Shown piece after piece: positions 1-64,000 of a stretch of DNA of 64,000 nucleotides. The stretch is from Halomonas icarae. GTDB taxonomy: Bacteria > Pseudomonadota > Gammaproteobacteria > Pseudomonadales > Halomonadaceae. A program made the position numbers and the translations under genes. The DNA lies in NCBI RefSeq assembly GCF_009901955.1, contig NZ_WUTS01000001.1, positions 2,621,745 through 2,685,744 of the forward strand. Direction: 5' to 3'. Position 1 is the first letter of the stretch. Every line of letters begins with the position of its first letter. The notes beneath the pieces were generated by a model. It was not told the DNA's origin. It made no database searches and worked only from the letters and a program-made list of their open reading frames with translations.

Positions 1-1
1 G

Positions 2-571
2 CAGTTTCCCCAATGCTGTGCGCCGACCCTGGTCTCGTGCAGCGAGACCGAGCTGCGTGCCTTCCATGCCGAGCATCAGGATGTGATTCTCAAACCGTTG
101 GACGGCATGGGCGGCAGCGGGATCTTTCATGTCGGCCCCGAGGGGCGCAACCTGGGTGCGGTGATCGAGACCCTCACCGAGCGCGGCCGGCGCCAGATCA
201 TGGCCCAGCGCTACCTGCCCGAAATCAAGGATGGTGACACCCGTATCCTGCTGGTGGATGGCGAGCCGGTGCCCTATGGCCTGGCCCGGGTACCGATGGC
301 GGGCGAGACCCGCGGCAATCTGGCCGCCGGCGGCAGCGGGGTCAGCCGCGAGCTCACCGAGCGTGATCACTGGCTGGTTGGCCAGGTGCAACCGATGATT
401 CGCGAGAAGGGGCTGATGTTCGTGGGACTCGATGTGATCGGTGACTTCATCACCGAGATCAACGTGACCAGCCCCACCTGTGTGCGCGAGATCGACGACC
501 AGCGTGGTACCGATATCGCCGGCCTGCTGATGGATGCCATCGAGCGTCGCCTTGCGGCGGCGCAAGGCTGA
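2..571 (+). CDS. gshB: glutathione synthetase, C-terminal part (cut by left edge)
   Basis: Joins gamma-glutamylcysteine and glycine with ATP to make glutathione in the cytoplasm. The reading frame is open from base 2, so the N-terminal pre-ATP-grasp domain lies outside the window. What remains is the ATP-grasp half: the ILKPLDGMGGSGIF glycine-rich lid, the KDGDTRILLVDGEPVP strand pair, the NLAAGG loop and the C-terminal EINVTSPTCVREI block that binds metal and glutathione; these are typical of proteobacterial GshB. It is followed 14 bases on by a tonB-like gene and then yqgE and ruvX, a common gammaproteobacterial order. Identity is secure; only the start is missing. Confidence 0.96.
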   Translation, partial: QFPQCCAPTLVSCSETELRAFHAEHQDVILKPLDGMGGSGIFHVGPEGRNLGAVIETLTERGRRQIMAQRYLPEIKDGDTRILLVDGEPVPYGLARVPMAGETRGNLAAGGSGVSRELTERDHWLVGQVQPMIREKGLMFVGLDVIGDFITEINVTSPTCVREIDDQRGTDIAGLLMDAIERRLAAAQG

Positions 572-585
572 GGCGCGAGGCCACC

Positions 586-1506
586 ATGACGCTTGCCGTC
601 GGCGACCCCATCCAGTATGCCCCGGTCACCCGCCCCTATCGGCGCTGGCTGGCCTGGTCGCTGGCGCTGCTGCTGCACCTGGCGATGATCGGCGTGGTGG
701 CGAGCTGGCAGTTCGCCGCGTCCCCCCCCGAGCGCTCGAGCCTCGACGTGGTGTTGGTGACTCGCCCCGCCGAGGCGCCGGTAAACGCCGAGGCCATCGC
801 CGAAACCGACCAGCAGGCGGCCGGCACCCAGCAGGAGGAAGCGCCTGCCGAGTCGCGTGCGGCCCCGGTGGAGGCCCCGGCAACGGCGCAGCAGGGGGCC
901 AGGGATGTCGACCCCGCCACGCCGGCACCACCCGAATCGGCCGAGCGGGTCACTCCCGATGCACCGCCGGTCGAGGAGGCGCCACCGGTGACGGAATCCG
1001 GGGCCGAGAGCCCGATGCCGCCGACACCCCGTGAGGCCCCTCTGGCGGCTGCTGCCGAGGCCGAGCCTCGAGTGGCGGCGCCAACCGCATCGGGCCGCGA
1101 CCTGCTCGCCGACGCCACCCGCAGCATTCGCGAGCAGGGCCTCGCCCCGACCTCCCGGGGCCTCGACAGTGCGGCCCCTCGCCAGGCCGCCCAGCGCGCC
1201 GCCGAGGCGCGCTATATCGATGACTGGACGCGACGTGTCGAAGCCTATGGCAATCGTGTGCATCCGGCACCGCGTCATCTTCAGGGCCAGCTGCGCATTC
1301 GGGTGGTAGTCGGTCGTGGTGGCGAGTTGCGCCAGGCGGAGGTGGTACAATCGTCGGGACATCCCGAACTCGACCAGGCGGCGCTGGATACCGTTCATGG
1401 TGCCGCACCCTATCGCCCCTTCGATGCGGGCATGGGCAACCTGGACACGCTCTCCATCACCCGCGTCTGGCGGTTCGGTCAAGGCAACAATTACGGCGTG
1501 CGTTAG
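586..1506 (+). CDS. tonB: energy transducer TonB
   Basis: 306 aa inner-membrane-anchored periplasmic protein that couples the proton-motive force (through ExbB/ExbD) to outer-membrane receptors. A basic N-terminus is followed by one membrane helix at about residues 20-42 (WLAWSLALLLHLAMIGVVAS), a long Pro/Ala/Glu-rich periplasmic spacer (about 50-200) and a C-terminal TonB fold (about 215-300) with the RYIDDWTRRVEAYGN and LRIRVVVGRGGELRQAEVVQSSGHPELDQAAL segments. The ATG follows a GAGG and lies 14 bases after gshB, so the two are probably co-transcribed. No exbBD is adjacent, which is normal for this locus. A TonB-family paralogue rather than the main TonB is possible. Confidence 0.9.
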   Translation: MTLAVGDPIQYAPVTRPYRRWLAWSLALLLHLAMIGVVASWQFAASPPERSSLDVVLVTRPAEAPVNAEAIAETDQQAAGTQQEEAPAESRAAPVEAPATAQQGARDVDPATPAPPESAERVTPDAPPVEEAPPVTESGAESPMPPTPREAPLAAAAEAEPRVAAPTASGRDLLADATRSIREQGLAPTSRGLDSAAPRQAAQRAAEARYIDDWTRRVEAYGNRVHPAPRHLQGQLRIRVVVGRGGELRQAEVVQSSGHPELDQAALDTVHGAAPYRPFDAGMGNLDTLSITRVWRFGQGNNYGVR

Positions 1507-1523
1507 AACCGCCGGGGAGTCTC

Positions 1524-2096
1524 ATGCAATCCGTGGAAAACTTCGGCCTGAAAGATCACTTTCTGCTGGCGATGCCACACCAGGAAGATCCCAATTTCGC
1601 CGGCACGCTCGGCTATCTGTGTGATCATGACGAGAAGGGCACTATGGGGGTGATCGTCAACCGCCCCCTCGAGCTGACGCTGGAAGCGCTGTTCGAGCAG
1701 CTCGACCTCGGCGGCGAGGAGAGTCCGCATCGCAACGCACCGGTCTACTTCGGTGGCCCGGTGCACAAGGATCGTGGCTTCATCCTGCATCGCGGCGTCA
1801 GCGATGAGTGGGACTCCAGCATTCAGGTCACCGACGAGGTTGCCCTGACCACCTCCATGGACATGCTTCAGGCGCTGGCCGCCGGTCGCGGCCCCGAACA
1901 TTTCCTGGTGTGCCTGGGCTGCGCCGGGTGGGAGTCGGGCCAGCTCGAGGCCGAGTTGCTCGACAATGCCTGGCTGACCGTGGAAGGGCGCAGCGATATC
2001 CTCTTCGAGGTGCCACCGGAGCAGCGACTGAATGCCGCCGCCGGTATTCTCGGTGTCGACCTCAATCTGATGACCCGTGAGGCGGGGCACTCATGA
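1524..2096 (+). CDS. yqgE: YqgE/AlgH family protein
   Basis: 190 aa cytoplasmic protein of the UPF0301/AlgH family. The N-terminus (LKDHFLLAMP...DPNFAGTLGYLCDHDEKGTMGVIVNRPL) and the central YFGGPVHKDRGFILH block are the family hallmarks, and the length is normal. AlgH was linked to alginate regulation in Pseudomonas, but the biochemical role of the family is unsettled. It lies 17 bases after tonB and just before ruvX; the yqgE-ruvX pair is widely conserved, so this is probably one operon with gshB and tonB. Confidence 0.93.
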   Translation: MQSVENFGLKDHFLLAMPHQEDPNFAGTLGYLCDHDEKGTMGVIVNRPLELTLEALFEQLDLGGEESPHRNAPVYFGGPVHKDRGFILHRGVSDEWDSSIQVTDEVALTTSMDMLQALAAGRGPEHFLVCLGCAGWESGQLEAELLDNAWLTVEGRSDILFEVPPEQRLNAAAGILGVDLNLMTREAGHS

Positions 2097-2124
2097 GCAG
2101 CTCCCTGATGACAGGAGGTCGTTG

Positions 2125-2565
2125 ATGGCCAGGCCAGGCGAGTGCATGATCCTGGGCTTCGACTTCGGCACCCGCCGCATCGGCGTGGCGGTGGGCAACG
2201 AGCTGCTGGGAAGTGCCCGGGAACTGGACCCATTGTCGGCCCGGGAGGGCATTCCCGACTGGAGACAGGTGGGGCGGCTTGTCGAGGAGTGGCAGCCCGA
2301 CCTCTTCGTGGTGGGTCTACCGCTCACGGCGGCGGGTGAGGAGCAGGAGATGAGCACCCGTGCCCGCAAGTTCGGCAAGCGTCTGTTTGGGCGTTACGGG
2401 GTGCCCTGTGAAATGGTCGATGAGCGCGGCTCCACCGGCGAGGCCAAGGCGATCGCTCGGGAGCGTGGCCACCGAGGCAGCTGGCGTGACGAAGGTGTCG
2501 ATGGCATCAGCGCGGTGCTGATCGTCGAACGCTGGTTCGTCGCCCGTGAGGGGCTGCCCCGGTAA
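2125..2565 (+). CDS. ruvX: Holliday junction resolvase RuvX / YqgF-type nuclease
   Basis: 146 aa RNase H-fold nuclease of the YqgF family, implicated in pre-16S rRNA 5' end maturation and annotated as a putative Holliday junction resolvase. The N-terminal MILGFDFGTRRIGVAVGN carries the first catalytic Asp, followed by the VGLPLTAAGEEQEMSTRARKF segment and a late VDERGSTGEAKA carrying the acidic residues. I chose ATG 2125 because AGGAGG lies at 2113-2118 with six bases of spacing; an upstream in-frame GTG at 2077 would overlap yqgE and has no such site. It is the last gene of the gshB-tonB-yqgE-ruvX string. Confidence 0.93.
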   Translation: MARPGECMILGFDFGTRRIGVAVGNELLGSARELDPLSAREGIPDWRQVGRLVEEWQPDLFVVGLPLTAAGEEQEMSTRARKFGKRLFGRYGVPCEMVDERGSTGEAKAIARERGHRGSWRDEGVDGISAVLIVERWFVAREGLPR

Positions 2566-2587
2566 GGTCTGATTCAGCGCTGACGCC

Positions 2588-3220
2588 TCAGGCGGCGCCG
2601 GGCCGCTTGAAGTCTCCTACCGAGACACCGGCAAACTTTTCCAGGAAGAATACCAGCGTGGCGGGGTGGCGGAAGCGCTCCTCGAAGGCCTCGCGCTCGG
2701 CGTGGCGACGGCGCGTCACGCTGGCGTGGTAAGCGTCACCGCTCTTGATCACCGTGACTCGCGACTCGCGCTCACCGTCACGACTCTCGGCCTGCAGCGG
2801 GCCCTCCCCCTCCTCCAGCATCGCCTCCAGCCGCCGGGCAGCCTCCAGCTCCTCGGGCGTGGCCCAGTGCGCCTGGTCGCGGTCACCGTAACGATAGAGG
2901 ATCACCAGCAGCAGCAGCGAGAAGATCGTGCTGGCCAGCATCCAGGTGAGCATTTCACCGGATAGCGACAGGCTGAATATCGCCCACAGCTGGATCAGGG
3001 CCACCACCGCCAGCACCGCCGCCAGGGGTCGCCACAGGCTCGGGCTCATGAACCCGCGGTTGAGGGTATACCCCCATAGCCCCACGACCGCCAGGGCACC
3101 GAGTGCGAGGTGAACCAGCGAGAGGGCACTGCCGCCGCCGGCCAGCAGGGCAATGGCCCCGACCAGCAGCAGCACGGTATAGAAGAGGGCCAGTAGCCGG
3201 TAGGCGCGTTGCAGATTCAT
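2588..3220 (-). CDS. four-helix membrane protein of unknown function
   Basis: 210 aa protein I do not recognise. Four hydrophobic segments are visible (about residues 8-28, 32-52, 63-83 and 88-108), followed by a hydrophilic cytoplasmic tail of about 100 residues with an acidic stretch (EELEAARRLEAMLEEGEG) and a basic RRRHAEREAFEERF region. It is convergent with ruvX, ending 22 bases from it, and stands alone before pyrB on the same strand. GC content matches the neighbours, so it is probably a lineage-specific core gene. No catalytic motif is seen. Confidence 0.75.
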   Translation of the reverse strand: MNLQRAYRLLALFYTVLLLVGAIALLAGGGSALSLVHLALGALAVVGLWGYTLNRGFMSPSLWRPLAAVLAVVALIQLWAIFSLSLSGEMLTWMLASTIFSLLLLVILYRYGDRDQAHWATPEELEAARRLEAMLEEGEGPLQAESRDGERESRVTVIKSGDAYHASVTRRRHAEREAFEERFRHPATLVFFLEKFAGVSVGDFKRPGAA

Positions 3221-3295
3221 GTCGTGGTGCCTCTTGCCGCCAAGGGGAAGGGATCACCCCTCAGCATAGGCGAGGGCAACGACTCCGCGCGTTGC

Positions 3296-4324
3296 CTACA
3301 GCGCCGGGTCGTCAACGCCCAGGCGAGACGGCACGAACCAGCGCACCGGCCGCAGCTCCCGCTCGATCAGCTCGTCCACCTCGAGCAGGGTAGCGAAGAT
3401 CGCCATGCGTACCGGGATGCCGTTGTCGGTCTGGCGGAAGACCGCCAGGCGTGGGTCGCCGTTGAGGTCGACATCGAGATCGTTGGCCTCGGGGCGGCTG
3501 TCCCGCGGCAACGGGTGCATCACCAGGGTGTCGCGCCCACAGCGAGTGTCGAGGAAGGCACGGTCCACGGTGAAGTCGCGTGACAGGCAGAAGCCCTCGC
3601 TCATCTCGGCGGTAAAGCGCTCCTTCTGGATGCGCGTGGTATAGACCACGTCCACATCGGCATACTCCTGGGCCAGGCTGTCGCGCTGCTCGACGCGGTG
3701 GCCCCGGGAGGTCACCAGGTCGATCAGCTGGCTGGGCATTTCCAGTCCCGGCGGCGCTACCAGGGTGATGCGCATGGGGGCGTAGAGGGACAGCAGCTTG
3801 ATCAGCGAGTGGACGGTGCGCCCGTACTTCAGATCACCGGTCATCAGCACATGGGCACCGGCAAGCTGCTTGCCTAGCCGGGTGAACTCCTTGTCGATGG
3901 TGTAGAGGTCGAGCAGGGCCTGGCTGGGGTGTTCGCCGGGCCCGTCACCACCGTTGATCACCGGTACATGGGTGGCGGCGGCGAACTCTGTCACCGAGCC
4001 AAGCTCCGGATGACGCATCACGATGGCATCGCAGTAGCCGCTCATCACCCGGCTGGTGTCGTAGAGCGACTCGCCCTTGGCCATGGAGGAGAAGGTGAAG
4101 CCGGTGGTGTCGCAGACGCTGCCACCGAGGCGGCAGAAGGCGGCATTGAAGCTGACCCGGGTACGGGTGCTGGCCTCGAAGAAGAGGTTGCCGAGTACGG
4201 CTCCTTCCAGCACGCGGGTGACCTGGCGCCGCTGGGCGATGGGTTCCATGCGGGCGGCTACCCGCATCAGGTGATCGACATCGTCGCGGGACAGGGAATC
4301 GACGGAGAGCAGATGGTGACTCAT
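3296..4324 (-). CDS. pyrB: aspartate carbamoyltransferase catalytic subunit
   Basis: 342 aa enzyme making N-carbamoyl-aspartate from carbamoyl phosphate and aspartate, the committed step of pyrimidine synthesis. Visible signatures are the carbamoyl-phosphate loop FFEASTRTRVSF, the DAIVMRHPE motif, HPSQALLDLYTI, the GDLKYGRTVHSL aspartate-domain motif and a VMHPLPRD loop. It resembles the E. coli-type catalytic chain but has a C-terminal extension of roughly 25 residues. No pyrI regulatory-chain gene is adjacent. I place the start at ATG 4324 because a GAGG lies eight bases upstream; the upstream in-frame ATG 4330 is too close to it. Confidence 0.93.
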   Translation of the reverse strand: MSHHLLSVDSLSRDDVDHLMRVAARMEPIAQRRQVTRVLEGAVLGNLFFEASTRTRVSFNAAFCRLGGSVCDTTGFTFSSMAKGESLYDTSRVMSGYCDAIVMRHPELGSVTEFAAATHVPVINGGDGPGEHPSQALLDLYTIDKEFTRLGKQLAGAHVLMTGDLKYGRTVHSLIKLLSLYAPMRITLVAPPGLEMPSQLIDLVTSRGHRVEQRDSLAQEYADVDVVYTTRIQKERFTAEMSEGFCLSRDFTVDRAFLDTRCGRDTLVMHPLPRDSRPEANDLDVDLNGDPRLAVFRQTDNGIPVRMAIFATLLEVDELIERELRPVRWFVPSRLGVDDPAL

Positions 4325-4423
4325 CGGCATGGCCTCGGCTGGGGCGAATGAACGGCCGCTAGTGTAGCGCTGAGGACGGCTGGCTTCATCGGTTGTCGCA
4401 TATAGTTTCATCTGAAACCTTTT

Positions 4424-4437
4424 GTGACCTGGGTCAA
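4424..4437 (+). promoter_or_regulatory. FNR/ANR/DNR-like box upstream of the DUF6455 gene
   Basis: GTGACCTGGGTCAA matches TTGAC-N4-GTCAA at all but the first base. Its centre (4430.5) lies about 41.5 bases before an expected transcript start near 4472, given a -10-like GATACT at 4460-4465. That is the class II geometry of CRP/FNR-family activators. The pattern and spacing are seen; oxygen or nitric-oxide control is inferred. Confidence 0.5.
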
Positions 4438-4501
4438 GGCACTCCCATGGAATAGCCGCGATACTCCCCACATGCCATTGCATCACGCTAGGAGAGACGC
4501 C

Positions 4502-4945
4502 ATGACAACTTCAAAGACGACTAGCACTTCTACTTCTCGCCAGCCGTGGTGGGTTCGTCTATCCGAACGCTGCTACACCGCATCTACGGCCCAGTTGGTA
4601 CGTGATGTACAGCATGAAGCTGGCTCTACCTATGATGAGCTGCTCACTGACCTGAAGAGTCCTCTGGAACCTGGTTTCGAGCGGCAGGTGGCGCGTCGGC
4701 TCCAGAGTGATAAGCCCATCGGTTTCAAACCGGCCCGAACGCTGATGCCGGTGATGATGCAGCGTTTCAGCCTTCAGGATGCTGAGCTGACCAACGACCC
4801 TGACTATGGTGCCATGCGCGCCACCTGCAATGGCTGCCCGGTTGTTGGTCGGTGCTGGAAGGCGATGCGTGGCGGAGCCGATGTGGAGGAGTGCCGGGGC
4901 TTCTGCCCCAATGCCGAGGCGTTTGACAGCCGCGCTGCTCAATAG
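4502..4945 (+). CDS. DUF6455 family cysteine-containing protein
   Basis: 147 aa protein of unknown function. Its C-terminal half carries the family pattern MRATCNGCPVVGRCWKAM followed by ECRGFCPNAEAF, five Cys residues spaced like a small metal- or redox-binding module; the N-terminal half is polar with a Ser/Thr-rich leader. The start is ATG 4502, with AGGAGA about ten bases upstream; a longer frame back to 4424 would read through the promoter. It is a single gene between pyrB (divergent) and an IclR regulator (convergent), with a strong terminator after it. The FNR-like box suggests expression under low oxygen or nitrosative conditions. Confidence 0.7.
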   Translation: MTTSKTTSTSTSRQPWWVRLSERCYTASTAQLVRDVQHEAGSTYDELLTDLKSPLEPGFERQVARRLQSDKPIGFKPARTLMPVMMQRFSLQDAELTNDPDYGAMRATCNGCPVVGRCWKAMRGGADVEECRGFCPNAEAFDSRAAQ

Positions 4946-4970
4946 GGAGTTGCGGCCAGGAAATGAACTC

Positions 4971-4996
4971 CGAAGCCTCGAGTGATCGAGGCTTCG
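4971..4996. terminator. bidirectional hairpin terminator
   Basis: Perfect 11-bp stem (CGAAGCCTCGA / TCGAGGCTTCG) with a GTGA loop, followed on the plus side by CCCTTTCT. It lies between the convergent DUF6455 and IclR genes and probably ends both transcripts. Confidence 0.8.
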
Positions 4997-5002
4997 CCCT
5001 TT

Positions 5003-5680
5003 CTAATCTTCAATCAGCTCGGCGAGCCGACGCGCGCATGCGATAACGGCAGTCGCTGCCCGCTCGATATCCAGGTCCTCCATCGCAACGACACCCACGC
5101 AGCTTTCCACCCCAGCGTCAGCGCTACGGGTGACTATCGGGCTGGCCACGCCTACTGCTCCTTTCTGGAGCTGCCCCTTCGTCATACTGTACCCCTGTTG
5201 GCGCGCTTCCCGGAGCGCCTCGCTGTCATTCGGCCGTGGCGGTCGGCCCGCGAGGATGGCGGTGCCAGCCGCCCCCTGAGACAGTGGGTGGCGACTGCCC
5301 AACCGGTAACCGACCCGCAGCAGGCCTTCATCCGGCTCGGCCACCAGCATCACGACAGCCTCATCGCCCTCGGCCACGGAGACGAAGGCGGTAGCACGGG
5401 TCTGGTGGGCAAGCTGTTCCAGCAGGGGCTGCGCCACTCGCCGCAGTTGGGGCTCGAAGTGAGCTGCCAGCAGGGCCACACCTGCCCCCAGTCTTAGCCC
5501 CCCCTCCTCGCCGCGAACGACCAATCCATGCCCTTCGAGGGTCGCCACGATGCGATAGGCGATGGCGCGATGCACATCGAGAGCCTCTGCCAGCGTGGCG
5601 ACGCTTACCGTTCCGTCATGTTCGGCAATGATCCTAAGGGCCCTCAGCCCCCTGTCTAGCGTCTGTAGCGTCGTGGACAT
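5003..5680 (-). CDS. IclR family transcriptional regulator
   Basis: 225 aa regulator. The N-terminal winged helix-turn-helix (about residues 5-60: LDRGLRALRIIAEHDGTVSVATLAEALDVHRAIAYRIVATLEGHGLV) is classic IclR, followed by the effector-binding GAF-like domain with the GYRLGSRHPLSQGAAGTAILA segment. It is divergent from the P450 gene and shares a spacer of about 140 bases containing two direct repeats, so it probably controls that gene and itself. IclR regulators often respond to aromatic acids or other catabolic intermediates; the ligand here is unknown. Confidence 0.92.
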   Translation of the reverse strand: MSTTLQTLDRGLRALRIIAEHDGTVSVATLAEALDVHRAIAYRIVATLEGHGLVVRGEEGGLRLGAGVALLAAHFEPQLRRVAQPLLEQLAHQTRATAFVSVAEGDEAVVMLVAEPDEGLLRVGYRLGSRHPLSQGAAGTAILAGRPPRPNDSEALREARQQGYSMTKGQLQKGAVGVASPIVTRSADAGVESCVGVVAMEDLDIERAATAVIACARRLAELIED

Positions 5681-5760
5681 GTCGAGACTCCTTCCTGAAG
5701 ACGTGTGTGCTCTGCCAGAAGCGGGATTGACGCCGCTATCTCGAGCGTCTATGTTTCATC

Positions 5761-5792
5761 TGTTCGATAAACACTACAAGATGTGCGATAAA
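5761..5792. promoter_or_regulatory. candidate IclR operator: paired direct repeats
   Basis: TGTTCGATAAA at 5761-5771 and TGTGCGATAAA at 5782-5792 differ at one base and are 21 bases apart, about two helical turns. They lie 30-60 bases before the P450 start in the AT-rich divergent spacer. Binding by the adjacent IclR protein is inferred. Confidence 0.4.
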
Positions 5793-5822
5793 AGTAAAAC
5801 ATAAAATCTTACGGAGCAGGTT

Positions 5823-8165
5823 ATGCGTCCAGCTTCCTCTTCTGCACCGACCGACATGGGGGGGTGCCCTTTTGATCGGTCGAACACCAAGGCACCCAAT
5901 GGGTGCCCGGTCTCCGCCGAGGCGGGTAATTTCGATCCCTTCGATACCCCCTATCAGCTCGATCCGGCCGAGGCGCTGCGCTGGTCCCGAGATCAGGAGC
6001 CGGTATTCTGGAGCCCCAAGCTGGAGTACTGGGTGGTAAGCCGTTACGAGGACGTCAAGGCTGTTTTCCGTGACAATCTGACGTTCTCTCCCTCCATTGC
6101 GCTGGAGAAGCTCACCTCAGCACCACCGGAGGCGGCAAAAATCCTCGAGGGCTACGGTTACGCGATGCGCCGCACCATGGTCAATGAGGATGAACCGGAC
6201 CACATGGAACGGCGCCGCCTGCTGATGGACGCCTTCCTGCCCGAGAATCTCGAAAAACACGAGGGATGGGTACGCGAGCTGGTGCGCGACTATATGGATC
6301 GCTTCATCGACAAGGGTCGTGCAGATCTGGTTGGCGAGATGTTTCGCGAAATCCCCTTGACCGTTGCGCTGCGCTTCCTCGGAGTGCCTAGCGAGGATGC
6401 CAAGGAACTGCGTAAATTCTCGGTTGCGCATACGATCAATACTTGGGGTCGCCCCTCTCCACAGCAGCAGCTGCAGATTGCCGAGGATGTCGGCCAGTTC
6501 TGGAAGACGGCACAGGAGATCCTCGACCGGATGCGTGCCGACCCCACCGGTGAAGGCTGGATGTATGACTCGATCCGCATGCATGAAACGCATCCCGACA
6601 TCGTGCCGGAGAGCTATCTGCGCTCGATGATGATGGCGATATTGGTGGCGGCACACGAAACGACGGCCTTCGCTACGGCCAACGCCTTTCGGACTCTGCT
6701 GTCGAACCGTGAGGCATGGAACGATATCTGCGAAAACCCCACACTGATTCCCAGCGCGATAGAGGAGTGCCTGCGCGTCGCGGGCTCCGTCGTCGCCTGG
6801 CGGCGCATCGCAACAGAGGACACGGAAGTCGGCGGTGTAAAGATTCCCAAGGGTGGCAAGTTGCTGATCGTGCAGGCATCGGCCAATCGTGATCCACGCC
6901 ACTGGGAGAATCCCGACGAGATCGATATCTATCGTCACAACGCGGCCGAGCACCTTACCTTCGGCTATGGCGCGCACCAGTGCATGGGCAAGAACATCGC
7001 TCGCATGGAGATGCGGATCATCCTCGATGAGTTTGTCCGTCGCCTACCGCACATGCAGCTGGTCGAGAACCAGACGTTCGAGTATCTGCCCAACACCTCG
7101 TTTCGCGGTCCGACGTCGCTATGGGTGGAGTGGGAGCCAGCGCAGAACCCTGAGCGTCTTACTCGCTCGGTGCTGGAGAATCCCACGCACTTCCATATTG
7201 GCGCTCCTATCAAGGATGATATCCTGCGTCGAGTCGTGGTCTCCGAGGTGGCCCGTGAAGCCGATGCGGTGATTCGAATCGATGTGGTCGATCCACATAG
7301 GCGTGAGCTTCCCGACTGGTCTCCCGGCGCACATATCGAGCTAGTCTCGGGTAAGTGGCGCCGCTACTACTCGCTGTGTGGAGAGCGCGGCGATCGTAGT
7401 CGCCTGTCTTTTGCCATTCTTCGCGAGCCCGAGGGGCGTGGTGGCTCGATTTATTTCCACGATACGGTGAAGCCGGGCGAGGTGCTGCATATTGCCGGCC
7501 CCAAGAACCACTTCCATCTGGACGAGACAGCAGCACGTTATACGCTGATTGCCGGTGGTATTGGCATCACACCAATTCTTGCCATGGCCGATCGGCTCAA
7601 GGCGCTCGGCAAGCCCTATACGCTCCATTATTGCGGTGCCGGGCGACGGACCATGGCCTTCCTGGAACGAGTCGAGCGTGACCATGGTGAAGCGCTGACC
7701 GTCCACGCCGGTGACGAGGGCTGCCGCCTCGACCTGCCAGGAGTGCTGGCCGGCCTATCCGAGGGGGAGCATGTCTACTCCTGTGGGCCCGAGCGCATGC
7801 TGGAGGCGCTTGAGGCACTAGCGGTGAACTGGCCCGAGGGTACACTGCATATTGAGCATTTTACTGCCCGCTCCAGCATTCTTGATCCCGAGAATGAGCA
7901 TGCCTTCGAGGCAGTGCTGGCGGACTCCGATCTGACGGTACAGGTCGGCAACGACCAGACTCTGCTGGAGGCGCTGACCGCAGCCGGCGTGGATGTGCCT
8001 AGCGACTGCTGTGAGGGCCTGTGTGGTAGCTGTGAAGTCGCGGTTATCGAGGGTGATATTGAGCACCGTGACCTGGTGCTGAGTCGTGCCGAGCGCGAGG
8101 CCAGTGATCGCATGATGGCTTGCTGCTCACGTGCAAAAGGAAAACGCCTGGTGCTCTCTCTCTAA
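5823..8165 (+). CDS. self-sufficient cytochrome P450 (CYP116B-type, P450-FMN reductase-ferredoxin fusion)
   Basis: 780 aa single-chain monooxygenase that takes electrons from NAD(P)H through FMN and a [2Fe-2S] centre to its own heme. The P450 domain spans about 1-440: oxygen-activating I-helix AAHETT (276-281), ExxR at 315-318 and heme loop FGYGAHQCMG with Cys387. A phthalate-dioxygenase-reductase-like module follows (about 465-690), with the RYYSLCG flavin motif and a GGIGITP nucleotide-binding loop. A plant-type ferredoxin ends the protein, with Cys 729, 734, 737 and 767. Length and domain order match P450-RhF/CYP116B enzymes, known for hydroxylation, dealkylation and sulfoxidation. An RBS-like GGAGCAGG precedes ATG 5823. 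The substrate is unknown. Confidence 0.93.
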   Translation: MRPASSSAPTDMGGCPFDRSNTKAPNGCPVSAEAGNFDPFDTPYQLDPAEALRWSRDQEPVFWSPKLEYWVVSRYEDVKAVFRDNLTFSPSIALEKLTSAPPEAAKILEGYGYAMRRTMVNEDEPDHMERRRLLMDAFLPENLEKHEGWVRELVRDYMDRFIDKGRADLVGEMFREIPLTVALRFLGVPSEDAKELRKFSVAHTINTWGRPSPQQQLQIAEDVGQFWKTAQEILDRMRADPTGEGWMYDSIRMHETHPDIVPESYLRSMMMAILVAAHETTAFATANAFRTLLSNREAWNDICENPTLIPSAIEECLRVAGSVVAWRRIATEDTEVGGVKIPKGGKLLIVQASANRDPRHWENPDEIDIYRHNAAEHLTFGYGAHQCMGKNIARMEMRIILDEFVRRLPHMQLVENQTFEYLPNTSFRGPTSLWVEWEPAQNPERLTRSVLENPTHFHIGAPIKDDILRRVVVSEVAREADAVIRIDVVDPHRRELPDWSPGAHIELVSGKWRRYYSLCGERGDRSRLSFAILREPEGRGGSIYFHDTVKPGEVLHIAGPKNHFHLDETAARYTLIAGGIGITPILAMADRLKALGKPYTLHYCGAGRRTMAFLERVERDHGEALTVHAGDEGCRLDLPGVLAGLSEGEHVYSCGPERMLEALEALAVNWPEGTLHIEHFTARSSILDPENEHAFEAVLADSDLTVQVGNDQTLLEALTAAGVDVPSDCCEGLCGSCEVAVIEGDIEHRDLVLSRAEREASDRMMACCSRAKGKRLVLSL

Positions 8166-8237
8166 TAAATTGATTATTAAAGAGTATTTATTAAGGCAGT
8201 ACGCTAATTCCAAGGCAAACAAAAAAGGAAGCCAACA

Positions 8238-9290
8238 ATGAAAAAACTGACAACCCTGACCACAGCTACCGTTCTGTCGCTGGGCATCTTTCAGAGCGCA
8301 GCAGCCACCGAGCTACAGATCAGCACCTGGGCGGGCCCCAATCACGGGGTCAATACCATCGTCTGGCCGACCTGGGGCAGTTGGATAGAGGAGGCTACCG
8401 ACGGCCGAGTGAGTGTCAATGTGGTCCATGACATGGGGCCTCCTGGCGCGCAGATGGAGCTGATCGCCGATGGTGTTGCTGATGTGACCTGGCTCTTCCA
8501 TGGTCTGATGCCAGGACGCTTCGAGCTGACCAAGCTCCCCGAGTTTCCTACCTTCGAGGACTTCTCTTCGGAAGCTGCTTCGGTGGCCTACTGGCGTACG
8601 CACCAGGAGTACTTCGCCGATCTCAACGAGCATCGAGGTGTCGAGGTCATCGGACTCGGTGTTCACGGGCCCGGCACGCTCTTTCTTGAAGAGCCCATTG
8701 AGCATCTGGATGAACTGCCCGGCAATCGCGTACGCATCGGTGGCGGCATCATGGCGGATATCTCCGAGGCTATGGGTCTGACAGGGGTGGCCTTGCCGCC
8801 GGGTAATACCTACGAGGCGGCCTCCCAGGGAGTCATCGATGGGGCTATGCTGACCCAGGAAGGGCTCAAGAGCTTCAGACTCTCCGAGGTGCTGCCCAAC
8901 ATCGTACTGATGCCCGGTGGCTTCTATCGCGGTAGCTTCTCGCTGGTAATGAACCCCGACACCCTGGCTTCTCTCTCCACAGACGATCGCGAGGCGTTGA
9001 TGTCGGTCTCCGGCGAGCGCCTTTCGCGGCTGTTCGGTTTCATGATGGACGTTGTTGACGAGCGCGGCATGGCCTTTGCCGAGGAGATGGGCAATACCTT
9101 CATCGAGCTGCCTCAGGAGGAGGTTGAACGCTTTATGACCCTGGTCGAGGACTTACCCGAACAGTGGGCCGAGACGGTGGCCGAGAAGGGGGTGGATGGC
9201 GAGGCTGCCCTGGAGCATTTCTACGAGCAGCTGGAGGAGGCTGGTGAAGAGCCGGGGCTGACGGAAGACGACATCGTTGAAGAAGCGTAA
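8238..9290 (+). CDS. TRAP transporter substrate-binding protein (DctP family), orphan
   Basis: 350 aa periplasmic solute-binding protein with a signal peptide of about 23 residues (MKKLTTLTTATVLSLGIFQS). The mature part has DctP-family features: ELQISTWAGPNHG at the first strand, a GTLFLEEPIEHLDELPGNRVRIGG segment and GNTYEAASQGVIDGAMLTQEG. The C-terminus is very acidic, as is usual in halophiles. It lies 72 bases after the P450 gene with a good AAAAAGGA site and is followed by a terminator. No permease genes adjoin it, so it may use the DctQM at 18.0-19.8 kb or act as a sensor. Co-transcription with the P450 suggests the P450 substrate is imported. Confidence 0.88.
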   Translation: MKKLTTLTTATVLSLGIFQSAAATELQISTWAGPNHGVNTIVWPTWGSWIEEATDGRVSVNVVHDMGPPGAQMELIADGVADVTWLFHGLMPGRFELTKLPEFPTFEDFSSEAASVAYWRTHQEYFADLNEHRGVEVIGLGVHGPGTLFLEEPIEHLDELPGNRVRIGGGIMADISEAMGLTGVALPPGNTYEAASQGVIDGAMLTQEGLKSFRLSEVLPNIVLMPGGFYRGSFSLVMNPDTLASLSTDDREALMSVSGERLSRLFGFMMDVVDERGMAFAEEMGNTFIELPQEEVERFMTLVEDLPEQWAETVAEKGVDGEAALEHFYEQLEEAGEEPGLTEDDIVEEA

Positions 9291-9322
9291 GCCCAGCGTA
9301 GCAACGAAGCGGCTATGAGAGG

Positions 9323-9348
9323 GGCCCTCGATCTCACGATCGAGGGCC
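9323..9348 (+). terminator. hairpin terminator after the P450/DctP genes
   Basis: Stem GGCCCTCGAT(C) / (G)ATCGAGGGCC of 11 bp with a four-base loop, followed by TTCGGTTT. The T tract is weak but the position, 33 bases after the stop codon and before a convergent gene, fits a terminator. Confidence 0.7.
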
Positions 9349-9424
9349 TTCGGTTTAAGTGCGACTCGTGGTCGCTTCGGAATCTCACCCGACGCCAAAC
9401 CACTAAGCCTGATTGGGCCAGTAT

Positions 9425-10204
9425 TCAACCCCGGCACAGCGCCAGTAGTCCTGCCTTGGAGCGAACGCCGAGCTTGGCGTAGGCGCGTTTGCGATAGGTC
9501 TCGGCGGAGGAGAGCGCGATATTGAGTTCGGCGGCGGCGGTCTTGAGGGTATGGCCGTGAAGGAGAAGAAGAGAGAGCTCGCGTTCGCGTTTGGAGAGTA
9601 CCTCAAGGGCCTCCGCGTCCTCATTTTGGGCATTCAGAGCGGCTGGGGGTGTCTGGCGATAGTGTCGCCGGACAAGGCTGGCGATCAGTGGTGCCAGGGC
9701 CTGCAGTCTTTTCAGGTCGGTGCGGCTGAAGGAGCCACGTGCCAAGTCCCGGTAGAGGTTGAGATAGTAGACGATCTTAGGTGCCGGGATCACGATGGAG
9801 GCCTTGTCGGCCAGGTCCGGGAAGGCGAACAGGTGGCGGCGATAGGCCGGTGACATATCCTCGGGCATGGGGAGCAGCTCGGCATCTGCTCGTCCGTCGC
9901 CCGCCAGCAGCAGCTGGCGCAGCCGAGAATAATTGGGATCCTGACGAAACAGCCCGCCGGTATAGAGGTGTGCGAGCCGCCCGGCCACCTTGGGGTAGCG
10001 GCTGTTATCCACCAGCAGGTACGACATGACGTCGACGTGGGTATAGGCGAAGAGGATGCACTGCTCGACGCCCAGGCTCCTGCGTAGCAGGGCGGTCAGA
10101 TGGTTACCAAACGACTCGTTTCCCAGCGTGGCCACGCAGTCAGCCAGGATGGCTAGAAGCGCAGGCCAGTCAGGGTCCTCGCTGTCGGGTAAACCTGTGG
10201 ACAT
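9425..10204 (-). CDS. LuxR-type helix-turn-helix regulator
   Basis: 259 aa regulator. The C-terminal quarter (about 195-258) is a LuxR/FixJ DNA-binding domain: LSKRERELSLLLLHGHTLKTAAAELNIALSSAETYRKRAYAKLGVRSKAGLLAL. The N-terminal 190 residues have no receiver Asp pattern and no recognisable acyl-homoserine-lactone pocket, so it is a solo LuxR-like protein with an unidentified sensing domain. It is divergent from the flavin monooxygenase gene, with a perfect inverted repeat between them, and therefore probably controls that gene pair. Confidence 0.87.
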   Translation of the reverse strand: MSTGLPDSEDPDWPALLAILADCVATLGNESFGNHLTALLRRSLGVEQCILFAYTHVDVMSYLLVDNSRYPKVAGRLAHLYTGGLFRQDPNYSRLRQLLLAGDGRADAELLPMPEDMSPAYRRHLFAFPDLADKASIVIPAPKIVYYLNLYRDLARGSFSRTDLKRLQALAPLIASLVRRHYRQTPPAALNAQNEDAEALEVLSKRERELSLLLLHGHTLKTAAAELNIALSSAETYRKRAYAKLGVRSKAGLLALCRG

Positions 10205-10239
10205 GTCGGTTTCTACCTTGGTCGAAGAAGGAGCATCGG

Positions 10240-10262
10240 ATGTCCCCTTTTACAGGGGACAT
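10240..10262. promoter_or_regulatory. candidate LuxR operator, perfect inverted repeat
   Basis: ATGTCCCCT and AGGGGACAT form a perfect 9-bp inverted repeat with a five-base spacer, 23 bases in all. It lies between the divergent LuxR gene (start 10204) and monooxygenase gene (start 10337). It cannot serve as a terminator there, so an operator is more likely. Confidence 0.55.
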
Positions 10263-10336
10263 GAGGGGAGGGTAGCACGGGGATAAGCTGCGTTCAGGTC
10301 AGACCACAAGAACCCGAAGCCCTGAAGGAGATGTCC

Positions 10337-12016
10337 ATGCGCCCCGCCGGACGCTCAGAAACCGATTCGCTCTATTTCGATTACCCTTACTTCCCCTTCG
10401 TGCGCTCATCTGAACTGGACGGTGAGGCCGTGCGCCATCCGGTGGCCATCGTCGGTGCCGGGCCGGTGGGGGTGACCGCCGCCCTGGAGCTGGCCCGCCA
10501 CGGTATCGCCTCCGTGGTGCTGGATGACAAGGACACCGTCAACGACGGCTCTCGCGCCATCTGCATCTCTCGCCACAGCCTCGAGATCCTGCAGCAGCTT
10601 GGCGTCGATGCACCCTTCGAGCGGAAGGGGTTGGGCTGGACTCAGGGTCGCACCTACTTCCGCGACCGCGAGATCTATCGCTTCCGCATGCCGCACTCCG
10701 ATCAGGAGCGCTACTACCCGATGGTCAACCTGCAGCAGCAGTACATCGAGCAGTTCCTGATCGACAAGGCCCATGCCAGCGATCTGATCGAGATGCGCTG
10801 GCAGAGCAGATGCATCGGCGTGAGCCAGGACGCCGACGGCGTCACCCTGGAGGTGACCACGCCCGAGGGTGACTACCGGCTACAGTGCGACTATTTGCTA
10901 GCGGCCGACGGCGGTCGCAGCTCGATCCGCGAGACCCTCGGCCTCTCCCTGCATGGCCAGGCCTACGAGGGGCGCTATGTGATCGCCGATGTGCGCCTCA
11001 CCTCCGATTTTCCCACCGAGCGACGCGCCTTCTTCCACTCGAAGGCGATGCCCGACACCACCATCCTGGTCCACAAGCAGCCCGATGATATCTGGCGCAT
11101 CGACTATCAGCTAGCGCCGGGGGAGGATCCCGACGATGCGGTTCGCGAGGCACGGATCCGCGAGAAGGTCGAGTTGATCGTGCGTGACGTGATGCACGAG
11201 GAGGAGGACTGGGAGCTGGAGTGGTGGAGCCTCTACAAGGCCTACACCCTGGCGCTGGATGAGTATCGCCATGGGCGCGTGCTGTTTATCGGCGACAGCG
11301 CCCACCTGGTGCCGATCTTCGGCGTGCGCGGCCTGAACAATGGCTTGGCGGATGCCGCCAATGCCGGCTGGAAGCTGGCCTCTATGCTCAAGGGGCAGGC
11401 GCCGGATGCCCTGCTCGACAGCTATAGCCCGGAGCGGCGTGGCGCGACCCTGGATGTATTCGCCAACGCTGGCAAGAGCACGCGCTTTATGACGCCGCCG
11501 ACCCGGGGTCATGCGCTGATGCGCGATGCCGCCCTGGCGCTGGCCTACCACAATGACTATGCCAGCGGTTTTGCCAATCCTCGCCAGGTGACCCCCTATA
11601 CCTATGCGGAGAGCCCGTTGACCCTGGCCGATGATCCCGCCTTCGAGGCAGGCCCCATCCCGGGCGCACCCCTGATCAATCGGCGTCTGGGCGACGATGA
11701 CTTCCTGCTCGATCATCTCGGCAGCGGCTTCAACCTGCTTCACTTCAGCGAGGATGGGCGATTGGAGCCAGCCCTGCAGCAGCAGCTGGAGAGTCTACGG
11801 TCACGCGGTATCGACATTACCCTGCTGCGGCTGGCGCGCTCACCCGGTGATGAGCGGACCCTGGTCGACGTGGATGGCAGCCTGTTTGCCGGCTACGGCG
11901 CCAGACCCGGCAGCACCTATCTGGTGCGCCCCGACCGCCACGTGGCGGCCCGTTGGATGGCGTTCGACCCCATCGAGCTGAATGCTGCCGTGACCACCGC
12001 CCTGGGAGGAGAATGA
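10337..12016 (+). CDS. FAD-dependent aromatic-type monooxygenase (class A flavoprotein)
   Basis: 559 aa flavoprotein of the PheA/TfdB/MhpA group. The N-terminal Rossmann motif is VAIVGAGPVGVTAALELARHGI (about residues 36-57), and the second FAD motif VLFIGDSAHLVPIFGVRGLNNGLADAANAGWKLA lies at about 315-348; the C-terminal 180 residues form the thioredoxin-like tail of the larger family members. Such enzymes use NAD(P)H and oxygen to hydroxylate phenolic rings. I prefer ATG 10337 over 10331 because GGAG at 10327-10330 gives six bases of spacing. A DUF2783 gene overlaps its stop, a pairing seen beside related monooxygenases. The substrate is not predictable. Confidence 0.88.
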   Translation: MRPAGRSETDSLYFDYPYFPFVRSSELDGEAVRHPVAIVGAGPVGVTAALELARHGIASVVLDDKDTVNDGSRAICISRHSLEILQQLGVDAPFERKGLGWTQGRTYFRDREIYRFRMPHSDQERYYPMVNLQQQYIEQFLIDKAHASDLIEMRWQSRCIGVSQDADGVTLEVTTPEGDYRLQCDYLLAADGGRSSIRETLGLSLHGQAYEGRYVIADVRLTSDFPTERRAFFHSKAMPDTTILVHKQPDDIWRIDYQLAPGEDPDDAVREARIREKVELIVRDVMHEEEDWELEWWSLYKAYTLALDEYRHGRVLFIGDSAHLVPIFGVRGLNNGLADAANAGWKLASMLKGQAPDALLDSYSPERRGATLDVFANAGKSTRFMTPPTRGHALMRDAALALAYHNDYASGFANPRQVTPYTYAESPLTLADDPAFEAGPIPGAPLINRRLGDDDFLLDHLGSGFNLLHFSEDGRLEPALQQQLESLRSRGIDITLLRLARSPGDERTLVDVDGSLFAGYGARPGSTYLVRPDRHVAARWMAFDPIELNAAVTTALGGE

Positions 12017-12243
12017 TCATGACCGATACCACACTGCCCTTCGCCGACCTCGAGCGGATCTACGAGCGGTTGGCGAATGTCCTGGACCAGCTGCCGGAAG
12101 GCGAGGAGAGTCATTTCCTGGCCCAGCTGGCACTGGCGCTGGCCCATCGGGTGCCGGAAGTCGATCGGGTGATGGCGGCCATCGAGGAAGCGCGAGAGGG
12201 AGCGATTATCGATCAGACCGGTTCTCAATCAATCCGCACGTAG
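12013..12243 (+). CDS. DUF2783 family small protein
   Basis: 76 aa acidic, all-helical protein. The FADLERIYERLANVLDQLPEGEESHFLAQLALALAHRVPEVDRVMAAIEEAR core matches the DUF2783 pattern, and this family typically sits directly after FAD-dependent monooxygenases. Here the start ATG overlaps the monooxygenase stop by four bases (ATGA), implying translational coupling. A second ATG six bases on is an alternative start. It may be an accessory or stability factor for the monooxygenase; the family has no established biochemical role that I know of. Confidence 0.75.
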   Translation: MIMTDTTLPFADLERIYERLANVLDQLPEGEESHFLAQLALALAHRVPEVDRVMAAIEEAREGAIIDQTGSQSIRT

Positions 12244-12642
12244 TAGTTTTTTTCATAGCTTTATGTTTAATAACAAAGGTCTTTTCCAGCCTTCCCGATT
12301 TTCCCGCTGTTAAGCCAGCCGAAGCCTAGGCGGGTGATAGCCTAAAAATGGTTCTTCGTTGTTTCATGTGGATTTGGCCTGGTCGAACAGGCGGCCCACC
12401 GGGCTGCCAATCAGGCAGATCATGGCGATGCTGTTTGCCATTGACCTAAACCTAGACGATCTCGTTGGAACTGGATCAGAAAGACCTGCTGATTCAACGC
12501 AATCAGAAGTTGCCTGATATTATATTCCAACGAGATTGACAGGTGTCGACGTGACTAACCACGTGATGGATACTGCCTAGTTATTGGTTCAAAGGTAGCA
12601 CTATTCATAGTTACGAAATGCCTCCCTTAACATAATTAAGTA
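12244..12642. other. gene-free convergent spacer with a 12-bp inverted repeat
   Basis: About 400 bases between convergent genes with no credible ORF. ATCTCGTTGGAA at 12459-12470 is repeated in inverted form (TTCCAACGAGAT) at 12525-12536, 54 bases apart. A short minus-strand stretch at 12366-12438 translates as MANSIAMICLIGSPVGRLFDQAKST then stop; it resembles the tail of a lost membrane protein, but this is weak. The spacer is AT-richer than its flanks and may be a scar of a lost gene or small mobile element. Confidence 0.4.
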
Positions 12643-14358
12643 TCATGGTTTGGACAATGGCGTTTTTCCTGCATTTAATAGGATCGAGTTGGCTGAAATC
12701 CAGCCAAATGTCAATGCCGGTCCCAGGGTAATTCCAGGGCCTGGATAGCTTCCGCCCATGATCGAGTTCATATCATTTCCCGCCGCCCAAAGACCGGGAA
12801 TCGGGCGCTGTTCGGCGTCCAGCACCCGTGCCTGCGCGTCGGTGATCACGCCGGCGGCGGTGCCGATATCCCCCGGGTGAATCTCCACCGCATAGAAAGG
12901 CGCATCGATGATGGGCCGCAGGCAGGGGTTTGGGGCATTCTCTGGATCGCCCAGGTAGCGGTTGTAGGCATTGCCGCCCTTGGCGAAGTCACGGTCCTCG
13001 CCCGCCCGGGCGTCGCGATTGTAGCGCGCCAGGGTGTCTGCCAAGCGGTGCGCCTCCACGCCGAGCTGGCTCGCCAGATCGGCGGGGTCAGTCGCCCGGA
13101 TCAGGTAGCCGCGCCGGATGAACGGCGCGAGGCGCCCCGGAGAGGGCCGAACGGCGCCTAGCCCGTAGCGTCGCACGAAGGTGTGGTCGGCCACCAGCCA
13201 GAAACGCCGGCAGCCATCCGCCATGCGCTGGAGCATTGCCGCCACGAAGTCGTGGTAGGAGTTGCTCTCGTTGACAAAGCGCTGGCCGCGATCATCAATG
13301 GCAATCAGGCCCGGCTTGGCACGATCCAGAAACAGATGGGGAAACGTCGCCGTCGTACCGTCGGCCCGCGGCAGCCGCGACACCGGCGACCAGAATGCCG
13401 GATGGTGGTTGTCCCGGGCAACCCGTGCGCCCAGCTGTTCGGCGGCTCGAAGGCTGTCCCCGGTATTGCCAGCCGGCGACATGGACCAGTGGCGCTGTTC
13501 GGCGTGCTCCATCATCGCGTGACGGCGCTGGCGATCCTGCGGAAAACCGCCGGCGGCCAGCAGCACCCCGTGTCGAACACGCAGCGTTGCGCACTGTCCT
13601 GCCTGTTGCACCTCCACACTACTCACCCGGCCTTCGGTATCACGAACCAGGCCACTGAGGCTCGTCCCATAGACAATCGGAATGCCCAGATCGTATACCG
13701 TCTTGCCCAGGCGTGCGGCCAGAGCATTGCCCAGCACCGAGCGCGTTCCGCGCCGGTAGCGCACCAGATCCAGCAGATGGCGAGTGACCACCTTGCCAGC
13801 ATGCACAAAGGCACCGGCCTCTTTCAGCGCCTTCGGCAGCTGGGCCAGATCCGCACGGCCCACCATCATGCCATTAAGGATGGTAAACTCGGCGATAGGG
13901 TGACGCAGCCGCTCCAGAGCGGGCCCTAGCCGCCGCGCATCGTAGTCCAGCGGATCCATTACCCGACCGCCCAGCGCCGCACCAGGCTGGTCGGGATGGT
14001 AGTCGGGGCCGAGAGTGCGCACCGCGAACTTCACCTCGGTTTCAGCTTCCAGAAAGCGCACCGCCTGCGGCCCCTGTTCGAGGAAGGCCTCCACCATTTC
14101 GCGGCGCAACACCTCGCCTACCTCGGCCTCCAGGTAGGTCATGACCGCCTCACGGCTGTCCGCAATGCCCACGGCCTGGCCATGATGGTTGCCGGGTACC
14201 CAGACGGCGCCTCCGGAAACCGCAGTGGAGCCGCCAAAGTACTCGGTCTTTTCGAGGATGACCGGCTCCAGCCCGCCTTTCTTCAGTGCGATCGCCGCGC
14301 ACATACCGGCCGCCCCGGAGCCTACGACCACGGCATCCGCCGTCTGTGGCAGGCTCAT
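12643..14358 (-). CDS. FAD-dependent dehydrogenase, 3-ketosteroid delta1-dehydrogenase-like
   Basis: 571 aa flavoprotein of the fumarate reductase/KstD superfamily. The N-terminal ADAVVVGSGAAGMCAAIALKKGG dinucleotide fold and the EKTEYFGGSTAVSGGAVWVP motif, together with the C-terminal GGSYPGPGITLGPALTFG block that binds the flavin ribityl and carries the catalytic Tyr in KstD, are all present. The family desaturates cyclic ketones (3-oxosteroids, 4-oxocyclohexanecarboxylate and similar). It is last in a four-gene operon behind three SDRs; its ATG overlaps the preceding stop by four bases. I infer ketone desaturation of an alicyclic substrate; a true steroid role is unproven. Confidence 0.85.
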   Translation of the reverse strand: MSLPQTADAVVVGSGAAGMCAAIALKKGGLEPVILEKTEYFGGSTAVSGGAVWVPGNHHGQAVGIADSREAVMTYLEAEVGEVLRREMVEAFLEQGPQAVRFLEAETEVKFAVRTLGPDYHPDQPGAALGGRVMDPLDYDARRLGPALERLRHPIAEFTILNGMMVGRADLAQLPKALKEAGAFVHAGKVVTRHLLDLVRYRRGTRSVLGNALAARLGKTVYDLGIPIVYGTSLSGLVRDTEGRVSSVEVQQAGQCATLRVRHGVLLAAGGFPQDRQRRHAMMEHAEQRHWSMSPAGNTGDSLRAAEQLGARVARDNHHPAFWSPVSRLPRADGTTATFPHLFLDRAKPGLIAIDDRGQRFVNESNSYHDFVAAMLQRMADGCRRFWLVADHTFVRRYGLGAVRPSPGRLAPFIRRGYLIRATDPADLASQLGVEAHRLADTLARYNRDARAGEDRDFAKGGNAYNRYLGDPENAPNPCLRPIIDAPFYAVEIHPGDIGTAAGVITDAQARVLDAEQRPIPGLWAAGNDMNSIMGGSYPGPGITLGPALTFGWISANSILLNAGKTPLSKP

Positions 14359-15134
14359 GCGCCCTCCTCGGGCCTTGGGCCCAACCGTCCGCTCAGCCAG
14401 CCACCGTCCACCTTAAGTACCTCTCCGGTAATGAAGGCCGAGCGTGGCGAGGCCAGAAAGGCAATGGTTTCCGCCACATCCTGCGGCGTACCGGCCCGCC
14501 CCAGCGGTGTCTCTTCCAGAATCCGACGCTGTGTCCAGGCGCCGTCACGAATCCGCGCCGCTGTCAGCGGTGTGTCAATCAGCCCCGGGGCGACCGCGTT
14601 GACGCGAACCCCTCGGCGCCCCCACTCGCAGGCCAGCTGCACGGTCAGCGCCGCCACCGCCCCCTTGGTCAGGGCATAAATGGAAGTGCCGCTGACTCCG
14701 GTCAGGCCGAAGACCGAGGCCAGGTTGACCACACTGCCGCCCCCCTGCTCGGCCATGATCGGCAGCGCCGTGCGACAAAGCCGAAACACCGAGGCCACAT
14801 TGATTCCGATAAAGCGGTCGATATCGTCGTCCGACGTCTCCTGCAGCGCCGGCGATGCCGCGATGCCGGCATTATTGATCAGCACGCGCCACGGCTTGCC
14901 CAGCCCATCCACTGCCTCGGCAATGCGCGCCGGGGTGTCGGGCGCTGCCACATCGCAGGCCAGCGTCGTTAGCGCTCGCTCGCCTGCCTCCGCCGACAGC
15001 GCCTCGAGGCTCTGGGCGTTGATGTCCACCGCCACCACATGGAAGCCACGTTCGGCCAGCAGCAACGCAGTGGCCCGCCCAATCCCCGAAGCGGCGCCCG
15101 TGACCACCGCGACGCCATCCAGTTGCTCACGCAT
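14355..15134 (-). CDS. SDR family oxidoreductase
   Basis: 259 aa classical short-chain dehydrogenase/reductase. Seen: cofactor loop VTGAASGIG near residue 12, NNAG strand motif, catalytic Ser in VVNLASVFG, and the YALTKG Tyr-Lys pair, with VNAVAPGLIDTPL after it. The acidic residue at the end of strand 2 (VVAVDINAQ) favours NAD over NADP. ATG 15134 fits the family start; a longer frame to 15299 would run deep into the upstream gene. It overlaps that gene's stop by eight bases. Likely interconverts an alcohol and a ketone in the pathway. Confidence 0.9.
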   Translation of the reverse strand: MREQLDGVAVVTGAASGIGRATALLLAERGFHVVAVDINAQSLEALSAEAGERALTTLACDVAAPDTPARIAEAVDGLGKPWRVLINNAGIAASPALQETSDDDIDRFIGINVASVFRLCRTALPIMAEQGGGSVVNLASVFGLTGVSGTSIYALTKGAVAALTVQLACEWGRRGVRVNAVAPGLIDTPLTAARIRDGAWTQRRILEETPLGRAGTPQDVAETIAFLASPRSAFITGEVLKVDGGWLSGRLGPRPEEGA

Positions 15135-15861
15135 GGCCACCTCCGCCCACCGAGCGGCCACCGTCCACCACGATAACCTGCCCGGTGATATAGTCGGTGT
15201 CCGGTGAGGCCAGCATGGCCACCACGTTGGCGATGTCCTCGGGCCGACCAATACGCCCCAGGGGCTGGTAGGATGCCAGGCGAGCGCGCTCGTCGGCATC
15301 CCAGCCCGCCAGGATCGGTGTCTCGATCACCCCAGGAGCCACCGCATTGACCAGAATGTTGTCGGCGGCCCACTCCAGCGCCAGGCACTTGGTCAGCGTG
15401 CTCATGGCTCCTTTCGAAGCAGCGTAGTGGGCAACCTTGACCGCGCCCAGCCATGAGCGCGAGCTGATATTGACGATCCGCCCGCCGCCCTGGCCACGCA
15501 TCGAGGCTGCCGCCAGCCTGGCCAGCTCGAACGCGGCCACGGTGTTGATCTCGTACATCCGCAGGAAGTCCGCTCCAGTCAGCGCATCCGCCTCGGCCGT
15601 AGAGAAGATCCCGGCATTGTTGACCAACGCATACAGCGGCCCGGCGGTAACCATCAGCCGCTCGCGCTGCGACGCATCGCCCAGGTCGCAGGCCAGGTGG
15701 TCAACATCATCGCCGAGCTCGGCCGCCGTGGCCGCCAAGGCCCCGGCATCGATATCGGTGATCAGCACGTCGAAGCCCTCCGCCAGCAGGCGCCGAGCAA
15801 TGGCCTTGCCCATGCCGCCGGCGGCTCCCGTGATCAATGCCTTGTACTTCTGGGGTGTCAT
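15127..15861 (-). CDS. SDR family oxidoreductase
   Basis: 244 aa classical SDR: ITGAAGGMG cofactor loop, LVNNAG, catalytic Ser in IVNISSRSWLG, HYAASKG Tyr-Lys pair and VNAVAPGVIETPI. ITDIDAG after strand 2 suggests NAD. The start ATG 15861 is preceded by GGGAG; upstream codons to 15933 look non-coding. It is the second gene of the operon after a gap of about 130 bases from the first SDR, and is distinct in sequence from both neighbours, so it probably acts on a different intermediate or stereoisomer. Confidence 0.9.
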   Translation of the reverse strand: MTPQKYKALITGAAGGMGKAIARRLLAEGFDVLITDIDAGALAATAAELGDDVDHLACDLGDASQRERLMVTAGPLYALVNNAGIFSTAEADALTGADFLRMYEINTVAAFELARLAAASMRGQGGGRIVNISSRSWLGAVKVAHYAASKGAMSTLTKCLALEWAADNILVNAVAPGVIETPILAGWDADERARLASYQPLGRIGRPEDIANVVAMLASPDTDYITGQVIVVDGGRSVGGGGHA

Positions 15862-15988
15862 GCCACTCTCCCTGGTCGGTAAGGCCGAGGCCACGCTGCA
15901 ATAACGCGTGCCCCAGCTACCAACACGGTTCATTGAACTTGTTCTTCACGCGCTTTGCGGCCAGGGCACAACCCGTGACCCGCACGCG

Positions 15989-16744
15989 TTACTGCATCCG
16001 CACGCCGCCGTTGATGTCGATCACCGCACCGGTGATGTAGGCAGCCTCCGGCGAGACCAGAAAGGCCACCGCGCCGGCAACATCCTCGGGCGTGCCCAGG
16101 CGCCCCAGCGGAATGGCACTGGCCGCCTGGGCTTCGTCCCCCTCCTTCATGGAGAGGCGCAGCATCGGCGCGTCGATGGATCCGGGCGCCACCGCGTTGA
16201 CCGTGACGCCCAGGGGAGCCGCCTCACGCGCGGCGGCCTTGGTCAGCCCCAGCACCCCCGCCTTGGCAGCAATATACGCCGCCGAGCTGCGATACCCTCC
16301 CAGCTGCGCGGCGGACGATGAGAAGGTGACGATGCGGCCATCCGGTACCCCCCGCTGTTGCCGGCGGCGCAGAAACTCGCGCAGGGTCACGAAGGTGCCG
16401 CTCAGGTTGACTTCACTGGTCTTCTGAAACTCGCCAAGTGGCATTTCAGTGATCGGTGCTCGGCTACCGTCCTCACGCAGGATCAGCAGCCCGGCATTGC
16501 AGACTAATGCATCCAGCGGGGCGTCGGCTTCGGTGACGTCGAACACGGCCTGAACCTGCGCCTCATCGGTGATATCCATGCCGTACCCGGCATGTCCCGG
16601 ACCGTCGAGCTGGGCAGCCGTCTCACGGGCTCCGGCGGCATCCAGATCCGCCACCACCACCGACCAGCCATCACGTGCTAGGCGCATCGCAATCGTACGC
16701 CCGATGCCCCGCGCTCCACCCGTTATCAGTACTCGCTTGCTCAC
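15989..16744 (-). CDS. SDR family oxidoreductase
   Basis: 251 aa classical SDR: ITGGARGIG loop at residues 7-15, VCNAG in place of the usual NNAG, catalytic Ser in IVTFSSSAAQLGG, AYIAAKAG Tyr-Lys pair and VNAVAPGSIDAPML. VVADLDAAG after strand 2 suggests NAD. It is the first gene of the SDR/flavoprotein operon; two ATTGNATNCAAT-type palindromes lie in the divergent spacer just upstream, consistent with control by the GntR regulator at 21.2 kb. Confidence 0.91.
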   Translation of the reverse strand: MSKRVLITGGARGIGRTIAMRLARDGWSVVVADLDAAGARETAAQLDGPGHAGYGMDITDEAQVQAVFDVTEADAPLDALVCNAGLLILREDGSRAPITEMPLGEFQKTSEVNLSGTFVTLREFLRRRQQRGVPDGRIVTFSSSAAQLGGYRSSAAYIAAKAGVLGLTKAAAREAAPLGVTVNAVAPGSIDAPMLRLSMKEGDEAQAASAIPLGRLGTPEDVAGAVAFLVSPEAAYITGAVIDINGGVRMQ

Positions 16745-16769
16745 AGAAGGCTCCTAGCTCTCAGACTAT

Positions 16770-16781
16770 TTTGGATCCAAT
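16770..16781. promoter_or_regulatory. GntR-type operator candidate 1
   Basis: TTTGGATCCAAT, containing the perfect palindrome TTGGATCCAA. One of four sites matching ATTGNATNCAAT (first base differs). It lies 26 bases before the first SDR start and would overlap that promoter or leader. Confidence 0.55.
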
Positions 16782-16831
16782 CTCACTTCCAGCTCCTATT
16801 TTGTCAAGGAAAAACAAAAATAATCGACTGC

Positions 16832-16843
16832 ATTGGATGCAAT
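16832..16843. promoter_or_regulatory. GntR-type operator candidate 2
   Basis: ATTGGATGCAAT, a near-perfect palindrome in the same divergent spacer, 62 bases from site 1 (about six helical turns). Together the two sites could allow repression of both the SDR operon and the GST gene. Confidence 0.55.
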
Positions 16844-16871
16844 CTTGTCTGTCCAGGAGAGGTGTGCAAGG

Positions 16872-17015
16872 ATGCTCGACCACCGCATCGAGCGTTGGCG
16901 CGCTGACTGGCAGCGGCTTGTCACACTGGAGCTGACGGCGCACGCTACCGGCCAAACAATCAGCCCGCTCGGGGTGGCACCCCCTATTCCAAGAGCAAGG
17001 AGCAGTGAACCATGA
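16872..17015 (+). CDS. possible 47-aa upstream small protein, coupled to GST
   Basis: Short frame starting ATG 16872, with AAGG directly before it and GGAGAGG about 12 bases upstream, ending in a TGA that overlaps the GST start codons. The peptide (MLDHRIERWRADWQRLVTLE...) has an amphipathic helical N-terminus and matches no family I recognise. The stop/start overlap hints at translational coupling; chance is equally possible. Confidence 0.25.
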   Translation: MLDHRIERWRADWQRLVTLELTAHATGQTISPLGVAPPIPRARSSEP

Positions 17016-17608
17016 TGCAAGTATTCTTCTCGCCCGCGTCGCCGTATGTGCGCAAGGTAATGGTCATGGCCCATGAAACCGGCCAGACGGTGGAGAAGCT
17101 CTCCAGTGCCGCCAGCCCTGTAGAGCGCGATCAGACCATCGTGGCGCACAATCCTACCGGCAAGGTGCCCACGGCACTGCTCCCGGATGGCTCCGCGCTC
17201 TACGACAGCCGCGCGATCTGCCGCTGGCTGGATGCCCAACACGCAGGACCGAAGCTGTATCCCGAGGGGGACTGGGCCGTATTGCGCCGCGAAGCTCTCG
17301 CCGATGGTCTGCTCGATGCCGCACTGCTGGCACGCTATGAAACCGTCATGCGACCCGCGGACAAGCTCTGGCCGGCCTGGCTGCAGGGGCAGATGGACAA
17401 AATCGCCAGCTCGCTGGTAGCCATGGAGCAGGAGGTGTCGCAGCTGACCGGCGTGGATGCCGGAACCCTGGCCATCGGTTGCGCCCTGGCCTATCTGGAC
17501 TTCCGTTTCCCTGATCACCCGTGGCGCACTGATCACCCGCGCCTTGCCCGCTGGTTCGACGATCTGTCAGAGCGCCCATCGTTCGTGCAGACCCAACCCA
17601 CCGCTTGA
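17012..17608 (+). CDS. glutathione S-transferase family protein
   Basis: 198 aa cytosolic GST. The N-terminal thioredoxin-like domain starts VFFSPASPYVRKVMVMAHE, with the likely catalytic Ser/Cys position in SPASPYV; the cis-Pro NPTGKVPTALL and the glutathione gamma-Glu-binding DSRAICRWLD follow. The all-helical C-terminal domain (about 85-195) has the N-capping pattern in LAIGCALAYLDFRF. AAGGAG at 16997-17002 supports ATG 17012. It is divergent from the SDR operon and upstream of the TRAP genes. A role in glutathione conjugation, thioether cleavage or isomerisation of a pathway intermediate is inferred from context. Confidence 0.9.
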   Translation: MMQVFFSPASPYVRKVMVMAHETGQTVEKLSSAASPVERDQTIVAHNPTGKVPTALLPDGSALYDSRAICRWLDAQHAGPKLYPEGDWAVLRREALADGLLDAALLARYETVMRPADKLWPAWLQGQMDKIASSLVAMEQEVSQLTGVDAGTLAIGCALAYLDFRFPDHPWRTDHPRLARWFDDLSERPSFVQTQPTA

Positions 17609-17732
17609 GTAGCTGCGGCACGCGCTCGGCCACCTGACTGCCACTGCCGATGGCTCGTTCACCATCGACAACCAAGCGGACAGCGTGGCTGCGAACGGCA
17701 CCTGATCGGGACCAGCGGCTACCTAAGTTCAT

Positions 17733-17744
17733 ATTGAATACAAT
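17733..17744. promoter_or_regulatory. GntR-type operator candidate 3
   Basis: ATTGAATACAAT, matching ATTGNATNCAAT, in the 360-base gap between GST and dctQ. The first 100 bases of that gap are GC-rich without a credible ORF; the rest is AT-rich promoter-like DNA. Confidence 0.55.
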
Positions 17745-17793
17745 GAACAGAAGTTTCGCTTAAAAAAGCAAAAAAACTTGATTTTTACGGTTA

Positions 17794-17805
17794 ATTGTAT
17801 CCAAT
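17794..17805. promoter_or_regulatory. GntR-type operator candidate 4
   Basis: ATTGTATCCAAT, matching ATTGNATNCAAT, 61 bases after site 3, almost the same spacing as sites 1 and 2. It partly overlaps a second palindrome CCAATATTGG (17801-17810). It is placed to control the TRAP operon beginning at 17971. Confidence 0.55.
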
Positions 17806-17970
17806 ATTGGTGGGCAGCGCGGTTGGAGCGAACCCAAAATTCAGTCAGTACCCACCACGAATCCGATACCCAAAGAAGGGACATACAGGATCAGCCAGCG
17901 GCTACCCACTGGATCTCTGTATTTCCGGCAGCGCGTGCCAGAGGCATGAACAAGAGCGAAGGATGCAGAA

Positions 17971-18486
17971 ATGACTCGCATAATTCACAACATTAGTCAT
18001 GCCATGGCCTTGATTGCCGCGCTCGCTCTTGGAGCGATGATGCTGCACGTCACGGCCGATGTGATAGGCAAGTACTTCTTCAACAGCCCCATTCCCGGTA
18101 CGGCCGAAGTAGTAGCGAGCTACTACATGGTCACCGCCGTCTTTCTTCCCCTCGCCTGGGTCGAGGTCAGCAACGGCTCCATTGTGGTGGAAGTGCTCTA
18201 CAACCTGTTTCCCAACATCGCCAAAAGGCTGGCCGAGATGCTGGCTTCAGCTATCTCGGCACTGTTTTACGCTGGGCTCGCCTGGCTTTCCCTGGCTCCG
18301 GCCCTGCATGCCTGGCGAATCGGTGAGGTCGTCGAGGGCACTTGGCGGGTCGTCATCTGGCCCACCAAGTTTCTGCTGCCGCTAGGACTGGCACTGGCCG
18401 GCATTGTCATGCTCTTGCGCATGCTGGAAATCATTCGGGGCGGTGATCGCTACTTTGCCCCCCCCGCCACAGAGGAAGAGTATTGA
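17971..18486 (+). CDS. TRAP transporter small permease (DctQ family)
   Basis: 171 aa inner-membrane subunit with four predicted helices (about 10-30, 45-65, 85-108 and 128-150). The first helix region ends in DVIGKYFFNSPIPGTAEV, a family hallmark, and WVEVSNGSIVVEVLY follows the second helix. It bridges the binding protein and DctM in sodium-driven import of organic acids. Its stop TGA overlaps the dctM ATG by one base. Confidence 0.92.
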   Translation: MTRIIHNISHAMALIAALALGAMMLHVTADVIGKYFFNSPIPGTAEVVASYYMVTAVFLPLAWVEVSNGSIVVEVLYNLFPNIAKRLAEMLASAISALFYAGLAWLSLAPALHAWRIGEVVEGTWRVVIWPTKFLLPLGLALAGIVMLLRMLEIIRGGDRYFAPPATEEEY

Positions 18487-19787
18487 TGGATCGCCTCGAG
18501 ATAGGAATCCTGGGAATCGTCACCACCCTGATGCTTATCGGTGTGCGTGTTCCCATCAGCGTCGCTATGGGAATCACCTCCTTCTTTGGCATCTATTTTA
18601 TGATGGGTATGATGCCCGCCATTGGCATCACCAAGGCCATTCCCTACGACCTGATCGGCAACTGGAACCTGTCGGCGGTTCCCATGTTTCTGCTCATGGG
18701 GTATATCGCATCATCGGCCGGGCTGAGCAGCGGACTTTTCAAAGCTGCGCGGGTCTTCTTGAATCGGATCCCGGGTGGGCTGGCAACCGCTAGTGTTGCC
18801 TCAAGTGCGATGTTTGCCTCGGCTAGCGGCTCTAGTGTTGCCACGGCGGCGGCCTTCTCGCGTATTGCTATACCGGAAATGCTCAAAGCGGGTTATGCGC
18901 CTTCTCTCGCCTCGGGCTCTGTGGCTGCCGCTGGCACCTTGGGTTCGCTGATTCCTCCCAGCGTCCTGCTGATTGTCTATGGGTTAACCATGGACGTATC
19001 CATTAACACTTTATTCCTGGCGGCTATTGTGCCCGGCGTTCTTTCCGGCATTGTGTTCGCCACCATGATCACCATACGATGCGTGCTGAATCCTAGCCTG
19101 GCACCTAAAACTACTGAACAGTATTCTCTCCGAGAGAAACTGGAACTGATCAAGGATGTCTGGCCGCTACCCGTGCTGATCATGGGTGTGCTGGGGGGTA
19201 TTTTCAGTGGTATCTTCACTGCCACCGAGGCCGGTGCGATTGGCGCTTTCCTGGCCTGCTTGATCGCTTTTTTTCGACGTACCTTGACCCCAAATGTTAT
19301 CAAACAGGCCATGCTTGATACGGCGATTGGTACGGCAGCTATATTCGTCATCGTGATGTCAGCGGCACTGTTCTCAAGCTTCATCGCGTTGTCTACATTG
19401 CCTAACTGGGTGACCGCCCATCTGTCTGGTCTGGACGCCATCTGGGTGATCATTTTTATCTGCATTCTGTTTCTTGTTTTAGGCTGTTTTCTAGAGAGCA
19501 TTTCCATCATTCTACTGACAGTTCCCGTGCTCTCTCCCCTGCTGTTAGACCTAGACATCAACCTGATATGGTTTGGGGTACTGGCAGTGAAGCTGCTGGA
19601 AACTGGTTTGATTACCCCGCCGGTCGGGATGAACGTCTATGTCATCAGGTCGAGCCTTGGTGGCTCGATGCCACTCGGCACTATCTTCTCCGGGGTCTCG
19701 TGGTTCATCCTCGCCGATGCCTTGACCATTGCACTGCTAGTCAGCTTCCCGATACTGACCCTCTGGCTGCCCGGGATCTCGCAATAA
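18486..19787 (+). CDS. TRAP transporter large permease (DctM family)
   Basis: 433 aa sodium-coupled transport subunit with about 12 hydrophobic segments. Family motifs are clear: PMFLLMGYIASSAGLSSGLF, the ATASVASSAMFASASGSSVATAAAFSRIAIPEM region with its conserved Gly/Ser-rich ion-binding stretch, GTLGSLIPPSVLLIVYG, and the C-terminal LLETGLITPPVGMNVYVI. It is translationally coupled to dctQ (TGATG). It is followed 71 bases on by its binding-protein gene. Confidence 0.94.
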   Translation: MDRLEIGILGIVTTLMLIGVRVPISVAMGITSFFGIYFMMGMMPAIGITKAIPYDLIGNWNLSAVPMFLLMGYIASSAGLSSGLFKAARVFLNRIPGGLATASVASSAMFASASGSSVATAAAFSRIAIPEMLKAGYAPSLASGSVAAAGTLGSLIPPSVLLIVYGLTMDVSINTLFLAAIVPGVLSGIVFATMITIRCVLNPSLAPKTTEQYSLREKLELIKDVWPLPVLIMGVLGGIFSGIFTATEAGAIGAFLACLIAFFRRTLTPNVIKQAMLDTAIGTAAIFVIVMSAALFSSFIALSTLPNWVTAHLSGLDAIWVIIFICILFLVLGCFLESISIILLTVPVLSPLLLDLDINLIWFGVLAVKLLETGLITPPVGMNVYVIRSSLGGSMPLGTIFSGVSWFILADALTIALLVSFPILTLWLPGISQ

Positions 19788-19858
19788 CTACCGTTATAAC
19801 AACGCAACGCCACTAGAAAAAACCCAAACCACCCCTCACTGAACACCGGGAGATGAAC

Positions 19859-20977
19859 ATGAAAAAAACAGCCATCTCAACGCTTGTCCTGACCAGCGCC
19901 GTCTCGCTGAGCGCCTGGGCCGATACCTATCTGGCGACCAACTGGATGTCGCCGGTACATATCCTGAACGAGCAGCCCTACCAGAAACTGGCCAGCGAGC
20001 TTGCGGAGGCTTCAAACGGCGATTTCCGCTTCGAGGTCTACTCGAGCGGCGCACTGGTGCCCGCCAAGACGACTCTGCAAGGCATTCGCGACGGTGTGGC
20101 GCAGCTGGGCGTGGTTTACCCGGGCTACACCCCCTCGGAGCTGCCGGTCAATAATGTGCTGAACGACCTGGTGTTCACGTCCAGCGACGCCCTGGCCGCC
20201 GCCCTGGCCTATACCGAAATGGGCATCAACCACGCGGCGCTCAAAGACGAATGGCTCAATAACGGCGGCCTGTTCCTGGGAGGATACTCCACGCCGGTAT
20301 ATAACTTTATCTGCATGGACCCTGTGGTGAATCCTGACGATGTCCAGGGCAGAAAGATCCGCACCGCCGGCGGTGCGCAAACCGAGTGGATCCGCAGTCT
20401 CGGGGGCGTTCCCGTCTCGGTGCCCATCGGGGACGTTTACTCCGGGCTGAGCCGGGGCTCGATCGACTGTACCCTGTCGGATCCCACTAACCTGGACAAG
20501 GGCAACAAGTTCTGGGAAGTCGCCGAAAGCGTCACGACGCTTCCTATGGGTGTCGTGATGGGGGCTACCTATGTGCTCAACCCTCGATTCTGGCAATCCC
20601 TTGACACTGATTACAAAGAGTTGCTGCTTGACCACCTGGCCATGGGACTGGCGCGGACCCAGGTGACCTACGCCGCTGACGTGGAAGCCGCTCTGGCGGG
20701 TTCCCGGGAGCGAGGTCTGGAAGTGCTGCAGCCAAGCGATGCATTCCAGGCAACACTTGCTGCGTTCCAGGAGGACTTCATCAGTACTTTGCCTGAACAG
20801 GCAATGGAGGATCGCGGCGTCGATGATCCCAGCGCCATGATCGAGGAGTTTCTGGATAAGCAGACTCAGTGGAGCCAGCGGTTGAGCGAAGTAGATCGCA
20901 CCGATCCTGCAGCCATTGCCCAGCTGATTAGTGAGGAAATCTACGACAAGATCGAACTCGATAGCTTCGTGAACTAA
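19859..20977 (+). CDS. TRAP transporter substrate-binding protein (DctP family)
   Basis: 372 aa periplasmic protein with a signal peptide MKKTAISTLVLTSAVSLSAWA cleaved before DTYLA. Mature motifs include TNWMSPVHILNEQPYQKLASEL, the GRKIRTAGGAQTEWIRSLGGVPVSVPIGDVYSGLSRGSIDCTLSDPTN ligand-binding core with its conserved Arg, and a helical C-terminus. GGGAG at about 19848-19852 favours ATG 19859 over 19853. Third gene of a complete dctQMP set; probably imports the organic acid degraded by the adjacent operons. Its sequence is unlike the orphan binding protein at 8.2 kb. Confidence 0.92.
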   Translation: MKKTAISTLVLTSAVSLSAWADTYLATNWMSPVHILNEQPYQKLASELAEASNGDFRFEVYSSGALVPAKTTLQGIRDGVAQLGVVYPGYTPSELPVNNVLNDLVFTSSDALAAALAYTEMGINHAALKDEWLNNGGLFLGGYSTPVYNFICMDPVVNPDDVQGRKIRTAGGAQTEWIRSLGGVPVSVPIGDVYSGLSRGSIDCTLSDPTNLDKGNKFWEVAESVTTLPMGVVMGATYVLNPRFWQSLDTDYKELLLDHLAMGLARTQVTYAADVEAALAGSRERGLEVLQPSDAFQATLAAFQEDFISTLPEQAMEDRGVDDPSAMIEEFLDKQTQWSQRLSEVDRTDPAAIAQLISEEIYDKIELDSFVN

Positions 20978-21217
20978 GTCCCGGGCCAGGCCGGCACCCG
21001 CTGGCCTGGCCGTTTCGGCGACTGGCGTCATGGCCTCTCGGGGCGTTACGCTCACCTTTGTTTCACCGCAATGCCTTTCATTCTCGCTAGTCGTGAGACG
21101 ACATACTATGCGGAAAGCGTCCCCTGAAACGTCTAGCTTGCTCTGCAAATACCGATAGCATAAGGTTTTCATAGGATAAGGAAGGTAAACCGAAGTCATC
21201 TCCCAGAGGGGTCAGCA

Positions 21218-21883
21218 GTGTCCACCACCAGCACAGTGGAAGTTACAACGGTTCTGCGTGAGCACATCATGTCCGGGCAGATACATCCTGGTGAGAAGCT
21301 TCAGCAGCAGCGCTTGGCCCAGGCTCTTGGTGTATCGCGTACGCCCTTGCGTTCTGCGCTGACTAATCTGGCTCAGGAAGGACTAGTGCAGTATGAGCCC
21401 AACCGTGGCTATACCGTACGCGCTTTCAGTCGTAAGGATGTAGTAGATGGTTATGCCTCACGTGCCGTTTTGGAGGGGCTAGCTGCGGCCACTGTGGCTC
21501 GCCAGGGACTCGCTGATGCCACCTTGGATGAGTTGACACGGCTACTGGAGGTGGGCGATAGAGTGCTGAGCAAGGGCCGCTTAGATCCAGATGATCTGGG
21601 AGATTATCGTGCAATGAACGTCAACTTTCATAATCGCGTCATTGCAGAAGCTAGAAATCGCTGGGTGGAAGATTTAGTGAGACAAACTCAGCTGATTCCC
21701 TTCGCCTCAAACCGCATGATTGTCTGGAAGGATTATGCCGTGATCGTACGTTCTCACGATGATCATCATCGACTTTTAGATGCAATTGGCCAGCGTGATG
21801 CAGGGCGTGCTGATTTTTTACTGCGTGAGCATATTAATTTTGCAGGTGAGTATCTAGCAAGACACATTGAAAAGGGTAAATAA
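21218..21883 (+). CDS. GntR family regulator, FCD domain
   Basis: 221 aa regulator. The N-terminal winged helix (about 5-70) contains VLREHIMSGQIHPGEKLQQQRLAQALGVSRTPLRSALTNLAQEGLVQYEPNRGYTV; the C-terminal all-helical FCD domain has the conserved Asp/His metal- or ligand-binding pattern (YRAMNVNFHNRVIAEARNRWV and DDHHRLLDAI). It starts at GTG 21218 behind AGAGGGG. It lies downstream of the TRAP genes on the same strand, as a separate transcript after a 240-base gap. FCD repressors usually release DNA on binding a pathway acid; the ATTGNATNCAAT sites are plausible targets. Confidence 0.92.
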   Translation: MSTTSTVEVTTVLREHIMSGQIHPGEKLQQQRLAQALGVSRTPLRSALTNLAQEGLVQYEPNRGYTVRAFSRKDVVDGYASRAVLEGLAAATVARQGLADATLDELTRLLEVGDRVLSKGRLDPDDLGDYRAMNVNFHNRVIAEARNRWVEDLVRQTQLIPFASNRMIVWKDYAVIVRSHDDHHRLLDAIGQRDAGRADFLLREHINFAGEYLARHIEKGK

Positions 21884-21965
21884 GTCAAATACTTAATTTT
21901 GGATAATATTTCTCTTGGTGCTTGAATCTTATTATGTAAAAAGGAGTTTATGGGAATGGAGAGTG

Positions 21966-21997
21966 AAGTGGTCCCCATCTTTCGGACCACCTGACAG
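21966..21997. mobile_element. possible IS3-family end fragment
   Basis: Read on the minus strand the segment starts CTGTCAGGTGGTCCGAAAGA and continues into GGGGACCAC, resembling the terminal repeats of IS3-family elements. It contains the dyad GTGGTCC/GGACCAC. No transposase remains beside it. It marks the junction where GC content drops after the GntR gene and abuts the broken IS66 element. Confidence 0.35.
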
Positions 21998-22030
21998 GTT
22001 AGCTAAGCTCGGATCGGGTCATCATCGGCG

Positions 22031-22180
22031 TCAGGCCGCCCCAAACACGAACACCGCCTCCTCGAAGGGGTTGAGCGCCATGGCCTCCTGAACCAGCAGG
22101 GCCAGCCCGTCGATCTGTTTGCGCATGTCGACGGGCTCGCGGCACAGATAGACCCTCAGTCCGGTGTCCGGCCGGATCAT
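22031..22180 (-). pseudogene. tnpB: truncated IS66 TnpB
   Basis: 49 codons remain of a protein usually about 115 aa: MIRPDTGLRVYLCREPVDMRKQIDGLALLVQEAM... ending in VFVFGAA then stop. The YLCREPVDMRKQIDGL segment is diagnostic of IS66 ORF2. The start overlaps the tnpA stop by four bases, as in intact elements. It is cut exactly where the conserved VFVF strand ends. Confidence 0.85.
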
Positions 22181-22386
22181 GGCGCCACCTCCACGGCGAC
22201 GAAGCGCTGCGGCCGATGGCGAGGCGGCACCGGTACTTCTTGCACCACCAGGCGCTTCTCCCACGCCAGCAGTAACGCCAGGTCCAGCCCTTGCTCCTCG
22301 GCGTACTCGCTCAACGCCATCTGCCGAGACGACGCATGGTACAAATGGCCCAGCCAGAAAGCCTGTGTCGAGGTCAGGTCAGTCAT
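22177..22386 (-). CDS. tnpA: IS66 TnpA accessory protein
   Basis: 69 aa first ORF of an IS66-family element, starting MTDLTSTQAFWLGHLYHASSRQMALSEYAEEQGLDL and ending in a basic tail. It carries a helix-turn-helix-like segment and is needed with TnpB and TnpC for transposition. Here it is an orphan remnant with no function expected. Confidence 0.8.
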   Translation of the reverse strand: MTDLTSTQAFWLGHLYHASSRQMALSEYAEEQGLDLALLLAWEKRLVVQEVPVPPRHRPQRFVAVEVAP

Positions 22387-22829
22387 GGTGTCCTCCTTGG
22401 GGTCGGGTGACACCAGTCTGACGGACACTATTTAGATGCAGAAGATGGGGTTTGTGGACCGTTTACCATAATCGGACCCCCCTACGCATAATCGGCCCCC
22501 CGTCTGTACGGTGGCACTCTCTGCCGGGCGCTGCCCGGCGTTAAACGCCAAAATAGGAACATGCTTGCTCTGGCGTCGGAATCAGACCGGCTTCAACCCA
22601 TCAATAATAATAAGAATAATAATATTCTTATTATTCTTATGGCTGCCAGCGCACTTACCCCTGTCGCACTCCTAGGCTGTTGGATAAAACAAGCAGCGGG
22701 ATTATGCACAGGCCAGGGTGCGCCCTTCCTTTTTGGCGTTCAACCATCGGCCGTAGGCCGAACGATAAAGCCTTCAGGCTTTATCGCCCAAGGTGTAATC
22801 ACCCGCATCCAGCGGGTGGTTACACCGCC

Positions 22830-22856
22830 TGGATATCCTGGATATCCTGAATATCC
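22830..22856. repeat. 9-bp tandem repeat x3 beside the iterons
   Basis: TGGATATCC, TGGATATCC, TGAATATCC in direct tandem, just outside the iteron block. It is part of the proposed origin, possibly a binding site for a host or plasmid replication factor. Confidence 0.6.
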
Positions 22857-22875
22857 TGCTGAAAACCCGAAAATT

Positions 22876-22959
22876 CGGGCCGCTGTGACACGCTTTCGGG
22901 CCGGTGTGACACGCTATCGGGCCGCTGTGGCACGCTATCGGGCCGCTGTGACACGCCTT
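22876..22959. repeat. four tandem 21-bp iterons
   Basis: Units at 22876, 22897, 22918 and 22939 follow the consensus CGGGCCGCTGTGACACGCTAT (21 bases; read as CGGGCCGCTGTGACACGCTA plus T), with one to three changes each. Unit length equals two helical turns, as expected for initiator-binding iterons. The last unit and part of the third overlap the 3' end of the putative initiator gene. Confidence 0.8.
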
Positions 22960-23699
22960 ACCCTACTCGTGGCATCTATATCGATGCCGATTTCAGTCAA
23001 CCCGCCGGCATCCTCTTTTACTCTCCGCCGATAGTTGCGCACCTTCATGCTGCTCACAGCAATACCGCATACGGCCCGAATCAGCGTGTCCAGATACCAG
23101 CCGCCCACTGGGTTGTTCTTGTGGGTGAGTACATGCCGAGCAACCGCCTGGCTTATTCCATATTGCAACCTGGCAATCGGTGCCGGCGGGTAGTACAGGG
23201 ACAAGTCTCTCTCCATCAGCATGACCAGGGCGATGCCCAGCCGGACGCGCCACAAATGCCGCTCACCGCCCGTGAGGGGGTCGCGGCGGGTCATAGATGA
23301 CGGAATAACGTGATCGATCAGACCCCCGATGATGCTATCACCACTCTGCTCCAGCTCTGGCGTCACGATTTCTACAGTGGCAGCTCGCAAATCTCTGAGC
23401 AGCTTCTTGATGCGATCGTGGCTGTACTGGCGGTCTGATAGTGTCCGGCGCAGTTTCGCCGGATCAACCAGCAGCTCGACGCCACCATCTGAGATTTCGC
23501 GCCGCCGTTCGGCAACATAGAGTAAGGACTCCACGATATCGGCGTGACGTTGCCCAAGCCTGCCGGTGACTCGGCATCGACCAAAGTCGGTTTCCATCCA
23601 CTGTCCCGCTCGTTCCTGGGGACGCTGGCTAGGCTGATAGATCATTACTCTAGCCTGCAATGCCGTGCTGGTCGGGGCAACGCGGTTACCAGTCATCAT
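22935..23699 (-). CDS. putative plasmid-type replication initiator (repC position)
   Basis: 254 aa basic protein directly downstream of repA (14-base overlap) and running into the iterons. That is the place and orientation of repC in IncQ replicons. I do not see clear residue identity with RSF1010 RepC, but the size, basic C-terminus (RNYRRRVKEDAGGL...RVRRVTAAR) and winged-helix-like segments (KLRRTLSDRQYSHDRIKKLLRDLRAATVEIVTPE) are compatible with an iteron-binding initiator. Two adjacent ATG codons occur at the start. The function is inferred from position. Confidence 0.55.
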   Translation of the reverse strand: MMTGNRVAPTSTALQARVMIYQPSQRPQERAGQWMETDFGRCRVTGRLGQRHADIVESLLYVAERRREISDGGVELLVDPAKLRRTLSDRQYSHDRIKKLLRDLRAATVEIVTPELEQSGDSIIGGLIDHVIPSSMTRRDPLTGGERHLWRVRLGIALVMLMERDLSLYYPPAPIARLQYGISQAVARHVLTHKNNPVGGWYLDTLIRAVCGIAVSSMKVRNYRRRVKEDAGGLTEIGIDIDATSRVRRVTAAR

Positions 23700-24537
23700 C
23701 GCCGCCCCTTGCTACGGCCTTGAGCTTCGTAGGCGCGGGACGTTTTTGTCGCTCAAGTGCAGCAGGTTTGAGAATGCCGCCTTCATGCCGCCTGAACCAA
23801 CGCTCCTGGAAAGGCGCGCCATAGTTCGCCTTGCTGACGCCATAGCGAACGAAGTACCCACGCTGACCTCCATCAACGCCCCATTCATTGGCCTCGGCCT
23901 GGGTCATACCGGACAGGTAAGATTGCCACCGGATGTTATCGACCAGCACCGATGAACCACGGCTCGCCTGCTGCTGGTCACCGGTGCCCATCATTGCTGC
24001 GCCCTTATTGGAATGATGCAAAAACACGATGGAACAGCCAGTATCGGCGGCTATGGCCTCCATGCGGCCAATGACCTGGGCCATGGGACCGCTGGCGTTC
24101 TCATCCTCAATATGGAAACGGCGCAGAGTATCCAAGACCATCAGACGACGTCCCTCAGCCGCCCGCTTGAGGCCATCGAACCAGTCAAAAGCCATGATGT
24201 TGGGGCATTTCCCGATCAGTGGCTCGATCAGCAGGTGATCATCCACAGCCTGCCTCTGCGCGGGTGTAAGCTGCGCACCAAGGGCATGTAACCGGTGATG
24301 GATAGCCGCGGGTGGATCTTCGGCGGGCAAATAGATTACCGGTCCCGTGGGCAACTCACCCACTTCCAGTAGATCAGGGCCGCCGGCAATCTGTGCACTC
24401 AGCTGAAGGATTAGCATGGATTTACCGGCTCCACCAGGCGAGACAAGTGCACCTACGGTTCCTGCAACCATGTTAGGAAGGACGTAATCAACCGGCGGTG
24501 GCGGTTCAGTGAAGGCCTCAATGAGGTCAATGGCCAT
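23686..24537 (-). CDS. repA: IncQ-type RepA replicative helicase
   Basis: 283 aa hexameric RecA-fold helicase, very close in length and sequence to RSF1010 RepA. Visible motifs: PPPVDYVLPNMVAGTVGALV, Walker A SPGGAGKSML, IYLPAEDPPAAIHHRLHALG, Walker B RRLMVLDTLRRFH, IVFLHHSNKGAAM and DQQQASRGSSVLVDNIRWQS. In IncQ plasmids it unwinds oriV with RepC and primase RepB. Here repA follows a small HTH gene by three bases and overlaps the initiator gene, forming an operon. No primase or mobilization gene is nearby, so autonomous replication would need help. Confidence 0.93.
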   Translation of the reverse strand: MAIDLIEAFTEPPPPVDYVLPNMVAGTVGALVSPGGAGKSMLILQLSAQIAGGPDLLEVGELPTGPVIYLPAEDPPAAIHHRLHALGAQLTPAQRQAVDDHLLIEPLIGKCPNIMAFDWFDGLKRAAEGRRLMVLDTLRRFHIEDENASGPMAQVIGRMEAIAADTGCSIVFLHHSNKGAAMMGTGDQQQASRGSSVLVDNIRWQSYLSGMTQAEANEWGVDGGQRGYFVRYGVSKANYGAPFQERWFRRHEGGILKPAALERQKRPAPTKLKAVARGGDDDW

Positions 24538-24540
24538 TTG

Positions 24541-24789
24541 TCACCCCCGATCACCGCAGAGCCGATCACTATTCAACAGCTCGGCTATCTGTGAAGCCCG
24601 GAAATAGACACGGCGGCCTATCTTCAGCTTTGCTTTATTGATCTCCTCCGTATAAGGCTGCCGTGACTGTAGAGCGATCCTTAGCCCATCGGGGCTTCGG
24701 TGCAGAAGGTCGGCCAGCTGAGGCATCGTCAAAAGCGGGCCATACTTGTTCAGAAGCGACTCTTCCAGGCTAAGCTTCGTATCTTTCAT
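24541..24789 (-). CDS. small helix-turn-helix protein heading the rep operon
   Basis: 82 aa basic protein. The segment LLTMPQLADLLHRSPDGLRIALQSRQPYTEEINKAKLKIGRRVYFRASQIAELL resembles the AlpA/excisionase-like winged HTH used by phage and plasmid regulators. It is three bases upstream of repA, like the small repressor gene ahead of repA-repC in IncQ plasmids, and may autoregulate the rep operon. GAAGGGG about ten bases before ATG 24789 supports this start over GTG 24798. An excisionase role is the alternative. Confidence 0.6.
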   Translation of the reverse strand: MKDTKLSLEESLLNKYGPLLTMPQLADLLHRSPDGLRIALQSRQPYTEEINKAKLKIGRRVYFRASQIAELLNSDRLCGDRG

Positions 24790-24843
24790 GTTACGCACCC
24801 CTTCTTTCGGTAGACATCCTCAGCCTAATGTGGGATCGTGCGC

Positions 24844-25725
24844 ATGACAGATCTATTTTATGACAAAAAGGTTGATAGCTGTATGGCTACCTCCAGCTCG
24901 CCAATTCACAAGCCCTTAGCGGTCGAGGGTTGTTCCCCAGAAATGGCTGCTGCCATAGAGGCTTTTAGCGCTTCAATTACACCTTCCCATACCCTTCGCT
25001 CAAGGCGCTACAGCCTATTATCCTTGGTTGCCAAACACTTCGATGACGCGGCAAGTATATCAATCAGGCGCATGCTTCCAGGTTTTAACCAGGAAAAACC
25101 TTTTTCACAGCATGTGAAGCACACTGGCTGCAATAATTTAATCAAGACGTTCAAGCTGCTTTCTCGACAAGCCAGGCTGACCCCACAGGATCAAGCCGAA
25201 ATCGACTGCTTGATGGAGGTTCTCTTATTTATTAAGAGTCGTACACCATCCGAGTCCATAGCCGCTGAAATAAATCTTATCGAGAAGCCTTTCTGCGAAC
25301 TTTGTTGGCGTTTCAACATTGCTTATGACCGCTATTCAAATGGCGAAGAAGCCGAGATGAGGAACGCAAGGTATTGCGAATTTCATAATCCAAGCTCCAA
25401 CCCCTCCGCGTATCGTAATGATCATCGATACCGGAAAGACTTTGAGGAGTGGCTTATCGCACTGGGTGGAGAGAAGGAGCTGAATTTATCATCCGATTTA
25501 AAACAGCAGGAAGCCATACGCAAGAAGGCTTACGCACTCGCACATGCTAAACTCACCGAAAGAAGGATCAAGATACTCAAGCTTTATGCGGCTGGCTTTT
25601 CACAGAAAAAGATAGCAGATCAACTTGGAGTTTCTCCCCAGGCTGTTTCCAAGTCACTATTTAAGCTCCGAGGCTATTTTAGCAGCTGGACAAAGATCGC
25701 GCTGGATGACACCACCAAGTCCTAA
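24844..25725 (+). CDS. HTH-containing protein of unknown function, divergent from rep operon
   Basis: 293 aa protein, AT-richer than the core. The C-terminal part (about 235-280) has a sigma-70 region 4/LuxR-like HTH: LTERRIKILKLYAAGFSQKKIADQLGVSPQAVSKSLFKL. A central CELCWRFNIAYDR...ARYCEFHNP segment with paired Cys/His could bind metal. It is divergent from the HTH-repA operon and so may regulate replication or transfer of the former plasmid. Start is uncertain: GTG 24838, ATG 24844 and ATG 24883 are all in frame. Confidence 0.6.
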   Translation: MTDLFYDKKVDSCMATSSSPIHKPLAVEGCSPEMAAAIEAFSASITPSHTLRSRRYSLLSLVAKHFDDAASISIRRMLPGFNQEKPFSQHVKHTGCNNLIKTFKLLSRQARLTPQDQAEIDCLMEVLLFIKSRTPSESIAAEINLIEKPFCELCWRFNIAYDRYSNGEEAEMRNARYCEFHNPSSNPSAYRNDHRYRKDFEEWLIALGGEKELNLSSDLKQQEAIRKKAYALAHAKLTERRIKILKLYAAGFSQKKIADQLGVSPQAVSKSLFKLRGYFSSWTKIALDDTTKS

Positions 25726-25817
25726 ATCCTCTTACATAGATAGCAAGAGGGGGACCTAGCTTCGAATCATAGATCGCATCCATATAACAACCCCACACTT
25801 CGACAACCATTTTAAAC

Positions 25818-25844
25818 CGCCACCAAGCACTAAGCTTGGTGGCG
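25818..25844. terminator. hairpin terminator
   Basis: Perfect 11-bp stem CGCCACCAAGC / GCTTGGTGGCG with an ACTAA loop, preceded by TTTAAA and followed by ATAAAA. It lies between the convergent HTH gene and PACE gene. Confidence 0.65.
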
Positions 25845-25974
25845 ATAAAACCGACTTAACATTTTTGCTTACTCAAAAGCCAGGCTTCCGCCTGAGCTTC
25901 TAAGGAAGTTGAAAACCAGCCATATACTTTTCTCCTTTCAGTATCAATCAGAACAACTCATATGATAAGTCATG

Positions 25975-26394
25975 TTATTGCGCTGAAAGAGGAAGTCCAA
26001 AAATTTTATCAAAAGCCCAGTTATAGAAGAATGTAAAAAACATAAAAAACAGAGTAAGCCCGGCATCAAGCATGAAAGCATCCAGCAATGTCATTTCCAG
26101 CCACCATGCAAATAGGGGTAGGGTAATGGCAACGAACCCTACCTCAAACCCTATGGCATGAATAACTCGCCTGACAAGACTTCTTCCACGGGCCTGTCTG
26201 GTTTTTTCCCACATCTCAAATAACGTGTTGTAAACAGTATTCCAGACTATCGCCAACATCACTGTCACAACACCTAGCGTAGTACTATGCCCAGCATCCT
26301 TCCCTGAAAAAAAAGAGAAGGCCGTGCTTATAATCAACAACGTGATCAGCTCATAGAAAACCACATAGGTCACTCTTCGCTTTATACCTTGCAT
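25975..26394 (-). CDS. PACE family multidrug/biocide efflux transporter
   Basis: 139 aa four-helix inner-membrane proton antiporter of the AceI (chlorhexidine efflux) family, built from two tandem bacterial transmembrane-pair domains. Seen: RRVTYVVFYELITLLII, the WNTVYNTLFEMWEK motif closing the first domain, RRVIHAIGFEVGFVAITLPLFAWWLEM opening the second, and FFYNWAFDKIFG closing it; the Glu in the first helix (FYE) matches the family's essential acidic residue. The gene is moderately AT-rich and stands alone. The 190 bases beyond it to the TetR gene hold no gene. Confidence 0.9.
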   Translation of the reverse strand: MQGIKRRVTYVVFYELITLLIISTAFSFFSGKDAGHSTTLGVVTVMLAIVWNTVYNTLFEMWEKTRQARGRSLVRRVIHAIGFEVGFVAITLPLFAWWLEMTLLDAFMLDAGLTLFFMFFTFFYNWAFDKIFGLPLSAQ

Positions 26395-26583
26395 AAGTCT
26401 TACTCATTTTGGCTTGAGAAATAAACCTTATATTCATAGTTGGGTTTTCCTCTCACCAAACGGTGGACAATGAGTGCACTCACCTCTATAACAAGGTTGT
26501 CGATCCATGACCTCGAAAAACATGACTCCCTCCATATTGGATATATTCAGCAATATATGATCAGAAGATTTAGACATTCCCCT

Positions 26584-27153
26584 CTAATCTCGCTGGAGGG
26601 CCGAGACGATCAGGCGCTCCAGGGTCATGACAGCCTGATCATAGGGAACCTGATCTTCCATCGTGGCTTTCGCCACCTCCTCGATCGCCCCGAATATCGC
26701 CACCAGTCGGTAGCCAAGGTATCCATCCGTATCATGGTCCGAGAAGAGCTCCCGATAGACATGTACGAAGGAATTCCGAATGTTGGTGCGGATACCCTTG
26801 TACTCGGGATAGGCCATCAAGGCCGACACGATGGCTTCGTACTGAGGGCCACACTGCCTGACACAGTCAAAATAAAGTGCCACGACATGATGCACTCGCT
26901 CCTGGAGCGAGCGTGCCTGGCCGGCGACCCGCTGCCGGGTCACATCAACCAGTCGCTGGTCGAACCGAGCGTATAACTGATAGAGCAGGTTGGCCCGACT
27001 TTGGAAGTGGTCATAGGCCACGGGCTTGGTCACGCCCGCTTCCTTGGCGAGTGTGGCCAGAGTGAGAGCATCCGCTCCATCGCGCTCGAGAATCACCAGA
27101 GACAGATCCAACAGTTGCTGTCGTCGCTCATCCTTGGAAAGTCTCTTTCGCAT
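26584..27153 (-). CDS. TetR/AcrR family repressor
   Basis: 189 aa regulator. The N-terminal HTH (about 10-55) is SKDERRQQLLDLSLVILERDGADALTLATLAKEAGVTKPVAYDHFQSRANLLYQLY; the ligand domain is helical. It is second in a two-gene operon, 15 bases after the AhpD-like gene. The operon is preceded by a strong palindrome (27792-27825) that is a likely autoregulatory operator. The inducer is unknown; the AhpD-like partner suggests an oxidant or electrophile. Confidence 0.91.
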   Translation of the reverse strand: MRKRLSKDERRQQLLDLSLVILERDGADALTLATLAKEAGVTKPVAYDHFQSRANLLYQLYARFDQRLVDVTRQRVAGQARSLQERVHHVVALYFDCVRQCGPQYEAIVSALMAYPEYKGIRTNIRNSFVHVYRELFSDHDTDGYLGYRLVAIFGAIEEVAKATMEDQVPYDQAVMTLERLIVSALQRD

Positions 27154-27168
27154 TGTCGCTTCGCTTAC

Positions 27169-27708
27169 TCAGGGTTCGGAAATCAGCTCAACTTTCGGGA
27201 AGTCGATCTTGGGTTGAACCAGATTGTTGACCCAGTTGCTGAAATTGTTAATTCCTGCCCAGGCCACTATCTGCATGATCAGGGCATCACTCATGCCCAG
27301 AGCCCTGCAGCTATCTTTCCGCTCAGGGGGGCAAGCGCCATTATTTTCCATCACGTCGAGGGCCAGATCGAGCATTGCCTGATCCAGGGGGGCACTGGCC
27401 TCGCCACCCTGTGCGGCACGGCACTCCTCCTTGCTCATGCCCAGCTTTCGGGCCGAAAAGGTATGCCCACTGACACAATAATGGCAGCCGTTGCGGTTGG
27501 CCACGGCCAGGGAGATCAGCTCTCGCTGCCGCTCACTCAACAGACAGCGCTCCTCGATCGCCTCCTCGAATGCTAGGTAGCCTTTCAGGCTCGCCCCATC
27601 GATACCCAGGGCCCCGTAGAAATTCGGGACCATCCCATAGCGCTCCTGGAACTCCTTCAAGATAGGCGTGGCCAGATCATCTGCCGTTTCAAGATTCACC
27701 GGTTTCAT
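27169..27708 (-). CDS. AhpD-like carboxymuconolactone decarboxylase family protein
   Basis: 179 aa peroxidase-related protein of the CMD superfamily. The redox motif CHYC lies in ISLAVANRNGCHYCVSGHTFSARKLGM, the AhpD-type CxxC plus distal His arrangement, followed by a helical tail with a second conserved segment (WAGINNFSNWVNNLV). Such proteins reduce peroxides or act as thiol oxidoreductases. First gene of an operon with the TetR repressor, which is its likely regulator. Confidence 0.88.
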   Translation of the reverse strand: MKPVNLETADDLATPILKEFQERYGMVPNFYGALGIDGASLKGYLAFEEAIEERCLLSERQRELISLAVANRNGCHYCVSGHTFSARKLGMSKEECRAAQGGEASAPLDQAMLDLALDVMENNGACPPERKDSCRALGMSDALIMQIVAWAGINNFSNWVNNLVQPKIDFPKVELISEP

Positions 27709-27791
27709 CGTTCAACTCACTCAACAAAAAATGGCAGAGAAACCTCTTTTGTTTAGAGGGATATAGCGGTTTACGATATGAGCTCATTCTA

Positions 27792-27840
27792 AACCTACTA
27801 ATGGTAAGTATACCATTGGTAGGTTGGCATTACAACCTAC
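27792..27840. promoter_or_regulatory. TetR operator with a third half-site
   Basis: AACCTACTAATGGTA and TACCATTGGTAGGTT form a 15-bp inverted repeat with one mismatch and a four-base spacer (27792-27825). A third AACCTAC half-site follows at 27834-27840. It lies about 85-130 bases before the AhpD-like start, and probably binds the TetR protein of that operon. Confidence 0.7.
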
Positions 27841-27848
27841 CATTCATA

Positions 27849-28100
27849 GTGCGCCAAGCGCGGCTCGCAGCGCCGATTAGGCGCTATCCGGTGCAGTGAT
27901 GGTTGGCTGGATGACCTGGGGGTGAAAGTCCCCTACGGACCCTGATAATGGGAATCGTTAGCTGAACAGCAAGGGTGTCCGTCGCGAGGCGGAATTTGGA
28001 GGGAAGCTGCAGGCAAGCTCCTGGCCCGACGAACAGGAACCGCATATGAGGCAGCCACATCTGGATGAGAGGGCCATAAAACTCGCGTATTCGGATTACC
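27849..28100 (+). ncRNA. group II intron, truncated 5' part
   Basis: Begins with the group II 5' consensus GTGCG (27849) and continues through conserved domain I segments: GGTGAAAGTCCCC, TAGCTGAACAGCAAGGGTGTCC, GAGGCGGAATTTGGAGGGAAGC, GACGAACAGGAACCGCATATGAGGC and GGATGAGAGGGCCATA. These are characteristic of bacterial group II introns (chloroplast-like class). The reverse-transcriptase gene and domains V/VI are missing, and ada's 3' end follows at 28130. It is a non-splicing relic inserted nine bases from the TetR half-site. The exact 3' break is uncertain. Confidence 0.75.
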
Positions 28101-28129
28101 CTAATAAATTTTCACTAACCACATGTTCC

Positions 28130-29263
28130 TTATATTGACTCATCGCTTCTCCCCACCTCTTTCCCCGTTAACTTGGTGGCTTCTCCACGTGCTGCTTCTC
28201 GCCTTAGCAAGGTACGCTTTCTCTCCACGCCCCAGCGGTAGCCGGAGAGCGCCCCGTCGCTGCGCACGACCCGGTGGCAGGGAATGGCAAGCGCGAGGGG
28301 GTTGGAGGCGCAGGCCCTCGCCACGGCACGCACCGCCTTGGGAGAGCCGATCCGCTCCGCCAACGCCGCATAGCTGATCGTGCTGCCGACGGGTATCTCG
28401 GTCAGCGCCTGCCAGACGCGCTGCTGAAAAGCGGTCCCACGAATATCCAGCGGCAGTGACAGTCCGACCCCCGGCGCCTCGACGAACGCCACCACCTTGG
28501 CCACCCAGGCGTCGAAGCGCTTGCCCCCGGGGATCAGGTGGGCGTTGGCGAACTGCTCCTGGAACGCCTGCAACAGCCGCTCCGGATCGCTGCCCAGGGA
28601 GATGGCACAGATGCCCTTTTCGCTGGACGCCACCAGTATCGTGCCCAGCGAGCATTCTCCCAGGGCGAACTGAATCTCCATGCCCTTGCCTCCCTCGCGG
28701 TACCGCTTGGGGGTCATGCCCAGCATGCGTTCGGCACCGGCATAGAAGCGTCCGCTGGAATTGAAGCCCGCCTCATAGATCGCATCAGTGACCGTCTCTT
28801 GCTGCGTCAGTGCCTGGCGCACACGATCCGCCCGGCAAGCGGTCGCGTAGGCCCTGGGCGTGAGACCGGTGACCGACTTGAAGACACGATGGAAATGGAA
28901 CCGACTCAACCCCGCCACCCGGGCCAGTTCGTCGAGCGATGGCAGTGCTTCGCCGTGTTCGATAAAGCGGCAGGCCCTGGCGACGAGCTGGGCGTGCTGC
29001 TGGGGCAAGGAGGTGGCCTCCTGGGGACGACAGCGCTGGCAGGGCCGGTACCCCGCCTCCTCGGCGGCGGCCGCATCGGCATGGAACTCAGCGTTTTCAC
29101 GGCGCGGCCGGCGCGATGGGCAGGTGGGGCGACAATAGATCCCGGTGGTGCGCACAGCATAGACGAAGGCATCGTCCGCGGCGGCGTCGCGGGCCAGTAC
29201 CGCGGCCCATTTTGCCTCATCGGAATCGAAGCGTAGGAGGGAATCGTCGGATGTCTCGTTCAT
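28130..29263 (-). CDS. ada: bifunctional adaptive-response regulator / O6-methylguanine-DNA methyltransferase Ada
   Basis: 377 aa alkylation-repair protein. The N-terminal zinc domain shows YAVRTTGIYCRPTCPSR and GYRPCQRCRP (four Cys, including the methyl-phosphotriester acceptor). An AraC-type HTH follows (about 95-190: LARVAGLSRFHFHRVFKSVTGLTPRAYA). The C-terminal methyltransferase has FQQRVWQALTEIPVGSTISYAALA and the suicide-Cys motif IPCHRVV. Start ATG 29263 has GGAG seven bases upstream. It is convergent with the intron relic and divergent from the DMT exporter. No alkB or alkA lies beside it. The 299 bases before the exporter hold no gene. Confidence 0.95.
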   Translation of the reverse strand: MNETSDDSLLRFDSDEAKWAAVLARDAAADDAFVYAVRTTGIYCRPTCPSRRPRRENAEFHADAAAAEEAGYRPCQRCRPQEATSLPQQHAQLVARACRFIEHGEALPSLDELARVAGLSRFHFHRVFKSVTGLTPRAYATACRADRVRQALTQQETVTDAIYEAGFNSSGRFYAGAERMLGMTPKRYREGGKGMEIQFALGECSLGTILVASSEKGICAISLGSDPERLLQAFQEQFANAHLIPGGKRFDAWVAKVVAFVEAPGVGLSLPLDIRGTAFQQRVWQALTEIPVGSTISYAALAERIGSPKAVRAVARACASNPLALAIPCHRVVRSDGALSGYRWGVERKRTLLRREAARGEATKLTGKEVGRSDESI

Positions 29264-29562
29264 GGCGGGCTCCTGCAGAGGCTGCGGCAATCTCCATGAG
29301 TGCAGGATGCGCCCCGACGGCGACTGGCACACTCCGCCTCTTGCTTTCAAAGCGAACTCACGCGCGCTGGGTGGCGAGGCTTGCTCGCGTGACGGCCTCG
29401 ACCCTCTGCCACTCTACCACGCCGATAGCGACCGTCAGTGGAGGGCCCCTACAAGACAGTGAGTCGCACGACCTTCTCGTCGAGTTCCAGGGCAAGAAGC
29501 GAAGTTCCCTCATCGCTTCTCTGACCTAGGCTGCTAGGGTTTCCCCGACCGGAGTAGTCGCG

Positions 29563-30522
29563 ATGAAGACGATCGATCGAACCATGGGGCCCATGGAGTG
29601 GGCGTTATTGCTGAGCTTGTCGATGCTGTGGGGCGGCTCGTTCTTTTTCGTGGGGGTGGCCGTCGAGGACCTCGGGCCACTCACCATCGTGGCCCTGCGA
29701 GTGGGCCTGGCCGCCGTGGCGCTGAACGCCTGGATTCTCCTGCGGGGCCAGCGCATGCCACTCGACCCGGGGCTATGGGCCGCCTTCTTCGGCATGGGCC
29801 TGCTCAACAACATGATTCCCTTCAGCCTGATCGCCTGGGGACAGGGGCATATCGCCAGTGGCTTGGCATCGATTCTCAACGCCACCACGCCTTTTTTCAC
29901 CCTCATCGTGGCGCACGTCCTCACCCGCGACGAGCCTCTCACCCCAGGCCGCCTCCTGGGCGTGGCCATCGGCTTCGCCGGTGTGGTGTACATGCTGGGC
30001 AGCGAGGTTCACGCGGGTACCGCCAGCCACTCATGGGCACAGCTGGCGGTGCTGGCCGGCGCCCTCTCTTATGCCTTTGCCGGGGTCTTCGGGCGTCGCT
30101 TTCGCCGGCTGGGCTGTTCGCCCCTGGTGGCCGCCTGTGGCCAGGTCACGGCCTCGGCGCTGGTGCTGATGCCCTTGGCCCTGGGGGTGGAGCGCTTCTG
30201 GCAAGCGCCCTGGCCGGGGCCGGCCACCTGGTCGGCGGTGGTCGGCCTGGCCCTGTTCTCGACCGCCCTGGCGTACCTGATCTACTTCCGCCTGCTGGCG
30301 AGCGCGGGGGCGACGAACCTGTTGCTGGTCACGTTTCTGATCCCGGCCAGCGCCATTCTGCTGGGGATAGTCGTGCTGGGCGAGCGGCTGGAGTGGCGCC
30401 ATCTGACCGGCATGGGGCTGATCGGCCTCGGGTTGGTATCCATCGACGGCCGGCCGTGGCGGTGGCTCCGAAGCGTGGCCCACGCGTGTTGGAAGGCCCG
30501 GCGAGAGGGAGCACGCCGATGA
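29563..30522 (+). CDS. DMT superfamily transporter (EamA domains)
   Basis: 319 aa inner-membrane exporter with about ten helices in two EamA repeats (about 10-140 and 155-290). Characteristic segments are LSMLWGGSFFFVGVAVEDLGPLTIVALRVGLAA at the start and LLLVTFLIPASAILLGIVVLGERLEWRHLTGMGLIGLGLV at the end. GGAG nine bases before ATG 29563 supports the start; ATG 29584 is an alternative. Substrates of this family (amino acids, metabolites, drugs) cannot be predicted. Confidence 0.9.
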   Translation: MKTIDRTMGPMEWALLLSLSMLWGGSFFFVGVAVEDLGPLTIVALRVGLAAVALNAWILLRGQRMPLDPGLWAAFFGMGLLNNMIPFSLIAWGQGHIASGLASILNATTPFFTLIVAHVLTRDEPLTPGRLLGVAIGFAGVVYMLGSEVHAGTASHSWAQLAVLAGALSYAFAGVFGRRFRRLGCSPLVAACGQVTASALVLMPLALGVERFWQAPWPGPATWSAVVGLALFSTALAYLIYFRLLASAGATNLLLVTFLIPASAILLGIVVLGERLEWRHLTGMGLIGLGLVSIDGRPWRWLRSVAHACWKARREGARR

Positions 30523-30616
30523 TATGGCTTGCAATGTCGTGAGCCTGTCGACCGGGCATAGAGCCCCATGGAGTCATGCCCTACCAGCAACCTCAGCCAA
30601 GTTGACATCACTCGAA

Positions 30617-30636
30617 ATGACAAGCATGTTTGTCAT
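30617..30636. promoter_or_regulatory. operator-like palindrome abutting the XRE start codon
   Basis: ATGACAAGCATGTTTGTCAT is an imperfect palindrome with ATGACAA/TTGTCAT arms, ending on the base before ATG 30637. It occupies the ribosome-binding region of the XRE gene, so it could block transcription or translation of its own regulator. Confidence 0.5.
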
Positions 30637-30837
30637 ATGAAAAATCGGATTCGCGTGCTGCGCAAGGCACAAGGCCTGACCCAGGCTGATCTGGCCGATA
30701 CGCTGGGCGTGTCACGCAACACCATCAACTCCATCGAAGTCGGCCGCTACGTGCCCTCGTTACCCCTGGCACTGAAGTTGGCAAGGTTCTTCGGCAAACC
30801 TGTTGAGGAGGTATTCGATGACCGATCCGAGACCTGA
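30637..30837 (+). CDS. small XRE-family HTH regulator
   Basis: 66 aa DNA-binding protein that is almost entirely one XRE helix-turn-helix: MKNRIRVLRKAQGLTQADLADTLGVSRNTINSIEVGRYVPSLPLALKLARFFGKPVEEVF. The group is typically paired with a small membrane protein, as here, where the next gene starts 20 bases before its stop. I chose ATG 30637 because the HTH starts there; upstream codons look non-coding. It probably represses its own operon through the adjoining palindrome. Confidence 0.88.
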   Translation: MKNRIRVLRKAQGLTQADLADTLGVSRNTINSIEVGRYVPSLPLALKLARFFGKPVEEVFDDRSET

Positions 30838-31237
30838 CTCTTCCACCCCTTCCCCTGTCCAACGACGGCCGATAGCCGTGCCGCTGGTTGGCGTGGCCCT
30901 GGGAGTGGCCATGTTCCTGGTCTCGTGGCTGGTGGCGGATGCTCCCGGCCAGGGTGTGGCGATGCTCGCGATCATGCTTGCCTACGCGACAGTAATGCGC
31001 CATGGCCAACGCTTCGAGACCGTCCAGGTACTCAGTCAGGATCCACCACTAGATGAACGCCATGCGCTGATCCAGCAGCGTGCCGTGGCGATCGCCTACT
31101 ATGCAGTAGTTGGCGTCTCCCTGATTGGCTTTATCTGGGAGATGGCGCATGGGATCACCGGCGCCTTCACCTTGATCTGCTTCGTCGGCGGCATCACCCA
31201 TATGTGCGCCACGGCGATCTTGCGCCGCCGCTTATAG
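30818..31237 (+). CDS. small membrane protein paired with XRE regulator
   Basis: 139 aa protein with four hydrophobic segments (about residues 24-42, 48-65, 93-110 and 115-132) and a cytoplasmic loop LSQDPPLDERHALIQQRAVAIAYY, a pattern seen in small DUF2178-like membrane proteins that accompany XRE regulators. The GAGGAG site eight bases before ATG 30818 lies inside the XRE gene, so the two are coupled. Function unknown; it could titrate or sense for the regulator. The 184 bases after it are AT-rich with no gene. Confidence 0.65.
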   Translation: MTDPRPDSSTPSPVQRRPIAVPLVGVALGVAMFLVSWLVADAPGQGVAMLAIMLAYATVMRHGQRFETVQVLSQDPPLDERHALIQQRAVAIAYYAVVGVSLIGFIWEMAHGITGAFTLICFVGGITHMCATAILRRRL

Positions 31238-31421
31238 TTCGTCGAGGTGACGGCCAGCGATGACTAGTCTCCGCTTCGCTCTATCCGTCTGTCGCCATGT
31301 TCCCAAGAGGACCGAAACAATCAAGCTCCTCGGAGCCGCACGGCTTGCTTACTCTGCGTCCTATAGAAAAAAAGATTATTTTATTCACAGCAACTATAAA
31401 ATAAAGATTGCGTACTGAAAA

Positions 31422-32396
31422 CTAATCAGGTGTAAAAACCAGCTTGCCGAACAAAGACTTTGATCTTAGCTCGGCAATATTCATGGCAAATTTAAACTCT
31501 TCAAACGGGACATACCTATCAACGTCAAGGCTCACCTTATGAACCATAAAATGATCCAGCATTTTTTTGAAATTTTCACGCCGAGAATCTTTTCCAATCG
31601 AGCTCTCCCAATGACGTAAGAAGAAGGTTCTAAAATCTATCTGCCGATCTCTCAAACATTCAAAAAATCTAGAACCATAAAAACTTAAAGAAAGAGTACC
31701 ATAGTTTATAAACCTACCTTTATCACACAGGGTGAAAAGTAGCTTTTCTCCCTCTCCACCACCAATAGCGTCAAATGCGATGTTGGGTCTAGGCAAACCC
31801 ATACTCACAATCTCACGACAAAAGTCATCACTTGAACTCAACACATAGTTCGATTGATATGGATAGTTTTCAGGACTTGATGTGATGACAATAACTGTGT
31901 ATCCCAGCGAAGATGATAATTGAGAAAATATCTTGCCTATTGCTGAGCGACCAGCATTAATAATCACAACATCTCTTTCCGAAAGATTCGCAACCTCGGT
32001 TGTCATAGCCCAGGCTGTTAAAGAGTTAATATACAACTGACATGCATAACCACTTTCCAGATCTTGAGGGATATGAAAAATATTATCCGGTAATGCGTCT
32101 ATATACTCCTGCCATGCACCACTCGCAGCCAATAGCACTCTTTGGCCCGCTGAATAACCTGGATGATTGGATTCTACAACCTTACCAGCGGCTTCAAAAC
32201 CAGGAACTCTAGGGGGCTTATGAAAGCGCCTATATTGCCCAACACCATAAATAGATAAAAGATCGCTTGGATTAATATTTGCCGCCTCGACCCTGACTCG
32301 GACTTTATCTTTCTCAAGATCCCTCAATGGAACACGCTCTAACGTCAGTGACTCTTCGGGCTTACCGAAGCAAAACTGCTTAATTCTCGCATTCAT
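31422..32396 (-). CDS. MDR-family NAD(P)-dependent oxidoreductase (quinone/enoyl reductase-like)
   Basis: 324 aa medium-chain dehydrogenase/reductase. The N-terminal GroES-like domain has VRVEAANINPSDLLSIYG and PRVPGFEAAGKVV; no structural-zinc Cys cluster is present, so it belongs with the zinc-free quinone/enoyl-reductase branch. The cofactor region VVIINAGRSAIGKIFSQLSSSLGY departs from the usual GxGxxG (AGRSAIG). The gene is clearly AT-rich, unlike the core, and sits among mobile remnants, so it is a likely acquired passenger. ATG 32396 fits the family start. Confidence 0.85.
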   Translation of the reverse strand: MNARIKQFCFGKPEESLTLERVPLRDLEKDKVRVRVEAANINPSDLLSIYGVGQYRRFHKPPRVPGFEAAGKVVESNHPGYSAGQRVLLAASGAWQEYIDALPDNIFHIPQDLESGYACQLYINSLTAWAMTTEVANLSERDVVIINAGRSAIGKIFSQLSSSLGYTVIVITSSPENYPYQSNYVLSSSDDFCREIVSMGLPRPNIAFDAIGGGEGEKLLFTLCDKGRFINYGTLSLSFYGSRFFECLRDRQIDFRTFFLRHWESSIGKDSRRENFKKMLDHFMVHKVSLDVDRYVPFEEFKFAMNIAELRSKSLFGKLVFTPD

Positions 32397-32930
32397 TTCA
32401 CACATCCAATATATAAAGGCAACATTCACACATGTTAATCCATTAGTATTTTTATACAAAAAAATTCCAACCATGCCACGAGGATGGCTGCCACAACGCC
32501 CAAGCGTAGCAACCAACCGACCCAACATGGCGCTGCCACGACCTATCGTCACTGCCATCTCTCTACTGAAAATCGGGCCATTATGCTTATGGCGCGCCGC
32601 ATGCGCTCGATTCAGTCTATCGACCCACCTAGGCCGTATATCGTGTCACGGAAACACTTTGCCATACTATAAAACCCACCAAGGGATACGATACCAGCTT
32701 AGCGGCCTACCAAGCCTACTAAACGCCTCATCGGTTCCGATGCCGCGCCAAAGTGGGTCCTGCCTACAGTGGTCGAGCAGATCACGTTGGTGAGCTGCAC
32801 GCTTTCCGCAACGTGCCATTCCCACATACACTGCATCACTCCCAGGCTATGGGGTCTGGTGAGTCAACCTAGCAGTACATTGTGTCGTCGGAGTATTCCC
32901 TGAATTTTAAGCAATAAGCGCAGCATCTGC
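32397..32930. other. gene-free stretch between MDR gene and IS30 remnant
   Basis: About 530 bases of mixed composition without a credible coding frame or RNA gene. Short GC-rich pieces alternate with AT-rich ones, which suggests a mosaic of insertion-sequence debris. I recognise no family in it. Confidence 0.4.
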
Positions 32931-33790
32931 GGTATCCAGGGCTCCAGAGCATTCCCCAGGAATACCTGTGCCGGTGTCCGATAGCCGAGCCCTTTTCAGG
33001 ACAGTCATTCAGCTTCTTGATCACTTGGCGCAGCTTGGCATCAGTGACCTGGCGGAAGTTCTTTCACTTGGGGAAGTAGTTCCGTATCAGGTCATTGGTG
33101 TTCTCGTTAGTCCCACGTTGCCCGGAGCAGTAGGGATCACAGAAGTACATAGTCGCCGTCACCACCTTAGCCACGGCTTCGTAGCCGGAGAATTCCGAGC
33201 CATAGCGATGGTCTAACCAGCTGCCAGACGTGGATTCAACAATCAGACCACAGCCGCCTGCGTCAGCTCCGCTGAATTTGGCAGCCGTGCTGCCAGCAGG
33301 TAGCCACTACGCCGCTCTTCCAACCTGACCGGGCCCGATTGCTTGTGCCTCAGGGTCACGGTGTCACCCTTCCATTGACTGATGAAGAGCCTGTCATCAA
33401 GCTCGGCCGTGCGATTCTCGATGCCTACGCGGTTGAGGATCTTGCGAAACACTGCGCTCTTGGCCTGGGCAAGGTGCTTGCTTCGCCGCTTGGATTGGCG
33501 GAAGTGCTGCCAGAGATCGCCACCGCAGGCCTTGTCACCCCAGATCAAAGAGTAGATCCACTGGTGTCTGACGCCTACACCGGTTAAGGTAACATGAATC
33601 CGCCGATCTGCCTCGGGCTCCACTCCTCAGGCAGCCGGTCGAAGACGTCGGCGAACATACTGGGCAAGCGCCTCGCCCACTTCCAGGCGGTGCACCGCCG
33701 GTGATCACTACGGGCCTGTGCCTATTCGGGGTCGAAGCCGCTGGCGGTGGCGTTGCGGCGCAGTTCACGGCTGATCGTGAAGTTATTGAT
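32930..33790 (-). pseudogene. IS30-family transposase, frameshifted
   Basis: Minus-strand fragments in different frames together spell an IS30 transposase: NNFTISRELRRNATASGFDPE (HTH end, near 33785-33720), then RHQWIYSLIWGDKACGGDLWQHFRQ and AELDDRLFISQWKGDTVTLRHKQSGPVRLEERRSGYLLAARLPN (33243-33580), then ATMYFCDPYCSGQRGTNENTNDLIRNYFPK with a premature stop (33070-33170), and a final GYRTPAQVFLGN tail near 32960. Several frameshifts and stops make it inactive. Confidence 0.8.
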
Positions 33791-33835
33791 GCCCAGCCCT
33801 GCTGATCTGGCGCTGATTGATGTCCGAGTCATAGC

Positions 33836-34010
33836 AGGTGTGAATTTGGAACAGACGCTCAAGCGCTACGCTTGGCTGTACAATCACCATATCCCGCAGA
33901 AGGCGCTACACCATCAGTCACCGATCGCAGCGATAAAGGAATGGCAGGTCAAACGTCCTGAGTTATTTACCAAGCGGGTGATTAATCACACGGGACGACA
34001 CCTAGGTTAA
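33836..34010 (+). pseudogene. IS481-family transposase, C-terminal fragment
   Basis: The plus frame ends with NLEQTLKRYAWLYNHHIPQKALHHQSPIAAIKEWQ, the integrase-core tail typical of IS481-family transposases, followed by KRPELFTKRVINHTGRHLG and stop. The frame upstream of about 33836 is unrelated IS30 sequence, so this is a fusion of two IS fragments, not a gene. It ends two bases before the GNAT start codon. Confidence 0.75.
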
Positions 34011-34012
34011 AA

Positions 34013-34471
34013 ATGAAATACTTAGAAATAAATACTAAAGAAGCACCTATCCAGATTTTGCTTGAGGCCGACCCTTCAGAAAAAATTATTACCTCATATT
34101 TAAAAAATTCATGGTGTTACGCAGCTCAAGACAAAGGCGAAATCATCGGCGCTTGTGTCGTAAAACTTATTAGAGACAACACAGCTGAAATATTCAACAT
34201 TTCCGTACATCCTCAGCACCAAAAAAAAGGCATTGGCACTAACCTGTTAACTTTTACTTTAAAAAAACTACTTGAAAAAAGCATCCATCGAGTAGAGCTA
34301 GGAACAGGTGCATTTGGCTACCAGCTAACTTATTATCATCGCATTGGCTTTCGAGTGGAGTCTGTTATAAAAAACTATTTTATAAATAACTACGCAGAAC
34401 CGATCTTCGAAAACGGCATACAGCATAAAGACATGTTAAGGCTATACATAGACATCAGACCAAGAATATAG
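34013..34471 (+). CDS. GNAT family N-acetyltransferase
   Basis: 152 aa acetyl-CoA-dependent acyltransferase. The fold shows CVVKLIRDNTAEIFNISVHPQHQKKGIGTNLLTFTLKKL, where QKKGIG is the acetyl-CoA pyrophosphate loop (motif A), and YHRIGFRVESV (motif B). Its AT-rich base use differs strongly from the core, so it is probably recently acquired. The IS481 fragment immediately upstream may supply its promoter. The substrate (small amine, peptide or aminoglycoside) is unknown. Confidence 0.9.
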   Translation: MKYLEINTKEAPIQILLEADPSEKIITSYLKNSWCYAAQDKGEIIGACVVKLIRDNTAEIFNISVHPQHQKKGIGTNLLTFTLKKLLEKSIHRVELGTGAFGYQLTYYHRIGFRVESVIKNYFINNYAEPIFENGIQHKDMLRLYIDIRPRI

Positions 34472-34527
34472 AAATAAAGACTTTTTCTTTGCTAGACCCC
34501 TGGGAACTCCAGGGCTCATTGATCCAC

Positions 34528-35289
34528 TTACGACGAAGCTTCAAATGTAATCACTTCTCCTAAAGCTGCATCACTATCAATCACTGAGAACGGGCGTTCA
34601 TAGTCAATCGTAATAGACACATCCTTAAAGCCAGCTTCATGCAACAAGCTTCTGAATTCAAAAACACCCCAAAAGCGAAGAGAAAAAACCTCCAGTTCAG
34701 AAGAAACCAAGCTTCCTGAGTTCCAGTGCTCATATTTCAATTGAGAAACCGTGGTCTGATGTAAATAGCTTGTCTTCACCCTTGTTTCGGTTAAGGTCAG
34801 CATATCGGCGCCTATATTCCACATGCGCGCCTCAGGTCCAGAGTCAACCATACAAACCAATGAGTCTATATCCACAATAATCTTGCCACCCTCTGACAAG
34901 CAATTTTTCAACTGCTTAAGGAACTCTAGGCAAGCAACAGGAGACTTAATTAACTGAATGGAACCTGCTGGTATCACTACAGCAGAAAACTTCTCGCTGT
35001 AGACAAAGCCTTCAAAGCTTTGCTCGCTGACATTATCTATTAGGTTTCTGCTAGAAATTTCTTTCTTGCAGATATCCAACATATGAGGAGAAGCATCAAA
35101 GCCATGAACTATATGACCAGCCTCAAGCAATGGTATAAGAAACCTTCCATTACCAACTGCAGGCTCTAAAACTGGACCACTAGTATCCTTGAGGCATGAC
35201 AGATAAAACTCAACATCTCCAAAAGTTCGACCAATGGGTTTATCCACATGATAAACCCAAGAGGCTAGTGACCCATACTCATTATCCAT
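34528..35289 (-). CDS. class I SAM-dependent methyltransferase
   Basis: 253 aa Rossmann methyltransferase. Motif I is SGPVLEPAVGNGRFLIPLLEAGHIVHGFDASPHMLDICKKE (GNG in place of GxG), with the acidic ribose-binding Asp in GFDAS; the post-I pattern FSAVVIPAGSIQLI and KIIVDIDSL follow. AT-rich like its neighbours. It is convergent with the GNAT gene. Target unknown; resembles the Methyltransf_25 type acting on small molecules. Confidence 0.88.
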   Translation of the reverse strand: MDNEYGSLASWVYHVDKPIGRTFGDVEFYLSCLKDTSGPVLEPAVGNGRFLIPLLEAGHIVHGFDASPHMLDICKKEISSRNLIDNVSEQSFEGFVYSEKFSAVVIPAGSIQLIKSPVACLEFLKQLKNCLSEGGKIIVDIDSLVCMVDSGPEARMWNIGADMLTLTETRVKTSYLHQTTVSQLKYEHWNSGSLVSSELEVFSLRFWGVFEFRSLLHEAGFKDVSITIDYERPFSVIDSDAALGEVITFEASS

Positions 35290-35378
35290 ACAGCCACCCT
35301 ACTCCTTAGGTATGAATACACCATACGGTGTTTCCAAAACAGCTTCTTTAGAAGAATTAGAAATTAAAACCATCCTTC

Positions 35379-35852
35379 CTAAACCAGCTCATTTTCGTAA
35401 ATTACCATAGCTTGCCTTGCCACTTTCTCAACATCTAAGCTAATAGCCAGACTTTTTTGGTTCACATCATCAATTTCAAAAAAGCAAGCATCTAGTGCAT
35501 CATCACCCGCGAAAGGCTCACCTGAGACCCATACACAGAGTACAGCCACAAGCACAAAATGATATTCAAGCTCACCACTTTTATCAAAGTCTAATACGTC
35601 GACAGCATTGAACACCCTATGCACGTTGGCGGTAACACTTGTTTCCTCGTAAAGCTCTCTCAGAGCAGCCTCTTCAATTGTTTCTCCTCGCTCAATTTTT
35701 CCACCAGGGAAACCCCATCGACCCGCATCTGGTGGGTTAGAGCGACGTACTAAAAGTACTTTACCATCTTTTAACAGAACTGCGATGGTTGCTACCACCG
35801 GGCGTTTTTTCGACGTCTCTGGAAACTCACAACCACCCTGACCAGACATCAC
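35379..35852 (-). CDS. NUDIX hydrolase
   Basis: 157 aa pyrophosphohydrolase, MutT-like. The Nudix box reads GGKIERGETIEEAALREL followed by YEETSV: all catalytic Glu residues are present but the usual Gly near the end is Ser. It is preceded by VLLVRRSNPPDAGRWGFPG. Likely hydrolyses a nucleoside diphosphate derivative (house-cleaning). AT-rich passenger gene upstream of the methyltransferase on the same strand (89-base gap), so the two may be co-transcribed. Confidence 0.9.
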   Translation of the reverse strand: MMSGQGGCEFPETSKKRPVVATIAVLLKDGKVLLVRRSNPPDAGRWGFPGGKIERGETIEEAALRELYEETSVTANVHRVFNAVDVLDFDKSGELEYHFVLVAVLCVWVSGEPFAGDDALDACFFEIDDVNQKSLAISLDVEKVARQAMVIYENELV

Positions 35853-35899
35853 ACCCTCTGTATCGATTAAAAATGAATAATAATATTATACAAGGGGTA

Positions 35900-36970
35900 T
35901 TAGAATGATCGACCGTATCTTATTCCGTCAAGCTTTTCGACCAGATCCTCTGCTCTCAGATGCGTATACCGCCTCAGCATCTGCATGGACTTGTGACCAC
36001 TGATCGCGGCGACCTCCTGATCGGATAGACCCGCCTCAACTAGACGACTGACGGCCTCATGGCGTAAGTCGTGAAAGCGGAAGTCATCGAGCCCTGCCTG
36101 CTTCTTCGCGTGGTTCCAGAGCTTGGTGTAGGCATAGGGGCCGCGCTTGCCGTCCTTTCCAGGCTCGCCGAAGAACACCAGGTCGCAGTCGAGCGGGCGC
36201 ACCGGATTGTTCAGCGCTTGCTTGAACACCTCATTAGCGGCCTGGGTCAGCGGCACCAAGCGAGCTTCGTTGTTCTTGGTGTCGGTGAGACGCACTACAC
36301 GGCGTTTCACGTCGACCTGAGAGCGTGTGAGGGTCAGGATCTCTGAGGAGCGCATGCCCGTCTCCAGGGCGATTCTGGCGATCCAGGCCAGCATGGGATT
36401 ACTGTGCTGCCGTAGCACGTCGAACAGGCGCTTCTCCTCGTTGGCGCTCAAGCGCCGGTCGCGCCCTTCTCCAGGGCTGGGCTTGCGGATGTTCTGAACG
36501 GGGTTGTAGGTCAGGCCCAGCCCCCACTCCTGGATGGCCACGGTGTAGAGATGGCCAAGCAGGGCGAGCTCCAGCCGCACGGTATTGGCGCTGATGGGCT
36601 GCCCACGATGGCCAATGCTGTTCAGGCGGGTGTCACGGAAATTGGCGATCAACTCCGGCGTCAGGGCCGCAAGCGAATACTTGCCCAAGTGCTCGATCAG
36701 CGTGCTGGCCTTGTGGCGCTCGCTCTTTTGGGTGCTGGGCTTCTTGGTGGGTGTGACGTCGGCCAGGTAGCGCTTGAGCGCGGCTTCGAGCGTCATGCGC
36801 TCCGAAGCGCTGCGCTGGATATAAACACCACGCACCATTTCGTCTTCGGTGCGGCGTGCCCAGTCCTGGGCGTCTCGTTTGGTTCGGAAGGTCTTGGCGG
36901 TGGTGGGCCAGCCGGTCTTTCGGATGACGGCTTTCCAGCTACCGGCAGGGGTCTTGACGATGGTGGCCAT
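35900..36970 (-). CDS. tyrosine recombinase / island integrase
   Basis: 356 aa phage-type site-specific integrase. N-terminal arm-binding domain (about 1-55, KTFRTKRDAQDWARRTEDEMVRG), core-binding SAM-like domain (about 58-160) and catalytic domain with ALETGMRSSEIL (first Arg), HDLRHEAVSRL (His-x-x-Arg), SGHKSMQMLRRYTHL (second His and Tyr nucleophile). It lies 98 bases from a tRNA gene's 3' end, transcribed away from the tRNA in the same direction, the usual layout for islands inserted in tRNA genes. GC content is near core, unlike the passengers beside it. Confidence 0.94.
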   Translation of the reverse strand: MATIVKTPAGSWKAVIRKTGWPTTAKTFRTKRDAQDWARRTEDEMVRGVYIQRSASERMTLEAALKRYLADVTPTKKPSTQKSERHKASTLIEHLGKYSLAALTPELIANFRDTRLNSIGHRGQPISANTVRLELALLGHLYTVAIQEWGLGLTYNPVQNIRKPSPGEGRDRRLSANEEKRLFDVLRQHSNPMLAWIARIALETGMRSSEILTLTRSQVDVKRRVVRLTDTKNNEARLVPLTQAANEVFKQALNNPVRPLDCDLVFFGEPGKDGKRGPYAYTKLWNHAKKQAGLDDFRFHDLRHEAVSRLVEAGLSDQEVAAISGHKSMQMLRRYTHLRAEDLVEKLDGIRYGRSF

Positions 36971-37067
36971 GAAAGTCTCCAGGGGGCTGAAGGATCGGGA
37001 CTGTACCGAAACTGTACCCTTGGACTATGGGACTCACCAGGTAAAATTCGTAAGACGCTGATTTCAT

Positions 37068-37144
<77 letters not shown>

Positions 37145-37296
37145 TTTATACAGAGGGTGCGCGAAAGGCGCCGGCGTATGATAGCGAATGCCGATGGTCG
37201 ATACCAGAGCGAGATGCCTTGCAGTGAAGCGATGCCATCGGCGATTATGCCCGAGCCGCCGAACGCGGCCCTTTCCCGGCCACCCTTCGAGATCTC

Positions 37297-38316
37297 ATGT
37301 TCCTGCTGATAGCCTTCGCTGTTCTCTCCATTGGCGTTTCCTTCCTGTGCTCACTGCTCGAGGCCGCGCTGCTCTCGATGACCCCCAGCTATGTGGCCCA
37401 GGTGCGCGAGACCAACCCCAGGCTGCACGCCAGGCTCAACGATCTGAAGCGCAATATCGACCAGCCGCTGGCGGCGATTCTGACCCTGAACACCATCGCC
37501 CATACGGTGGGGGCCACCGGTGTCGGCGCCCAGGTCACGGTGGTGTTCGGCGAGACCTGGCTGGGGGTCGCCTCGGCGCTGATGACGCTGCTGATCCTGT
37601 TCGTCTCCGAGATCATTCCCAAGACCATCGGGGCCACCTACTGGCGCCAGCTCTCCGGCATGCTGGCCCGTACCCTGGCGGTGATGGTGTGGAGCCTCAA
37701 GCCGTTCATCTGGATGTCCGAGCAGATCACCAAGCGCATCGGCAAGGACGCCATGGATACCGACATGCGCGGCGAGATCAAGGCGCTGGCCCAGATCGGC
37801 CAGGAGGAGAAGGCGCTGGACCCGGAGGAGACCCGCGTCATCATCAATATCCTCAACCTGCATGATATCCAGGTGAAGGAGGTGATGACCCCGCGCACCG
37901 TCTCGGTCACGGCGACTCCCGCCATGACGGTGGGCGAGTTCAGCGCAGAGCTCGGCCCCTCGCCCTTCACCCGCTTTCCGGTGATGGATGGCGGTGAACA
38001 GGCGCTGGGTTATGTGCACAAGGCCGATACCTACAGCGCCGACGAGGGCGCCGATCTCAAGTCGCTGATGCATCCGGTCAAGTCGGTGCCCGCCGAGGAG
38101 AGCATCGAGCAGATCTTCACCATGATGGTCCAGGACCGCCAGCACCTCTGCGTGGTGTATGACGACCTGGGTACCTGGGTGGGCCTGATCACCCTGGAGG
38201 ACGTGATCGAGACCATCCTCGGCCAGGAGATCGTCGACGAGACCGACAATGTCGCCAACCTGCGCAAGTACGCCCGCCAGCGCTGGACCAAGAGCCTGAA
38301 GAAGACCGAAGAGTAG
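37297..38316 (+). CDS. CNNM/CorC-type membrane protein with CBS pair
   Basis: 339 aa. The N-terminal DUF21 transmembrane domain (about 1-170; LLIAFAVLSIGVSFLCSLLEAALLSMTPSYV, LFVSEIIPKTIGATY) is that of CNNM-family divalent-cation (Mg/Co) transporters, followed by a CBS pair (about 195-320; KEVMTPRTVSVTA and GLITLEDVIETILGQEIVDETD). The usual CorC_HlyC C-terminal domain is missing, which is common in the shorter branch. Likely magnesium efflux or homeostasis. Confidence 0.87.
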   Translation: MFLLIAFAVLSIGVSFLCSLLEAALLSMTPSYVAQVRETNPRLHARLNDLKRNIDQPLAAILTLNTIAHTVGATGVGAQVTVVFGETWLGVASALMTLLILFVSEIIPKTIGATYWRQLSGMLARTLAVMVWSLKPFIWMSEQITKRIGKDAMDTDMRGEIKALAQIGQEEKALDPEETRVIINILNLHDIQVKEVMTPRTVSVTATPAMTVGEFSAELGPSPFTRFPVMDGGEQALGYVHKADTYSADEGADLKSLMHPVKSVPAEESIEQIFTMMVQDRQHLCVVYDDLGTWVGLITLEDVIETILGQEIVDETDNVANLRKYARQRWTKSLKKTEE

Positions 38317-38376
38317 GCCGCTTATCCTGGCTGGGTGCTCTGGCTGGGTGCCTCGACGGTGTGTGCTGACAATGAT

Positions 38377-39333
38377 CTAGCGATCGGGGATCAACCGGCC
38401 GGGTACCCAGCGCAGAAAGACGAGCATGCCGAACAGCTCGACCAGCGACTGGCAAACGACCACCACCACCGCGGCCTGCCAGCCCTCGGGCAGCGCCAGG
38501 GCGATGGGCAGCATCACGAAGGAGTTGCGGGTAGCGAAGCTGAAGGTGAGCGTGCGTGCCGCCGCTGGCCTCAGCCCCAAGCCGCGCCCCAGCCCCCAGC
38601 CCAGTAGCGCGGTCAGTGCCAGGTAGCCGATAAAGAGCGGCAGCACCTGCAGCACCACCCCACTCAACCCCTGCATGCCGGCGATCTGGGTCGCCGCCAC
38701 CACCAACAGCACCATGGCCAGAAGCGGCACGGGCAGCCAGCCCAGCCCCTCTACCAGGCGACGCGCCGTGGCGCGGCGTCGCACCAGCCGCTGGGTCAGC
38801 CCGGCCGCCACCAGAGGCACCAGAATCAGCCCGACGAAGGCGCCGAGCAGCGGCGCTGCGATGGCGACCCCCAGCCACTGCAGGTCCAGAAACAGCCAGA
38901 GATAGAACGGCAGCGTCACCAGCTGCAACACCAGCAGCAGCGGTGTGGCGGCGATGGCGCGCCCGGCATCGCCCTTGCCCAGATGGGTGAAGGTGATGAA
39001 CCAGTCGGTGCAGGGCACCAACAGCACCAGCAGCACGCCGAGCCGAACGGCCGGCGCCAGTGGCAACAACGCCACCAGCGTGCCCACCATCAGCGGTAGC
39101 AGCAGGAAGTTGCCTGCCACCAGCGCCGTGGCGAAGCGCCAGTCCTGCAGGGCCAGGGCGAGCCGCCCCAGCGGCACCTGGGTGAAGGTCGCGTAGAGCA
39201 GCACGCCGAGCAGCGGCCAGAGCCCGCCCTCGAGGGTGGCACTGATCTCGGGGCGCATCAGGCCCAGGCCCAGCCCAGTGATGATCGCCGCCAGGTAGAG
39301 CCACACCTGATGGCGTTCGAGATGGTCACGCAT
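38377..39333 (-). CDS. ACR3/bile-acid-symporter-like transporter
   Basis: 318 aa protein with about ten helices, of the BART superfamily. LLVLLVPCTDWFITFTHLGKGDAG and FSFATRNSFVMLPIALALP resemble the Cys-containing and Asn-containing motifs of ACR3 arsenite exporters; annotated relatives are called arsenic resistance proteins. No arsR or arsC lies nearby, so arsenic is not assured. It is divergent from the AEC transporter across a hairpin-rich spacer. Confidence 0.8.
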   Translation of the reverse strand: MRDHLERHQVWLYLAAIITGLGLGLMRPEISATLEGGLWPLLGVLLYATFTQVPLGRLALALQDWRFATALVAGNFLLLPLMVGTLVALLPLAPAVRLGVLLVLLVPCTDWFITFTHLGKGDAGRAIAATPLLLVLQLVTLPFYLWLFLDLQWLGVAIAAPLLGAFVGLILVPLVAAGLTQRLVRRRATARRLVEGLGWLPVPLLAMVLLVVAATQIAGMQGLSGVVLQVLPLFIGYLALTALLGWGLGRGLGLRPAAARTLTFSFATRNSFVMLPIALALPEGWQAAVVVVVCQSLVELFGMLVFLRWVPGRLIPDR

Positions 39334-39391
39334 TCACTTCTCCCCCTTCTGCCTTGGCCTCGCTGACCCGGCGAGTCTTACCATGGATGGC

Positions 39392-39428
39392 ATGGGCACT
39401 GCATGGCAGCTTGCCATGCAGTGCCCAT
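39392..39428. repeat. 17-bp perfect inverted repeat, 3-base loop
   Basis: ATGGGCACTGCATGGCA and its exact complement TGCCATGCAGTGCCCAT flank GCT. It lies in the 260-base spacer between divergent transporter genes, 59 bases before the ACR3-like start and 166 before the AEC start. No T tract follows, so it is not a simple terminator. Confidence 0.8.
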
Positions 39429-39479
39429 CTGCTCGAACGGCAGCCGCAAACACACCCGCGCGCCCTCCGTTCGCTTTGC

Positions 39480-39504
39480 GCTTGAGCCCGACTCAGGCTC
39501 AAGC
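39480..39504. repeat. second inverted repeat in the same spacer
   Basis: GCTTGAGCC / GGCTCAAGC, 9-bp perfect stem with a seven-base loop. With the 17-bp hairpin it fills the divergent spacer; the role (operator, RNA leader or repeat family) is unknown. Confidence 0.7.
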
Positions 39505-39593
39505 CCCGGGGCCAAGCGAGACTACGAGCGCCTTGCCAGGCCGTGCGGCGATTCAGGACAATGGCCGATCCTCCACACTCCTGAGGCGCTTGC

Positions 39594-40472
39594 ATGCTTG
39601 CCGAACTCTTCGCGGTGATGGCTCCGGTACTGGCCGGGGCGGGTCTGGGTTTTTCCTGGGTGCGACTGGGGCAGCCCTATCCGGTCGAGTTCGTTACCCG
39701 CCTGGTCTTCAATATCGGGACGCCGGCGCTGGTCATCGCCTCGCTCTCCAGCGCCGAGATCGAGGCCGGCAACTTCGGCCGCACCATGCTCGCCACGGCG
39801 CTGGTGATCTGCACCATGGCGGCGATGACCTGGCCGCTGGCCCGCCTGCTGCGCCAGGACTGGCGGGTGCTGCTGGCACCGGCCATGTACCCCAATACCG
39901 GCAACATGGGCCTGCCGGTGGTGCTCTACGCCTTCGGCAACGCCGGCTTCGCCTATGGCATCACGGTGATGGTCACCGTCTCGCTGTTCCAGTTCACCCT
40001 GGGGTCGGTGATGGCCAGCAACAGCGGCAACCCGCTGCGCACCCTGGTGCGCACGCCCACCGTCTACGCCATTCTGCTGTCGCTGATCCTGCTGCTGACC
40101 GATACCGACCTGCCCCTGTGGCTCGCCAATAGCGTCGACCTGATCTCGGGCTTTACCGTGCCGCTGATGCTGATCACCCTGGGGGTGTCGCTGGCCAGCA
40201 TTCAGGTCAGGAGCCTGCGCTCCGGCATCGGCTTCAGCCTGCTGCGCATCCCGGTGGCCGCGGCGCTGGCCTGGGGCATCGGCGCCCTGCTCGGCCTGCC
40301 ACCGCTGGCCCATGGCATCGTGGTGCTGCAGATGAGCATGCCGGTGGCGGTATTCAACTACCTGTTCGCCCAGAAGGCACGCCGCGAGCCGGAGTATGTC
40401 GCCAGCCTCGTGTTCTGCTCGACCCTGCTCTCGCTGCTCTATCTGCCGCTGCTGCTGGCCTGGCTGATGTAG
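39594..40472 (+). CDS. AEC family transporter (auxin efflux carrier-like)
   Basis: 292 aa membrane protein with about ten helices. MLAELFAVMAPVLAGAGLGFSW, the MYPNTGNMGLPVVLYAFGNAGFAYGITVMV core and the QMSMPVAVFNYLFAQKARREPEYVASLVFCSTLLSLLYLPLLLAWLM end are typical of AEC-family malonate/malate-type carriers and auxin efflux homologues. The stop codon lies in a 15-bp unit repeated three times in tandem. Substrate probably a small organic acid. Confidence 0.9.
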   Translation: MLAELFAVMAPVLAGAGLGFSWVRLGQPYPVEFVTRLVFNIGTPALVIASLSSAEIEAGNFGRTMLATALVICTMAAMTWPLARLLRQDWRVLLAPAMYPNTGNMGLPVVLYAFGNAGFAYGITVMVTVSLFQFTLGSVMASNSGNPLRTLVRTPTVYAILLSLILLLTDTDLPLWLANSVDLISGFTVPLMLITLGVSLASIQVRSLRSGIGFSLLRIPVAAALAWGIGALLGLPPLAHGIVVLQMSMPVAVFNYLFAQKARREPEYVASLVFCSTLLSLLYLPLLLAWLM

Positions 40473-40502
40473 ACCTGGCTGATGTAGGCCTGGTTGATAT
40501 AG
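40458..40502. repeat. 15-bp tandem triplication carrying stop codons
   Basis: Three in-frame 15-bp units (GCCTGGCTGATGTAG, ACCTGGCTGATGTAG, GCCTGGTTGATATAG), each ending in TAG. The first holds the last codons and stop of the AEC gene; readthrough would only add another four residues before the next stop. Confidence 0.9.
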
Positions 40503-40599
40503 ACCAGGGGCGGGAGAGCCAGCTACGTTATCCTGCGTGGATTTTGCGTCCCATGAACTTTGCTACCATACCGCTATGTCCAGCGCGCCAGGAGCGAGC

Positions 40600-40800
40600 A
40601 TGCCACTTCGTGAAGTCGCCATCGGCGGGCTCTATCTCTCCCCTCTGCTGCTGTATGCCCTGATCGGGCTCGGCGCCACCCTGCTGATTCGTAGCCTGCT
40701 CTTTCGGCTGCTGGGCGCTAACCGCCTGTGGTACGAGGCCTGGTTCGATGTCTCCCTGTTCGTGATCTGCACCGCTGCCGCGGCCTATCTCTCGGCGTAG
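40600..40800 (+). CDS. aaeX: DUF1656 small membrane protein (AaeX-like)
   Basis: 66 aa protein with two hydrophobic helices (GGLYLSPLLLYALIGLGATLLI and WFDVSLFVICTAAAAYL), the DUF1656/AaeX pattern. It heads a three-gene efflux operon for aromatic carboxylic acids with AaeA and AaeB. GGAG at 40590-40593 with six to seven bases of spacing selects ATG 40600; ATG 40576 is a weaker alternative. Its precise role is not established. Confidence 0.85.
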   Translation: MPLREVAIGGLYLSPLLLYALIGLGATLLIRSLLFRLLGANRLWYEAWFDVSLFVICTAAAAYLSA

Positions 40801-40820
40801 TCACCCGGAACCCTCATACC

Positions 40821-41681
40821 ATGCGCACACTGCTTCGCAGCCTCGTCACCCTCGTCATTGTCGCCCTGGCCATCGCCGCCGGCCTGTGGCTGTGGCACTA
40901 CTATCTCTACACCCCCTGGACGCGTGATGGTCGCGTAAGGGCCGAGATCATCACCGTGGCCTCGGACCTCTCCGGGCGTGTGGTCACGCTGTCGGTCGAC
41001 GACAATCAGCGCGTTACGGCGGGCGACCCGCTGTTCGAGCTTGATCCGCAGCGCTACCGCTCGGCCCTGGAGAGTGCCCAGGCACTGGTCGCCCAGCGCG
41101 AGGTCGAGCTCGAGCGGCGTCAGCACGAGGCCTCGCGCCGCAGCCATCTGAGCCGCCAGGCAATCAGCGCCGAAAGCCAGGAGACCGCACGCCTCGAGAG
41201 CCAGGTGGCGCAGGCCCGGCTCGACCAGGCGCGTAGCCAGCTGGCCGGCGCCCGCCTCGATCTCGAGCGCACCACGATCGAGGCGCCGATCAGCGGCCAT
41301 GTGCTCAATCTGCAGCTGGCCGAGGGCAACTACGTGAATGCCGGCAAGCCGGTGATGGCGCTGGTCAAGGCGGACTCCTTCTACGTTACCGGCTATTTCG
41401 AAGAGACCAAGCTGCCACGCATCCGTGTCGGCGCCCCCGCTCGCGTCATCCTGATGAGCGGTGACACCGAGTTGCGTGGTCATGTGGAAAGCATCGGGCG
41501 TGCCATCGCCGATCCTCACACCACGCCCAACGCTCAGCTGCTCCCCCAGGTGGCGCCCACCTTCAGCTGGGTTCGCCTGGCCCAGCGTATCCCGGTGCGT
41601 ATCGCGCTCGATGAGATTCCCGCCGACATCTCGCTGAGCGCCGGCATGACCGCTTCGGTGCATATCGAGCCCCAGGAGTAG
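40821..41681 (+). CDS. aaeA: HlyD-family membrane fusion protein (AaeA-like)
   Basis: 286 aa periplasmic adaptor. One N-terminal helix (about 6-26, LVTLVIVALAIAAGLWLW), then YTPWTRDGRVRAEIITVASDLSGRVVTL (first lipoyl half), an alpha-hairpin coiled coil (about 80-140), the second lipoyl half IEAPISGHVLNLQLAEGNYVNAGKPVMALV and a beta-barrel ending near residue 286. Links inner-membrane AaeB to an outer-membrane channel. Twenty bases after aaeX and five before aaeB. Confidence 0.9.
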   Translation: MRTLLRSLVTLVIVALAIAAGLWLWHYYLYTPWTRDGRVRAEIITVASDLSGRVVTLSVDDNQRVTAGDPLFELDPQRYRSALESAQALVAQREVELERRQHEASRRSHLSRQAISAESQETARLESQVAQARLDQARSQLAGARLDLERTTIEAPISGHVLNLQLAEGNYVNAGKPVMALVKADSFYVTGYFEETKLPRIRVGAPARVILMSGDTELRGHVESIGRAIADPHTTPNAQLLPQVAPTFSWVRLAQRIPVRIALDEIPADISLSAGMTASVHIEPQE

Positions 41682-41686
41682 CCCGC

Positions 41687-43789
41687 ATGTCGCCCTGGCT
41701 ACAGGCGTACCTGACGCCCAGCAGCAAGGCCGTGCAGTTCGCCATCAAGGCGACCCTGGCCATGCTGCTGGCCCTCTATGTGGCGCTGTGGTGCGATCTG
41801 GAACGCCCCTACTGGGCGCTGATCTCGGCGGCATTCCTGCAGATTCGACCGATGAGCGGCATGGTGGTCGAGAAGGGGCTGAGCCAGATCACCGGCACCC
41901 TGGTGGGCTGCGGTGCCGGCATCGCCATCATGAGCCTGTTAGGCCAGGCCCCCGTGCCGGCGCTGATCGTCCTGACCCTGTGGATCATGCTGTGCACCTA
42001 TGGCAGCTCGCTGCTGCGCAACAACGCCGCCTATGGCTGCATCATGGGCGCCGTCACGGCCATGCTGATCGTGGTGATCGGCGCCAGCCGGCCCGACGCC
42101 ATCTTCGCCATCGCCGTGGCCCGCCTGTCGGAGCTGGCCCTGGGGGCGGTGTGTGCCACCCTGGTCAGTTCACTGCTGTGGCCGATCAGGGTCGGCGATC
42201 ACCTGGGGCGCCAGGCCGACGAGGTCGTTAATCAGGCCTTCGTGCATGCGGCACAGCGGCTGACCGACTCCCAGGATCTCGGTGCACTCCAGACCACCCT
42301 GACCGGCAGCCTGGGGCCTCTCACCCTGCTCGAGGGCGACAGCCAGGCGGCCCGCTATGAAGGGCCGGAGGGACCGGGGCGAATTCGCGCCAGTCACGTG
42401 CTGACCCGCCATACCCTGCGAATGCTGGCTACCCTCCACGCTCTGCAGCAGCTGTTGCACCACGAAGGAAAGCGCCTCTCGCCGACGATCCACGATCTGG
42501 CAGCCGATCTGGCCGACGGCTTCCGCGGTTCGGCCGAGGGGAGTGGCGTCGCGGCGGCCCATCGGCGACTTCACGCGCTGCGTCATCGCGTGCTGGCGTG
42601 TCCCGATGAGGCTTTTTCCCCGATCGAGCAGCGCTGCCTGCTGGGCATGCGCGAGGCCCTGGGCCACGCCCTGGTGATGCTCGATGCCCGCGATGCCATT
42701 ACCCGCCCCCACGGCAAACGACTGCGCGGCGTCGCCCTCGACTGGCATCGCGATCACCTGGTCGCCGGACTCAATGCCCTGCGCGCCGGGATGGTCTTCA
42801 GTGTGCTCGCCACCTTCTGGCTGACTACCGGCTGGAGCAACGGGCAGGTGGCCATGCTGCTTGGCACCCTGCTGTCGGCCTTCTTCGCCAGCCATGACAA
42901 CCCGGTGGCGGTCTCCATGGTGTCCGCCAAGGGCATGCTGATGGCGATCCCCAGCGCCTTCCTGTTTGGCCATGTCCTGCTGGCTCAGGCCAGCGGCTTT
43001 CCGTTGCTGGCGATGCTGGTGCTTACCCCGCTGTTTCTCGGGCTGCTGGGGTCGGCCGATCCGCGACTGCTGGGCTACTGTCTGGCCTTTATCATCGGTA
43101 ATATTCTGCTGACCATGCCCGGCAATGGCATGGACCTCTCCTTCGAGGCCTTCATCAACCGTGCCATCGCCGTGATGATTGGACTCGCCACGGTGGTAAT
43201 GGGCTTTCGCCTGCTGCCCGGCCTGGGCGCCAACCTGCGCAAACGGCGTCTTATTGCCGCCATTGTCGGCGACTTACGCAGACTGGCGGGCTCGTCGGTG
43301 CATGAGGCCGAGGCACGCTTCATCGGTGCCATGGCCGACCGCATGCTGCATCTGGCCAAGCATGACGATGTGCTGCCGGAAGACCAGCGCCACCTCTTCA
43401 GCCTCGGCCTGACCGGCCTGGATACCGGCTACGCCTGCCTGCAGATCCGCCGACGCCTCGATGGCCTGACGGGCGGCGACCTGAAACAGGCCAAGCGGCG
43501 CTTCATCCTGGCGCTGGCCGATGCCTACGCCGACAGCGCCCGAGGCCAGACGCCTCGCGGGGTGCGCGAGGCGGGGGCCGCACTCACCGAGGCCGCCGGT
43601 CACCACCCCACGTTGAGCGAGCGTCATCAGGCCCTGCTCGCCGGGCTGATAGAGCGCCTCGATCTCGCCCTGCAGCGTCAGGCCCAGCGCGCGCATGCCT
43701 CCTATATGTCTCGCCAGGGGGATCAAGGTGCGGCCAGAGACGTGGCTCGCGACGGCGCGACGAAGCCCCCGGCGGATACCGCCAGATAG
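41687..43789 (+). CDS. aaeB: FUSC-family aromatic acid exporter (AaeB-like)
   Basis: 700 aa inner-membrane protein with two six-helix bundles (about 15-170 and 355-520) separated and followed by long cytoplasmic helical domains. FAIKATLAMLLALYVALWCDLERPYWALISAAFLQIRPMSGMVVEKGLSQITGTLVGC is diagnostic of the FUSC/AaeB family. E. coli AaeAB exports hydroxylated aromatic acids such as p-hydroxybenzoate. Slightly longer than the E. coli protein, with a polar C-terminal tail. Could relieve overflow from the aromatic-type catabolism earlier in the window. Confidence 0.9.
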   Translation: MSPWLQAYLTPSSKAVQFAIKATLAMLLALYVALWCDLERPYWALISAAFLQIRPMSGMVVEKGLSQITGTLVGCGAGIAIMSLLGQAPVPALIVLTLWIMLCTYGSSLLRNNAAYGCIMGAVTAMLIVVIGASRPDAIFAIAVARLSELALGAVCATLVSSLLWPIRVGDHLGRQADEVVNQAFVHAAQRLTDSQDLGALQTTLTGSLGPLTLLEGDSQAARYEGPEGPGRIRASHVLTRHTLRMLATLHALQQLLHHEGKRLSPTIHDLAADLADGFRGSAEGSGVAAAHRRLHALRHRVLACPDEAFSPIEQRCLLGMREALGHALVMLDARDAITRPHGKRLRGVALDWHRDHLVAGLNALRAGMVFSVLATFWLTTGWSNGQVAMLLGTLLSAFFASHDNPVAVSMVSAKGMLMAIPSAFLFGHVLLAQASGFPLLAMLVLTPLFLGLLGSADPRLLGYCLAFIIGNILLTMPGNGMDLSFEAFINRAIAVMIGLATVVMGFRLLPGLGANLRKRRLIAAIVGDLRRLAGSSVHEAEARFIGAMADRMLHLAKHDDVLPEDQRHLFSLGLTGLDTGYACLQIRRRLDGLTGGDLKQAKRRFILALADAYADSARGQTPRGVREAGAALTEAAGHHPTLSERHQALLAGLIERLDLALQRQAQRAHASYMSRQGDQGAARDVARDGATKPPADTAR

Positions 43790-43839
43790 CGACGGCTGGC
43801 GTCATTTCACAGATCGCGTATCCTCATGACGCCGTTGAC

Positions 43840-43866
43840 AGGCCCGCCCATCGCGCCGGGCCTTTA
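43840..43866 (+). terminator. probable terminator after aaeB
   Basis: AGGCCCG / CGGGCCT, 7-bp stem with a ten-base loop, followed by TTAATTT. It lies 50 bases after the aaeB stop and directly before the palindrome of the proVWX promoter region. Confidence 0.5.
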
Positions 43867-43867
43867 A

Positions 43868-43885
43868 TTTGAATGATCGTTCAAA
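43868..43885. promoter_or_regulatory. TetR/BetI-like palindrome upstream of proVWX
   Basis: TTTGAATGATCGTTCAAA, an 18-base palindrome with one mismatched pair, followed by an A tract and TATAGG. It lies about 120 bases before proV. Shape and TTGAA/TTCAA arms resemble TetR-family sites, including BetI-type sites at betaine genes; the binding protein is not in this window. Confidence 0.45.
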
Positions 43886-44006
43886 AAAAAGTAGGGTATA
43901 GGACCTTTCGCAACCGTCAACGCTCCCGCATGCCAAAATAGGCGGCATCGGCCGGCACATGCTGCGCCGTTTGCATTACGCCAGGGACTGACAAGAAGGC
44001 AAATCA

Positions 44007-45254
44007 ATGAATGAGAACCGAAACGTCAAGATTCGGGTTCGCAACCTGAGCAAGGTCTTCGGCAGCAATCCGAAGAAGGGGCTCGAATTGCGTGACCAGG
44101 GCCTCAAGCGCGCCGAGATTCACGAAAAGACCGGACAGACACTGGGACTCTCCAATATCGACTTCGATGTCTATGAAGGCGAGCTACTGGTGATCATGGG
44201 CCTCTCCGGTTCCGGCAAGTCGACCCTGATCCGCTGCCTAAACCGCCTGATCGAGCCTACCGAGGGCGAGATCGTCATCGACGACGAAAACATTCCCGAG
44301 CTCGATGACAAGGCACTGTTGGAGTGCCGCCGTCGCCACTTCTCCATGGTGTTCCAGAATTTCGCGCTGTTCCCGCATCGTACGGTCATCCAGAACGCCG
44401 AGTTCGGGCTGGAGATTCGTGGTGTGGAGAAGGGAGAGCGGACCGACATCGCCCGCAAGGCACTCAAGCAGGTAGGCCTCGAGAGCTGGGAAAATGCCTA
44501 TCCCAATCAGCTCTCCGGCGGCATGCAGCAGCGTGTGGGCCTGGCCCGTGCCCTGGCCAACGACTCCACCGTGCTGCTGATGGACGAGGCCTTCTCGGCA
44601 CTGGACCCGCTGATTCGTGGCGATATGCAGCAGGAGCTGCAGGAACTGCAGAGCCGCATGCAGAAGACCACGGTATTCATTACCCACGATCTCGACGAGG
44701 CGCTCAACATCGCCGACCGCATCATCCTGCTCAAGGATGGTGAGATCGTGCAGATCGGCACGCCGGAAGAGATTCTGACCCAGCCTGCCGACGAGTACGT
44801 GAGACGCTTCGTGGAAGGCGTGGACATGTCCAAGATCCTTACCGCCGAGCATGCCATGCGCAAGGTGCGCGCCATCGCCCGGGATACCGACGGTCCTCGC
44901 ACCACGCTGCGCAAGATGCACGAGAACAACATCGACTCCATCTACGTCACCCGCCGGGATCGCACCCTGGTCGGGCTGGCCGAGGTCGATGCCCTCGAGC
45001 AGGCGGCCAACGAAGGCCGGGACACCATCGCCGACTGCATGACCCAGGAGTTCCGTAGCGTGAGGCTCGACGAGCCGATGCATAACCTGTTCGCCATGTT
45101 CAGCGAGAAGAGCTACCCCATCGCGGTGGTGGATGCCGACAACCGGCTGCTCGGTGTGGTGGTCAAGGGGGCGGTGCTCGACCAGCTGGCCCAGGCCGCC
45201 GAGTCCTCGACGGTAAATGAAGACAATCTCACGGCAGCGGCAGGAGACCAGTGA
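44007..45254 (+). CDS. proV: glycine betaine/proline ABC transporter ATP-binding protein
   Basis: 415 aa ATPase energising compatible-solute uptake under salt stress. Walker A GLSGSGKST, signature LSGGMQQRVGLARAL, Walker B VLLMDEAFSALD and switch His in VFITHDLDEA are intact. The N-terminal RVRNLSKVFGSNPKKGLEL extension and the C-terminal CBS pair (about 285-400) are those of ProV/OpuA proteins, whose CBS domains sense ionic strength. First gene of proVWX; its stop overlaps the proW start (TGATG). Confidence 0.95.
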   Translation: MNENRNVKIRVRNLSKVFGSNPKKGLELRDQGLKRAEIHEKTGQTLGLSNIDFDVYEGELLVIMGLSGSGKSTLIRCLNRLIEPTEGEIVIDDENIPELDDKALLECRRRHFSMVFQNFALFPHRTVIQNAEFGLEIRGVEKGERTDIARKALKQVGLESWENAYPNQLSGGMQQRVGLARALANDSTVLLMDEAFSALDPLIRGDMQQELQELQSRMQKTTVFITHDLDEALNIADRIILLKDGEIVQIGTPEEILTQPADEYVRRFVEGVDMSKILTAEHAMRKVRAIARDTDGPRTTLRKMHENNIDSIYVTRRDRTLVGLAEVDALEQAANEGRDTIADCMTQEFRSVRLDEPMHNLFAMFSEKSYPIAVVDADNRLLGVVVKGAVLDQLAQAAESSTVNEDNLTAAAGDQ

Positions 45255-46093
45255 TGGCGATCGACATTCCCCGTATTCCCCTCGGCAACTGGATCGAAGG
45301 TAGCCTCGAGTGGCTGACCAGCGAGTACTCCATGGTCACCCGCGGCATCTCCCGCGTGACCCAGACCGGTATCGACGGACTCAACGATGCCCTGATGTGG
45401 CTCCCCCCCTGGGGACTGCTGCTGATCATCGTTGGCCTGTGCTGGTGGCTGGCCAACGCGCGCCTGGCGATCGGCGCCGCTGCCGGCATGGCCCTGATCT
45501 GGAACATGGACCTGTGGGATCCGATGATCGAGACCCTCACCCTGGTGGTGATCGCCACCCTGGTGGCGGTGGTGATCGCCCTGCCGGTGGGCATCGCCGC
45601 GGCGCTCTCCGAGCGGCTCTACCGTGTGATCATGCCGGTGCTCGACTTCATGCAGACCATGCCGGCCTTCGTCTATCTGATCCCGGCGATCCCCTTCTTC
45701 GGCATCGGCTCGGTATCGGCGATCTTCGCCACGGTGATCTTCTCCATGCCACCGGCGATCCGCTTCACCACCCTGGGTATCCGCCAGGTACCCGGCGAGC
45801 TGATCGAGGCCGCCGACGCCTACGGTGCCACGCGTGGCCAGAAGCTGATCAAGGTGCAGCTGCCGCTGTCGCTGCCCACGGTGATGGCGGGGATCAACCA
45901 GACCATCATGCTGGCCCTCTCCATGGTGGTGATCGCCGCCATGATCGGCGCCGACGGCCTGGGCAGCGAGGTGTGGCGTGCCATCCAGCGTCTGCGCCCG
46001 GGTGATGGCTTCGAGGCCGGCATCGCCGTGGTGATCCTGGCCATGCTGCTCGACCGCCTGACCCAGTCCCTGCGCAAGCAGCGCAAGTCCTGA
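45254..46093 (+). CDS. proW: glycine betaine ABC transporter permease
   Basis: 279 aa inner-membrane permease, BPD_transp_1 family, with an N-terminal amphipathic segment and about six helices. DFMQTMPAFVYLIPAIPFFGIGSVSAIFATVIFSMPPAIRFTTLGIRQVPGELIEAADAYGAT includes the EAA loop that docks to ProV. Shorter N-terminus than E. coli ProW (354 aa). The last codons and stop lie within a 24-base tandem duplication. Confidence 0.95.
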   Translation: MAIDIPRIPLGNWIEGSLEWLTSEYSMVTRGISRVTQTGIDGLNDALMWLPPWGLLLIIVGLCWWLANARLAIGAAAGMALIWNMDLWDPMIETLTLVVIATLVAVVIALPVGIAAALSERLYRVIMPVLDFMQTMPAFVYLIPAIPFFGIGSVSAIFATVIFSMPPAIRFTTLGIRQVPGELIEAADAYGATRGQKLIKVQLPLSLPTVMAGINQTIMLALSMVVIAAMIGADGLGSEVWRAIQRLRPGDGFEAGIAVVILAMLLDRLTQSLRKQRKS

Positions 46094-46120
46094 GCCGGCA
46101 AGCAGCGCAAGTCCTGAGCC
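46074..46120. repeat. tandem duplication of the proW 3' end with stop
   Basis: A 23-base sequence (46074-46096, beginning GCAAGCAGCGCAAGTCCTGA) recurs at 46098-46120, a 24-base in-frame period. The second copy would encode GKQRKS and a second stop. Probably replication slippage. Confidence 0.9.
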
Positions 46121-46212
46121 CGATGGCCGAAGGCTGCGTTGAGGGCCTCGGTTGAAAGCTCGAAAAGAAATCGCCAGAGTGTTGTTGTACATACTTGGAG
46201 GAAGGAACCACG

Positions 46213-47082
46213 ATGAAGCATCTGCTTAACCGTCGCATCCGCCTCGCCGGCCTGGCTCTTGCCACCGGCGCCGCTCTCACCGCGGGCGCCGCGCAAGCCG
46301 AGGAGAAGGGTACCGTGCACCTGGCCTATGTCGAATGGGCCTCTACCGTCGCCTCCACCAACGTGATGCAGGTGGTGCTCGAACAGGCCGGCTACGATGT
46401 CGAGACCTCCTCGCTGTCCGCCGCCGCCATGTGGCAGTCGGTCGCCACCGGTGACGTCGACGCGCACCTGGCCGGCTGGCTGCCGATCACCCACGAGGAC
46501 TACTACGCCAAGCTCAAGGATGACCTGGTCGATGCCGGCGTCAGCCTCGAGGGCGCCAAGCTGGGCCTGGTGGTCCCCGCCTACAGTGAAGCCGACTCCA
46601 TCGCCGACCTGAACGATCACGTCGACAGCTTCGACGGCAAGCTCACCGGCATCGATCCGGGCGCCGGCGTGATGCGCCTGACCGAGCAGGTCATCGAGGA
46701 TTACGACCTCGACTATGACCTGCTCAGCGGCAGCGGCGCGACCATGACCGCCGCCCTCAAGAATGCCATCGACAATGAGCAGGATGTGGCGGTGACCGGC
46801 TGGGCGCCCCACTGGAAGCTGGCCCGCTGGGACCTCAAGTTCCTCGAGGACCCCAAGGGCACCTACGGCGGTGAGGAGCAGATTCACACCATCGTCCGCC
46901 AGGGTCTCGAAGAGGAGATGCCCGAAGCCTACGCCATCCTGAGTGCCTTCAACTGGGACACCGAGATGATGGGCGAGGTCATGCTCATGCAGGAAGAGGG
47001 TGACGACCCCTACGCGGAAGCCAAGAAGTGGGTCGAGGAGAACCAGGACGTGGTTCAGGAGTGGCTCGACGCCGCCTCCTGA
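46213..47082 (+). CDS. proX: glycine betaine ABC transporter substrate-binding protein
   Basis: 289 aa periplasmic OpuAC-family binding protein. Signal peptide MKHLLNRRIRLAGLALATGA ending near AQA/EEKGT. Aromatic-box residues that hold the quaternary ammonium group are visible in YVEWASTVAS, MWQSVATGDVDAHLAGWLP and VTGWAPHWKLARWDLKFLED. GGAGGAAGG upstream supports ATG 46213. It is 119 bases after proW, and followed by a strong terminator; a processed, highly expressed third cistron is likely. Strongly acidic, as in halophiles. Confidence 0.95.
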   Translation: MKHLLNRRIRLAGLALATGAALTAGAAQAEEKGTVHLAYVEWASTVASTNVMQVVLEQAGYDVETSSLSAAAMWQSVATGDVDAHLAGWLPITHEDYYAKLKDDLVDAGVSLEGAKLGLVVPAYSEADSIADLNDHVDSFDGKLTGIDPGAGVMRLTEQVIEDYDLDYDLLSGSGATMTAALKNAIDNEQDVAVTGWAPHWKLARWDLKFLEDPKGTYGGEEQIHTIVRQGLEEEMPEAYAILSAFNWDTEMMGEVMLMQEEGDDPYAEAKKWVEENQDVVQEWLDAAS

Positions 47083-47127
47083 GGGCGGACAACGACTCAC
47101 TCCTCCCTGGCTGATGATTGACCAGGT

Positions 47128-47158
47128 AAAGGGGAGGCACCAGCGTGCCTCCCCTTTT
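47128..47158 (+). terminator. strong terminator after proVWX
   Basis: 13-bp perfect stem (AAAGGGGAGGCAC / GTGCCTCCCCTTT) with a CAGC loop and a TTTT run, 46 bases after the proX stop. Confidence 0.92.
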
Positions 47159-47264
47159 GCGTATCGAGATGCGACTACACTAATTTCAGCAAGGTCGGCT
47201 CAGCACGGTCGACACTCGGACTCGGAAGGAGAGCCACCGTTCCCGATCCGCCGCAGGCTAGCTC

Positions 47265-47351
47265 GTCGCAAGCAAGCCCATGGCAGGAAGAGCGTCGCAA
47301 GCAAGCTCGTGGCAAGAAGAGCGTCGCAAGAAGCCCCGTGGCAACAGTACG
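47265..47351. repeat. 29-bp tandem repeat x3 upstream of usp
   Basis: Units at 47265, 47294 and 47323 start GTCGCAAGCAAGC; the first two differ at four positions, the third is more diverged. The block ends 25 bases before the usp start and includes the would-be leader. A slippage-prone leader or a binding array are possible. Confidence 0.8.
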
Positions 47352-47375
47352 CATGGTAAACAAGGAGAAGCAGGC

Positions 47376-47804
47376 ATGTTCAACAAGATCATGGTGCCGG
47401 TCGATCTGGCACATATCGAGGTGATCGAGCCATCGCTGAAGGTATCCGCGGACATGGCACGCCACTACCAGGCCGAGGTCTGCTATGTCGGGGTCACCGC
47501 CACCACGCCAGGCAGTGTGGCGCGCACTCCCGAGGAGTATGCCCAGAAGCTGGAGGCCTTCGCCCAGCAACGTGGGCAGGTGCATGGCCAGCCGGTCAGC
47601 AGCAAGATGATCTGTCGGGTCGATCCTGTCGCCGATCTGGTCGACACGCTGGTCAAGGCCATCGACGAGGTCGAGGCCGACCTCGTGGTAATGCCGACCC
47701 ACGCCCACCGCCACCTGGATATTGTCATGCCGGCCAATGGCAGCCAGGTCGCCAGCCGCACCAGTGCATCGGTCTTCCTGGTGCGTCCCGACGCCAACGA
47801 ATAA
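47376..47804 (+). CDS. universal stress protein (UspA family)
   Basis: 142 aa cytoplasmic Usp-fold protein: MFNKIMVPVDLAHIEVIEPSLKVSADMA at the start and DLVVMPTHAHRHLDIVMPANGSQVASRTSASVFLVRP at the end, where the usual ATP-binding GxxG(9)GS(S/T) is altered to an ANGSQVASRTS variant, so ATP binding is uncertain. AAGGAG eight bases before ATG 47376. It sits between the proVWX and BCCT transporters; in Halomonas elongata the Usp TeaD regulates the ectoine TRAP carrier, so a regulatory role with these osmolyte carriers is plausible. Confidence 0.9.
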   Translation: MFNKIMVPVDLAHIEVIEPSLKVSADMARHYQAEVCYVGVTATTPGSVARTPEEYAQKLEAFAQQRGQVHGQPVSSKMICRVDPVADLVDTLVKAIDEVEADLVVMPTHAHRHLDIVMPANGSQVASRTSASVFLVRPDANE

Positions 47805-47879
47805 CGACTTCACCACCCGCACTGGCGTACAACAACAGCTCGAACCTGCGCTTTTCACTCACCTGAAGGGAGATGTCTC

Positions 47880-49553
47880 GTGGCCAAATCGACCAACGAC
47901 GACAAGCCCCAGGAGCCTCAGCAGGGTTCCGAGGGGATTCCGGCCCCGGAAGGGCCGGCAAACCTGATCGACACGGATTACGTGATCGGTCAAGACAATA
48001 TCAAGGCGTCCCCGTTAGGGGTCGACGTGGATCTGCACAGCACGGTCTTCATGGTCTCCTCGGTCGTGATCCTGCTGTTCGTGATCCTGACGCTGGCCAT
48101 GCAGGCTCAGATGGAGCCGATCTTCGATGCCATGTTCAGCTTCCTGACCACCAAGCTGACCTGGGTATTCCTGCTCGGTGCCAACGTCTTCGTGATACTC
48201 GCGCTGGTGCTGATCTTCACCCCCATGGGCAAGGTGCGCATCGGTGGCGCCCACGCCACGCCTGACTTCAGCTACGCCGGCTGGTTCGCCATGCTGTTCG
48301 CCGCCGGCATGGGCATCGGCCTGATGTTCTATGGCGTGTCGGAGCCCTTGGGCCACTATGGCACCGCTCTGGGTGGCGTCAGCCTGGGCGAGGATGGCCT
48401 GCGTACCGACTGGTCACCGCTGGGTGGCGCCGGGGGCGACCAGGCCGGCGCCGTTGCACTCAGCATGGCGGCCACCATCTTCCACTGGGGCCTTCACCCC
48501 TGGGGCGCCTATGCCATCGTCGGCCTGTCGTTGGCAATCTTCGCCTACAACAAGGGCCTGCCGCTGACCATGCGCTCGATCTTCTACCCGGTGCTGGGTG
48601 AGCGCATCTGGGGCTGGCCGGGCCACCTGATCGATATTCTGGCGGTCTTCGCCACGCTGTTCGGCCTGGCTACCTCGCTGGGGCTTGGTGCCACTCAGGC
48701 CTCGGCCGGTCTCAACTACCTGTTCGGCATCCCCGACAGCAACGTGACCCTGGTGCTGCTGATCCTGGGCATCACCGTCGTCGCCCTGGGGTCGATCATG
48801 CTCGGCGTCGACAAGGGCGTGCAGCGCCTGTCGCAGCTCAACATGGGACTCGCCCTGCTGCTGCTGCTGTTCGTGATTGCCGTGGGACCGACGCTGATGA
48901 TCGCCACCGGGGTATTCGAGAACCTGCTGGGCTACGTGAAGAATCTGCCGGCCCTCTCCATGCCGTTCGGGCGTGAGGATGCCAACTTCAGCCAGGGCTG
49001 GACCGCCTTCTACTGGGCCTGGTGGATCGCCTGGTCGCCCTTCGTCGGCATGTTCATCGCCCGCGTCAGCCGCGGTCGTACCGTACGTGAGTTCCTGATC
49101 GCGGTGCTGGTGGTGCCGACACTCGCCTCGGTGGTGTGGATGACCGCCTTCGGCACCACCGCCATCGACCAGGTGATCAACCAGGGCATCACCGAGGTGC
49201 AGGATGCGGCACTGGAACTGCAGCTGTTCACCATGCTGGAGCATCTGCCGCTGACCACCATCACCTCCTTCGTCGGCATCGTGCTGGTGATCGTGTTCTT
49301 TATCACCTCCTCCGACTCCGGTTCGCTGGTGATCGATTCCATCACGGCCGGTGGCAAGGTCGATGCGCCCAAGCCCCAGCGCGTGTTCTGGGCGCTGATC
49401 GAGGGCGCGATCGCCATCGCCCTGCTGTTGGGCGGCGGCCTCGGCGCCCTGCAGACCGCCGCATTGACTACCGGGCTGCCCTTCACCCTGGTGCTTCTGG
49501 TGGGCTGTTACGCCATCGTCAAGGGGCTGATGAGCGAGCCCAAGGCCAAGTAG
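47880..49553 (+). CDS. BCCT family betaine/choline/carnitine transporter
   Basis: 557 aa sodium- or proton-coupled carrier with 12 helices after a polar N-terminal extension of about 50 residues. The hallmark WTAFYWAWWIAWSPFVGMFIARVSRGRTVREF (about 375-406) includes the Trp substrate box and amphipathic helix 7; AAGMGIGLMFYGVSEP is the sodium/substrate helix 3 region. The C-terminal tail is short, unlike long BetT. GTG start with GGGAG upstream. Probably takes up betaine or choline for osmoprotection. Confidence 0.95.
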   Translation: MAKSTNDDKPQEPQQGSEGIPAPEGPANLIDTDYVIGQDNIKASPLGVDVDLHSTVFMVSSVVILLFVILTLAMQAQMEPIFDAMFSFLTTKLTWVFLLGANVFVILALVLIFTPMGKVRIGGAHATPDFSYAGWFAMLFAAGMGIGLMFYGVSEPLGHYGTALGGVSLGEDGLRTDWSPLGGAGGDQAGAVALSMAATIFHWGLHPWGAYAIVGLSLAIFAYNKGLPLTMRSIFYPVLGERIWGWPGHLIDILAVFATLFGLATSLGLGATQASAGLNYLFGIPDSNVTLVLLILGITVVALGSIMLGVDKGVQRLSQLNMGLALLLLLFVIAVGPTLMIATGVFENLLGYVKNLPALSMPFGREDANFSQGWTAFYWAWWIAWSPFVGMFIARVSRGRTVREFLIAVLVVPTLASVVWMTAFGTTAIDQVINQGITEVQDAALELQLFTMLEHLPLTTITSFVGIVLVIVFFITSSDSGSLVIDSITAGGKVDAPKPQRVFWALIEGAIAIALLLGGGLGALQTAALTTGLPFTLVLLVGCYAIVKGLMSEPKAK

Positions 49554-49597
49554 GTCGACAAGCAGGTGAGTCGGCAAGTTACACGACTCGGCAAGAC

Positions 49598-49629
49598 GCA
49601 GAGAGGCGGCCTACGGGCCGCCTCTCTGC
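49598..49629. terminator. hairpin terminator after BCCT gene
   Basis: Perfect 14-bp stem GCAGAGAGGCGGCC / GGCCGCCTCTCTGC with a TACG loop, 45 bases after the stop codon. No long T tract; works as a bidirectional structure between convergent genes. Confidence 0.8.
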
Positions 49630-49742
49630 GGTTATGGCCAGTCGCCAGACTCAGCCTCCTGCCTTCCCAGTTACTGACTTCTCGACTCCTGACCTCGCAA
49701 CGCCTGCCTCGCCAGCCTCTGCGGCTTCGGTTTTTTTGTTCC

Positions 49743-50462
49743 TCAGCTCCACAACTCGCCCACCGGCGTCTCGGCCGAAAAGCGGCTGGCCACCTGGGCC
49801 TGAAACAGCTCGGCCGTGGCCAGCGCATCCACCAGCGCATGATGCCCCTGATAGGCTGGCAGGCCATAGCGTTCACGACTGGCATTGAGGCGAATGGAGA
49901 CCGGGGGACGCCCCAGCCAGCGCCGAAAGCGTGCCCACAACGATTGACGATGCAGCCGCGCCTCCAGCGACATGGTGTCGATCACCGGATAGAGCAGCCC
50001 CTCGCCCCAACGGTTACGCACGGCCGTGTCGATGAAACCGCGCTCGATATGGCGGTAGTGCACCACCGCCAGGCGCCCTCTCAGGACATCCAGCACCGCG
50101 GGCAGCACCTCCTGCAGATCGGGCGCATCGACCACCTCGCTATGGGTGATGCGGTGCAGTGTCACCGAGCTATCGGTCAGTTCGCGATAGGGCTTCAGCA
50201 CCCAGTATCGCGCCTCGCGAAGGGGGATACGCGCCAGGCTAAAGGGCACCACACCGATGCTGACGATGGCGTGACGCCGCGGGTCGAGCCCGGTGGTCTC
50301 GATATCCAGCGCCACCAGCGGTACCTCGCCGATGGGCGTATCGGGCGCCGGGCAGCCAGCGGCGAAATACTTGGCCAGCAGGGGATGGCGCACCCGGTCG
50401 GCGCGATCGGCAAGATACTCCGGCCAGCCCGGGACGGGCTGGCGGATCTTCTTGAAGATCAT
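49743..50462 (-). CDS. 3'-5' exonuclease, DnaQ-like (DEDDh)
   Basis: 239 aa. Exo I is LDIETTGLDPRRHAIVSIG with the two acidic ligands, Exo III is HHALVDALATAELF with His and Asp. In Exo II (VVHYRHIERGFID) the usual Asp appears as Glu, a variation worth noting. The gene follows the DUF294 regulator by two bases in the same operon; that pair is conserved near acetate-metabolism genes in Pseudomonas and relatives. Could process DNA, RNA or a nucleotide signal. Confidence 0.88.
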   Translation of the reverse strand: MIFKKIRQPVPGWPEYLADRADRVRHPLLAKYFAAGCPAPDTPIGEVPLVALDIETTGLDPRRHAIVSIGVVPFSLARIPLREARYWVLKPYRELTDSSVTLHRITHSEVVDAPDLQEVLPAVLDVLRGRLAVVHYRHIERGFIDTAVRNRWGEGLLYPVIDTMSLEARLHRQSLWARFRRWLGRPPVSIRLNASRERYGLPAYQGHHALVDALATAELFQAQVASRFSAETPVGELWS

Positions 50463-50464
50463 GC

Positions 50465-52378
50465 CTAGCGCCTCCGTCGCTGAGAGGCGGGCGGCAGGGG
50501 ATAGCGGAACTTGAGGAACTTCTGGGCGTTGCTCAGCACCTGGAAGGCGTCCTTCAGGGTGTGTCGGTCGCCGTCACTGATGTTTTCCGGTTCGATATTG
50601 TTGTCCGGTTCACGCTCTGCCTGAATATCGATCACCTGATGATGGATTCGCGTCATGGTCAGAAACTCCAGCGCATGGCGCAGCTTCTCGCCTACCCCAT
50701 CCGGCAGCAGCTGGGTGTGGCTGATATCGTCCAGGCGCGCGAAGCTGTTCTGGGCATGAGAACCGCAGGCCAGGGCGTGAACCCGGATCAGGTCGGTCAG
50801 CGGTGCGGTGCCGCGCCGCTTCAGGTTGATGCTGTTGTTGTGCTTGCCATCCTTCTCCATCACGAAGGTGCGGAAGAACCCCAGTGGCGGCGTACGATTG
50901 AGGGCGTTACGAGCCATCGCCGCCAGGAACAGCTTGCTGTGGGGCGCCTGGTGGGCGACCAGATCCTGGAGCTGTTCCACGAAACTGTTCTCGCCATAGA
51001 CCGCGTCCAGGTCGAAGAAGATCGAACTGTGCAGCAGCCGTTCGGGCGTGGGGTCGCGAATCCAGTCCTGGAAGTAGCCTTTCCACACGGATAGCGGCTG
51101 CCGCCAGCGGGGGTTGGTGGCCATGATATCGCCGGTGCAGTAGGCATAGCCGCAGGCGGCGAGACCATCGCTGACCCGCGTGGCCAACGCCATGAAGTAG
51201 CCGTCGTGGCGCGCGGGATCGTAGTCGTCGGACAGCACCAGGGCATTGTCCTGGTCGGTGACCAATGTCTGCTCATTGCGCGCCATGGAGCCCATGGCCA
51301 TGTAGCAGTAGGGGACCGGCGGCGGCCCCAGCTCCTCCTCGGCCAGTTCCAGCAGGCGGCGCGTGAAGCTGCGGGCGATGGTGGAGAGCGCGCTGCCAAT
51401 CATCAGCGAGTCGGCGCCATCCTCGACCATGCGCACGAAGGTGCCTTTAACATCCGGCGCCAGCCGGGCCAGGCCCTCCACCGTGGACTGGCTGTAGATA
51501 TTGCTGACCAGATAGAGGCTGGAGTGGGTCTCGTAGCGAATGATGTCGGAGAGATGCACGATCCCCACCGGGCTGCGACGATGCATCACCGGCAGGTGGT
51601 GAATATTGTTGCGCAGCATGGTGAGCATCGCCTCATGCACCGACTCGCCGGACTGAATCGCCACCAGCTTCTTGTCCGCCACCTCGCCGATCGGCGTGCT
51701 TGGCGGGCGCCCTTCGGCCACCGTCCGGCGAAAATCGCTGTCGGTCAGGATGCCCCTCACCTGCCAGTCGCGCTCTTCGCTGTCACGCAGGACATAGCGG
51801 GAGTTCTCCTCCGGGGTATCGAGCACCAGCACCGCCGAGGCGCCGTAGTCGGTGATCTGGCTGGCTGCCTCCTGCAGCGTGGTGCTGGCCTCGAGCATCA
51901 ATGGATAGCGGCTGAGCAGCTTGCGCACTCGGGTGACCAGCATGTCGTTCTGCTGCTTGTGCTGCTCCACCGCCGTCTCGAGGCGTGGACGCTCCACCTC
52001 GACGAAGTCGGCGAAGTCGTCGTCCTGCTCACAAAGCCGCTGGAAGACGGCATCCGGGATAAAGTAGATCAGGCTATCTTCCAGCGCACGGGCCGGAAAA
52101 CGCACTCGGTAATTGCGCAGCAGGCTGAAGTGCCCAAAGATATCGCCCTCGCCGAGACGGTTATGGAGGCTCCCGTTGCGGCGATAGACCTCCACCGCGC
52201 CGCTGCGCACATAGCCGAGCTCCCTGACCTCCTCATCGAGCACCAGGATATCGCTGCCGGCCTGGAAGTAGGCTACCTCGACCTGGCTGGCGATCTCGTC
52301 GAGCAGCTCGTCCGACAGGGTATCGAAGGGCGGAAACTGCCCCATATGCTGGCGAATCTCCAGCCATTCCACTTCCAT
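50465..52378 (-). CDS. cyclic-nucleotide-binding/CBS/DUF294 nucleotidyltransferase-like signalling protein
   Basis: 637 aa cytoplasmic protein. Domains in order: cyclic-nucleotide-binding fold (about 15-135), CBS pair (about 160-285), putative nucleotidyltransferase DUF294 (about 305-450, with YMAMGSMARNEQTLVTDQDNALVL holding the GS and DxD metal motif) and the substrate-binding DUF294_C helices (about 480-620). Resembles GlnD-like sensors. Forms an operon with the exonuclease. Ligand and target unknown; probably couples nucleotide or energy status to metabolism. Confidence 0.9.
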   Translation of the reverse strand: MEVEWLEIRQHMGQFPPFDTLSDELLDEIASQVEVAYFQAGSDILVLDEEVRELGYVRSGAVEVYRRNGSLHNRLGEGDIFGHFSLLRNYRVRFPARALEDSLIYFIPDAVFQRLCEQDDDFADFVEVERPRLETAVEQHKQQNDMLVTRVRKLLSRYPLMLEASTTLQEAASQITDYGASAVLVLDTPEENSRYVLRDSEERDWQVRGILTDSDFRRTVAEGRPPSTPIGEVADKKLVAIQSGESVHEAMLTMLRNNIHHLPVMHRRSPVGIVHLSDIIRYETHSSLYLVSNIYSQSTVEGLARLAPDVKGTFVRMVEDGADSLMIGSALSTIARSFTRRLLELAEEELGPPPVPYCYMAMGSMARNEQTLVTDQDNALVLSDDYDPARHDGYFMALATRVSDGLAACGYAYCTGDIMATNPRWRQPLSVWKGYFQDWIRDPTPERLLHSSIFFDLDAVYGENSFVEQLQDLVAHQAPHSKLFLAAMARNALNRTPPLGFFRTFVMEKDGKHNNSINLKRRGTAPLTDLIRVHALACGSHAQNSFARLDDISHTQLLPDGVGEKLRHALEFLTMTRIHHQVIDIQAEREPDNNIEPENISDGDRHTLKDAFQVLSNAQKFLKFRYPLPPASQRRRR

Positions 52379-52590
52379 GGGTGCTCTCCCCTCTCAGGCG
52401 GTTTACGGCAAGTCTGTAAGAGTGCCACCCTGGTGTAAAGCAAGCACCCTCAAGGCCTGCGTCCGCTATCAGCAAGATAGCGGCAGAGACGCGTTATCCG
52501 CCACCCTCAGCCGCCGTGGGAGCGGTGATGACACACACCCTGCATCCTGGCGCGCGGTATCGGTGGTGGATGGAGGCCCGCGAGGCAGGC

Positions 52591-54015
52591 TTATGCTGCC
52601 TGGCTTGCCGGCACGATATTCTGGTTCAGCCGGAACAGGTTGGCCGGATCGAAGCGGGCCTTGATCCTGGCCAGCCGGTCGTGGTTCTGCCGATAGTTGT
52701 CGCGCACCCGGGCATGATCGTCGCCGGACATGAAGTTCACATAGCCCCCCGCCTCCGAGTGGGGCTGCAGCGCCTGATAGTAGGCGCGCCCCCAGGCGAT
52801 ATTGCGCTCGCTGTCGGCGGGATCCGGCCAGCTCGGCCCGAGCGCCGTGGCGAAATTGGCATCCCGATAGGCGAAGGCGGTGGCCTCGGGGGCGACACGA
52901 CGACAGGCGCCGTCGAGGGGAAACAGCAGCGTCGCGGTCTGCAGGCAGGGTATCCGGCGGCCATACTCGAGATGCACCGCGATCGCCTCGTCGGTCAACT
53001 GCTTGGTGAAACAGCCCTTCCAATAATGATGGAGCCCGGCGGGCAGCAGGTCGTCGAACAGGGTATTGATCGCCGGGTACGGCATACGCTGCAGCGCCTG
53101 GCCGATCACGGGACCGAGGCCTTCGAGACGCTCGCGTATCGCCTCGTCCTCGCTCGCCGGACCGCTCCAGCAGGTCAGCACCACGATCACCGGCTGGCCC
53201 TGCCACCGCTCGGGCAGAAAGGGCAGCGGCGGGCCCAGGACGATGCCGAGGATCGCGCCCAGGGCCTCCGGCGCCTCGAGGATCCACTCCTGGTAGCGGC
53301 GCAGGATGTCACCCTCGAGGGGAAAGAAGGTCGGCCCGCCGAGGATATCCACCACCGGATGCAGGCGATACTCGAAGGAGGTGACCACGCCGAAATTGCC
53401 GCCGCCCCCGCGCAGCGCCCAGAACAACTCCGGGTGACGGTCTTCGCTGCAGGTCAGCAAGCGGCCCTCGGCGGTGACCACATCCGCCGAGAGCAGGTTG
53501 TCGCAGGCCAGCCCGCAGCGGCGAGCGAGATAGCCCAGGCCGCCTCCCAGGGTCAGACCGGCGATGCCGGTGGTGGAGACGATGCCGCCGGTGGTCGCCA
53601 AACCGAAGGCGGCGGTGGCGTGATTGAGGTCCGCCCAGGTGCAGCCGCCCTCGGCACGAACCCGCTGTGCCTCGGGTTCGACGCGAATGCCGCGCATCCG
53701 GCCGAGATCGAGCACCAGGCCATCGTCGCAGGTGCCGAAACCGGGAACGCTGTGGCCGCCGCCGCGAACGGCGAGCGGTAGTTCATGCTGCCTGGCGAAG
53801 GCGACGCCTGCCATCACGTCCGCCACATCGGCGGCTCGGACGATCAGCGCCGGGTGTCGGTCGTGCACCGCGTTGTAGACCCTGCGCGCCTCCTCATAGC
53901 GTGCATCCTGCGGCCGAATCAGTTCACCATGCAGGCGCTCGGCAAAGGCTTGAACCCTTTCCGCGCCCAAGGCGGCAGCGCTGTCAGCGGCCTGACGCAT
54001 ACTTGATGTTGTCAT
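52591..54015 (-). CDS. FAD-linked (BBE/PCMH-type) oxidoreductase
   Basis: 474 aa berberine-bridge-type flavoprotein. The FAD domain shows RGGGHSVPGFGTCDDG, whose His is the 8-alpha-histidyl flavin attachment site, and GIVSTTGIAGLTLGGGLGYLARRCGLACDNL; the second (Cys) attachment position is Val/Ser here, so the flavin is probably attached by one bond. The BBE C-terminus YVNFMSGDD...RFDPANLFRLNQNI is present. Oxidises sugars, alcohols or similar with oxygen. Divergent from a SARP-like regulator that probably controls it. ATG 54015 is preceded by AGAGG. Confidence 0.9.
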   Translation of the reverse strand: MTTSSMRQAADSAAALGAERVQAFAERLHGELIRPQDARYEEARRVYNAVHDRHPALIVRAADVADVMAGVAFARQHELPLAVRGGGHSVPGFGTCDDGLVLDLGRMRGIRVEPEAQRVRAEGGCTWADLNHATAAFGLATTGGIVSTTGIAGLTLGGGLGYLARRCGLACDNLLSADVVTAEGRLLTCSEDRHPELFWALRGGGGNFGVVTSFEYRLHPVVDILGGPTFFPLEGDILRRYQEWILEAPEALGAILGIVLGPPLPFLPERWQGQPVIVVLTCWSGPASEDEAIRERLEGLGPVIGQALQRMPYPAINTLFDDLLPAGLHHYWKGCFTKQLTDEAIAVHLEYGRRIPCLQTATLLFPLDGACRRVAPEATAFAYRDANFATALGPSWPDPADSERNIAWGRAYYQALQPHSEAGGYVNFMSGDDHARVRDNYRQNHDRLARIKARFDPANLFRLNQNIVPASQAA

Positions 54016-54164
54016 GACGCACCTCTGCTTGATGGCTTGTGGTTGTTCGGGTGACATTCACAAGCTATCAGGCAGGCGTCCCTGGGCCGTGACACGGGCG
54101 TGACAATCAGCATCTGGTCCTGCAGGTCAGCGGCACCTAGGCTGATGTTCAGGGGGTAGCCGTC

Positions 54165-56216
54165 ATGCCATTGCTGCAGATCTCATTGCTCGGGGAGTTC
54201 GCCTGTTATGGCGCCGACGGGCAGCGGCTCGGATTTCCGACACGCAAGGTCGTGGCGCTGCTCGCCTATCTGGCGGCGAGCGCCGGTCGGCGCCACTCCC
54301 GCAGCAAGCTGGCGGGCCTGTTGTGGGAAGACATGCCCGAGTCCCGGGCACGCATCAATCTGCGCAAGGCGCTGTCGCGGCTACAGCATGCCTTGCCCCT
54401 GGAAGCGCGGGGCTGTTTGATGATCGGCTCCCAGGATATCGGCCTGAAAGCCAGCGCGATCATGGTGGATATGGAAGCCTTCGAGCGCTGGCAGGCGGAT
54501 GGCACCCCGGAGACGCTGGAACGGGCGCTGGCCCTGTATCGCGGCCCTTTCCTGGAGGGACTGGCCGAGTGCGGCGAAGCCTTCGAGGAGTGGCTGGTCA
54601 ATCAGCACCTGCGCCTGGACGAAGCGCTCCAGCAGGTGATGCATCGGCTGCTCGAGCATTATGTGGCCACCGGCGCCATCGATGCGGGTATCCAGCTCGC
54701 CCTGCGCCTGCTGGAAAGCGATCCGCTGGACGAGGGCGTGCAGCGCACCCTGATCCGCTTCTATCTCTACCAGGACCGCATCGGCGCGGCGCTCGACCAG
54801 TACCGGCGCTGTCGTCAGCGTCTCGCCGACGAGCTCGGCGTCCCCCCGGCTCCTGAAACCGAGCAGTTGAAAGCCGAGCTGATCGCCCTGCTCCCCAGAG
54901 GCGCCGATGAGAGGAAGCCCATGCCCCGGGAGCAGGACGATCTACCGGAGCGCGCCAAGATTATCGACGCCGCCGCCGCGACCCGCGCCCGACATCGCGC
55001 CAGGGCTACCGGTTGCCCTGGCCTGGCGGTACTGGCGTTTCTTCCCGACGAAGATGTCGGTCTTGATCGTCACCTTGGTGACGGTCTGGCGGAAGACATC
55101 GCCACCGAACTCGGCCGTTTTCGCGAACTCGAGGTGATCGGCCCTACCAGCGCCTTGGTATACCGGGATACACCAGCCACGCCGGCGCAGATCGGCAGCG
55201 AACTCGGGGTGGACTATCTGCTCGAGGGCCATGTCCGACGCCGGGGCGAGGGACTGCGGCTTACCGCTCGTCTGCTGGAGGCGGCCAGCGCTCGCCAGGT
55301 ATGGGCCGAGCGCTACGACTGCCGTGCCGACGAGCTATTCGCCGTGCAGGACGATATGGTCAGTCATATCGTCGGCAATCTGGCCGGATGGATCGAGGAC
55401 GATCGCCTGGTGGCGACGCGCCGCAAGCCGCCCCGGGACTGGCAGGCCTATGATCTCTGGCTGCGCGGCTGGAGCGCCCTGCGACGTCCCGACCTGGCGG
55501 CCATTCAGGAAGCCAGGCGCTACTTTCACCAGGCGCTGACCAAGGACCCCGGCTTCGCCCGCGCCTATGTCGGTCTCGCCCTCGCTCATCTCAACGAATG
55601 GGCGTGCTTTTCCTGGAACCACTGGGCCTTTCTCCGCCAGGAAGCCCTGGACCTCGCCCGCCGGGCCGTCGCCCTGGATGAGCACGACCATCGCGCCCAC
55701 TGCATGCTGGGGCTGGCCGAGCTGTACAGCCAACGCTATGACGCCGCCAATCGCGAACTTTCGCTGGCGCTGACGCTCAATCCCAACGATGCCAATGTGC
55801 TCGCCCATGCCTCCTTCGCCCTGGCCCTGATCGGCGAGCCCGCCCGTGGCGTGGACGCGGCCCGCAAGGCGCTGCGCCTGGCGCCCTATCGCCCGGAATG
55901 GCATGCCGGCATGACCGGCATCGCCTTCTTCAGCGCGCGTCACTATCAGGACGCCATCGACATCCTGGCCTCCGCTCCCCAGGCCTTCTGCAACACGCCG
56001 GCCGTTATCGCCGCCGCCCATGCCCATCTCGGCCAGCCGGAACGGGGTGCTAGCCATCGCGACACCGTCTATCGTCATTACCGCTATCAACTGGCCCGGG
56101 GCAGCTTTCCCGAGCACCTGAGCTGTCTCGACTGGCTGCTCGCCCTGGACCCCTATCGCCAGGAGATCGATAGGGTGCACTATCTCGACGGATTGCGCCG
56201 GGCGGGGTTTGCGTAG
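54165..56216 (+). CDS. SARP/BTAD-type transcriptional activator with TolB-like and TPR regions
   Basis: 683 aa. N-terminal OmpR-like winged helix (about 1-90; RKVVALLAYLAASAGRRHSRSKLAGLLWED), bacterial transcriptional activation domain (about 98-240; ALALYRGPFLEGL...EWL and YRRCRQRLADELGVPPAPET), a TolB-N/adenylate-cyclase-associated type domain (about 285-405; LGDGLAEDIATELGRFRELEVIGPTSALVYRD...LEGHVRRRGEGLRLTARLLEA) and TPR repeats (about 430-600). Such proteins regulate genes next to them. Divergent from the FAD oxidoreductase across about 150 bases. Confidence 0.88.
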   Translation: MPLLQISLLGEFACYGADGQRLGFPTRKVVALLAYLAASAGRRHSRSKLAGLLWEDMPESRARINLRKALSRLQHALPLEARGCLMIGSQDIGLKASAIMVDMEAFERWQADGTPETLERALALYRGPFLEGLAECGEAFEEWLVNQHLRLDEALQQVMHRLLEHYVATGAIDAGIQLALRLLESDPLDEGVQRTLIRFYLYQDRIGAALDQYRRCRQRLADELGVPPAPETEQLKAELIALLPRGADERKPMPREQDDLPERAKIIDAAAATRARHRARATGCPGLAVLAFLPDEDVGLDRHLGDGLAEDIATELGRFRELEVIGPTSALVYRDTPATPAQIGSELGVDYLLEGHVRRRGEGLRLTARLLEAASARQVWAERYDCRADELFAVQDDMVSHIVGNLAGWIEDDRLVATRRKPPRDWQAYDLWLRGWSALRRPDLAAIQEARRYFHQALTKDPGFARAYVGLALAHLNEWACFSWNHWAFLRQEALDLARRAVALDEHDHRAHCMLGLAELYSQRYDAANRELSLALTLNPNDANVLAHASFALALIGEPARGVDAARKALRLAPYRPEWHAGMTGIAFFSARHYQDAIDILASAPQAFCNTPAVIAAAHAHLGQPERGASHRDTVYRHYRYQLARGSFPEHLSCLDWLLALDPYRQEIDRVHYLDGLRRAGFA

Positions 56217-56250
56217 CCAATCAGCTTCTTCGATTCACGATGAGGTCGCC

Positions 56251-56856
56251 ATGCCATCACACCGTCTACCCCTCTGGCTCAAGCTGGCCTTCACCCTGTG
56301 GATCGCCATCTGGGCGCCGAGCTATTTCGCCAAGGTGGGCTGGCAGAATTTCCTGTGGCTGTGCGATCTGGCCAGCCTGCTGATTCTCGTCGCGCTGTGG
56401 ACCGAGAGTCGCCTGTTGATGTCCGCCCAGTGGCTCGCGGTGCTGGTGGTGGGCATCCTGTGGAGCCTGGATGTGGGCGGGGCCTTGCTGTTCGGCGTTC
56501 ACCCCATCGGCGGCACCGAATACATGTTCAACGCTCAGGTGGCGCTCTCCTTTCGCCTGCTTTCGCTCTTCCATGTGGTGCTGCCGGTGGTGACCAGCTA
56601 TGCGCTGATCAGGCTGGGCTATGATCGGCGCAGCCTCTGGCTGCAGACGGCCCTGACCTGGCTGGTACTGCCCTTGACCCTGTTGCTCACCGATCCGGCG
56701 CGCAATATCAATTGGGTACATGGTCTTTTCGGCCAGCCCCAGGCCCTGCTCGACCCGCTCGTCTATCTGCTGGGCCTGATGATCGGCTGGCCGATCGTGC
56801 TGTACCTGCCCTCACACTTGCTGGCCATCGCGCTGCAGCGCCGGCAGGCAGGATGA
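56251..56856 (+). CDS. membrane protein of unknown function
   Basis: 201 aa with five to six helices, rich in Trp and Leu (LKLAFTLWIAIWAPSYFAKVGWQNFLWLCDLASLLILVALW). FGVHPIGGTEYMFN and DPARNINWVHGLFGQPQ are conserved-looking polar loops. I do not recognise the family by name. It starts 34 bases after the SARP-like gene and may be co-transcribed with it. ATG 56251 has GAGG upstream. Confidence 0.7.
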   Translation: MPSHRLPLWLKLAFTLWIAIWAPSYFAKVGWQNFLWLCDLASLLILVALWTESRLLMSAQWLAVLVVGILWSLDVGGALLFGVHPIGGTEYMFNAQVALSFRLLSLFHVVLPVVTSYALIRLGYDRRSLWLQTALTWLVLPLTLLLTDPARNINWVHGLFGQPQALLDPLVYLLGLMIGWPIVLYLPSHLLAIALQRRQAG

Positions 56857-56944
56857 CGTCGCCTCATACAAGAAGCTTGTCGCATATCGTCGGCCTCGAC
56901 AACGGCCCTTTCGAGCGCGGCCAGGAGGACGCCTTGTCCGGCCA

Positions 56945-56966
56945 GGTGCGCCATGCCTGGCGCACC
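56945..56966. terminator. hairpin (9-bp stem) downstream of membrane protein gene
   Basis: GGTGCGCCA / TGGCGCACC with a TGCC loop, between convergent genes. Probable contribution to termination on the plus strand. Confidence 0.5.
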
Positions 56967-56972
56967 ATGAAA

Positions 56973-56996
56973 ACGGCCACCCCGGAGGGTGGCCGT
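56973..56996 (-). terminator. terminator of the DUF4168 gene
   Basis: ACGGCCACCC / GGGTGGCCGT, 10-bp stem with a CGGA loop; on the minus strand it is followed by TTTTC. It lies 38 bases after the DUF4168 stop. Confidence 0.75.
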
Positions 56997-57033
56997 CAAT
57001 GCCGATGGGAGCCGGCAGGGAGTCGGGCAAGCC

Positions 57034-57420
57034 TTACGACTGCGCCATCTCCTGGACACGCTTCATCAGCTCGGGGTCCTGCTGGATGGCCTGGCCGATG
57101 GCGTTGAAGGTGTCGACCTCGAGGCCGCTCTCCTCGACCACGCTGACCATCTCCTCGTTGGCCTCGACACGCACCTGCTGCTGCGCCTCTTCACCCTCGG
57201 CGGCCTGCAGGCGCTCGGTGTACTCCTGAGACAGCACGGCGATCTCCTGCGAGGCATCGGCGAACTGCTGGAGCTGGGTATCGGAGAAGTCCTGGGCCTG
57301 AACCGAGGCCTCGGCCGATACTGAGGCATTGGCTGCGGTGTCCTCCTGGGCATGCGCCGTGACCGACATCAGGCCGGCACTGAGCAGGGCGGCGGAGAAC
57401 AGGGCAGTCATGCGTTTCAT
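57034..57420 (-). CDS. DUF4168 family secreted protein
   Basis: 128 aa protein with a signal peptide (MKRMTALFSAALLSAGLMSVTAHAQ) and an acidic helical mature part: DFSDTQLQQFADASQEIAVLSQEYTERLQAAEGEEAQQQVRVEANEEMVSVVEESGLEVDTFNAI matches the DUF4168 pattern. Periplasmic, function unknown, stress-linked in some reports. Single gene with its own terminator. Preceded by a good AGGTATC-like site. Confidence 0.85.
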   Translation of the reverse strand: MKRMTALFSAALLSAGLMSVTAHAQEDTAANASVSAEASVQAQDFSDTQLQQFADASQEIAVLSQEYTERLQAAEGEEAQQQVRVEANEEMVSVVEESGLEVDTFNAIGQAIQQDPELMKRVQEMAQS

Positions 57421-57552
57421 AGATACCTCCAGGGGTACGTCAAAATGTGTGTGCCCCCCTGTGACGCCCCCGTGTCCGGAGGAGTTCAGATCGTTTTGTG
57501 TGGGAATGTAACAAGGACGCCCGCAGGCGCCCTGCTCGTGAACATCTCCTCT

Positions 57553-59751
57553 TCAGCCGTATGCCAGATTGGGCAGCCAGGTGACCAGCGCCGGAAACAG
57601 GATCACCAGCAGCAGGCCCAGCGCCTGCAGTGCCAGGAACGGGAAGGAGGAGCGGAAGATCTGCGCCATGGTGATATGTGGCGGGCAGACCCCCTTGATA
57701 TAGAAGAGGGCATAGCCGAAGGGCGGGCTGAGAAAGGACATCTGCATATTGACCAGATAGATGACGCCGAACCATAGCGAGACATCGGCGGGATCCACGC
57801 CCGGTAGCCCGAACACCCCGTCGAAGGTGAGCCCCTTGATCAGGGGCACGAAGATCGGCACCGCCAGCAGCAGGATGCCCACCCAGTCGAGGAACATCCC
57901 CAGCGCGACCAGCAGCACCATCATCAGCGCCAGCACCGCATAGGGACCGAGGCCGGCACCGGAGATCAGCTCCTGCACGAAGGTCTGGCCCCCCTGCAGG
58001 ATATAGAAACCGACGAAGATGCTGGCACCGAAGATGATCCACATCACCATGGCCGACGCCACCAGCGTGGTCATGCAGGCGGCATGCAGGTTGGGCCATG
58101 TCAGCCGCTTGTGCATCGCGGCCACCACCAGGGCGCCGAAGGTACCGATGCCCGCCGCCTCCACCGGCGTCGCGATGCCGGTGAAGATGATGCCCAGCAC
58201 CAGCACCACCAGCACGATGGGCGCCAACATATTGCGCAGCAGGCGCAGCTTCTCGCCCATGTCGACCCGGTCCTCGACCGGCATCGGCGGCGCCATGCTG
58301 ACGTTCAGGGTGCCGCGCATCCAGCAGTAGAACCCATACATGAAGGCCAGCAGCAGGCCGGGGAGAAGCGAGCCGAGGTAGAGCTCCCCCACCGACTGCT
58401 GGGCGATGACGCCATAGATGATGGCCAGGATCGAGGGAGGAATCAGGATGCCCAGGGTGCCGCCGGCCATGATCGAGCCGATGGCGATCTCGGGGTCGTA
58501 GTTGCGCTTGAGCATCGCCGGAAGGGCGATCAGCCCCATGGTCACCACCGCCGCGCCGATCACGCCGACCATGGCGGCCAGCAGCGTCGAGGCGATGACC
58601 GTGGCGATGGCCAGGCCCGCCTTGAGCCCGCCCATCCACTTGTAGACGACATCGAACAGCTCCTCGATGATGCCCGCCTTCTCCAGCACCGAGGCCATGA
58701 AGATGAACAGCGGAATGGCGGAGAGCTGATAGTTGGTCATCATCGGGAAAATGCGCGAGGGCATCAGGTTGAGCATGGCCTGGTCGCCGACCAGATAGAG
58801 GAAGGCCACCCCCAGGCCGCCGGTGACAAAGGCCAGCGGCAGGCCCGCCACCAACACCACCATCAGGGTGCCGAACATCAGCAGGGTCAAACCACCGATG
58901 CCCAGCCGACTCAGGCTGTTCTCGAGACTTCCGGCCAGGCTCTCGTAGTCGGTGACGGCGATATTGACCATCTCGAACAGGACCCAGGCGGCCAGCAGCA
59001 CGCCAAGCACCACCAGCAGCTGGGCGAAGCCGCGCCCCTGGCGCTCCCGTGCGCGATGATACCGAAACGCCTGGACGTCACGGATCAGCTGAGCGATGCC
59101 CTGCAGCAGCAGCAGCAGCGCCCCGAAGAAGAGCATGAACTTCACCGGGTAGTACTGCACCGCCCACTCGGTAAAGGAGACCTCGTTGGCATAGCTCGCG
59201 CCGAAGAAGAGGCGGTCGCTCACCGACTGTGAGAAGAACTTCCAGCCGGTGACCAGCAGGGCCACGGTAAAGATAAAGAAGAACACCGAGGTCAGCAGGT
59301 CCAGGGACGCCTTGGTCAACGGCCGCGCGCGCTGGTAGAGGATATCCACGCGCACATGGCCCCCCTCGCGCAGGGCGAAGGCGCCGGCCATCAGGTACTG
59401 CATGCCGAACATCAGGGTCATCGACTCGTGGGCCCAGTTGGTCGGCGAGTTGAAGGCATAGCGCATCAGCACTTCATAGGCGAACACGAAGGGCGCGATC
59501 AGCGACCAGTAGGCCACGTAGCGCCCGAAGAAGCCGGACACGCGATCGATGGCGAGGGTAAGGAGGTTGCCGGGAGGCTGATAGCCGACTGCCACCTCCT
59601 CGCCGGCCGGCACCTCGGCGACCTCGCCACCATCGATGCGGCCACCGCGGCGGAAGCTGCGATCGACGAAGAACATGACCACCAGCGGCAGGAAGATCAG
59701 CACCGACCAGTACAGCCAGTGGGGCAGGATAAAGTTGATCTCTAGATTCAT
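57553..59751 (-). CDS. TRAP transporter fused permease (DctQ-DctM)
   Basis: 732 aa. The N-terminal 250 residues are a DctQ domain with four helices (VLMRYAFNSPTNWAHESMTLMFGMQYLMAGAFAL), joined to a 12-helix DctM domain (about 275-732; GGLTLLMFGTLMVVLVAGLPLAFVTGG, SAIPLFIFMASVLEKAGI, AGGTLGILIPPSILAIIYGVI, LSPPFGYALFYIKGV). Fusion of the small and large subunits is a known TRAP variant. Follows its binding-protein gene (140-base gap). Substrate unknown; relatives with Tat-type binding proteins carry keto acids or lactate/mannitol-like acids. Confidence 0.93.
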   Translation of the reverse strand: MNLEINFILPHWLYWSVLIFLPLVVMFFVDRSFRRGGRIDGGEVAEVPAGEEVAVGYQPPGNLLTLAIDRVSGFFGRYVAYWSLIAPFVFAYEVLMRYAFNSPTNWAHESMTLMFGMQYLMAGAFALREGGHVRVDILYQRARPLTKASLDLLTSVFFFIFTVALLVTGWKFFSQSVSDRLFFGASYANEVSFTEWAVQYYPVKFMLFFGALLLLLQGIAQLIRDVQAFRYHRARERQGRGFAQLLVVLGVLLAAWVLFEMVNIAVTDYESLAGSLENSLSRLGIGGLTLLMFGTLMVVLVAGLPLAFVTGGLGVAFLYLVGDQAMLNLMPSRIFPMMTNYQLSAIPLFIFMASVLEKAGIIEELFDVVYKWMGGLKAGLAIATVIASTLLAAMVGVIGAAVVTMGLIALPAMLKRNYDPEIAIGSIMAGGTLGILIPPSILAIIYGVIAQQSVGELYLGSLLPGLLLAFMYGFYCWMRGTLNVSMAPPMPVEDRVDMGEKLRLLRNMLAPIVLVVLVLGIIFTGIATPVEAAGIGTFGALVVAAMHKRLTWPNLHAACMTTLVASAMVMWIIFGASIFVGFYILQGGQTFVQELISGAGLGPYAVLALMMVLLVALGMFLDWVGILLLAVPIFVPLIKGLTFDGVFGLPGVDPADVSLWFGVIYLVNMQMSFLSPPFGYALFYIKGVCPPHITMAQIFRSSFPFLALQALGLLLVILFPALVTWLPNLAYG

Positions 59752-59891
59752 TGAGACTCCTCCGCGATGCCATCACCTCCCGGCGAGAGCGACGGATCAT
59801 GGACCCGGCAGATGCGGGGTTGAGCGTTATGCCCGGGGCCAGGGTGCTGCGACTCCTGAGACGCAGCACCCAGCCTGTTCGAGCCGGCGGG

Positions 59892-61052
59892 TCAGATATT
59901 GAGCTCGTAGTCCTTGATGTCCTCGGGCGTGATCAGCGCCACCGCGGGATCCATCATGGTGTCGAGGTGAGCCTTGAAAAGACGGGCGGCATCCGGGTCC
60001 TTGTTGGCCCACTTGAACCACAGCGGGATCGCCACCTCGCGGAAGCGGGTGGCATCCTCTTCGGTCAGGTGGATGATCTCCACGCCCTTCTCGCGGTACT
60101 TGGGCCAGGCCTCGGCGTTGGCCTTCTGAATGGCCGCATAGTGCTCGCGGGAGTAGGCGGCGACCAGGTCGTGCATCAGGTCCTGGGTCTGGGAGGACAT
60201 GCGCTCGAAGACGCGCCGATTGACGGCGATATCCATGAGGTCGACGGATTGATGCAGGCAGGGTGTGGAGGGCGGCCCCATGATGATGTAGTCGGCCACC
60301 TGCCAGAACCCCAGCTCGTAGTTGACCGCGGCACCGGTGAAGTCGGCGGCATCGATGGTGCCCTTCTCCAGGGCCGGGTAGACCTCGGAGCCCGGCAGCA
60401 GGGTGGTACGCGCGCCCATGGCGGCAAAGGTCTCGGCGACGATCCCCCCGGGCATGCGGATCTTGATGCCATCGAAGTCATCGAAGCTGCGCAGCGGCAC
60501 CTTGGAGTGGATCAGGTTGAGGTCGTGGTGGACATAACCCAGCAGCTCCTGGCCCTGCTTGCGGTAGAGATCCTTGGCAATATCCAGGCCACCATAGGCG
60601 CCGAACATCATGTCCCACTGGTGGGGCAGCGAGAGCCCCATGGGGTAGGCGGTAAGGAATACACCCGCGGGCATCTTGCCCGGCCAGTAGACGGTGAACC
60701 AGTTCTGGCCATCGAGCACGCCATTGCGCACGGCATCGGCGACCTCAAAGGCCCCGGCAACGGCACCGGCGGGAAAGGGCTCGATATTGACCTCACCGCT
60801 GGTGGACTCGACCACGCCCTTGGCCCAGGCCTCGAAGGTGCGATAGCCGACGGTGCCAGGCTGCCACGAGGACTGCATGCGAATGCGGATGCCCTCCTGG
60901 GCCTGGACATTGCCGATCCAGGGCGCCGCCACGGCGGCGGCGGAACCGACCGCGGCGGCCTTGAGGAAGCGGCGTCGATCGGGCTCGCGACGCTCGAAGG
61001 CCGCATCGCCGGGTGACGTCAGGATGCGTGATGGCTGCTTGTCATCTTGCAT
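59892..61052 (-). CDS. TRAP transporter substrate-binding protein with Tat-like signal
   Basis: 386 aa DctP-family protein (DctP/TakP type). The N-terminus has a twin-arginine-type signal, ERREPDRRRFLKAAAVGSAAAVAAPWIGNVQA, ending in a cleavage site near residue 49, implying export of a folded protein. The core includes MQSSWQPGTVGYRTFEAWAKGV, GIKIRMPGGIVAETFAAMGARTTLLPGSEVYPALEKGTIDAADFTGA, typical of alpha-keto-acid binding TakP/DctP6 proteins. ATG 61052 precedes the signal. First gene of the operon with the fused permease. Confidence 0.93.
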   Translation of the reverse strand: MQDDKQPSRILTSPGDAAFERREPDRRRFLKAAAVGSAAAVAAPWIGNVQAQEGIRIRMQSSWQPGTVGYRTFEAWAKGVVESTSGEVNIEPFPAGAVAGAFEVADAVRNGVLDGQNWFTVYWPGKMPAGVFLTAYPMGLSLPHQWDMMFGAYGGLDIAKDLYRKQGQELLGYVHHDLNLIHSKVPLRSFDDFDGIKIRMPGGIVAETFAAMGARTTLLPGSEVYPALEKGTIDAADFTGAAVNYELGFWQVADYIIMGPPSTPCLHQSVDLMDIAVNRRVFERMSSQTQDLMHDLVAAYSREHYAAIQKANAEAWPKYREKGVEIIHLTEEDATRFREVAIPLWFKWANKDPDAARLFKAHLDTMMDPAVALITPEDIKDYELNI

Positions 61053-61460
61053 GGAATAAACTCCAGATGGCGGTGGCCGGCCCCGGCGGGGCATGGCCGG
61101 ATCTTGTTGTTATCTTCCCTGGACCGATTCGCCGTTCATGGCCGCCCAGGCGACCCCGACGCCCCACGCTCGACTCCATCGTGCATGGTCGGTAAGCGCA
61201 CAGGCGCTCACTCAAGAAGCTAGCGAAAGCCCCGTGCCCGGCCAACGCTGCGATTCAACGTTGCCCTGCCCGTCATCCGCGAACCACTGCCCTTCCATCG
61301 ACGACAATATATTGTAAGCAATGGGAAAAAACTGGTCTGACTAGTTAGCCACTGGCCCCACGCTCTACGACCAAAGCACAAACCCTCGCGAGCGCCACGC
61401 CCCCTTGGCAGCCTGCTGCGAGGCGGCCAAGATGGTGGTCTCCCCTGCAAGGATGCCCCC
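61053..61460. other. divergent spacer between TRAP operon and DMT exporter
   Basis: About 400 bases without a credible gene. It contains the promoter regions of both neighbours and one perfect 12-bp palindrome (61304-61315). Otherwise I see nothing recognisable. Confidence 0.5.
61304..61315. promoter_or_regulatory. 12-bp perfect palindrome in the divergent spacer
   Basis: ACAATATATTGT, AT-rich and perfectly palindromic, about 250 bases before the TRAP start and 145 before the exporter start. Resembles short GntR-type operators; could also be chance in AT-rich DNA. Confidence 0.35.
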
Positions 61461-62384
61461 ATGCCCGCCATCTTCTCTCATCGCCTGTGGCTCGCCGCGA
61501 TGCCGCTGCTGTTCGTGGTGCTGTGGAGCACCGGCTTTATCGGCGCCAAGTTTGGCCTGCCCTACGCCGAGCCCTTCACCTTTCTTTTTATACGCTCCGC
61601 CCTGACCCTGGCGCTGCTGGCCCCCCTGGCCCACTGGCTCTCCGGCGAGTGGCCCCGCGGCATCCGGCTGTGGGGACATATCGCGGTATCGGGCCTGCTG
61701 GTGCATGGCGCCTATCTGGGCGGGGTCTTCTACGGCATCTATCTGGGCATGCCGGCGGGGCTCGCCTCTCTGCTGGTGGGGCTGCAGCCGCTGCTGACGG
61801 CGGGGCTCGCCGGGCCACTGCTGGGCGAGCGTCTGACGATACGCCAATGGCTGGGGCTGCTACTGGGGCTGGTGGGGGTCGCCCTGGTGTTGGGCGGCAA
61901 GCTCGACCCGGGCGAGAGCCTCTTCCAGGGCTTCGGCCTGGGTGCGCTGGGGGCCGTGCTGGTCGCGCTGCTAGGCATTACCGGCGGCACCCTCTACCAG
62001 AAGCGCCACTGCACCGGCATGCCGCTGCTCTCAGGCACCGTGGTGCAGTACCTGGCCACCGTGGCGCTGTTTGGCATTGGCGCCCTGCTCTTCGAGGAGC
62101 GCAGCGTGGAGTGGGCCCCCGTGTTCGTACTGACCCTGGGGTGGCTGGTGCTGGTACTCTCGATCAGCGCCATCCTGCTGCTGATGGCGCTGATAAAGCG
62201 CGGCGAGGCCTCGCGGGTGGCCAGCCTGTTCTATCTGGTGCCACCGGTCACCGCCCTGCAGGCCTGGTGGCTGTTCGACGAGGCCCTGCCTTCTGCCTCG
62301 CTTGCCGGCATGGCCATTGCCATCGCCGGCGTGGTGCTGGTGGTCAAGGGGCAGCCGGCGAGAGCCGACAAGCCGCGTACTTGA
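61461..62384 (+). CDS. DMT superfamily transporter (EamA domains)
   Basis: 307 aa inner-membrane exporter with ten helices in two EamA repeats: LFVVLWSTGFIGAKFGLPYAEPFTFLFIRSALTLALLAPLA opens the first and ASLFYLVPPVTALQAWWLFDEALPSASLAGMAIAIAGVVLV closes the second. YjcR/RhtA-like; substrate unknown. Its last 41 bases overlap the convergent formate-dehydrogenase-like gene. Not close in sequence to the exporter at 29.6 kb. Confidence 0.9.
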   Translation: MPAIFSHRLWLAAMPLLFVVLWSTGFIGAKFGLPYAEPFTFLFIRSALTLALLAPLAHWLSGEWPRGIRLWGHIAVSGLLVHGAYLGGVFYGIYLGMPAGLASLLVGLQPLLTAGLAGPLLGERLTIRQWLGLLLGLVGVALVLGGKLDPGESLFQGFGLGALGAVLVALLGITGGTLYQKRHCTGMPLLSGTVVQYLATVALFGIGALLFEERSVEWAPVFVLTLGWLVLVLSISAILLLMALIKRGEASRVASLFYLVPPVTALQAWWLFDEALPSASLAGMAIAIAGVVLVVKGQPARADKPRT

Positions 62385-64000
62385 ACTCCGGGATCTTGCC
62401 GTAGGGATCCAGCGCCGGGTTGGTCAGCAGGTTGGCCGCCGCCTCCACGAAGGCGAAGGGCACGAACACCATGCCTTCGGGCATGCGCGGGTCGGAGCGC
62501 GCCGTCAAGGTGATCCTGCCGCGCCGGGTGGCGATGGTGATCGGCTCTCCCGGTGCCACGCCCAGGCGTCCCAGCTCCGCGGGAGCCAGGCTGGCCGCGG
62601 CCTCCGGCTCCAGGTCATCGAGCACCCGGCTGCGACGCGTCATGGCGCCGGTATGCCAGTGTTCCAGCAGCCGCCCGGTGGTCAGCACCGTCGGATAGTC
62701 GGCATCCACCGGCTCATCCGGCGGCAGCGGCCGGGTGGGCGAGAACTTCGCCTTGCCGCCCGCCCGCGGGAAAGCGTCGCTGAACACCACGTCCTCGCCC
62801 GGGGCGCCGGGGGCGAGGCAGGGGTAGATCACCGAGTCCTCCGTCTCGAGGCGCTCCCAGCTGATATGGTCCAGGGAGGACATGCCCTGCTTCATCTCGG
62901 CAAATACCTCCCGCGGGTGAGCATAGTCCCAGCCCAGCCCGAAACGCCTGGCCATCTCCTGGATGATCCACCAGTCGGGCTTCGCCTCCCCCGGAGGAGC
63001 CACGGCGGCACGCCCCATCTGCACCTGGCGGTTGGTGTTGGTGACGGTGCCATCCTTCTCCGCCCAGGCGGTGGCCGGCAGGATGACATCGGCGAACTGG
63101 GCCGTCTCGGTCACGAACAGGTCCTGCACCACCAGATGCTCCAGGCTAGCCAGCGCCTGGCGTGCGTGGTTGAGGTCCGGGTCGGACATCGCCGGGTTCT
63201 CGCCGAGGATATACATCCCCTTGATGGTACCGGCCACGATGGCATCCATGATCTCCACCACGGTCAGCCCCGGCTCGGGGTCGAGTTCGGTGTTCCACAG
63301 CTCCTCGAAGGCGGCGCGCAGCTGGGCGTCGCCCACCGGCTGATAGTCGGGCAGCACCATGGGGATCAGGCCGGCATCCGAGGCGCCCTGGACATTATTC
63401 TGGCCACGCAGCGGATGCAGGCCGGTTCCCGGCCGCCCGGTCTGACCGCAGGCGAGCGCCAGCGAGATCAGGCAGCGAGCGTTGTCGGTGCCGTGGGTGT
63501 GCTGGGAGATGCCCATGCCCCAGAAGATCATCGCCTTGTCGGCGGTGGCATAGGCCCGCGCGATCTCGCGAATGGTACCGGGCGAAACGCCACAAAGCGG
63601 TGACATGGCCTCGGGGGTCATGTCGACCACGCTCGCCGCCAGCGCCGCGAAGCCTTCGGTATGAGTGTCGATATAGGCCTGGTCGTAGAGGCCCTCGGCG
63701 ACGATCACGTTGAGCATGGCGTTGAGCAGCGCCACATCGCCGCCCGGCGTGAAACGCACGCTGCGCCAGGCGTAGGCGTCCAGGGCCTGGCCACGGGGGT
63801 CGAGAATGATCAGCCGGGTGCCGTTCCTGGCCGCCTGCTTGAAGTAGGTGGCCGCCACCGGGTGGTTCACCGCCGGGTTGCAGCCGGTGAGAACCACCAC
63901 ATCGGCCTCGAGCGCCTGCATGAACGATGCGGTGACGGCACCGGACCCCAGGCACTCCATCAGGGCCGCCACGGAGCTGGCGTGGCACAGGCGGGTACAG
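62344..64000 (-). CDS. fdhF: molybdopterin oxidoreductase, formate dehydrogenase alpha-like (cut by right edge)
   Basis: At least 552 aa, open to the window end, so the N-terminal ferredoxin/4Fe-4S and selenocysteine/Cys active-site regions are outside. Visible: CTRLCHASSVAALMECLGSGAVT, ADVVVLTGCNPAVNHPVAA, FWGMGISQHTHGTDNARCL, GRPGTGLHPLRGQNNVQGASDAG, FVTETAQFADVILPATAWAEKDGTVTNTNRQVQ and the C-terminal molydopterin dinucleotide-binding domain with LLEHWHTGAMTRRS. This is the pattern of cytoplasmic NAD-linked formate dehydrogenase alpha subunits (FdhF/FdsA/FdhA group). A GTG at 63972 is internal, not the start. Confidence 0.9.
   Translation of the reverse strand, partial: CTRLCHASSVAALMECLGSGAVTASFMQALEADVVVLTGCNPAVNHPVAATYFKQAARNGTRLIILDPRGQALDAYAWRSVRFTPGGDVALLNAMLNVIVAEGLYDQAYIDTHTEGFAALAASVVDMTPEAMSPLCGVSPGTIREIARAYATADKAMIFWGMGISQHTHGTDNARCLISLALACGQTGRPGTGLHPLRGQNNVQGASDAGLIPMVLPDYQPVGDAQLRAAFEELWNTELDPEPGLTVVEIMDAIVAGTIKGMYILGENPAMSDPDLNHARQALASLEHLVVQDLFVTETAQFADVILPATAWAEKDGTVTNTNRQVQMGRAAVAPPGEAKPDWWIIQEMARRFGLGWDYAHPREVFAEMKQGMSSLDHISWERLETEDSVIYPCLAPGAPGEDVVFSDAFPRAGGKAKFSPTRPLPPDEPVDADYPTVLTTGRLLEHWHTGAMTRRSRVLDDLEPEAAASLAPAELGRLGVAPGEPITIATRRGRITLTARSDPRMPEGMVFVPFAFVEAAANLLTNPALDPYGKIPEFKYAACRLSPAAP

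Follow-up and report, generated by a model that had tools for sequence, protein, structure and literature searches.

The rep interval in the Halomonas icarae window (the whole 64,000-nucleotide stretch of DNA that was analysed) is no stray plasmid relic; it belongs to a GIsul2-type integrative mobilizable element (IME) adjoining tRNA-Met, whose replication module it forms. Probably the excised circle of this element is replicated by means of an alternative initiator, named RepC-alt here, together with its iterons, the helicase RepA and an ssi-like hairpin, RepC-alt and the iterons being exchangeable. The gene order, the iterons, the covariation of the hairpin, the element context and the cassette exchange on which this reading is built were shown by sequence comparison. 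The genes of the module were as follows.

24838..25725, plus strand: divergent regulator-like gene (cluster C2) with CxxC and CxxH motifs and a C-terminal HTH (HTH_23, E 9.5e-8; 17-row alignment A2).
24541..24798, minus strand: small HTH gene, in the place that AlpA takes in related islands (HTH_17, E 1e-3, below the Pfam cut-off).
23686..24537, minus strand: RepA, an RSF1010-type helicase (match to 1g8y, RSF1010 RepA, E 5e-152).
22935..23699, minus strand: RepC-alt, 254 aa, pI 10.2, overlapping repA by 14 bp.

The initial annotation had described a RepA extremely similar to that of RSF1010, a small HTH gene three bases upstream of repA, a basic protein at the repC position overlapping repA and an initiator unlike RSF1010 RepC; these statements were confirmed by the matches and positions listed above and by the lack of a PF06504 match for RepC-alt. 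It was also right that the open reading frames of the interval include no RepB or mob gene; TrbJ and TrbL of the element are located on another contig. RepA is 83% identical over 276 aa to the RepA of the IncQ1 plasmid DN1. At the position of the small HTH gene, locus L019 has a protein matching Phage_AlpA with an E value of 7.5e-13. Promoter and terminator scans gave chance levels. The origin region comprises the following features.

22874..22956, minus strand: four 21-bp iterons, consensus AGCGTGnCACAGCGGCCCGAT, the first copy overlapping the end of the RepC-alt reading frame.
22831..22858, minus strand: three AGGATATyC repeats ahead of the hairpins.
22792..22826, minus strand: hairpin 1, ssi-like, 14 pairs, with covariation in 14 rows.
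22764..22785, minus strand: hairpin 2 (GATAAAGCC...GGCTTTATC), which aligns with GIsul2.
22747..22761, minus strand: hairpin 3 (TCGGCCTACGGCCGA), followed by a GGTTGAACGCCAA block.
22604..22640, minus strand: A+T-rich palindrome, with a similar one in GIsul2.
22523..22539, minus strand: GC-rich hairpin.

The four iterons, the threefold 9-bp repeat and the five or more hairpins reported earlier downstream of the genes were thus all recovered, between 22523 and 22956. Iterons of about 20 bp at oriV are of the IncQ type; the four 21-bp copies here are unlike the IncQ1-type iteron half of GIsul2. The iteron array of the window had a tandem score of 49.5, the highest of 500 mononucleotide shuffles scoring 10.5, and 21 was the best tandem period in 25 of 28 loci (L004, L005, L029, L031, L032, L044 and L053 were not part of this set). 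One iteron is kept in L009, and the array of L018 scores 9.5, a value that lies in the range of the window's shuffles. In hairpin 1, nine of the 14 pairs are changed on both sides, and the covariation score was reached by none of 500 shuffles.

No Pfam or NCBIfam family was matched by RepC-alt. PF06504 matched 0/18 members of the family at an E-value limit of 10 (few hits above about 0.1 pass the HMMER filters), and it matched GIsul2 RepC at 8e-145. Profile comparison with hhalign gave a score of 52.3 (probability 91%, 137 columns) against TrfA, the IncP initiator; the controls reached at most 26.4 in 60 shuffles, 14.7 with the reversed profile and 19.5 in nine decoy families. Against canonical RepC the score was 36.4 and the shuffle maximum 29.2, which is weak alone (probability 40%), the similarity being at the C-terminus. 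Profile comparison thus places RepC-alt as a putative deep branch of the TrfA/RepC initiators, and the idea that the 254-aa protein might be unrelated to any Rep was not upheld. RepC-alt differs from TrfA in having no Pfam-level match. TrfA replicons are not known to have an IncQ-type RepA. PDB profile matches to RecA were rejected, since they consist of 2.4-bit matches that recur along concatenated RecA chains, and a match to lambda integrase (E 0.28) was likewise rejected. A third PF06504 match, L057, was set aside; it looks like TrfA beside ParA. No description of RepC-alt was found in the open-access literature, and the plasmid records read annotate it as 'ABC transporter ATPase' or as hypothetical. 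Replicons with RepC-alt are easily overlooked under such labels.

Islands in many genera of proteobacteria carry RepC-alt with 21-bp iterons, and homologous rep-iteron modules, the absence of which would have spoken against a replicon, were found on plasmids and islands alike. The module itself is rare. It was present in one of 97 genomes of relatives, namely its own, and 398 Pseudomonadota gave three matches (its own genome, one real other and one chance match). The chance match, in G135, was rejected, the protein being repeat-rich. RepC-alt occupies the repC position in the plasmids pUL3AT, pJF-707 and pSMBC31-5K (63-68% identical). The first two are called IncQ-3 and were published as lacking repC (PMC7557826); no canonical repC is annotated in pSMBC31-5K. 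RepC-alt is therefore the likely initiator of pUL3AT and pSMBC31-5K, both of which have 21-bp iterons, GGATAT repeats and the hairpin. Unlike the window element, these are free plasmids with a RepA only 42-44% identical. In pUL3AT and pSMBC31-5K there is also a MobA-RepB protein, 97% shared, which Pfam matches as a relaxase and which is stated to be a fusion (PMC7557826). Distant homologues of RepC-alt (27-31% identical) occur in the Leptospirillum plasmids p49879.1 and p49879.2, where, unlike in the window, no RepA is annotated in the stretches read.

Nucleotides 1-839 of repA in pUL3AT and pQ7 are 95% identical and the block after the hairpins is 96% identical; between the two there is no match except hairpin 1 (82%). 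In GIsul2, which has a canonical RepC, the hairpin half of the origin aligned with each of the eight RepC-alt origins compared, scoring higher than every one of 500 shuffles. Its iteron/AT half aligned above all 500 shuffles with an IncQ1 plasmid and with pQ7; against the window 173 of 500 shuffles scored as high, and against L022, 129 of 500. BLAST of short oriV stretches gave only a 20-nt match between GIsul2 and the window, and the shuffle-controlled local alignment was more telling. In the RepA tree, which left out the duplicates L048, L065 and L067, several duplicate loci and rows no longer than 180 aa, each of the two RepA clades includes both types of RepC, forcing at least three changes. 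(Alignment A1 was built without L029, which is partial, L031 and L032; alignment A4 consisted of 18 selected rows.) Since pUL3AT and pQ7 differ by the initiator-iteron block, and since GIsul2 resembles the islands in its hairpin half and IncQ1 and pQ7 in its iteron half, initiator and iterons behave as an exchangeable specificity cassette between a conserved repA and a conserved hairpin region.

The features of the element around the module in the window are as follows.

37068..37144, minus strand: tRNA-Met gene (ARAGORN), the integration site (attL side).
35900..36970, minus strand: tyrosine integrase, cluster C13 (PF00589, E 1.5e-34), a cluster common to L006, L007 and L015.
25975..35852, no strand assigned: cargo from integrase to rep module (PACE efflux transporter, TetR-type regulator, Ada, EamA, alcohol dehydrogenase, methyltransferase, NUDIX).
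22041..22474, no strand assigned: IS66 end that includes the start of tnpB; an 8-bp target duplication, CGATTATG, occupies 22467-22474.
21964..22040, plus strand: repeat, an insertion-sequence end by its look, with four other copies in contig 1.

The C13 integrase also adjoins a tRNA-Met match in L006, L007 and L015; a 55-bp repeat lies at the far end of L015, and in L006 the integrase directly adjoins the rep module. Clustering covered 33 sources (the window, its own-genome copy L005, plasmids L001-L004, 24 genome loci and three viral contigs). The guaA-side integrase cluster C4 was found in 20 of these and C13 in four; the clusters of TrbJ and TrbL occurred in 20 and 19 sources respectively, and the gene order recurs.

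Contig C20 of this genome holds the remaining half of the element (TrbJ/TrbL region, defence genes and attR-like end), beyond the IS66 insertion and a scaffold join that is doubtful. C20 carries the other IS66 end (transposase C-terminus) with the second target duplication (L043:16145-16585). Its positions 12685-16153 are 98% identical to a region of L006 in which TrbJ and TrbL are named by NCBIfam; the C20 TrbL is 99% identical to that of L006, and TrbJ of C20 itself had no match in Pfam. The attR-like 42 bp on C20 are 88% identical to the window tRNA and 95% to L006. The open reading frame before tnpB in the IS66 end gave no identity in Pfam. A true cut of the element at 22040 was rejected; a scaffold join there is probable, because the 77-bp repeat ending at this position abuts an N run at one other copy read. 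The tRNA-Met element, the split by IS66 and the exchange of initiator and iterons as a cassette had escaped the initial annotation.

With GIsul2 and the other guaA-integrating IMEs of the IncP-island kind the element has in common the series int, alpA, repA, repC, oriV hairpins and trbJKL, including a tyrosine integrase with att repeats (the trb genes being on C20 and trbK a putative gene assigned from its position only). RepA is 85% identical over 266 aa to that of GIsul2. The element differs in its integrase, in RepC type and iteron half, and in integrating at tRNA-Met instead of the 3' end of guaA. RSF1010 and the IncQ1 plasmids likewise have the RepA helicase, the 14-bp repA-repC overlap and iterons followed by hairpins; unlike them, the window module is chromosomal, with a RepC outside PF06504, no RepB found and an AlpA-like gene before repA in place of the repressor F.

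The initial annotation had left the choice between a relic and an IncQ-derived module of an integrative element. The latter stood, as the integrase, TrbJ and TrbL clusters recur in order; the former was not supported. An IncQ plasmid that died after a chance integration and is now decaying in the chromosome would be in keeping with an interval that lacks primase and mob genes and has an IS66 fragment at its edge, and is nevertheless very improbable: the rep genes are open, the module (22467-25701) and L006 are 96% identical, many genera repeat this order with an integrase and the element continues on C20. It is very unlikely that RepC-alt is a canonical RepC that diverged in place without cassette exchange. 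The window, DN1, pA132-2 and pUL3AT do share the same 14-bp repA overlap, and the weak C-terminal profile similarity fits such a descent, but RepC-alt matches no canonical RepC record by tblastn even though the window RepA is 83% identical to that of DN1. Moreover, RepC-alt of the window and L022 are 68-69% identical where their RepA proteins are 42% identical, pUL3AT and pQ7 have most of the rest in common and not the initiator block, and the iteron half of GIsul2 goes with its type of RepC.

No RepB homologue was found in the own genome with DN1 RepB as query (no control), nor with the C-terminus of pUL3AT MobA-RepB, a search of limited sensitivity that found its positive control but did not detect the plasmid records of IncQ1 and C. 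braakii. An IncQ-type primase was likewise not found in 12 island-bearing genomes, at limited sensitivity. Host DnaG or a helper primase would thus be the primer source. The missing primase would also suit a module that acts in copy control, or that primes the strand on its entry into a recipient, and does not truly replicate the excised circle; according to a 2017 review (PMC5704250), no study had ever addressed whether IMEs replicate once excised. This role is rather unlikely, since RepC-alt stands at the repC place of pUL3AT, reported as lacking repC (PMC7557826), and pSMBC31-5K has no annotated canonical repC.

For the replication module of an IME the following course is proposed. The integrase, assisted by the AlpA-like protein, would excise the element as a circle. 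RepC-alt would bind the 21-bp iterons and open the adjacent AT tract, RepA would be loaded and then unwind, and synthesis would begin at the ssi-like hairpin. The circle may thus be replicated and persist until re-integration, helper-driven transfer being supported meanwhile. Deletion of alpA/repA/C in GIsul2 did not abolish integration (PMC9376610), so the rep module is dispensable for that step.

On balance, the evidence tips slightly towards RepC-alt being an undescribed family that is traded with its own iterons among IncQ1-like and IncQ2/3-like helicase backbones of plasmids and integrative elements, which would explain the 'repC-less' IncQ-3 plasmids, and that drives replication of excised islands at ssi-like hairpins by a host or helper primase, without an IncQ primase. 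A concrete answer would thereby be offered to the published puzzle of IncQ-3 plasmids without repC (PMC7557826). Incompatibility typing is affected, pUL3AT being typed IncQ2 though its initiator lies outside the usual family. The specificity of a plasmid, initiator and iterons together, can be exchanged as a unit that leaves the helicase and the priming hairpins in place, and the question of excised-IME replication becomes testable in a compact element.

The replication module in the window comprises the following features.

22874-22956: four 21-bp iterons; the RepC-alt ORF extends at its 3' end into the first of them
22935-23699, minus strand: 254-aa protein (RepC-alt), overlapping repA by 14 bp
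23686-24537, minus strand: RepA ORF, of the RSF1010 RepA type
24541-24798, minus strand: HTH gene ORF, 85 aa

The initial annotation had described an RSF1010-like RepA with a small HTH gene, a protein at the repC position overlapping repA and, downstream, four iterons, a threefold repeat and hairpins, and all of this was borne out. RepA matched the RSF1010 RepA structure (1g8y) at E 5e-152; the iterons gave a tandem score of 49.5 (500 mononucleotide shuffles reached at most 10.5) and are followed by three AGGATATyC repeats and hairpins. A divergent gene (24838-25725; cluster C2), conserved across 17 aligned rows including the window, encodes a protein that has a C-terminal HTH as well as CxxC and CxxH motifs; it may regulate the rep genes or those for excision. 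The cargo includes a PACE-family efflux transporter gene (25975-26394) and Ada and EamA genes.

RepC-alt had no match in Pfam or NCBIfam (E up to 1) and only chance-level matches in the PDB. In a comparison with RepC by HMM, proposed in the initial annotation, the canonical family (PF06504) matched none of 18 RepC-alt members. Profile-profile alignment (hhalign) to nine canonical RepC sequences scored 36.4 (probability 40%) against a shuffle maximum of 29.2. RepC of GIsul2, an integrative mobilizable element inserting at guaA, matched PF06504 at 8e-145. Against five TrfA sequences RepC-alt scored 52.3 (probability 91%), reached by none of 60 shuffles (maximum 26.4), with 14.7 for the reversed control and at most 19.5 for nine decoy families; canonical RepC against TrfA scored 90. 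From these profile scores we interpret RepC-alt as a deeply branching member of the TrfA/RepC initiators. A TrfA-like protein at another locus (L057) exceeds the PF06504 cut-off, as would be expected if RepC and TrfA share an ancestor.

A period of 21 was the best tandem period in 25 of 28 loci. The exceptions were L009 (8740-9000), where the array is down to one iteron, a natural deletion, and the repC frame runs beyond its usual end; L015, where a simple repeat outscored iterons visible in the alignment; and L025, whose record ends soon after. The L018 array is weak (score 9.5). Across loci the iterons are followed by GGATAT repeats and an ssi-like hairpin (hairpin 1), in which both sides changed in nine of 14 pairs over 14 rows and 93.8% of cells pair. 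Its covariation score was reached by 0 of 500 shuffles, a count that is not a probability as the rows are related.

Judged from sequence comparison, the initiator and its iterons are exchanged as a cassette. The plasmids pUL3AT, pJF-707 and p435_c4 were reported in PMC7557826 as lacking repC; RepC-alt overlaps repA in pUL3AT and likewise in pJF-707 (KX946994). Between pUL3AT and pQ7, repA nt 1-839 are 95.4% identical, RepC-alt and the iteron block are unmatched, and similarity resumes in hairpin 1 (82%) and the next 103 nt (96%); the remaining long matching pieces (92-99.5%) are partly rearranged. The hairpin half of the GIsul2 origin aligned with all eight RepC-alt origins compared, each above every one of 500 shuffles (scores 190-291; shuffle maxima 114-138). 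Its iteron/AT half aligned with an IncQ1 plasmid and pQ7 (0/500 shuffles as high) and not above chance with the window or L022 (173/500 and 129/500). In the RepA tree (38 rows; 12 of 35 inner branches starred; long branches L001, L003 and L017) both RepC types occur in both main clades, and four changes of type are needed, at least three of them forced by supported branches. The window RepA is 83% identical to that of DN1, an IncQ1 plasmid with canonical RepC, versus 42% to that of L022, while the RepC-alt proteins of the window and L022 are 69% identical.

RepC-alt was found by tblastn in eight of 72,556 plasmid records, far fewer than the 1155 with canonical RepC (806 covering at least 80%), and by pattern scans at 24 loci in genome contigs and in three viral contigs. 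The host genera belong to what we take, from record titles, to be alpha-, beta- and gammaproteobacteria. Among 97 genomes of relatives only the own genome carried it; among 398 Pseudomonadota it gave three matches (own genome, one other, one chance) and PF06504 three, one TrfA-like. Neighbouring genes were clustered for 33 sources, the main clusters being scanned by one or two representatives each. Integrase C4 occurred in 20 sources, GMP synthase (guaA) in 14, C2 in 20, AlpA (C6) in 16, NikA-like proteins in 12, a relaxase in four, TrbJ in 20 and TrbL in 19. The search for the same module in other integrative elements, also suggested initially, found it recurring in island-type loci with integrase, TrbJ and TrbL. 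This gene arrangement is that of GIsul2-type islands (PMC5704250, PMC9376610, PMC7775301). Elements of this kind are present in IMG/VR (L030-L032), and in L019 the TrbJ, TrbL and NikA-like proteins align over almost their whole length with PHROG families; some such elements are therefore filed as viral.

The window, L006, L007 and L015 share another integrase, adjoining tRNA-Met. The compact L015 element (about 10.9 kb) has as its boundaries a 55-bp repeat of the tRNA end; its cargo (13274-15347) is a D12-class adenine methyltransferase adjoining a DUF7690/DUF7687 protein, and the two may form a restriction pair. The L006 genome (G487, contig C14 51135-51279) holds a second tRNA-Met 3' end (81% copy) with the element's left edge about 12.4 kb from the first; this could be where a second element of a tandem pair adjoins.

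The window element probably continues via IS66 into contig C20 of the own genome, to judge from matching ends. The TrbL encoded on C20 shares 99% identity with the L006 TrbL, and C20 positions 12685-16153 are 98% identical to L006 12682-9220, starting where the window-L006 homology ends (L006 9228); the tRNA end is matched by C20 270-311. IS66 ends lie at both breakpoints (a TnpB fragment in the window, the transposase C-terminus on C20, E 7.5e-29), which have the 8-bp duplication CGATTATG in common. Just left of the IS66 fragment, 77 bp (21964-22040) recur at four further places in contig 1 (at least 73/77 bases); in the one of these that was inspected (L070) the repeat abuts a run of N. Position 22040 is therefore a probable, unmarked assembly or scaffold join. 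In the far half of the element, C20 (locus L043, 540-12123) also carries a defence cluster with AbiEi/AbiEii, a HamA/LmuA-like nuclease and LmuB- and LmuC-like proteins (Lamassu/Hachiman-like), together with two helicases, one DinG-like and one of the Schlafen group that includes an S24 peptidase domain.

The DN1 RepB query, run without a control, had no match in 14 genomes. With the C-terminal part of pUL3AT MobA-RepB, 17 genomes or records were queried, and the two that matched were the pSMBC31-5K control and the genome of L017. The own genome and the remaining 12 island genomes had no match, and this query also missed the records of C. braakii and IncQ1. A primase of this type was thus not found in the islands with these two queries, and another primase may be present. 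In the mechanism proposed, Int and the AlpA-like factor would excise the element, RepC-alt would bind the iterons, RepA would unwind the DNA and the hairpin would be the priming site, using a host or helper primase. The kind of element is already known; the initiator cassette is its new part.
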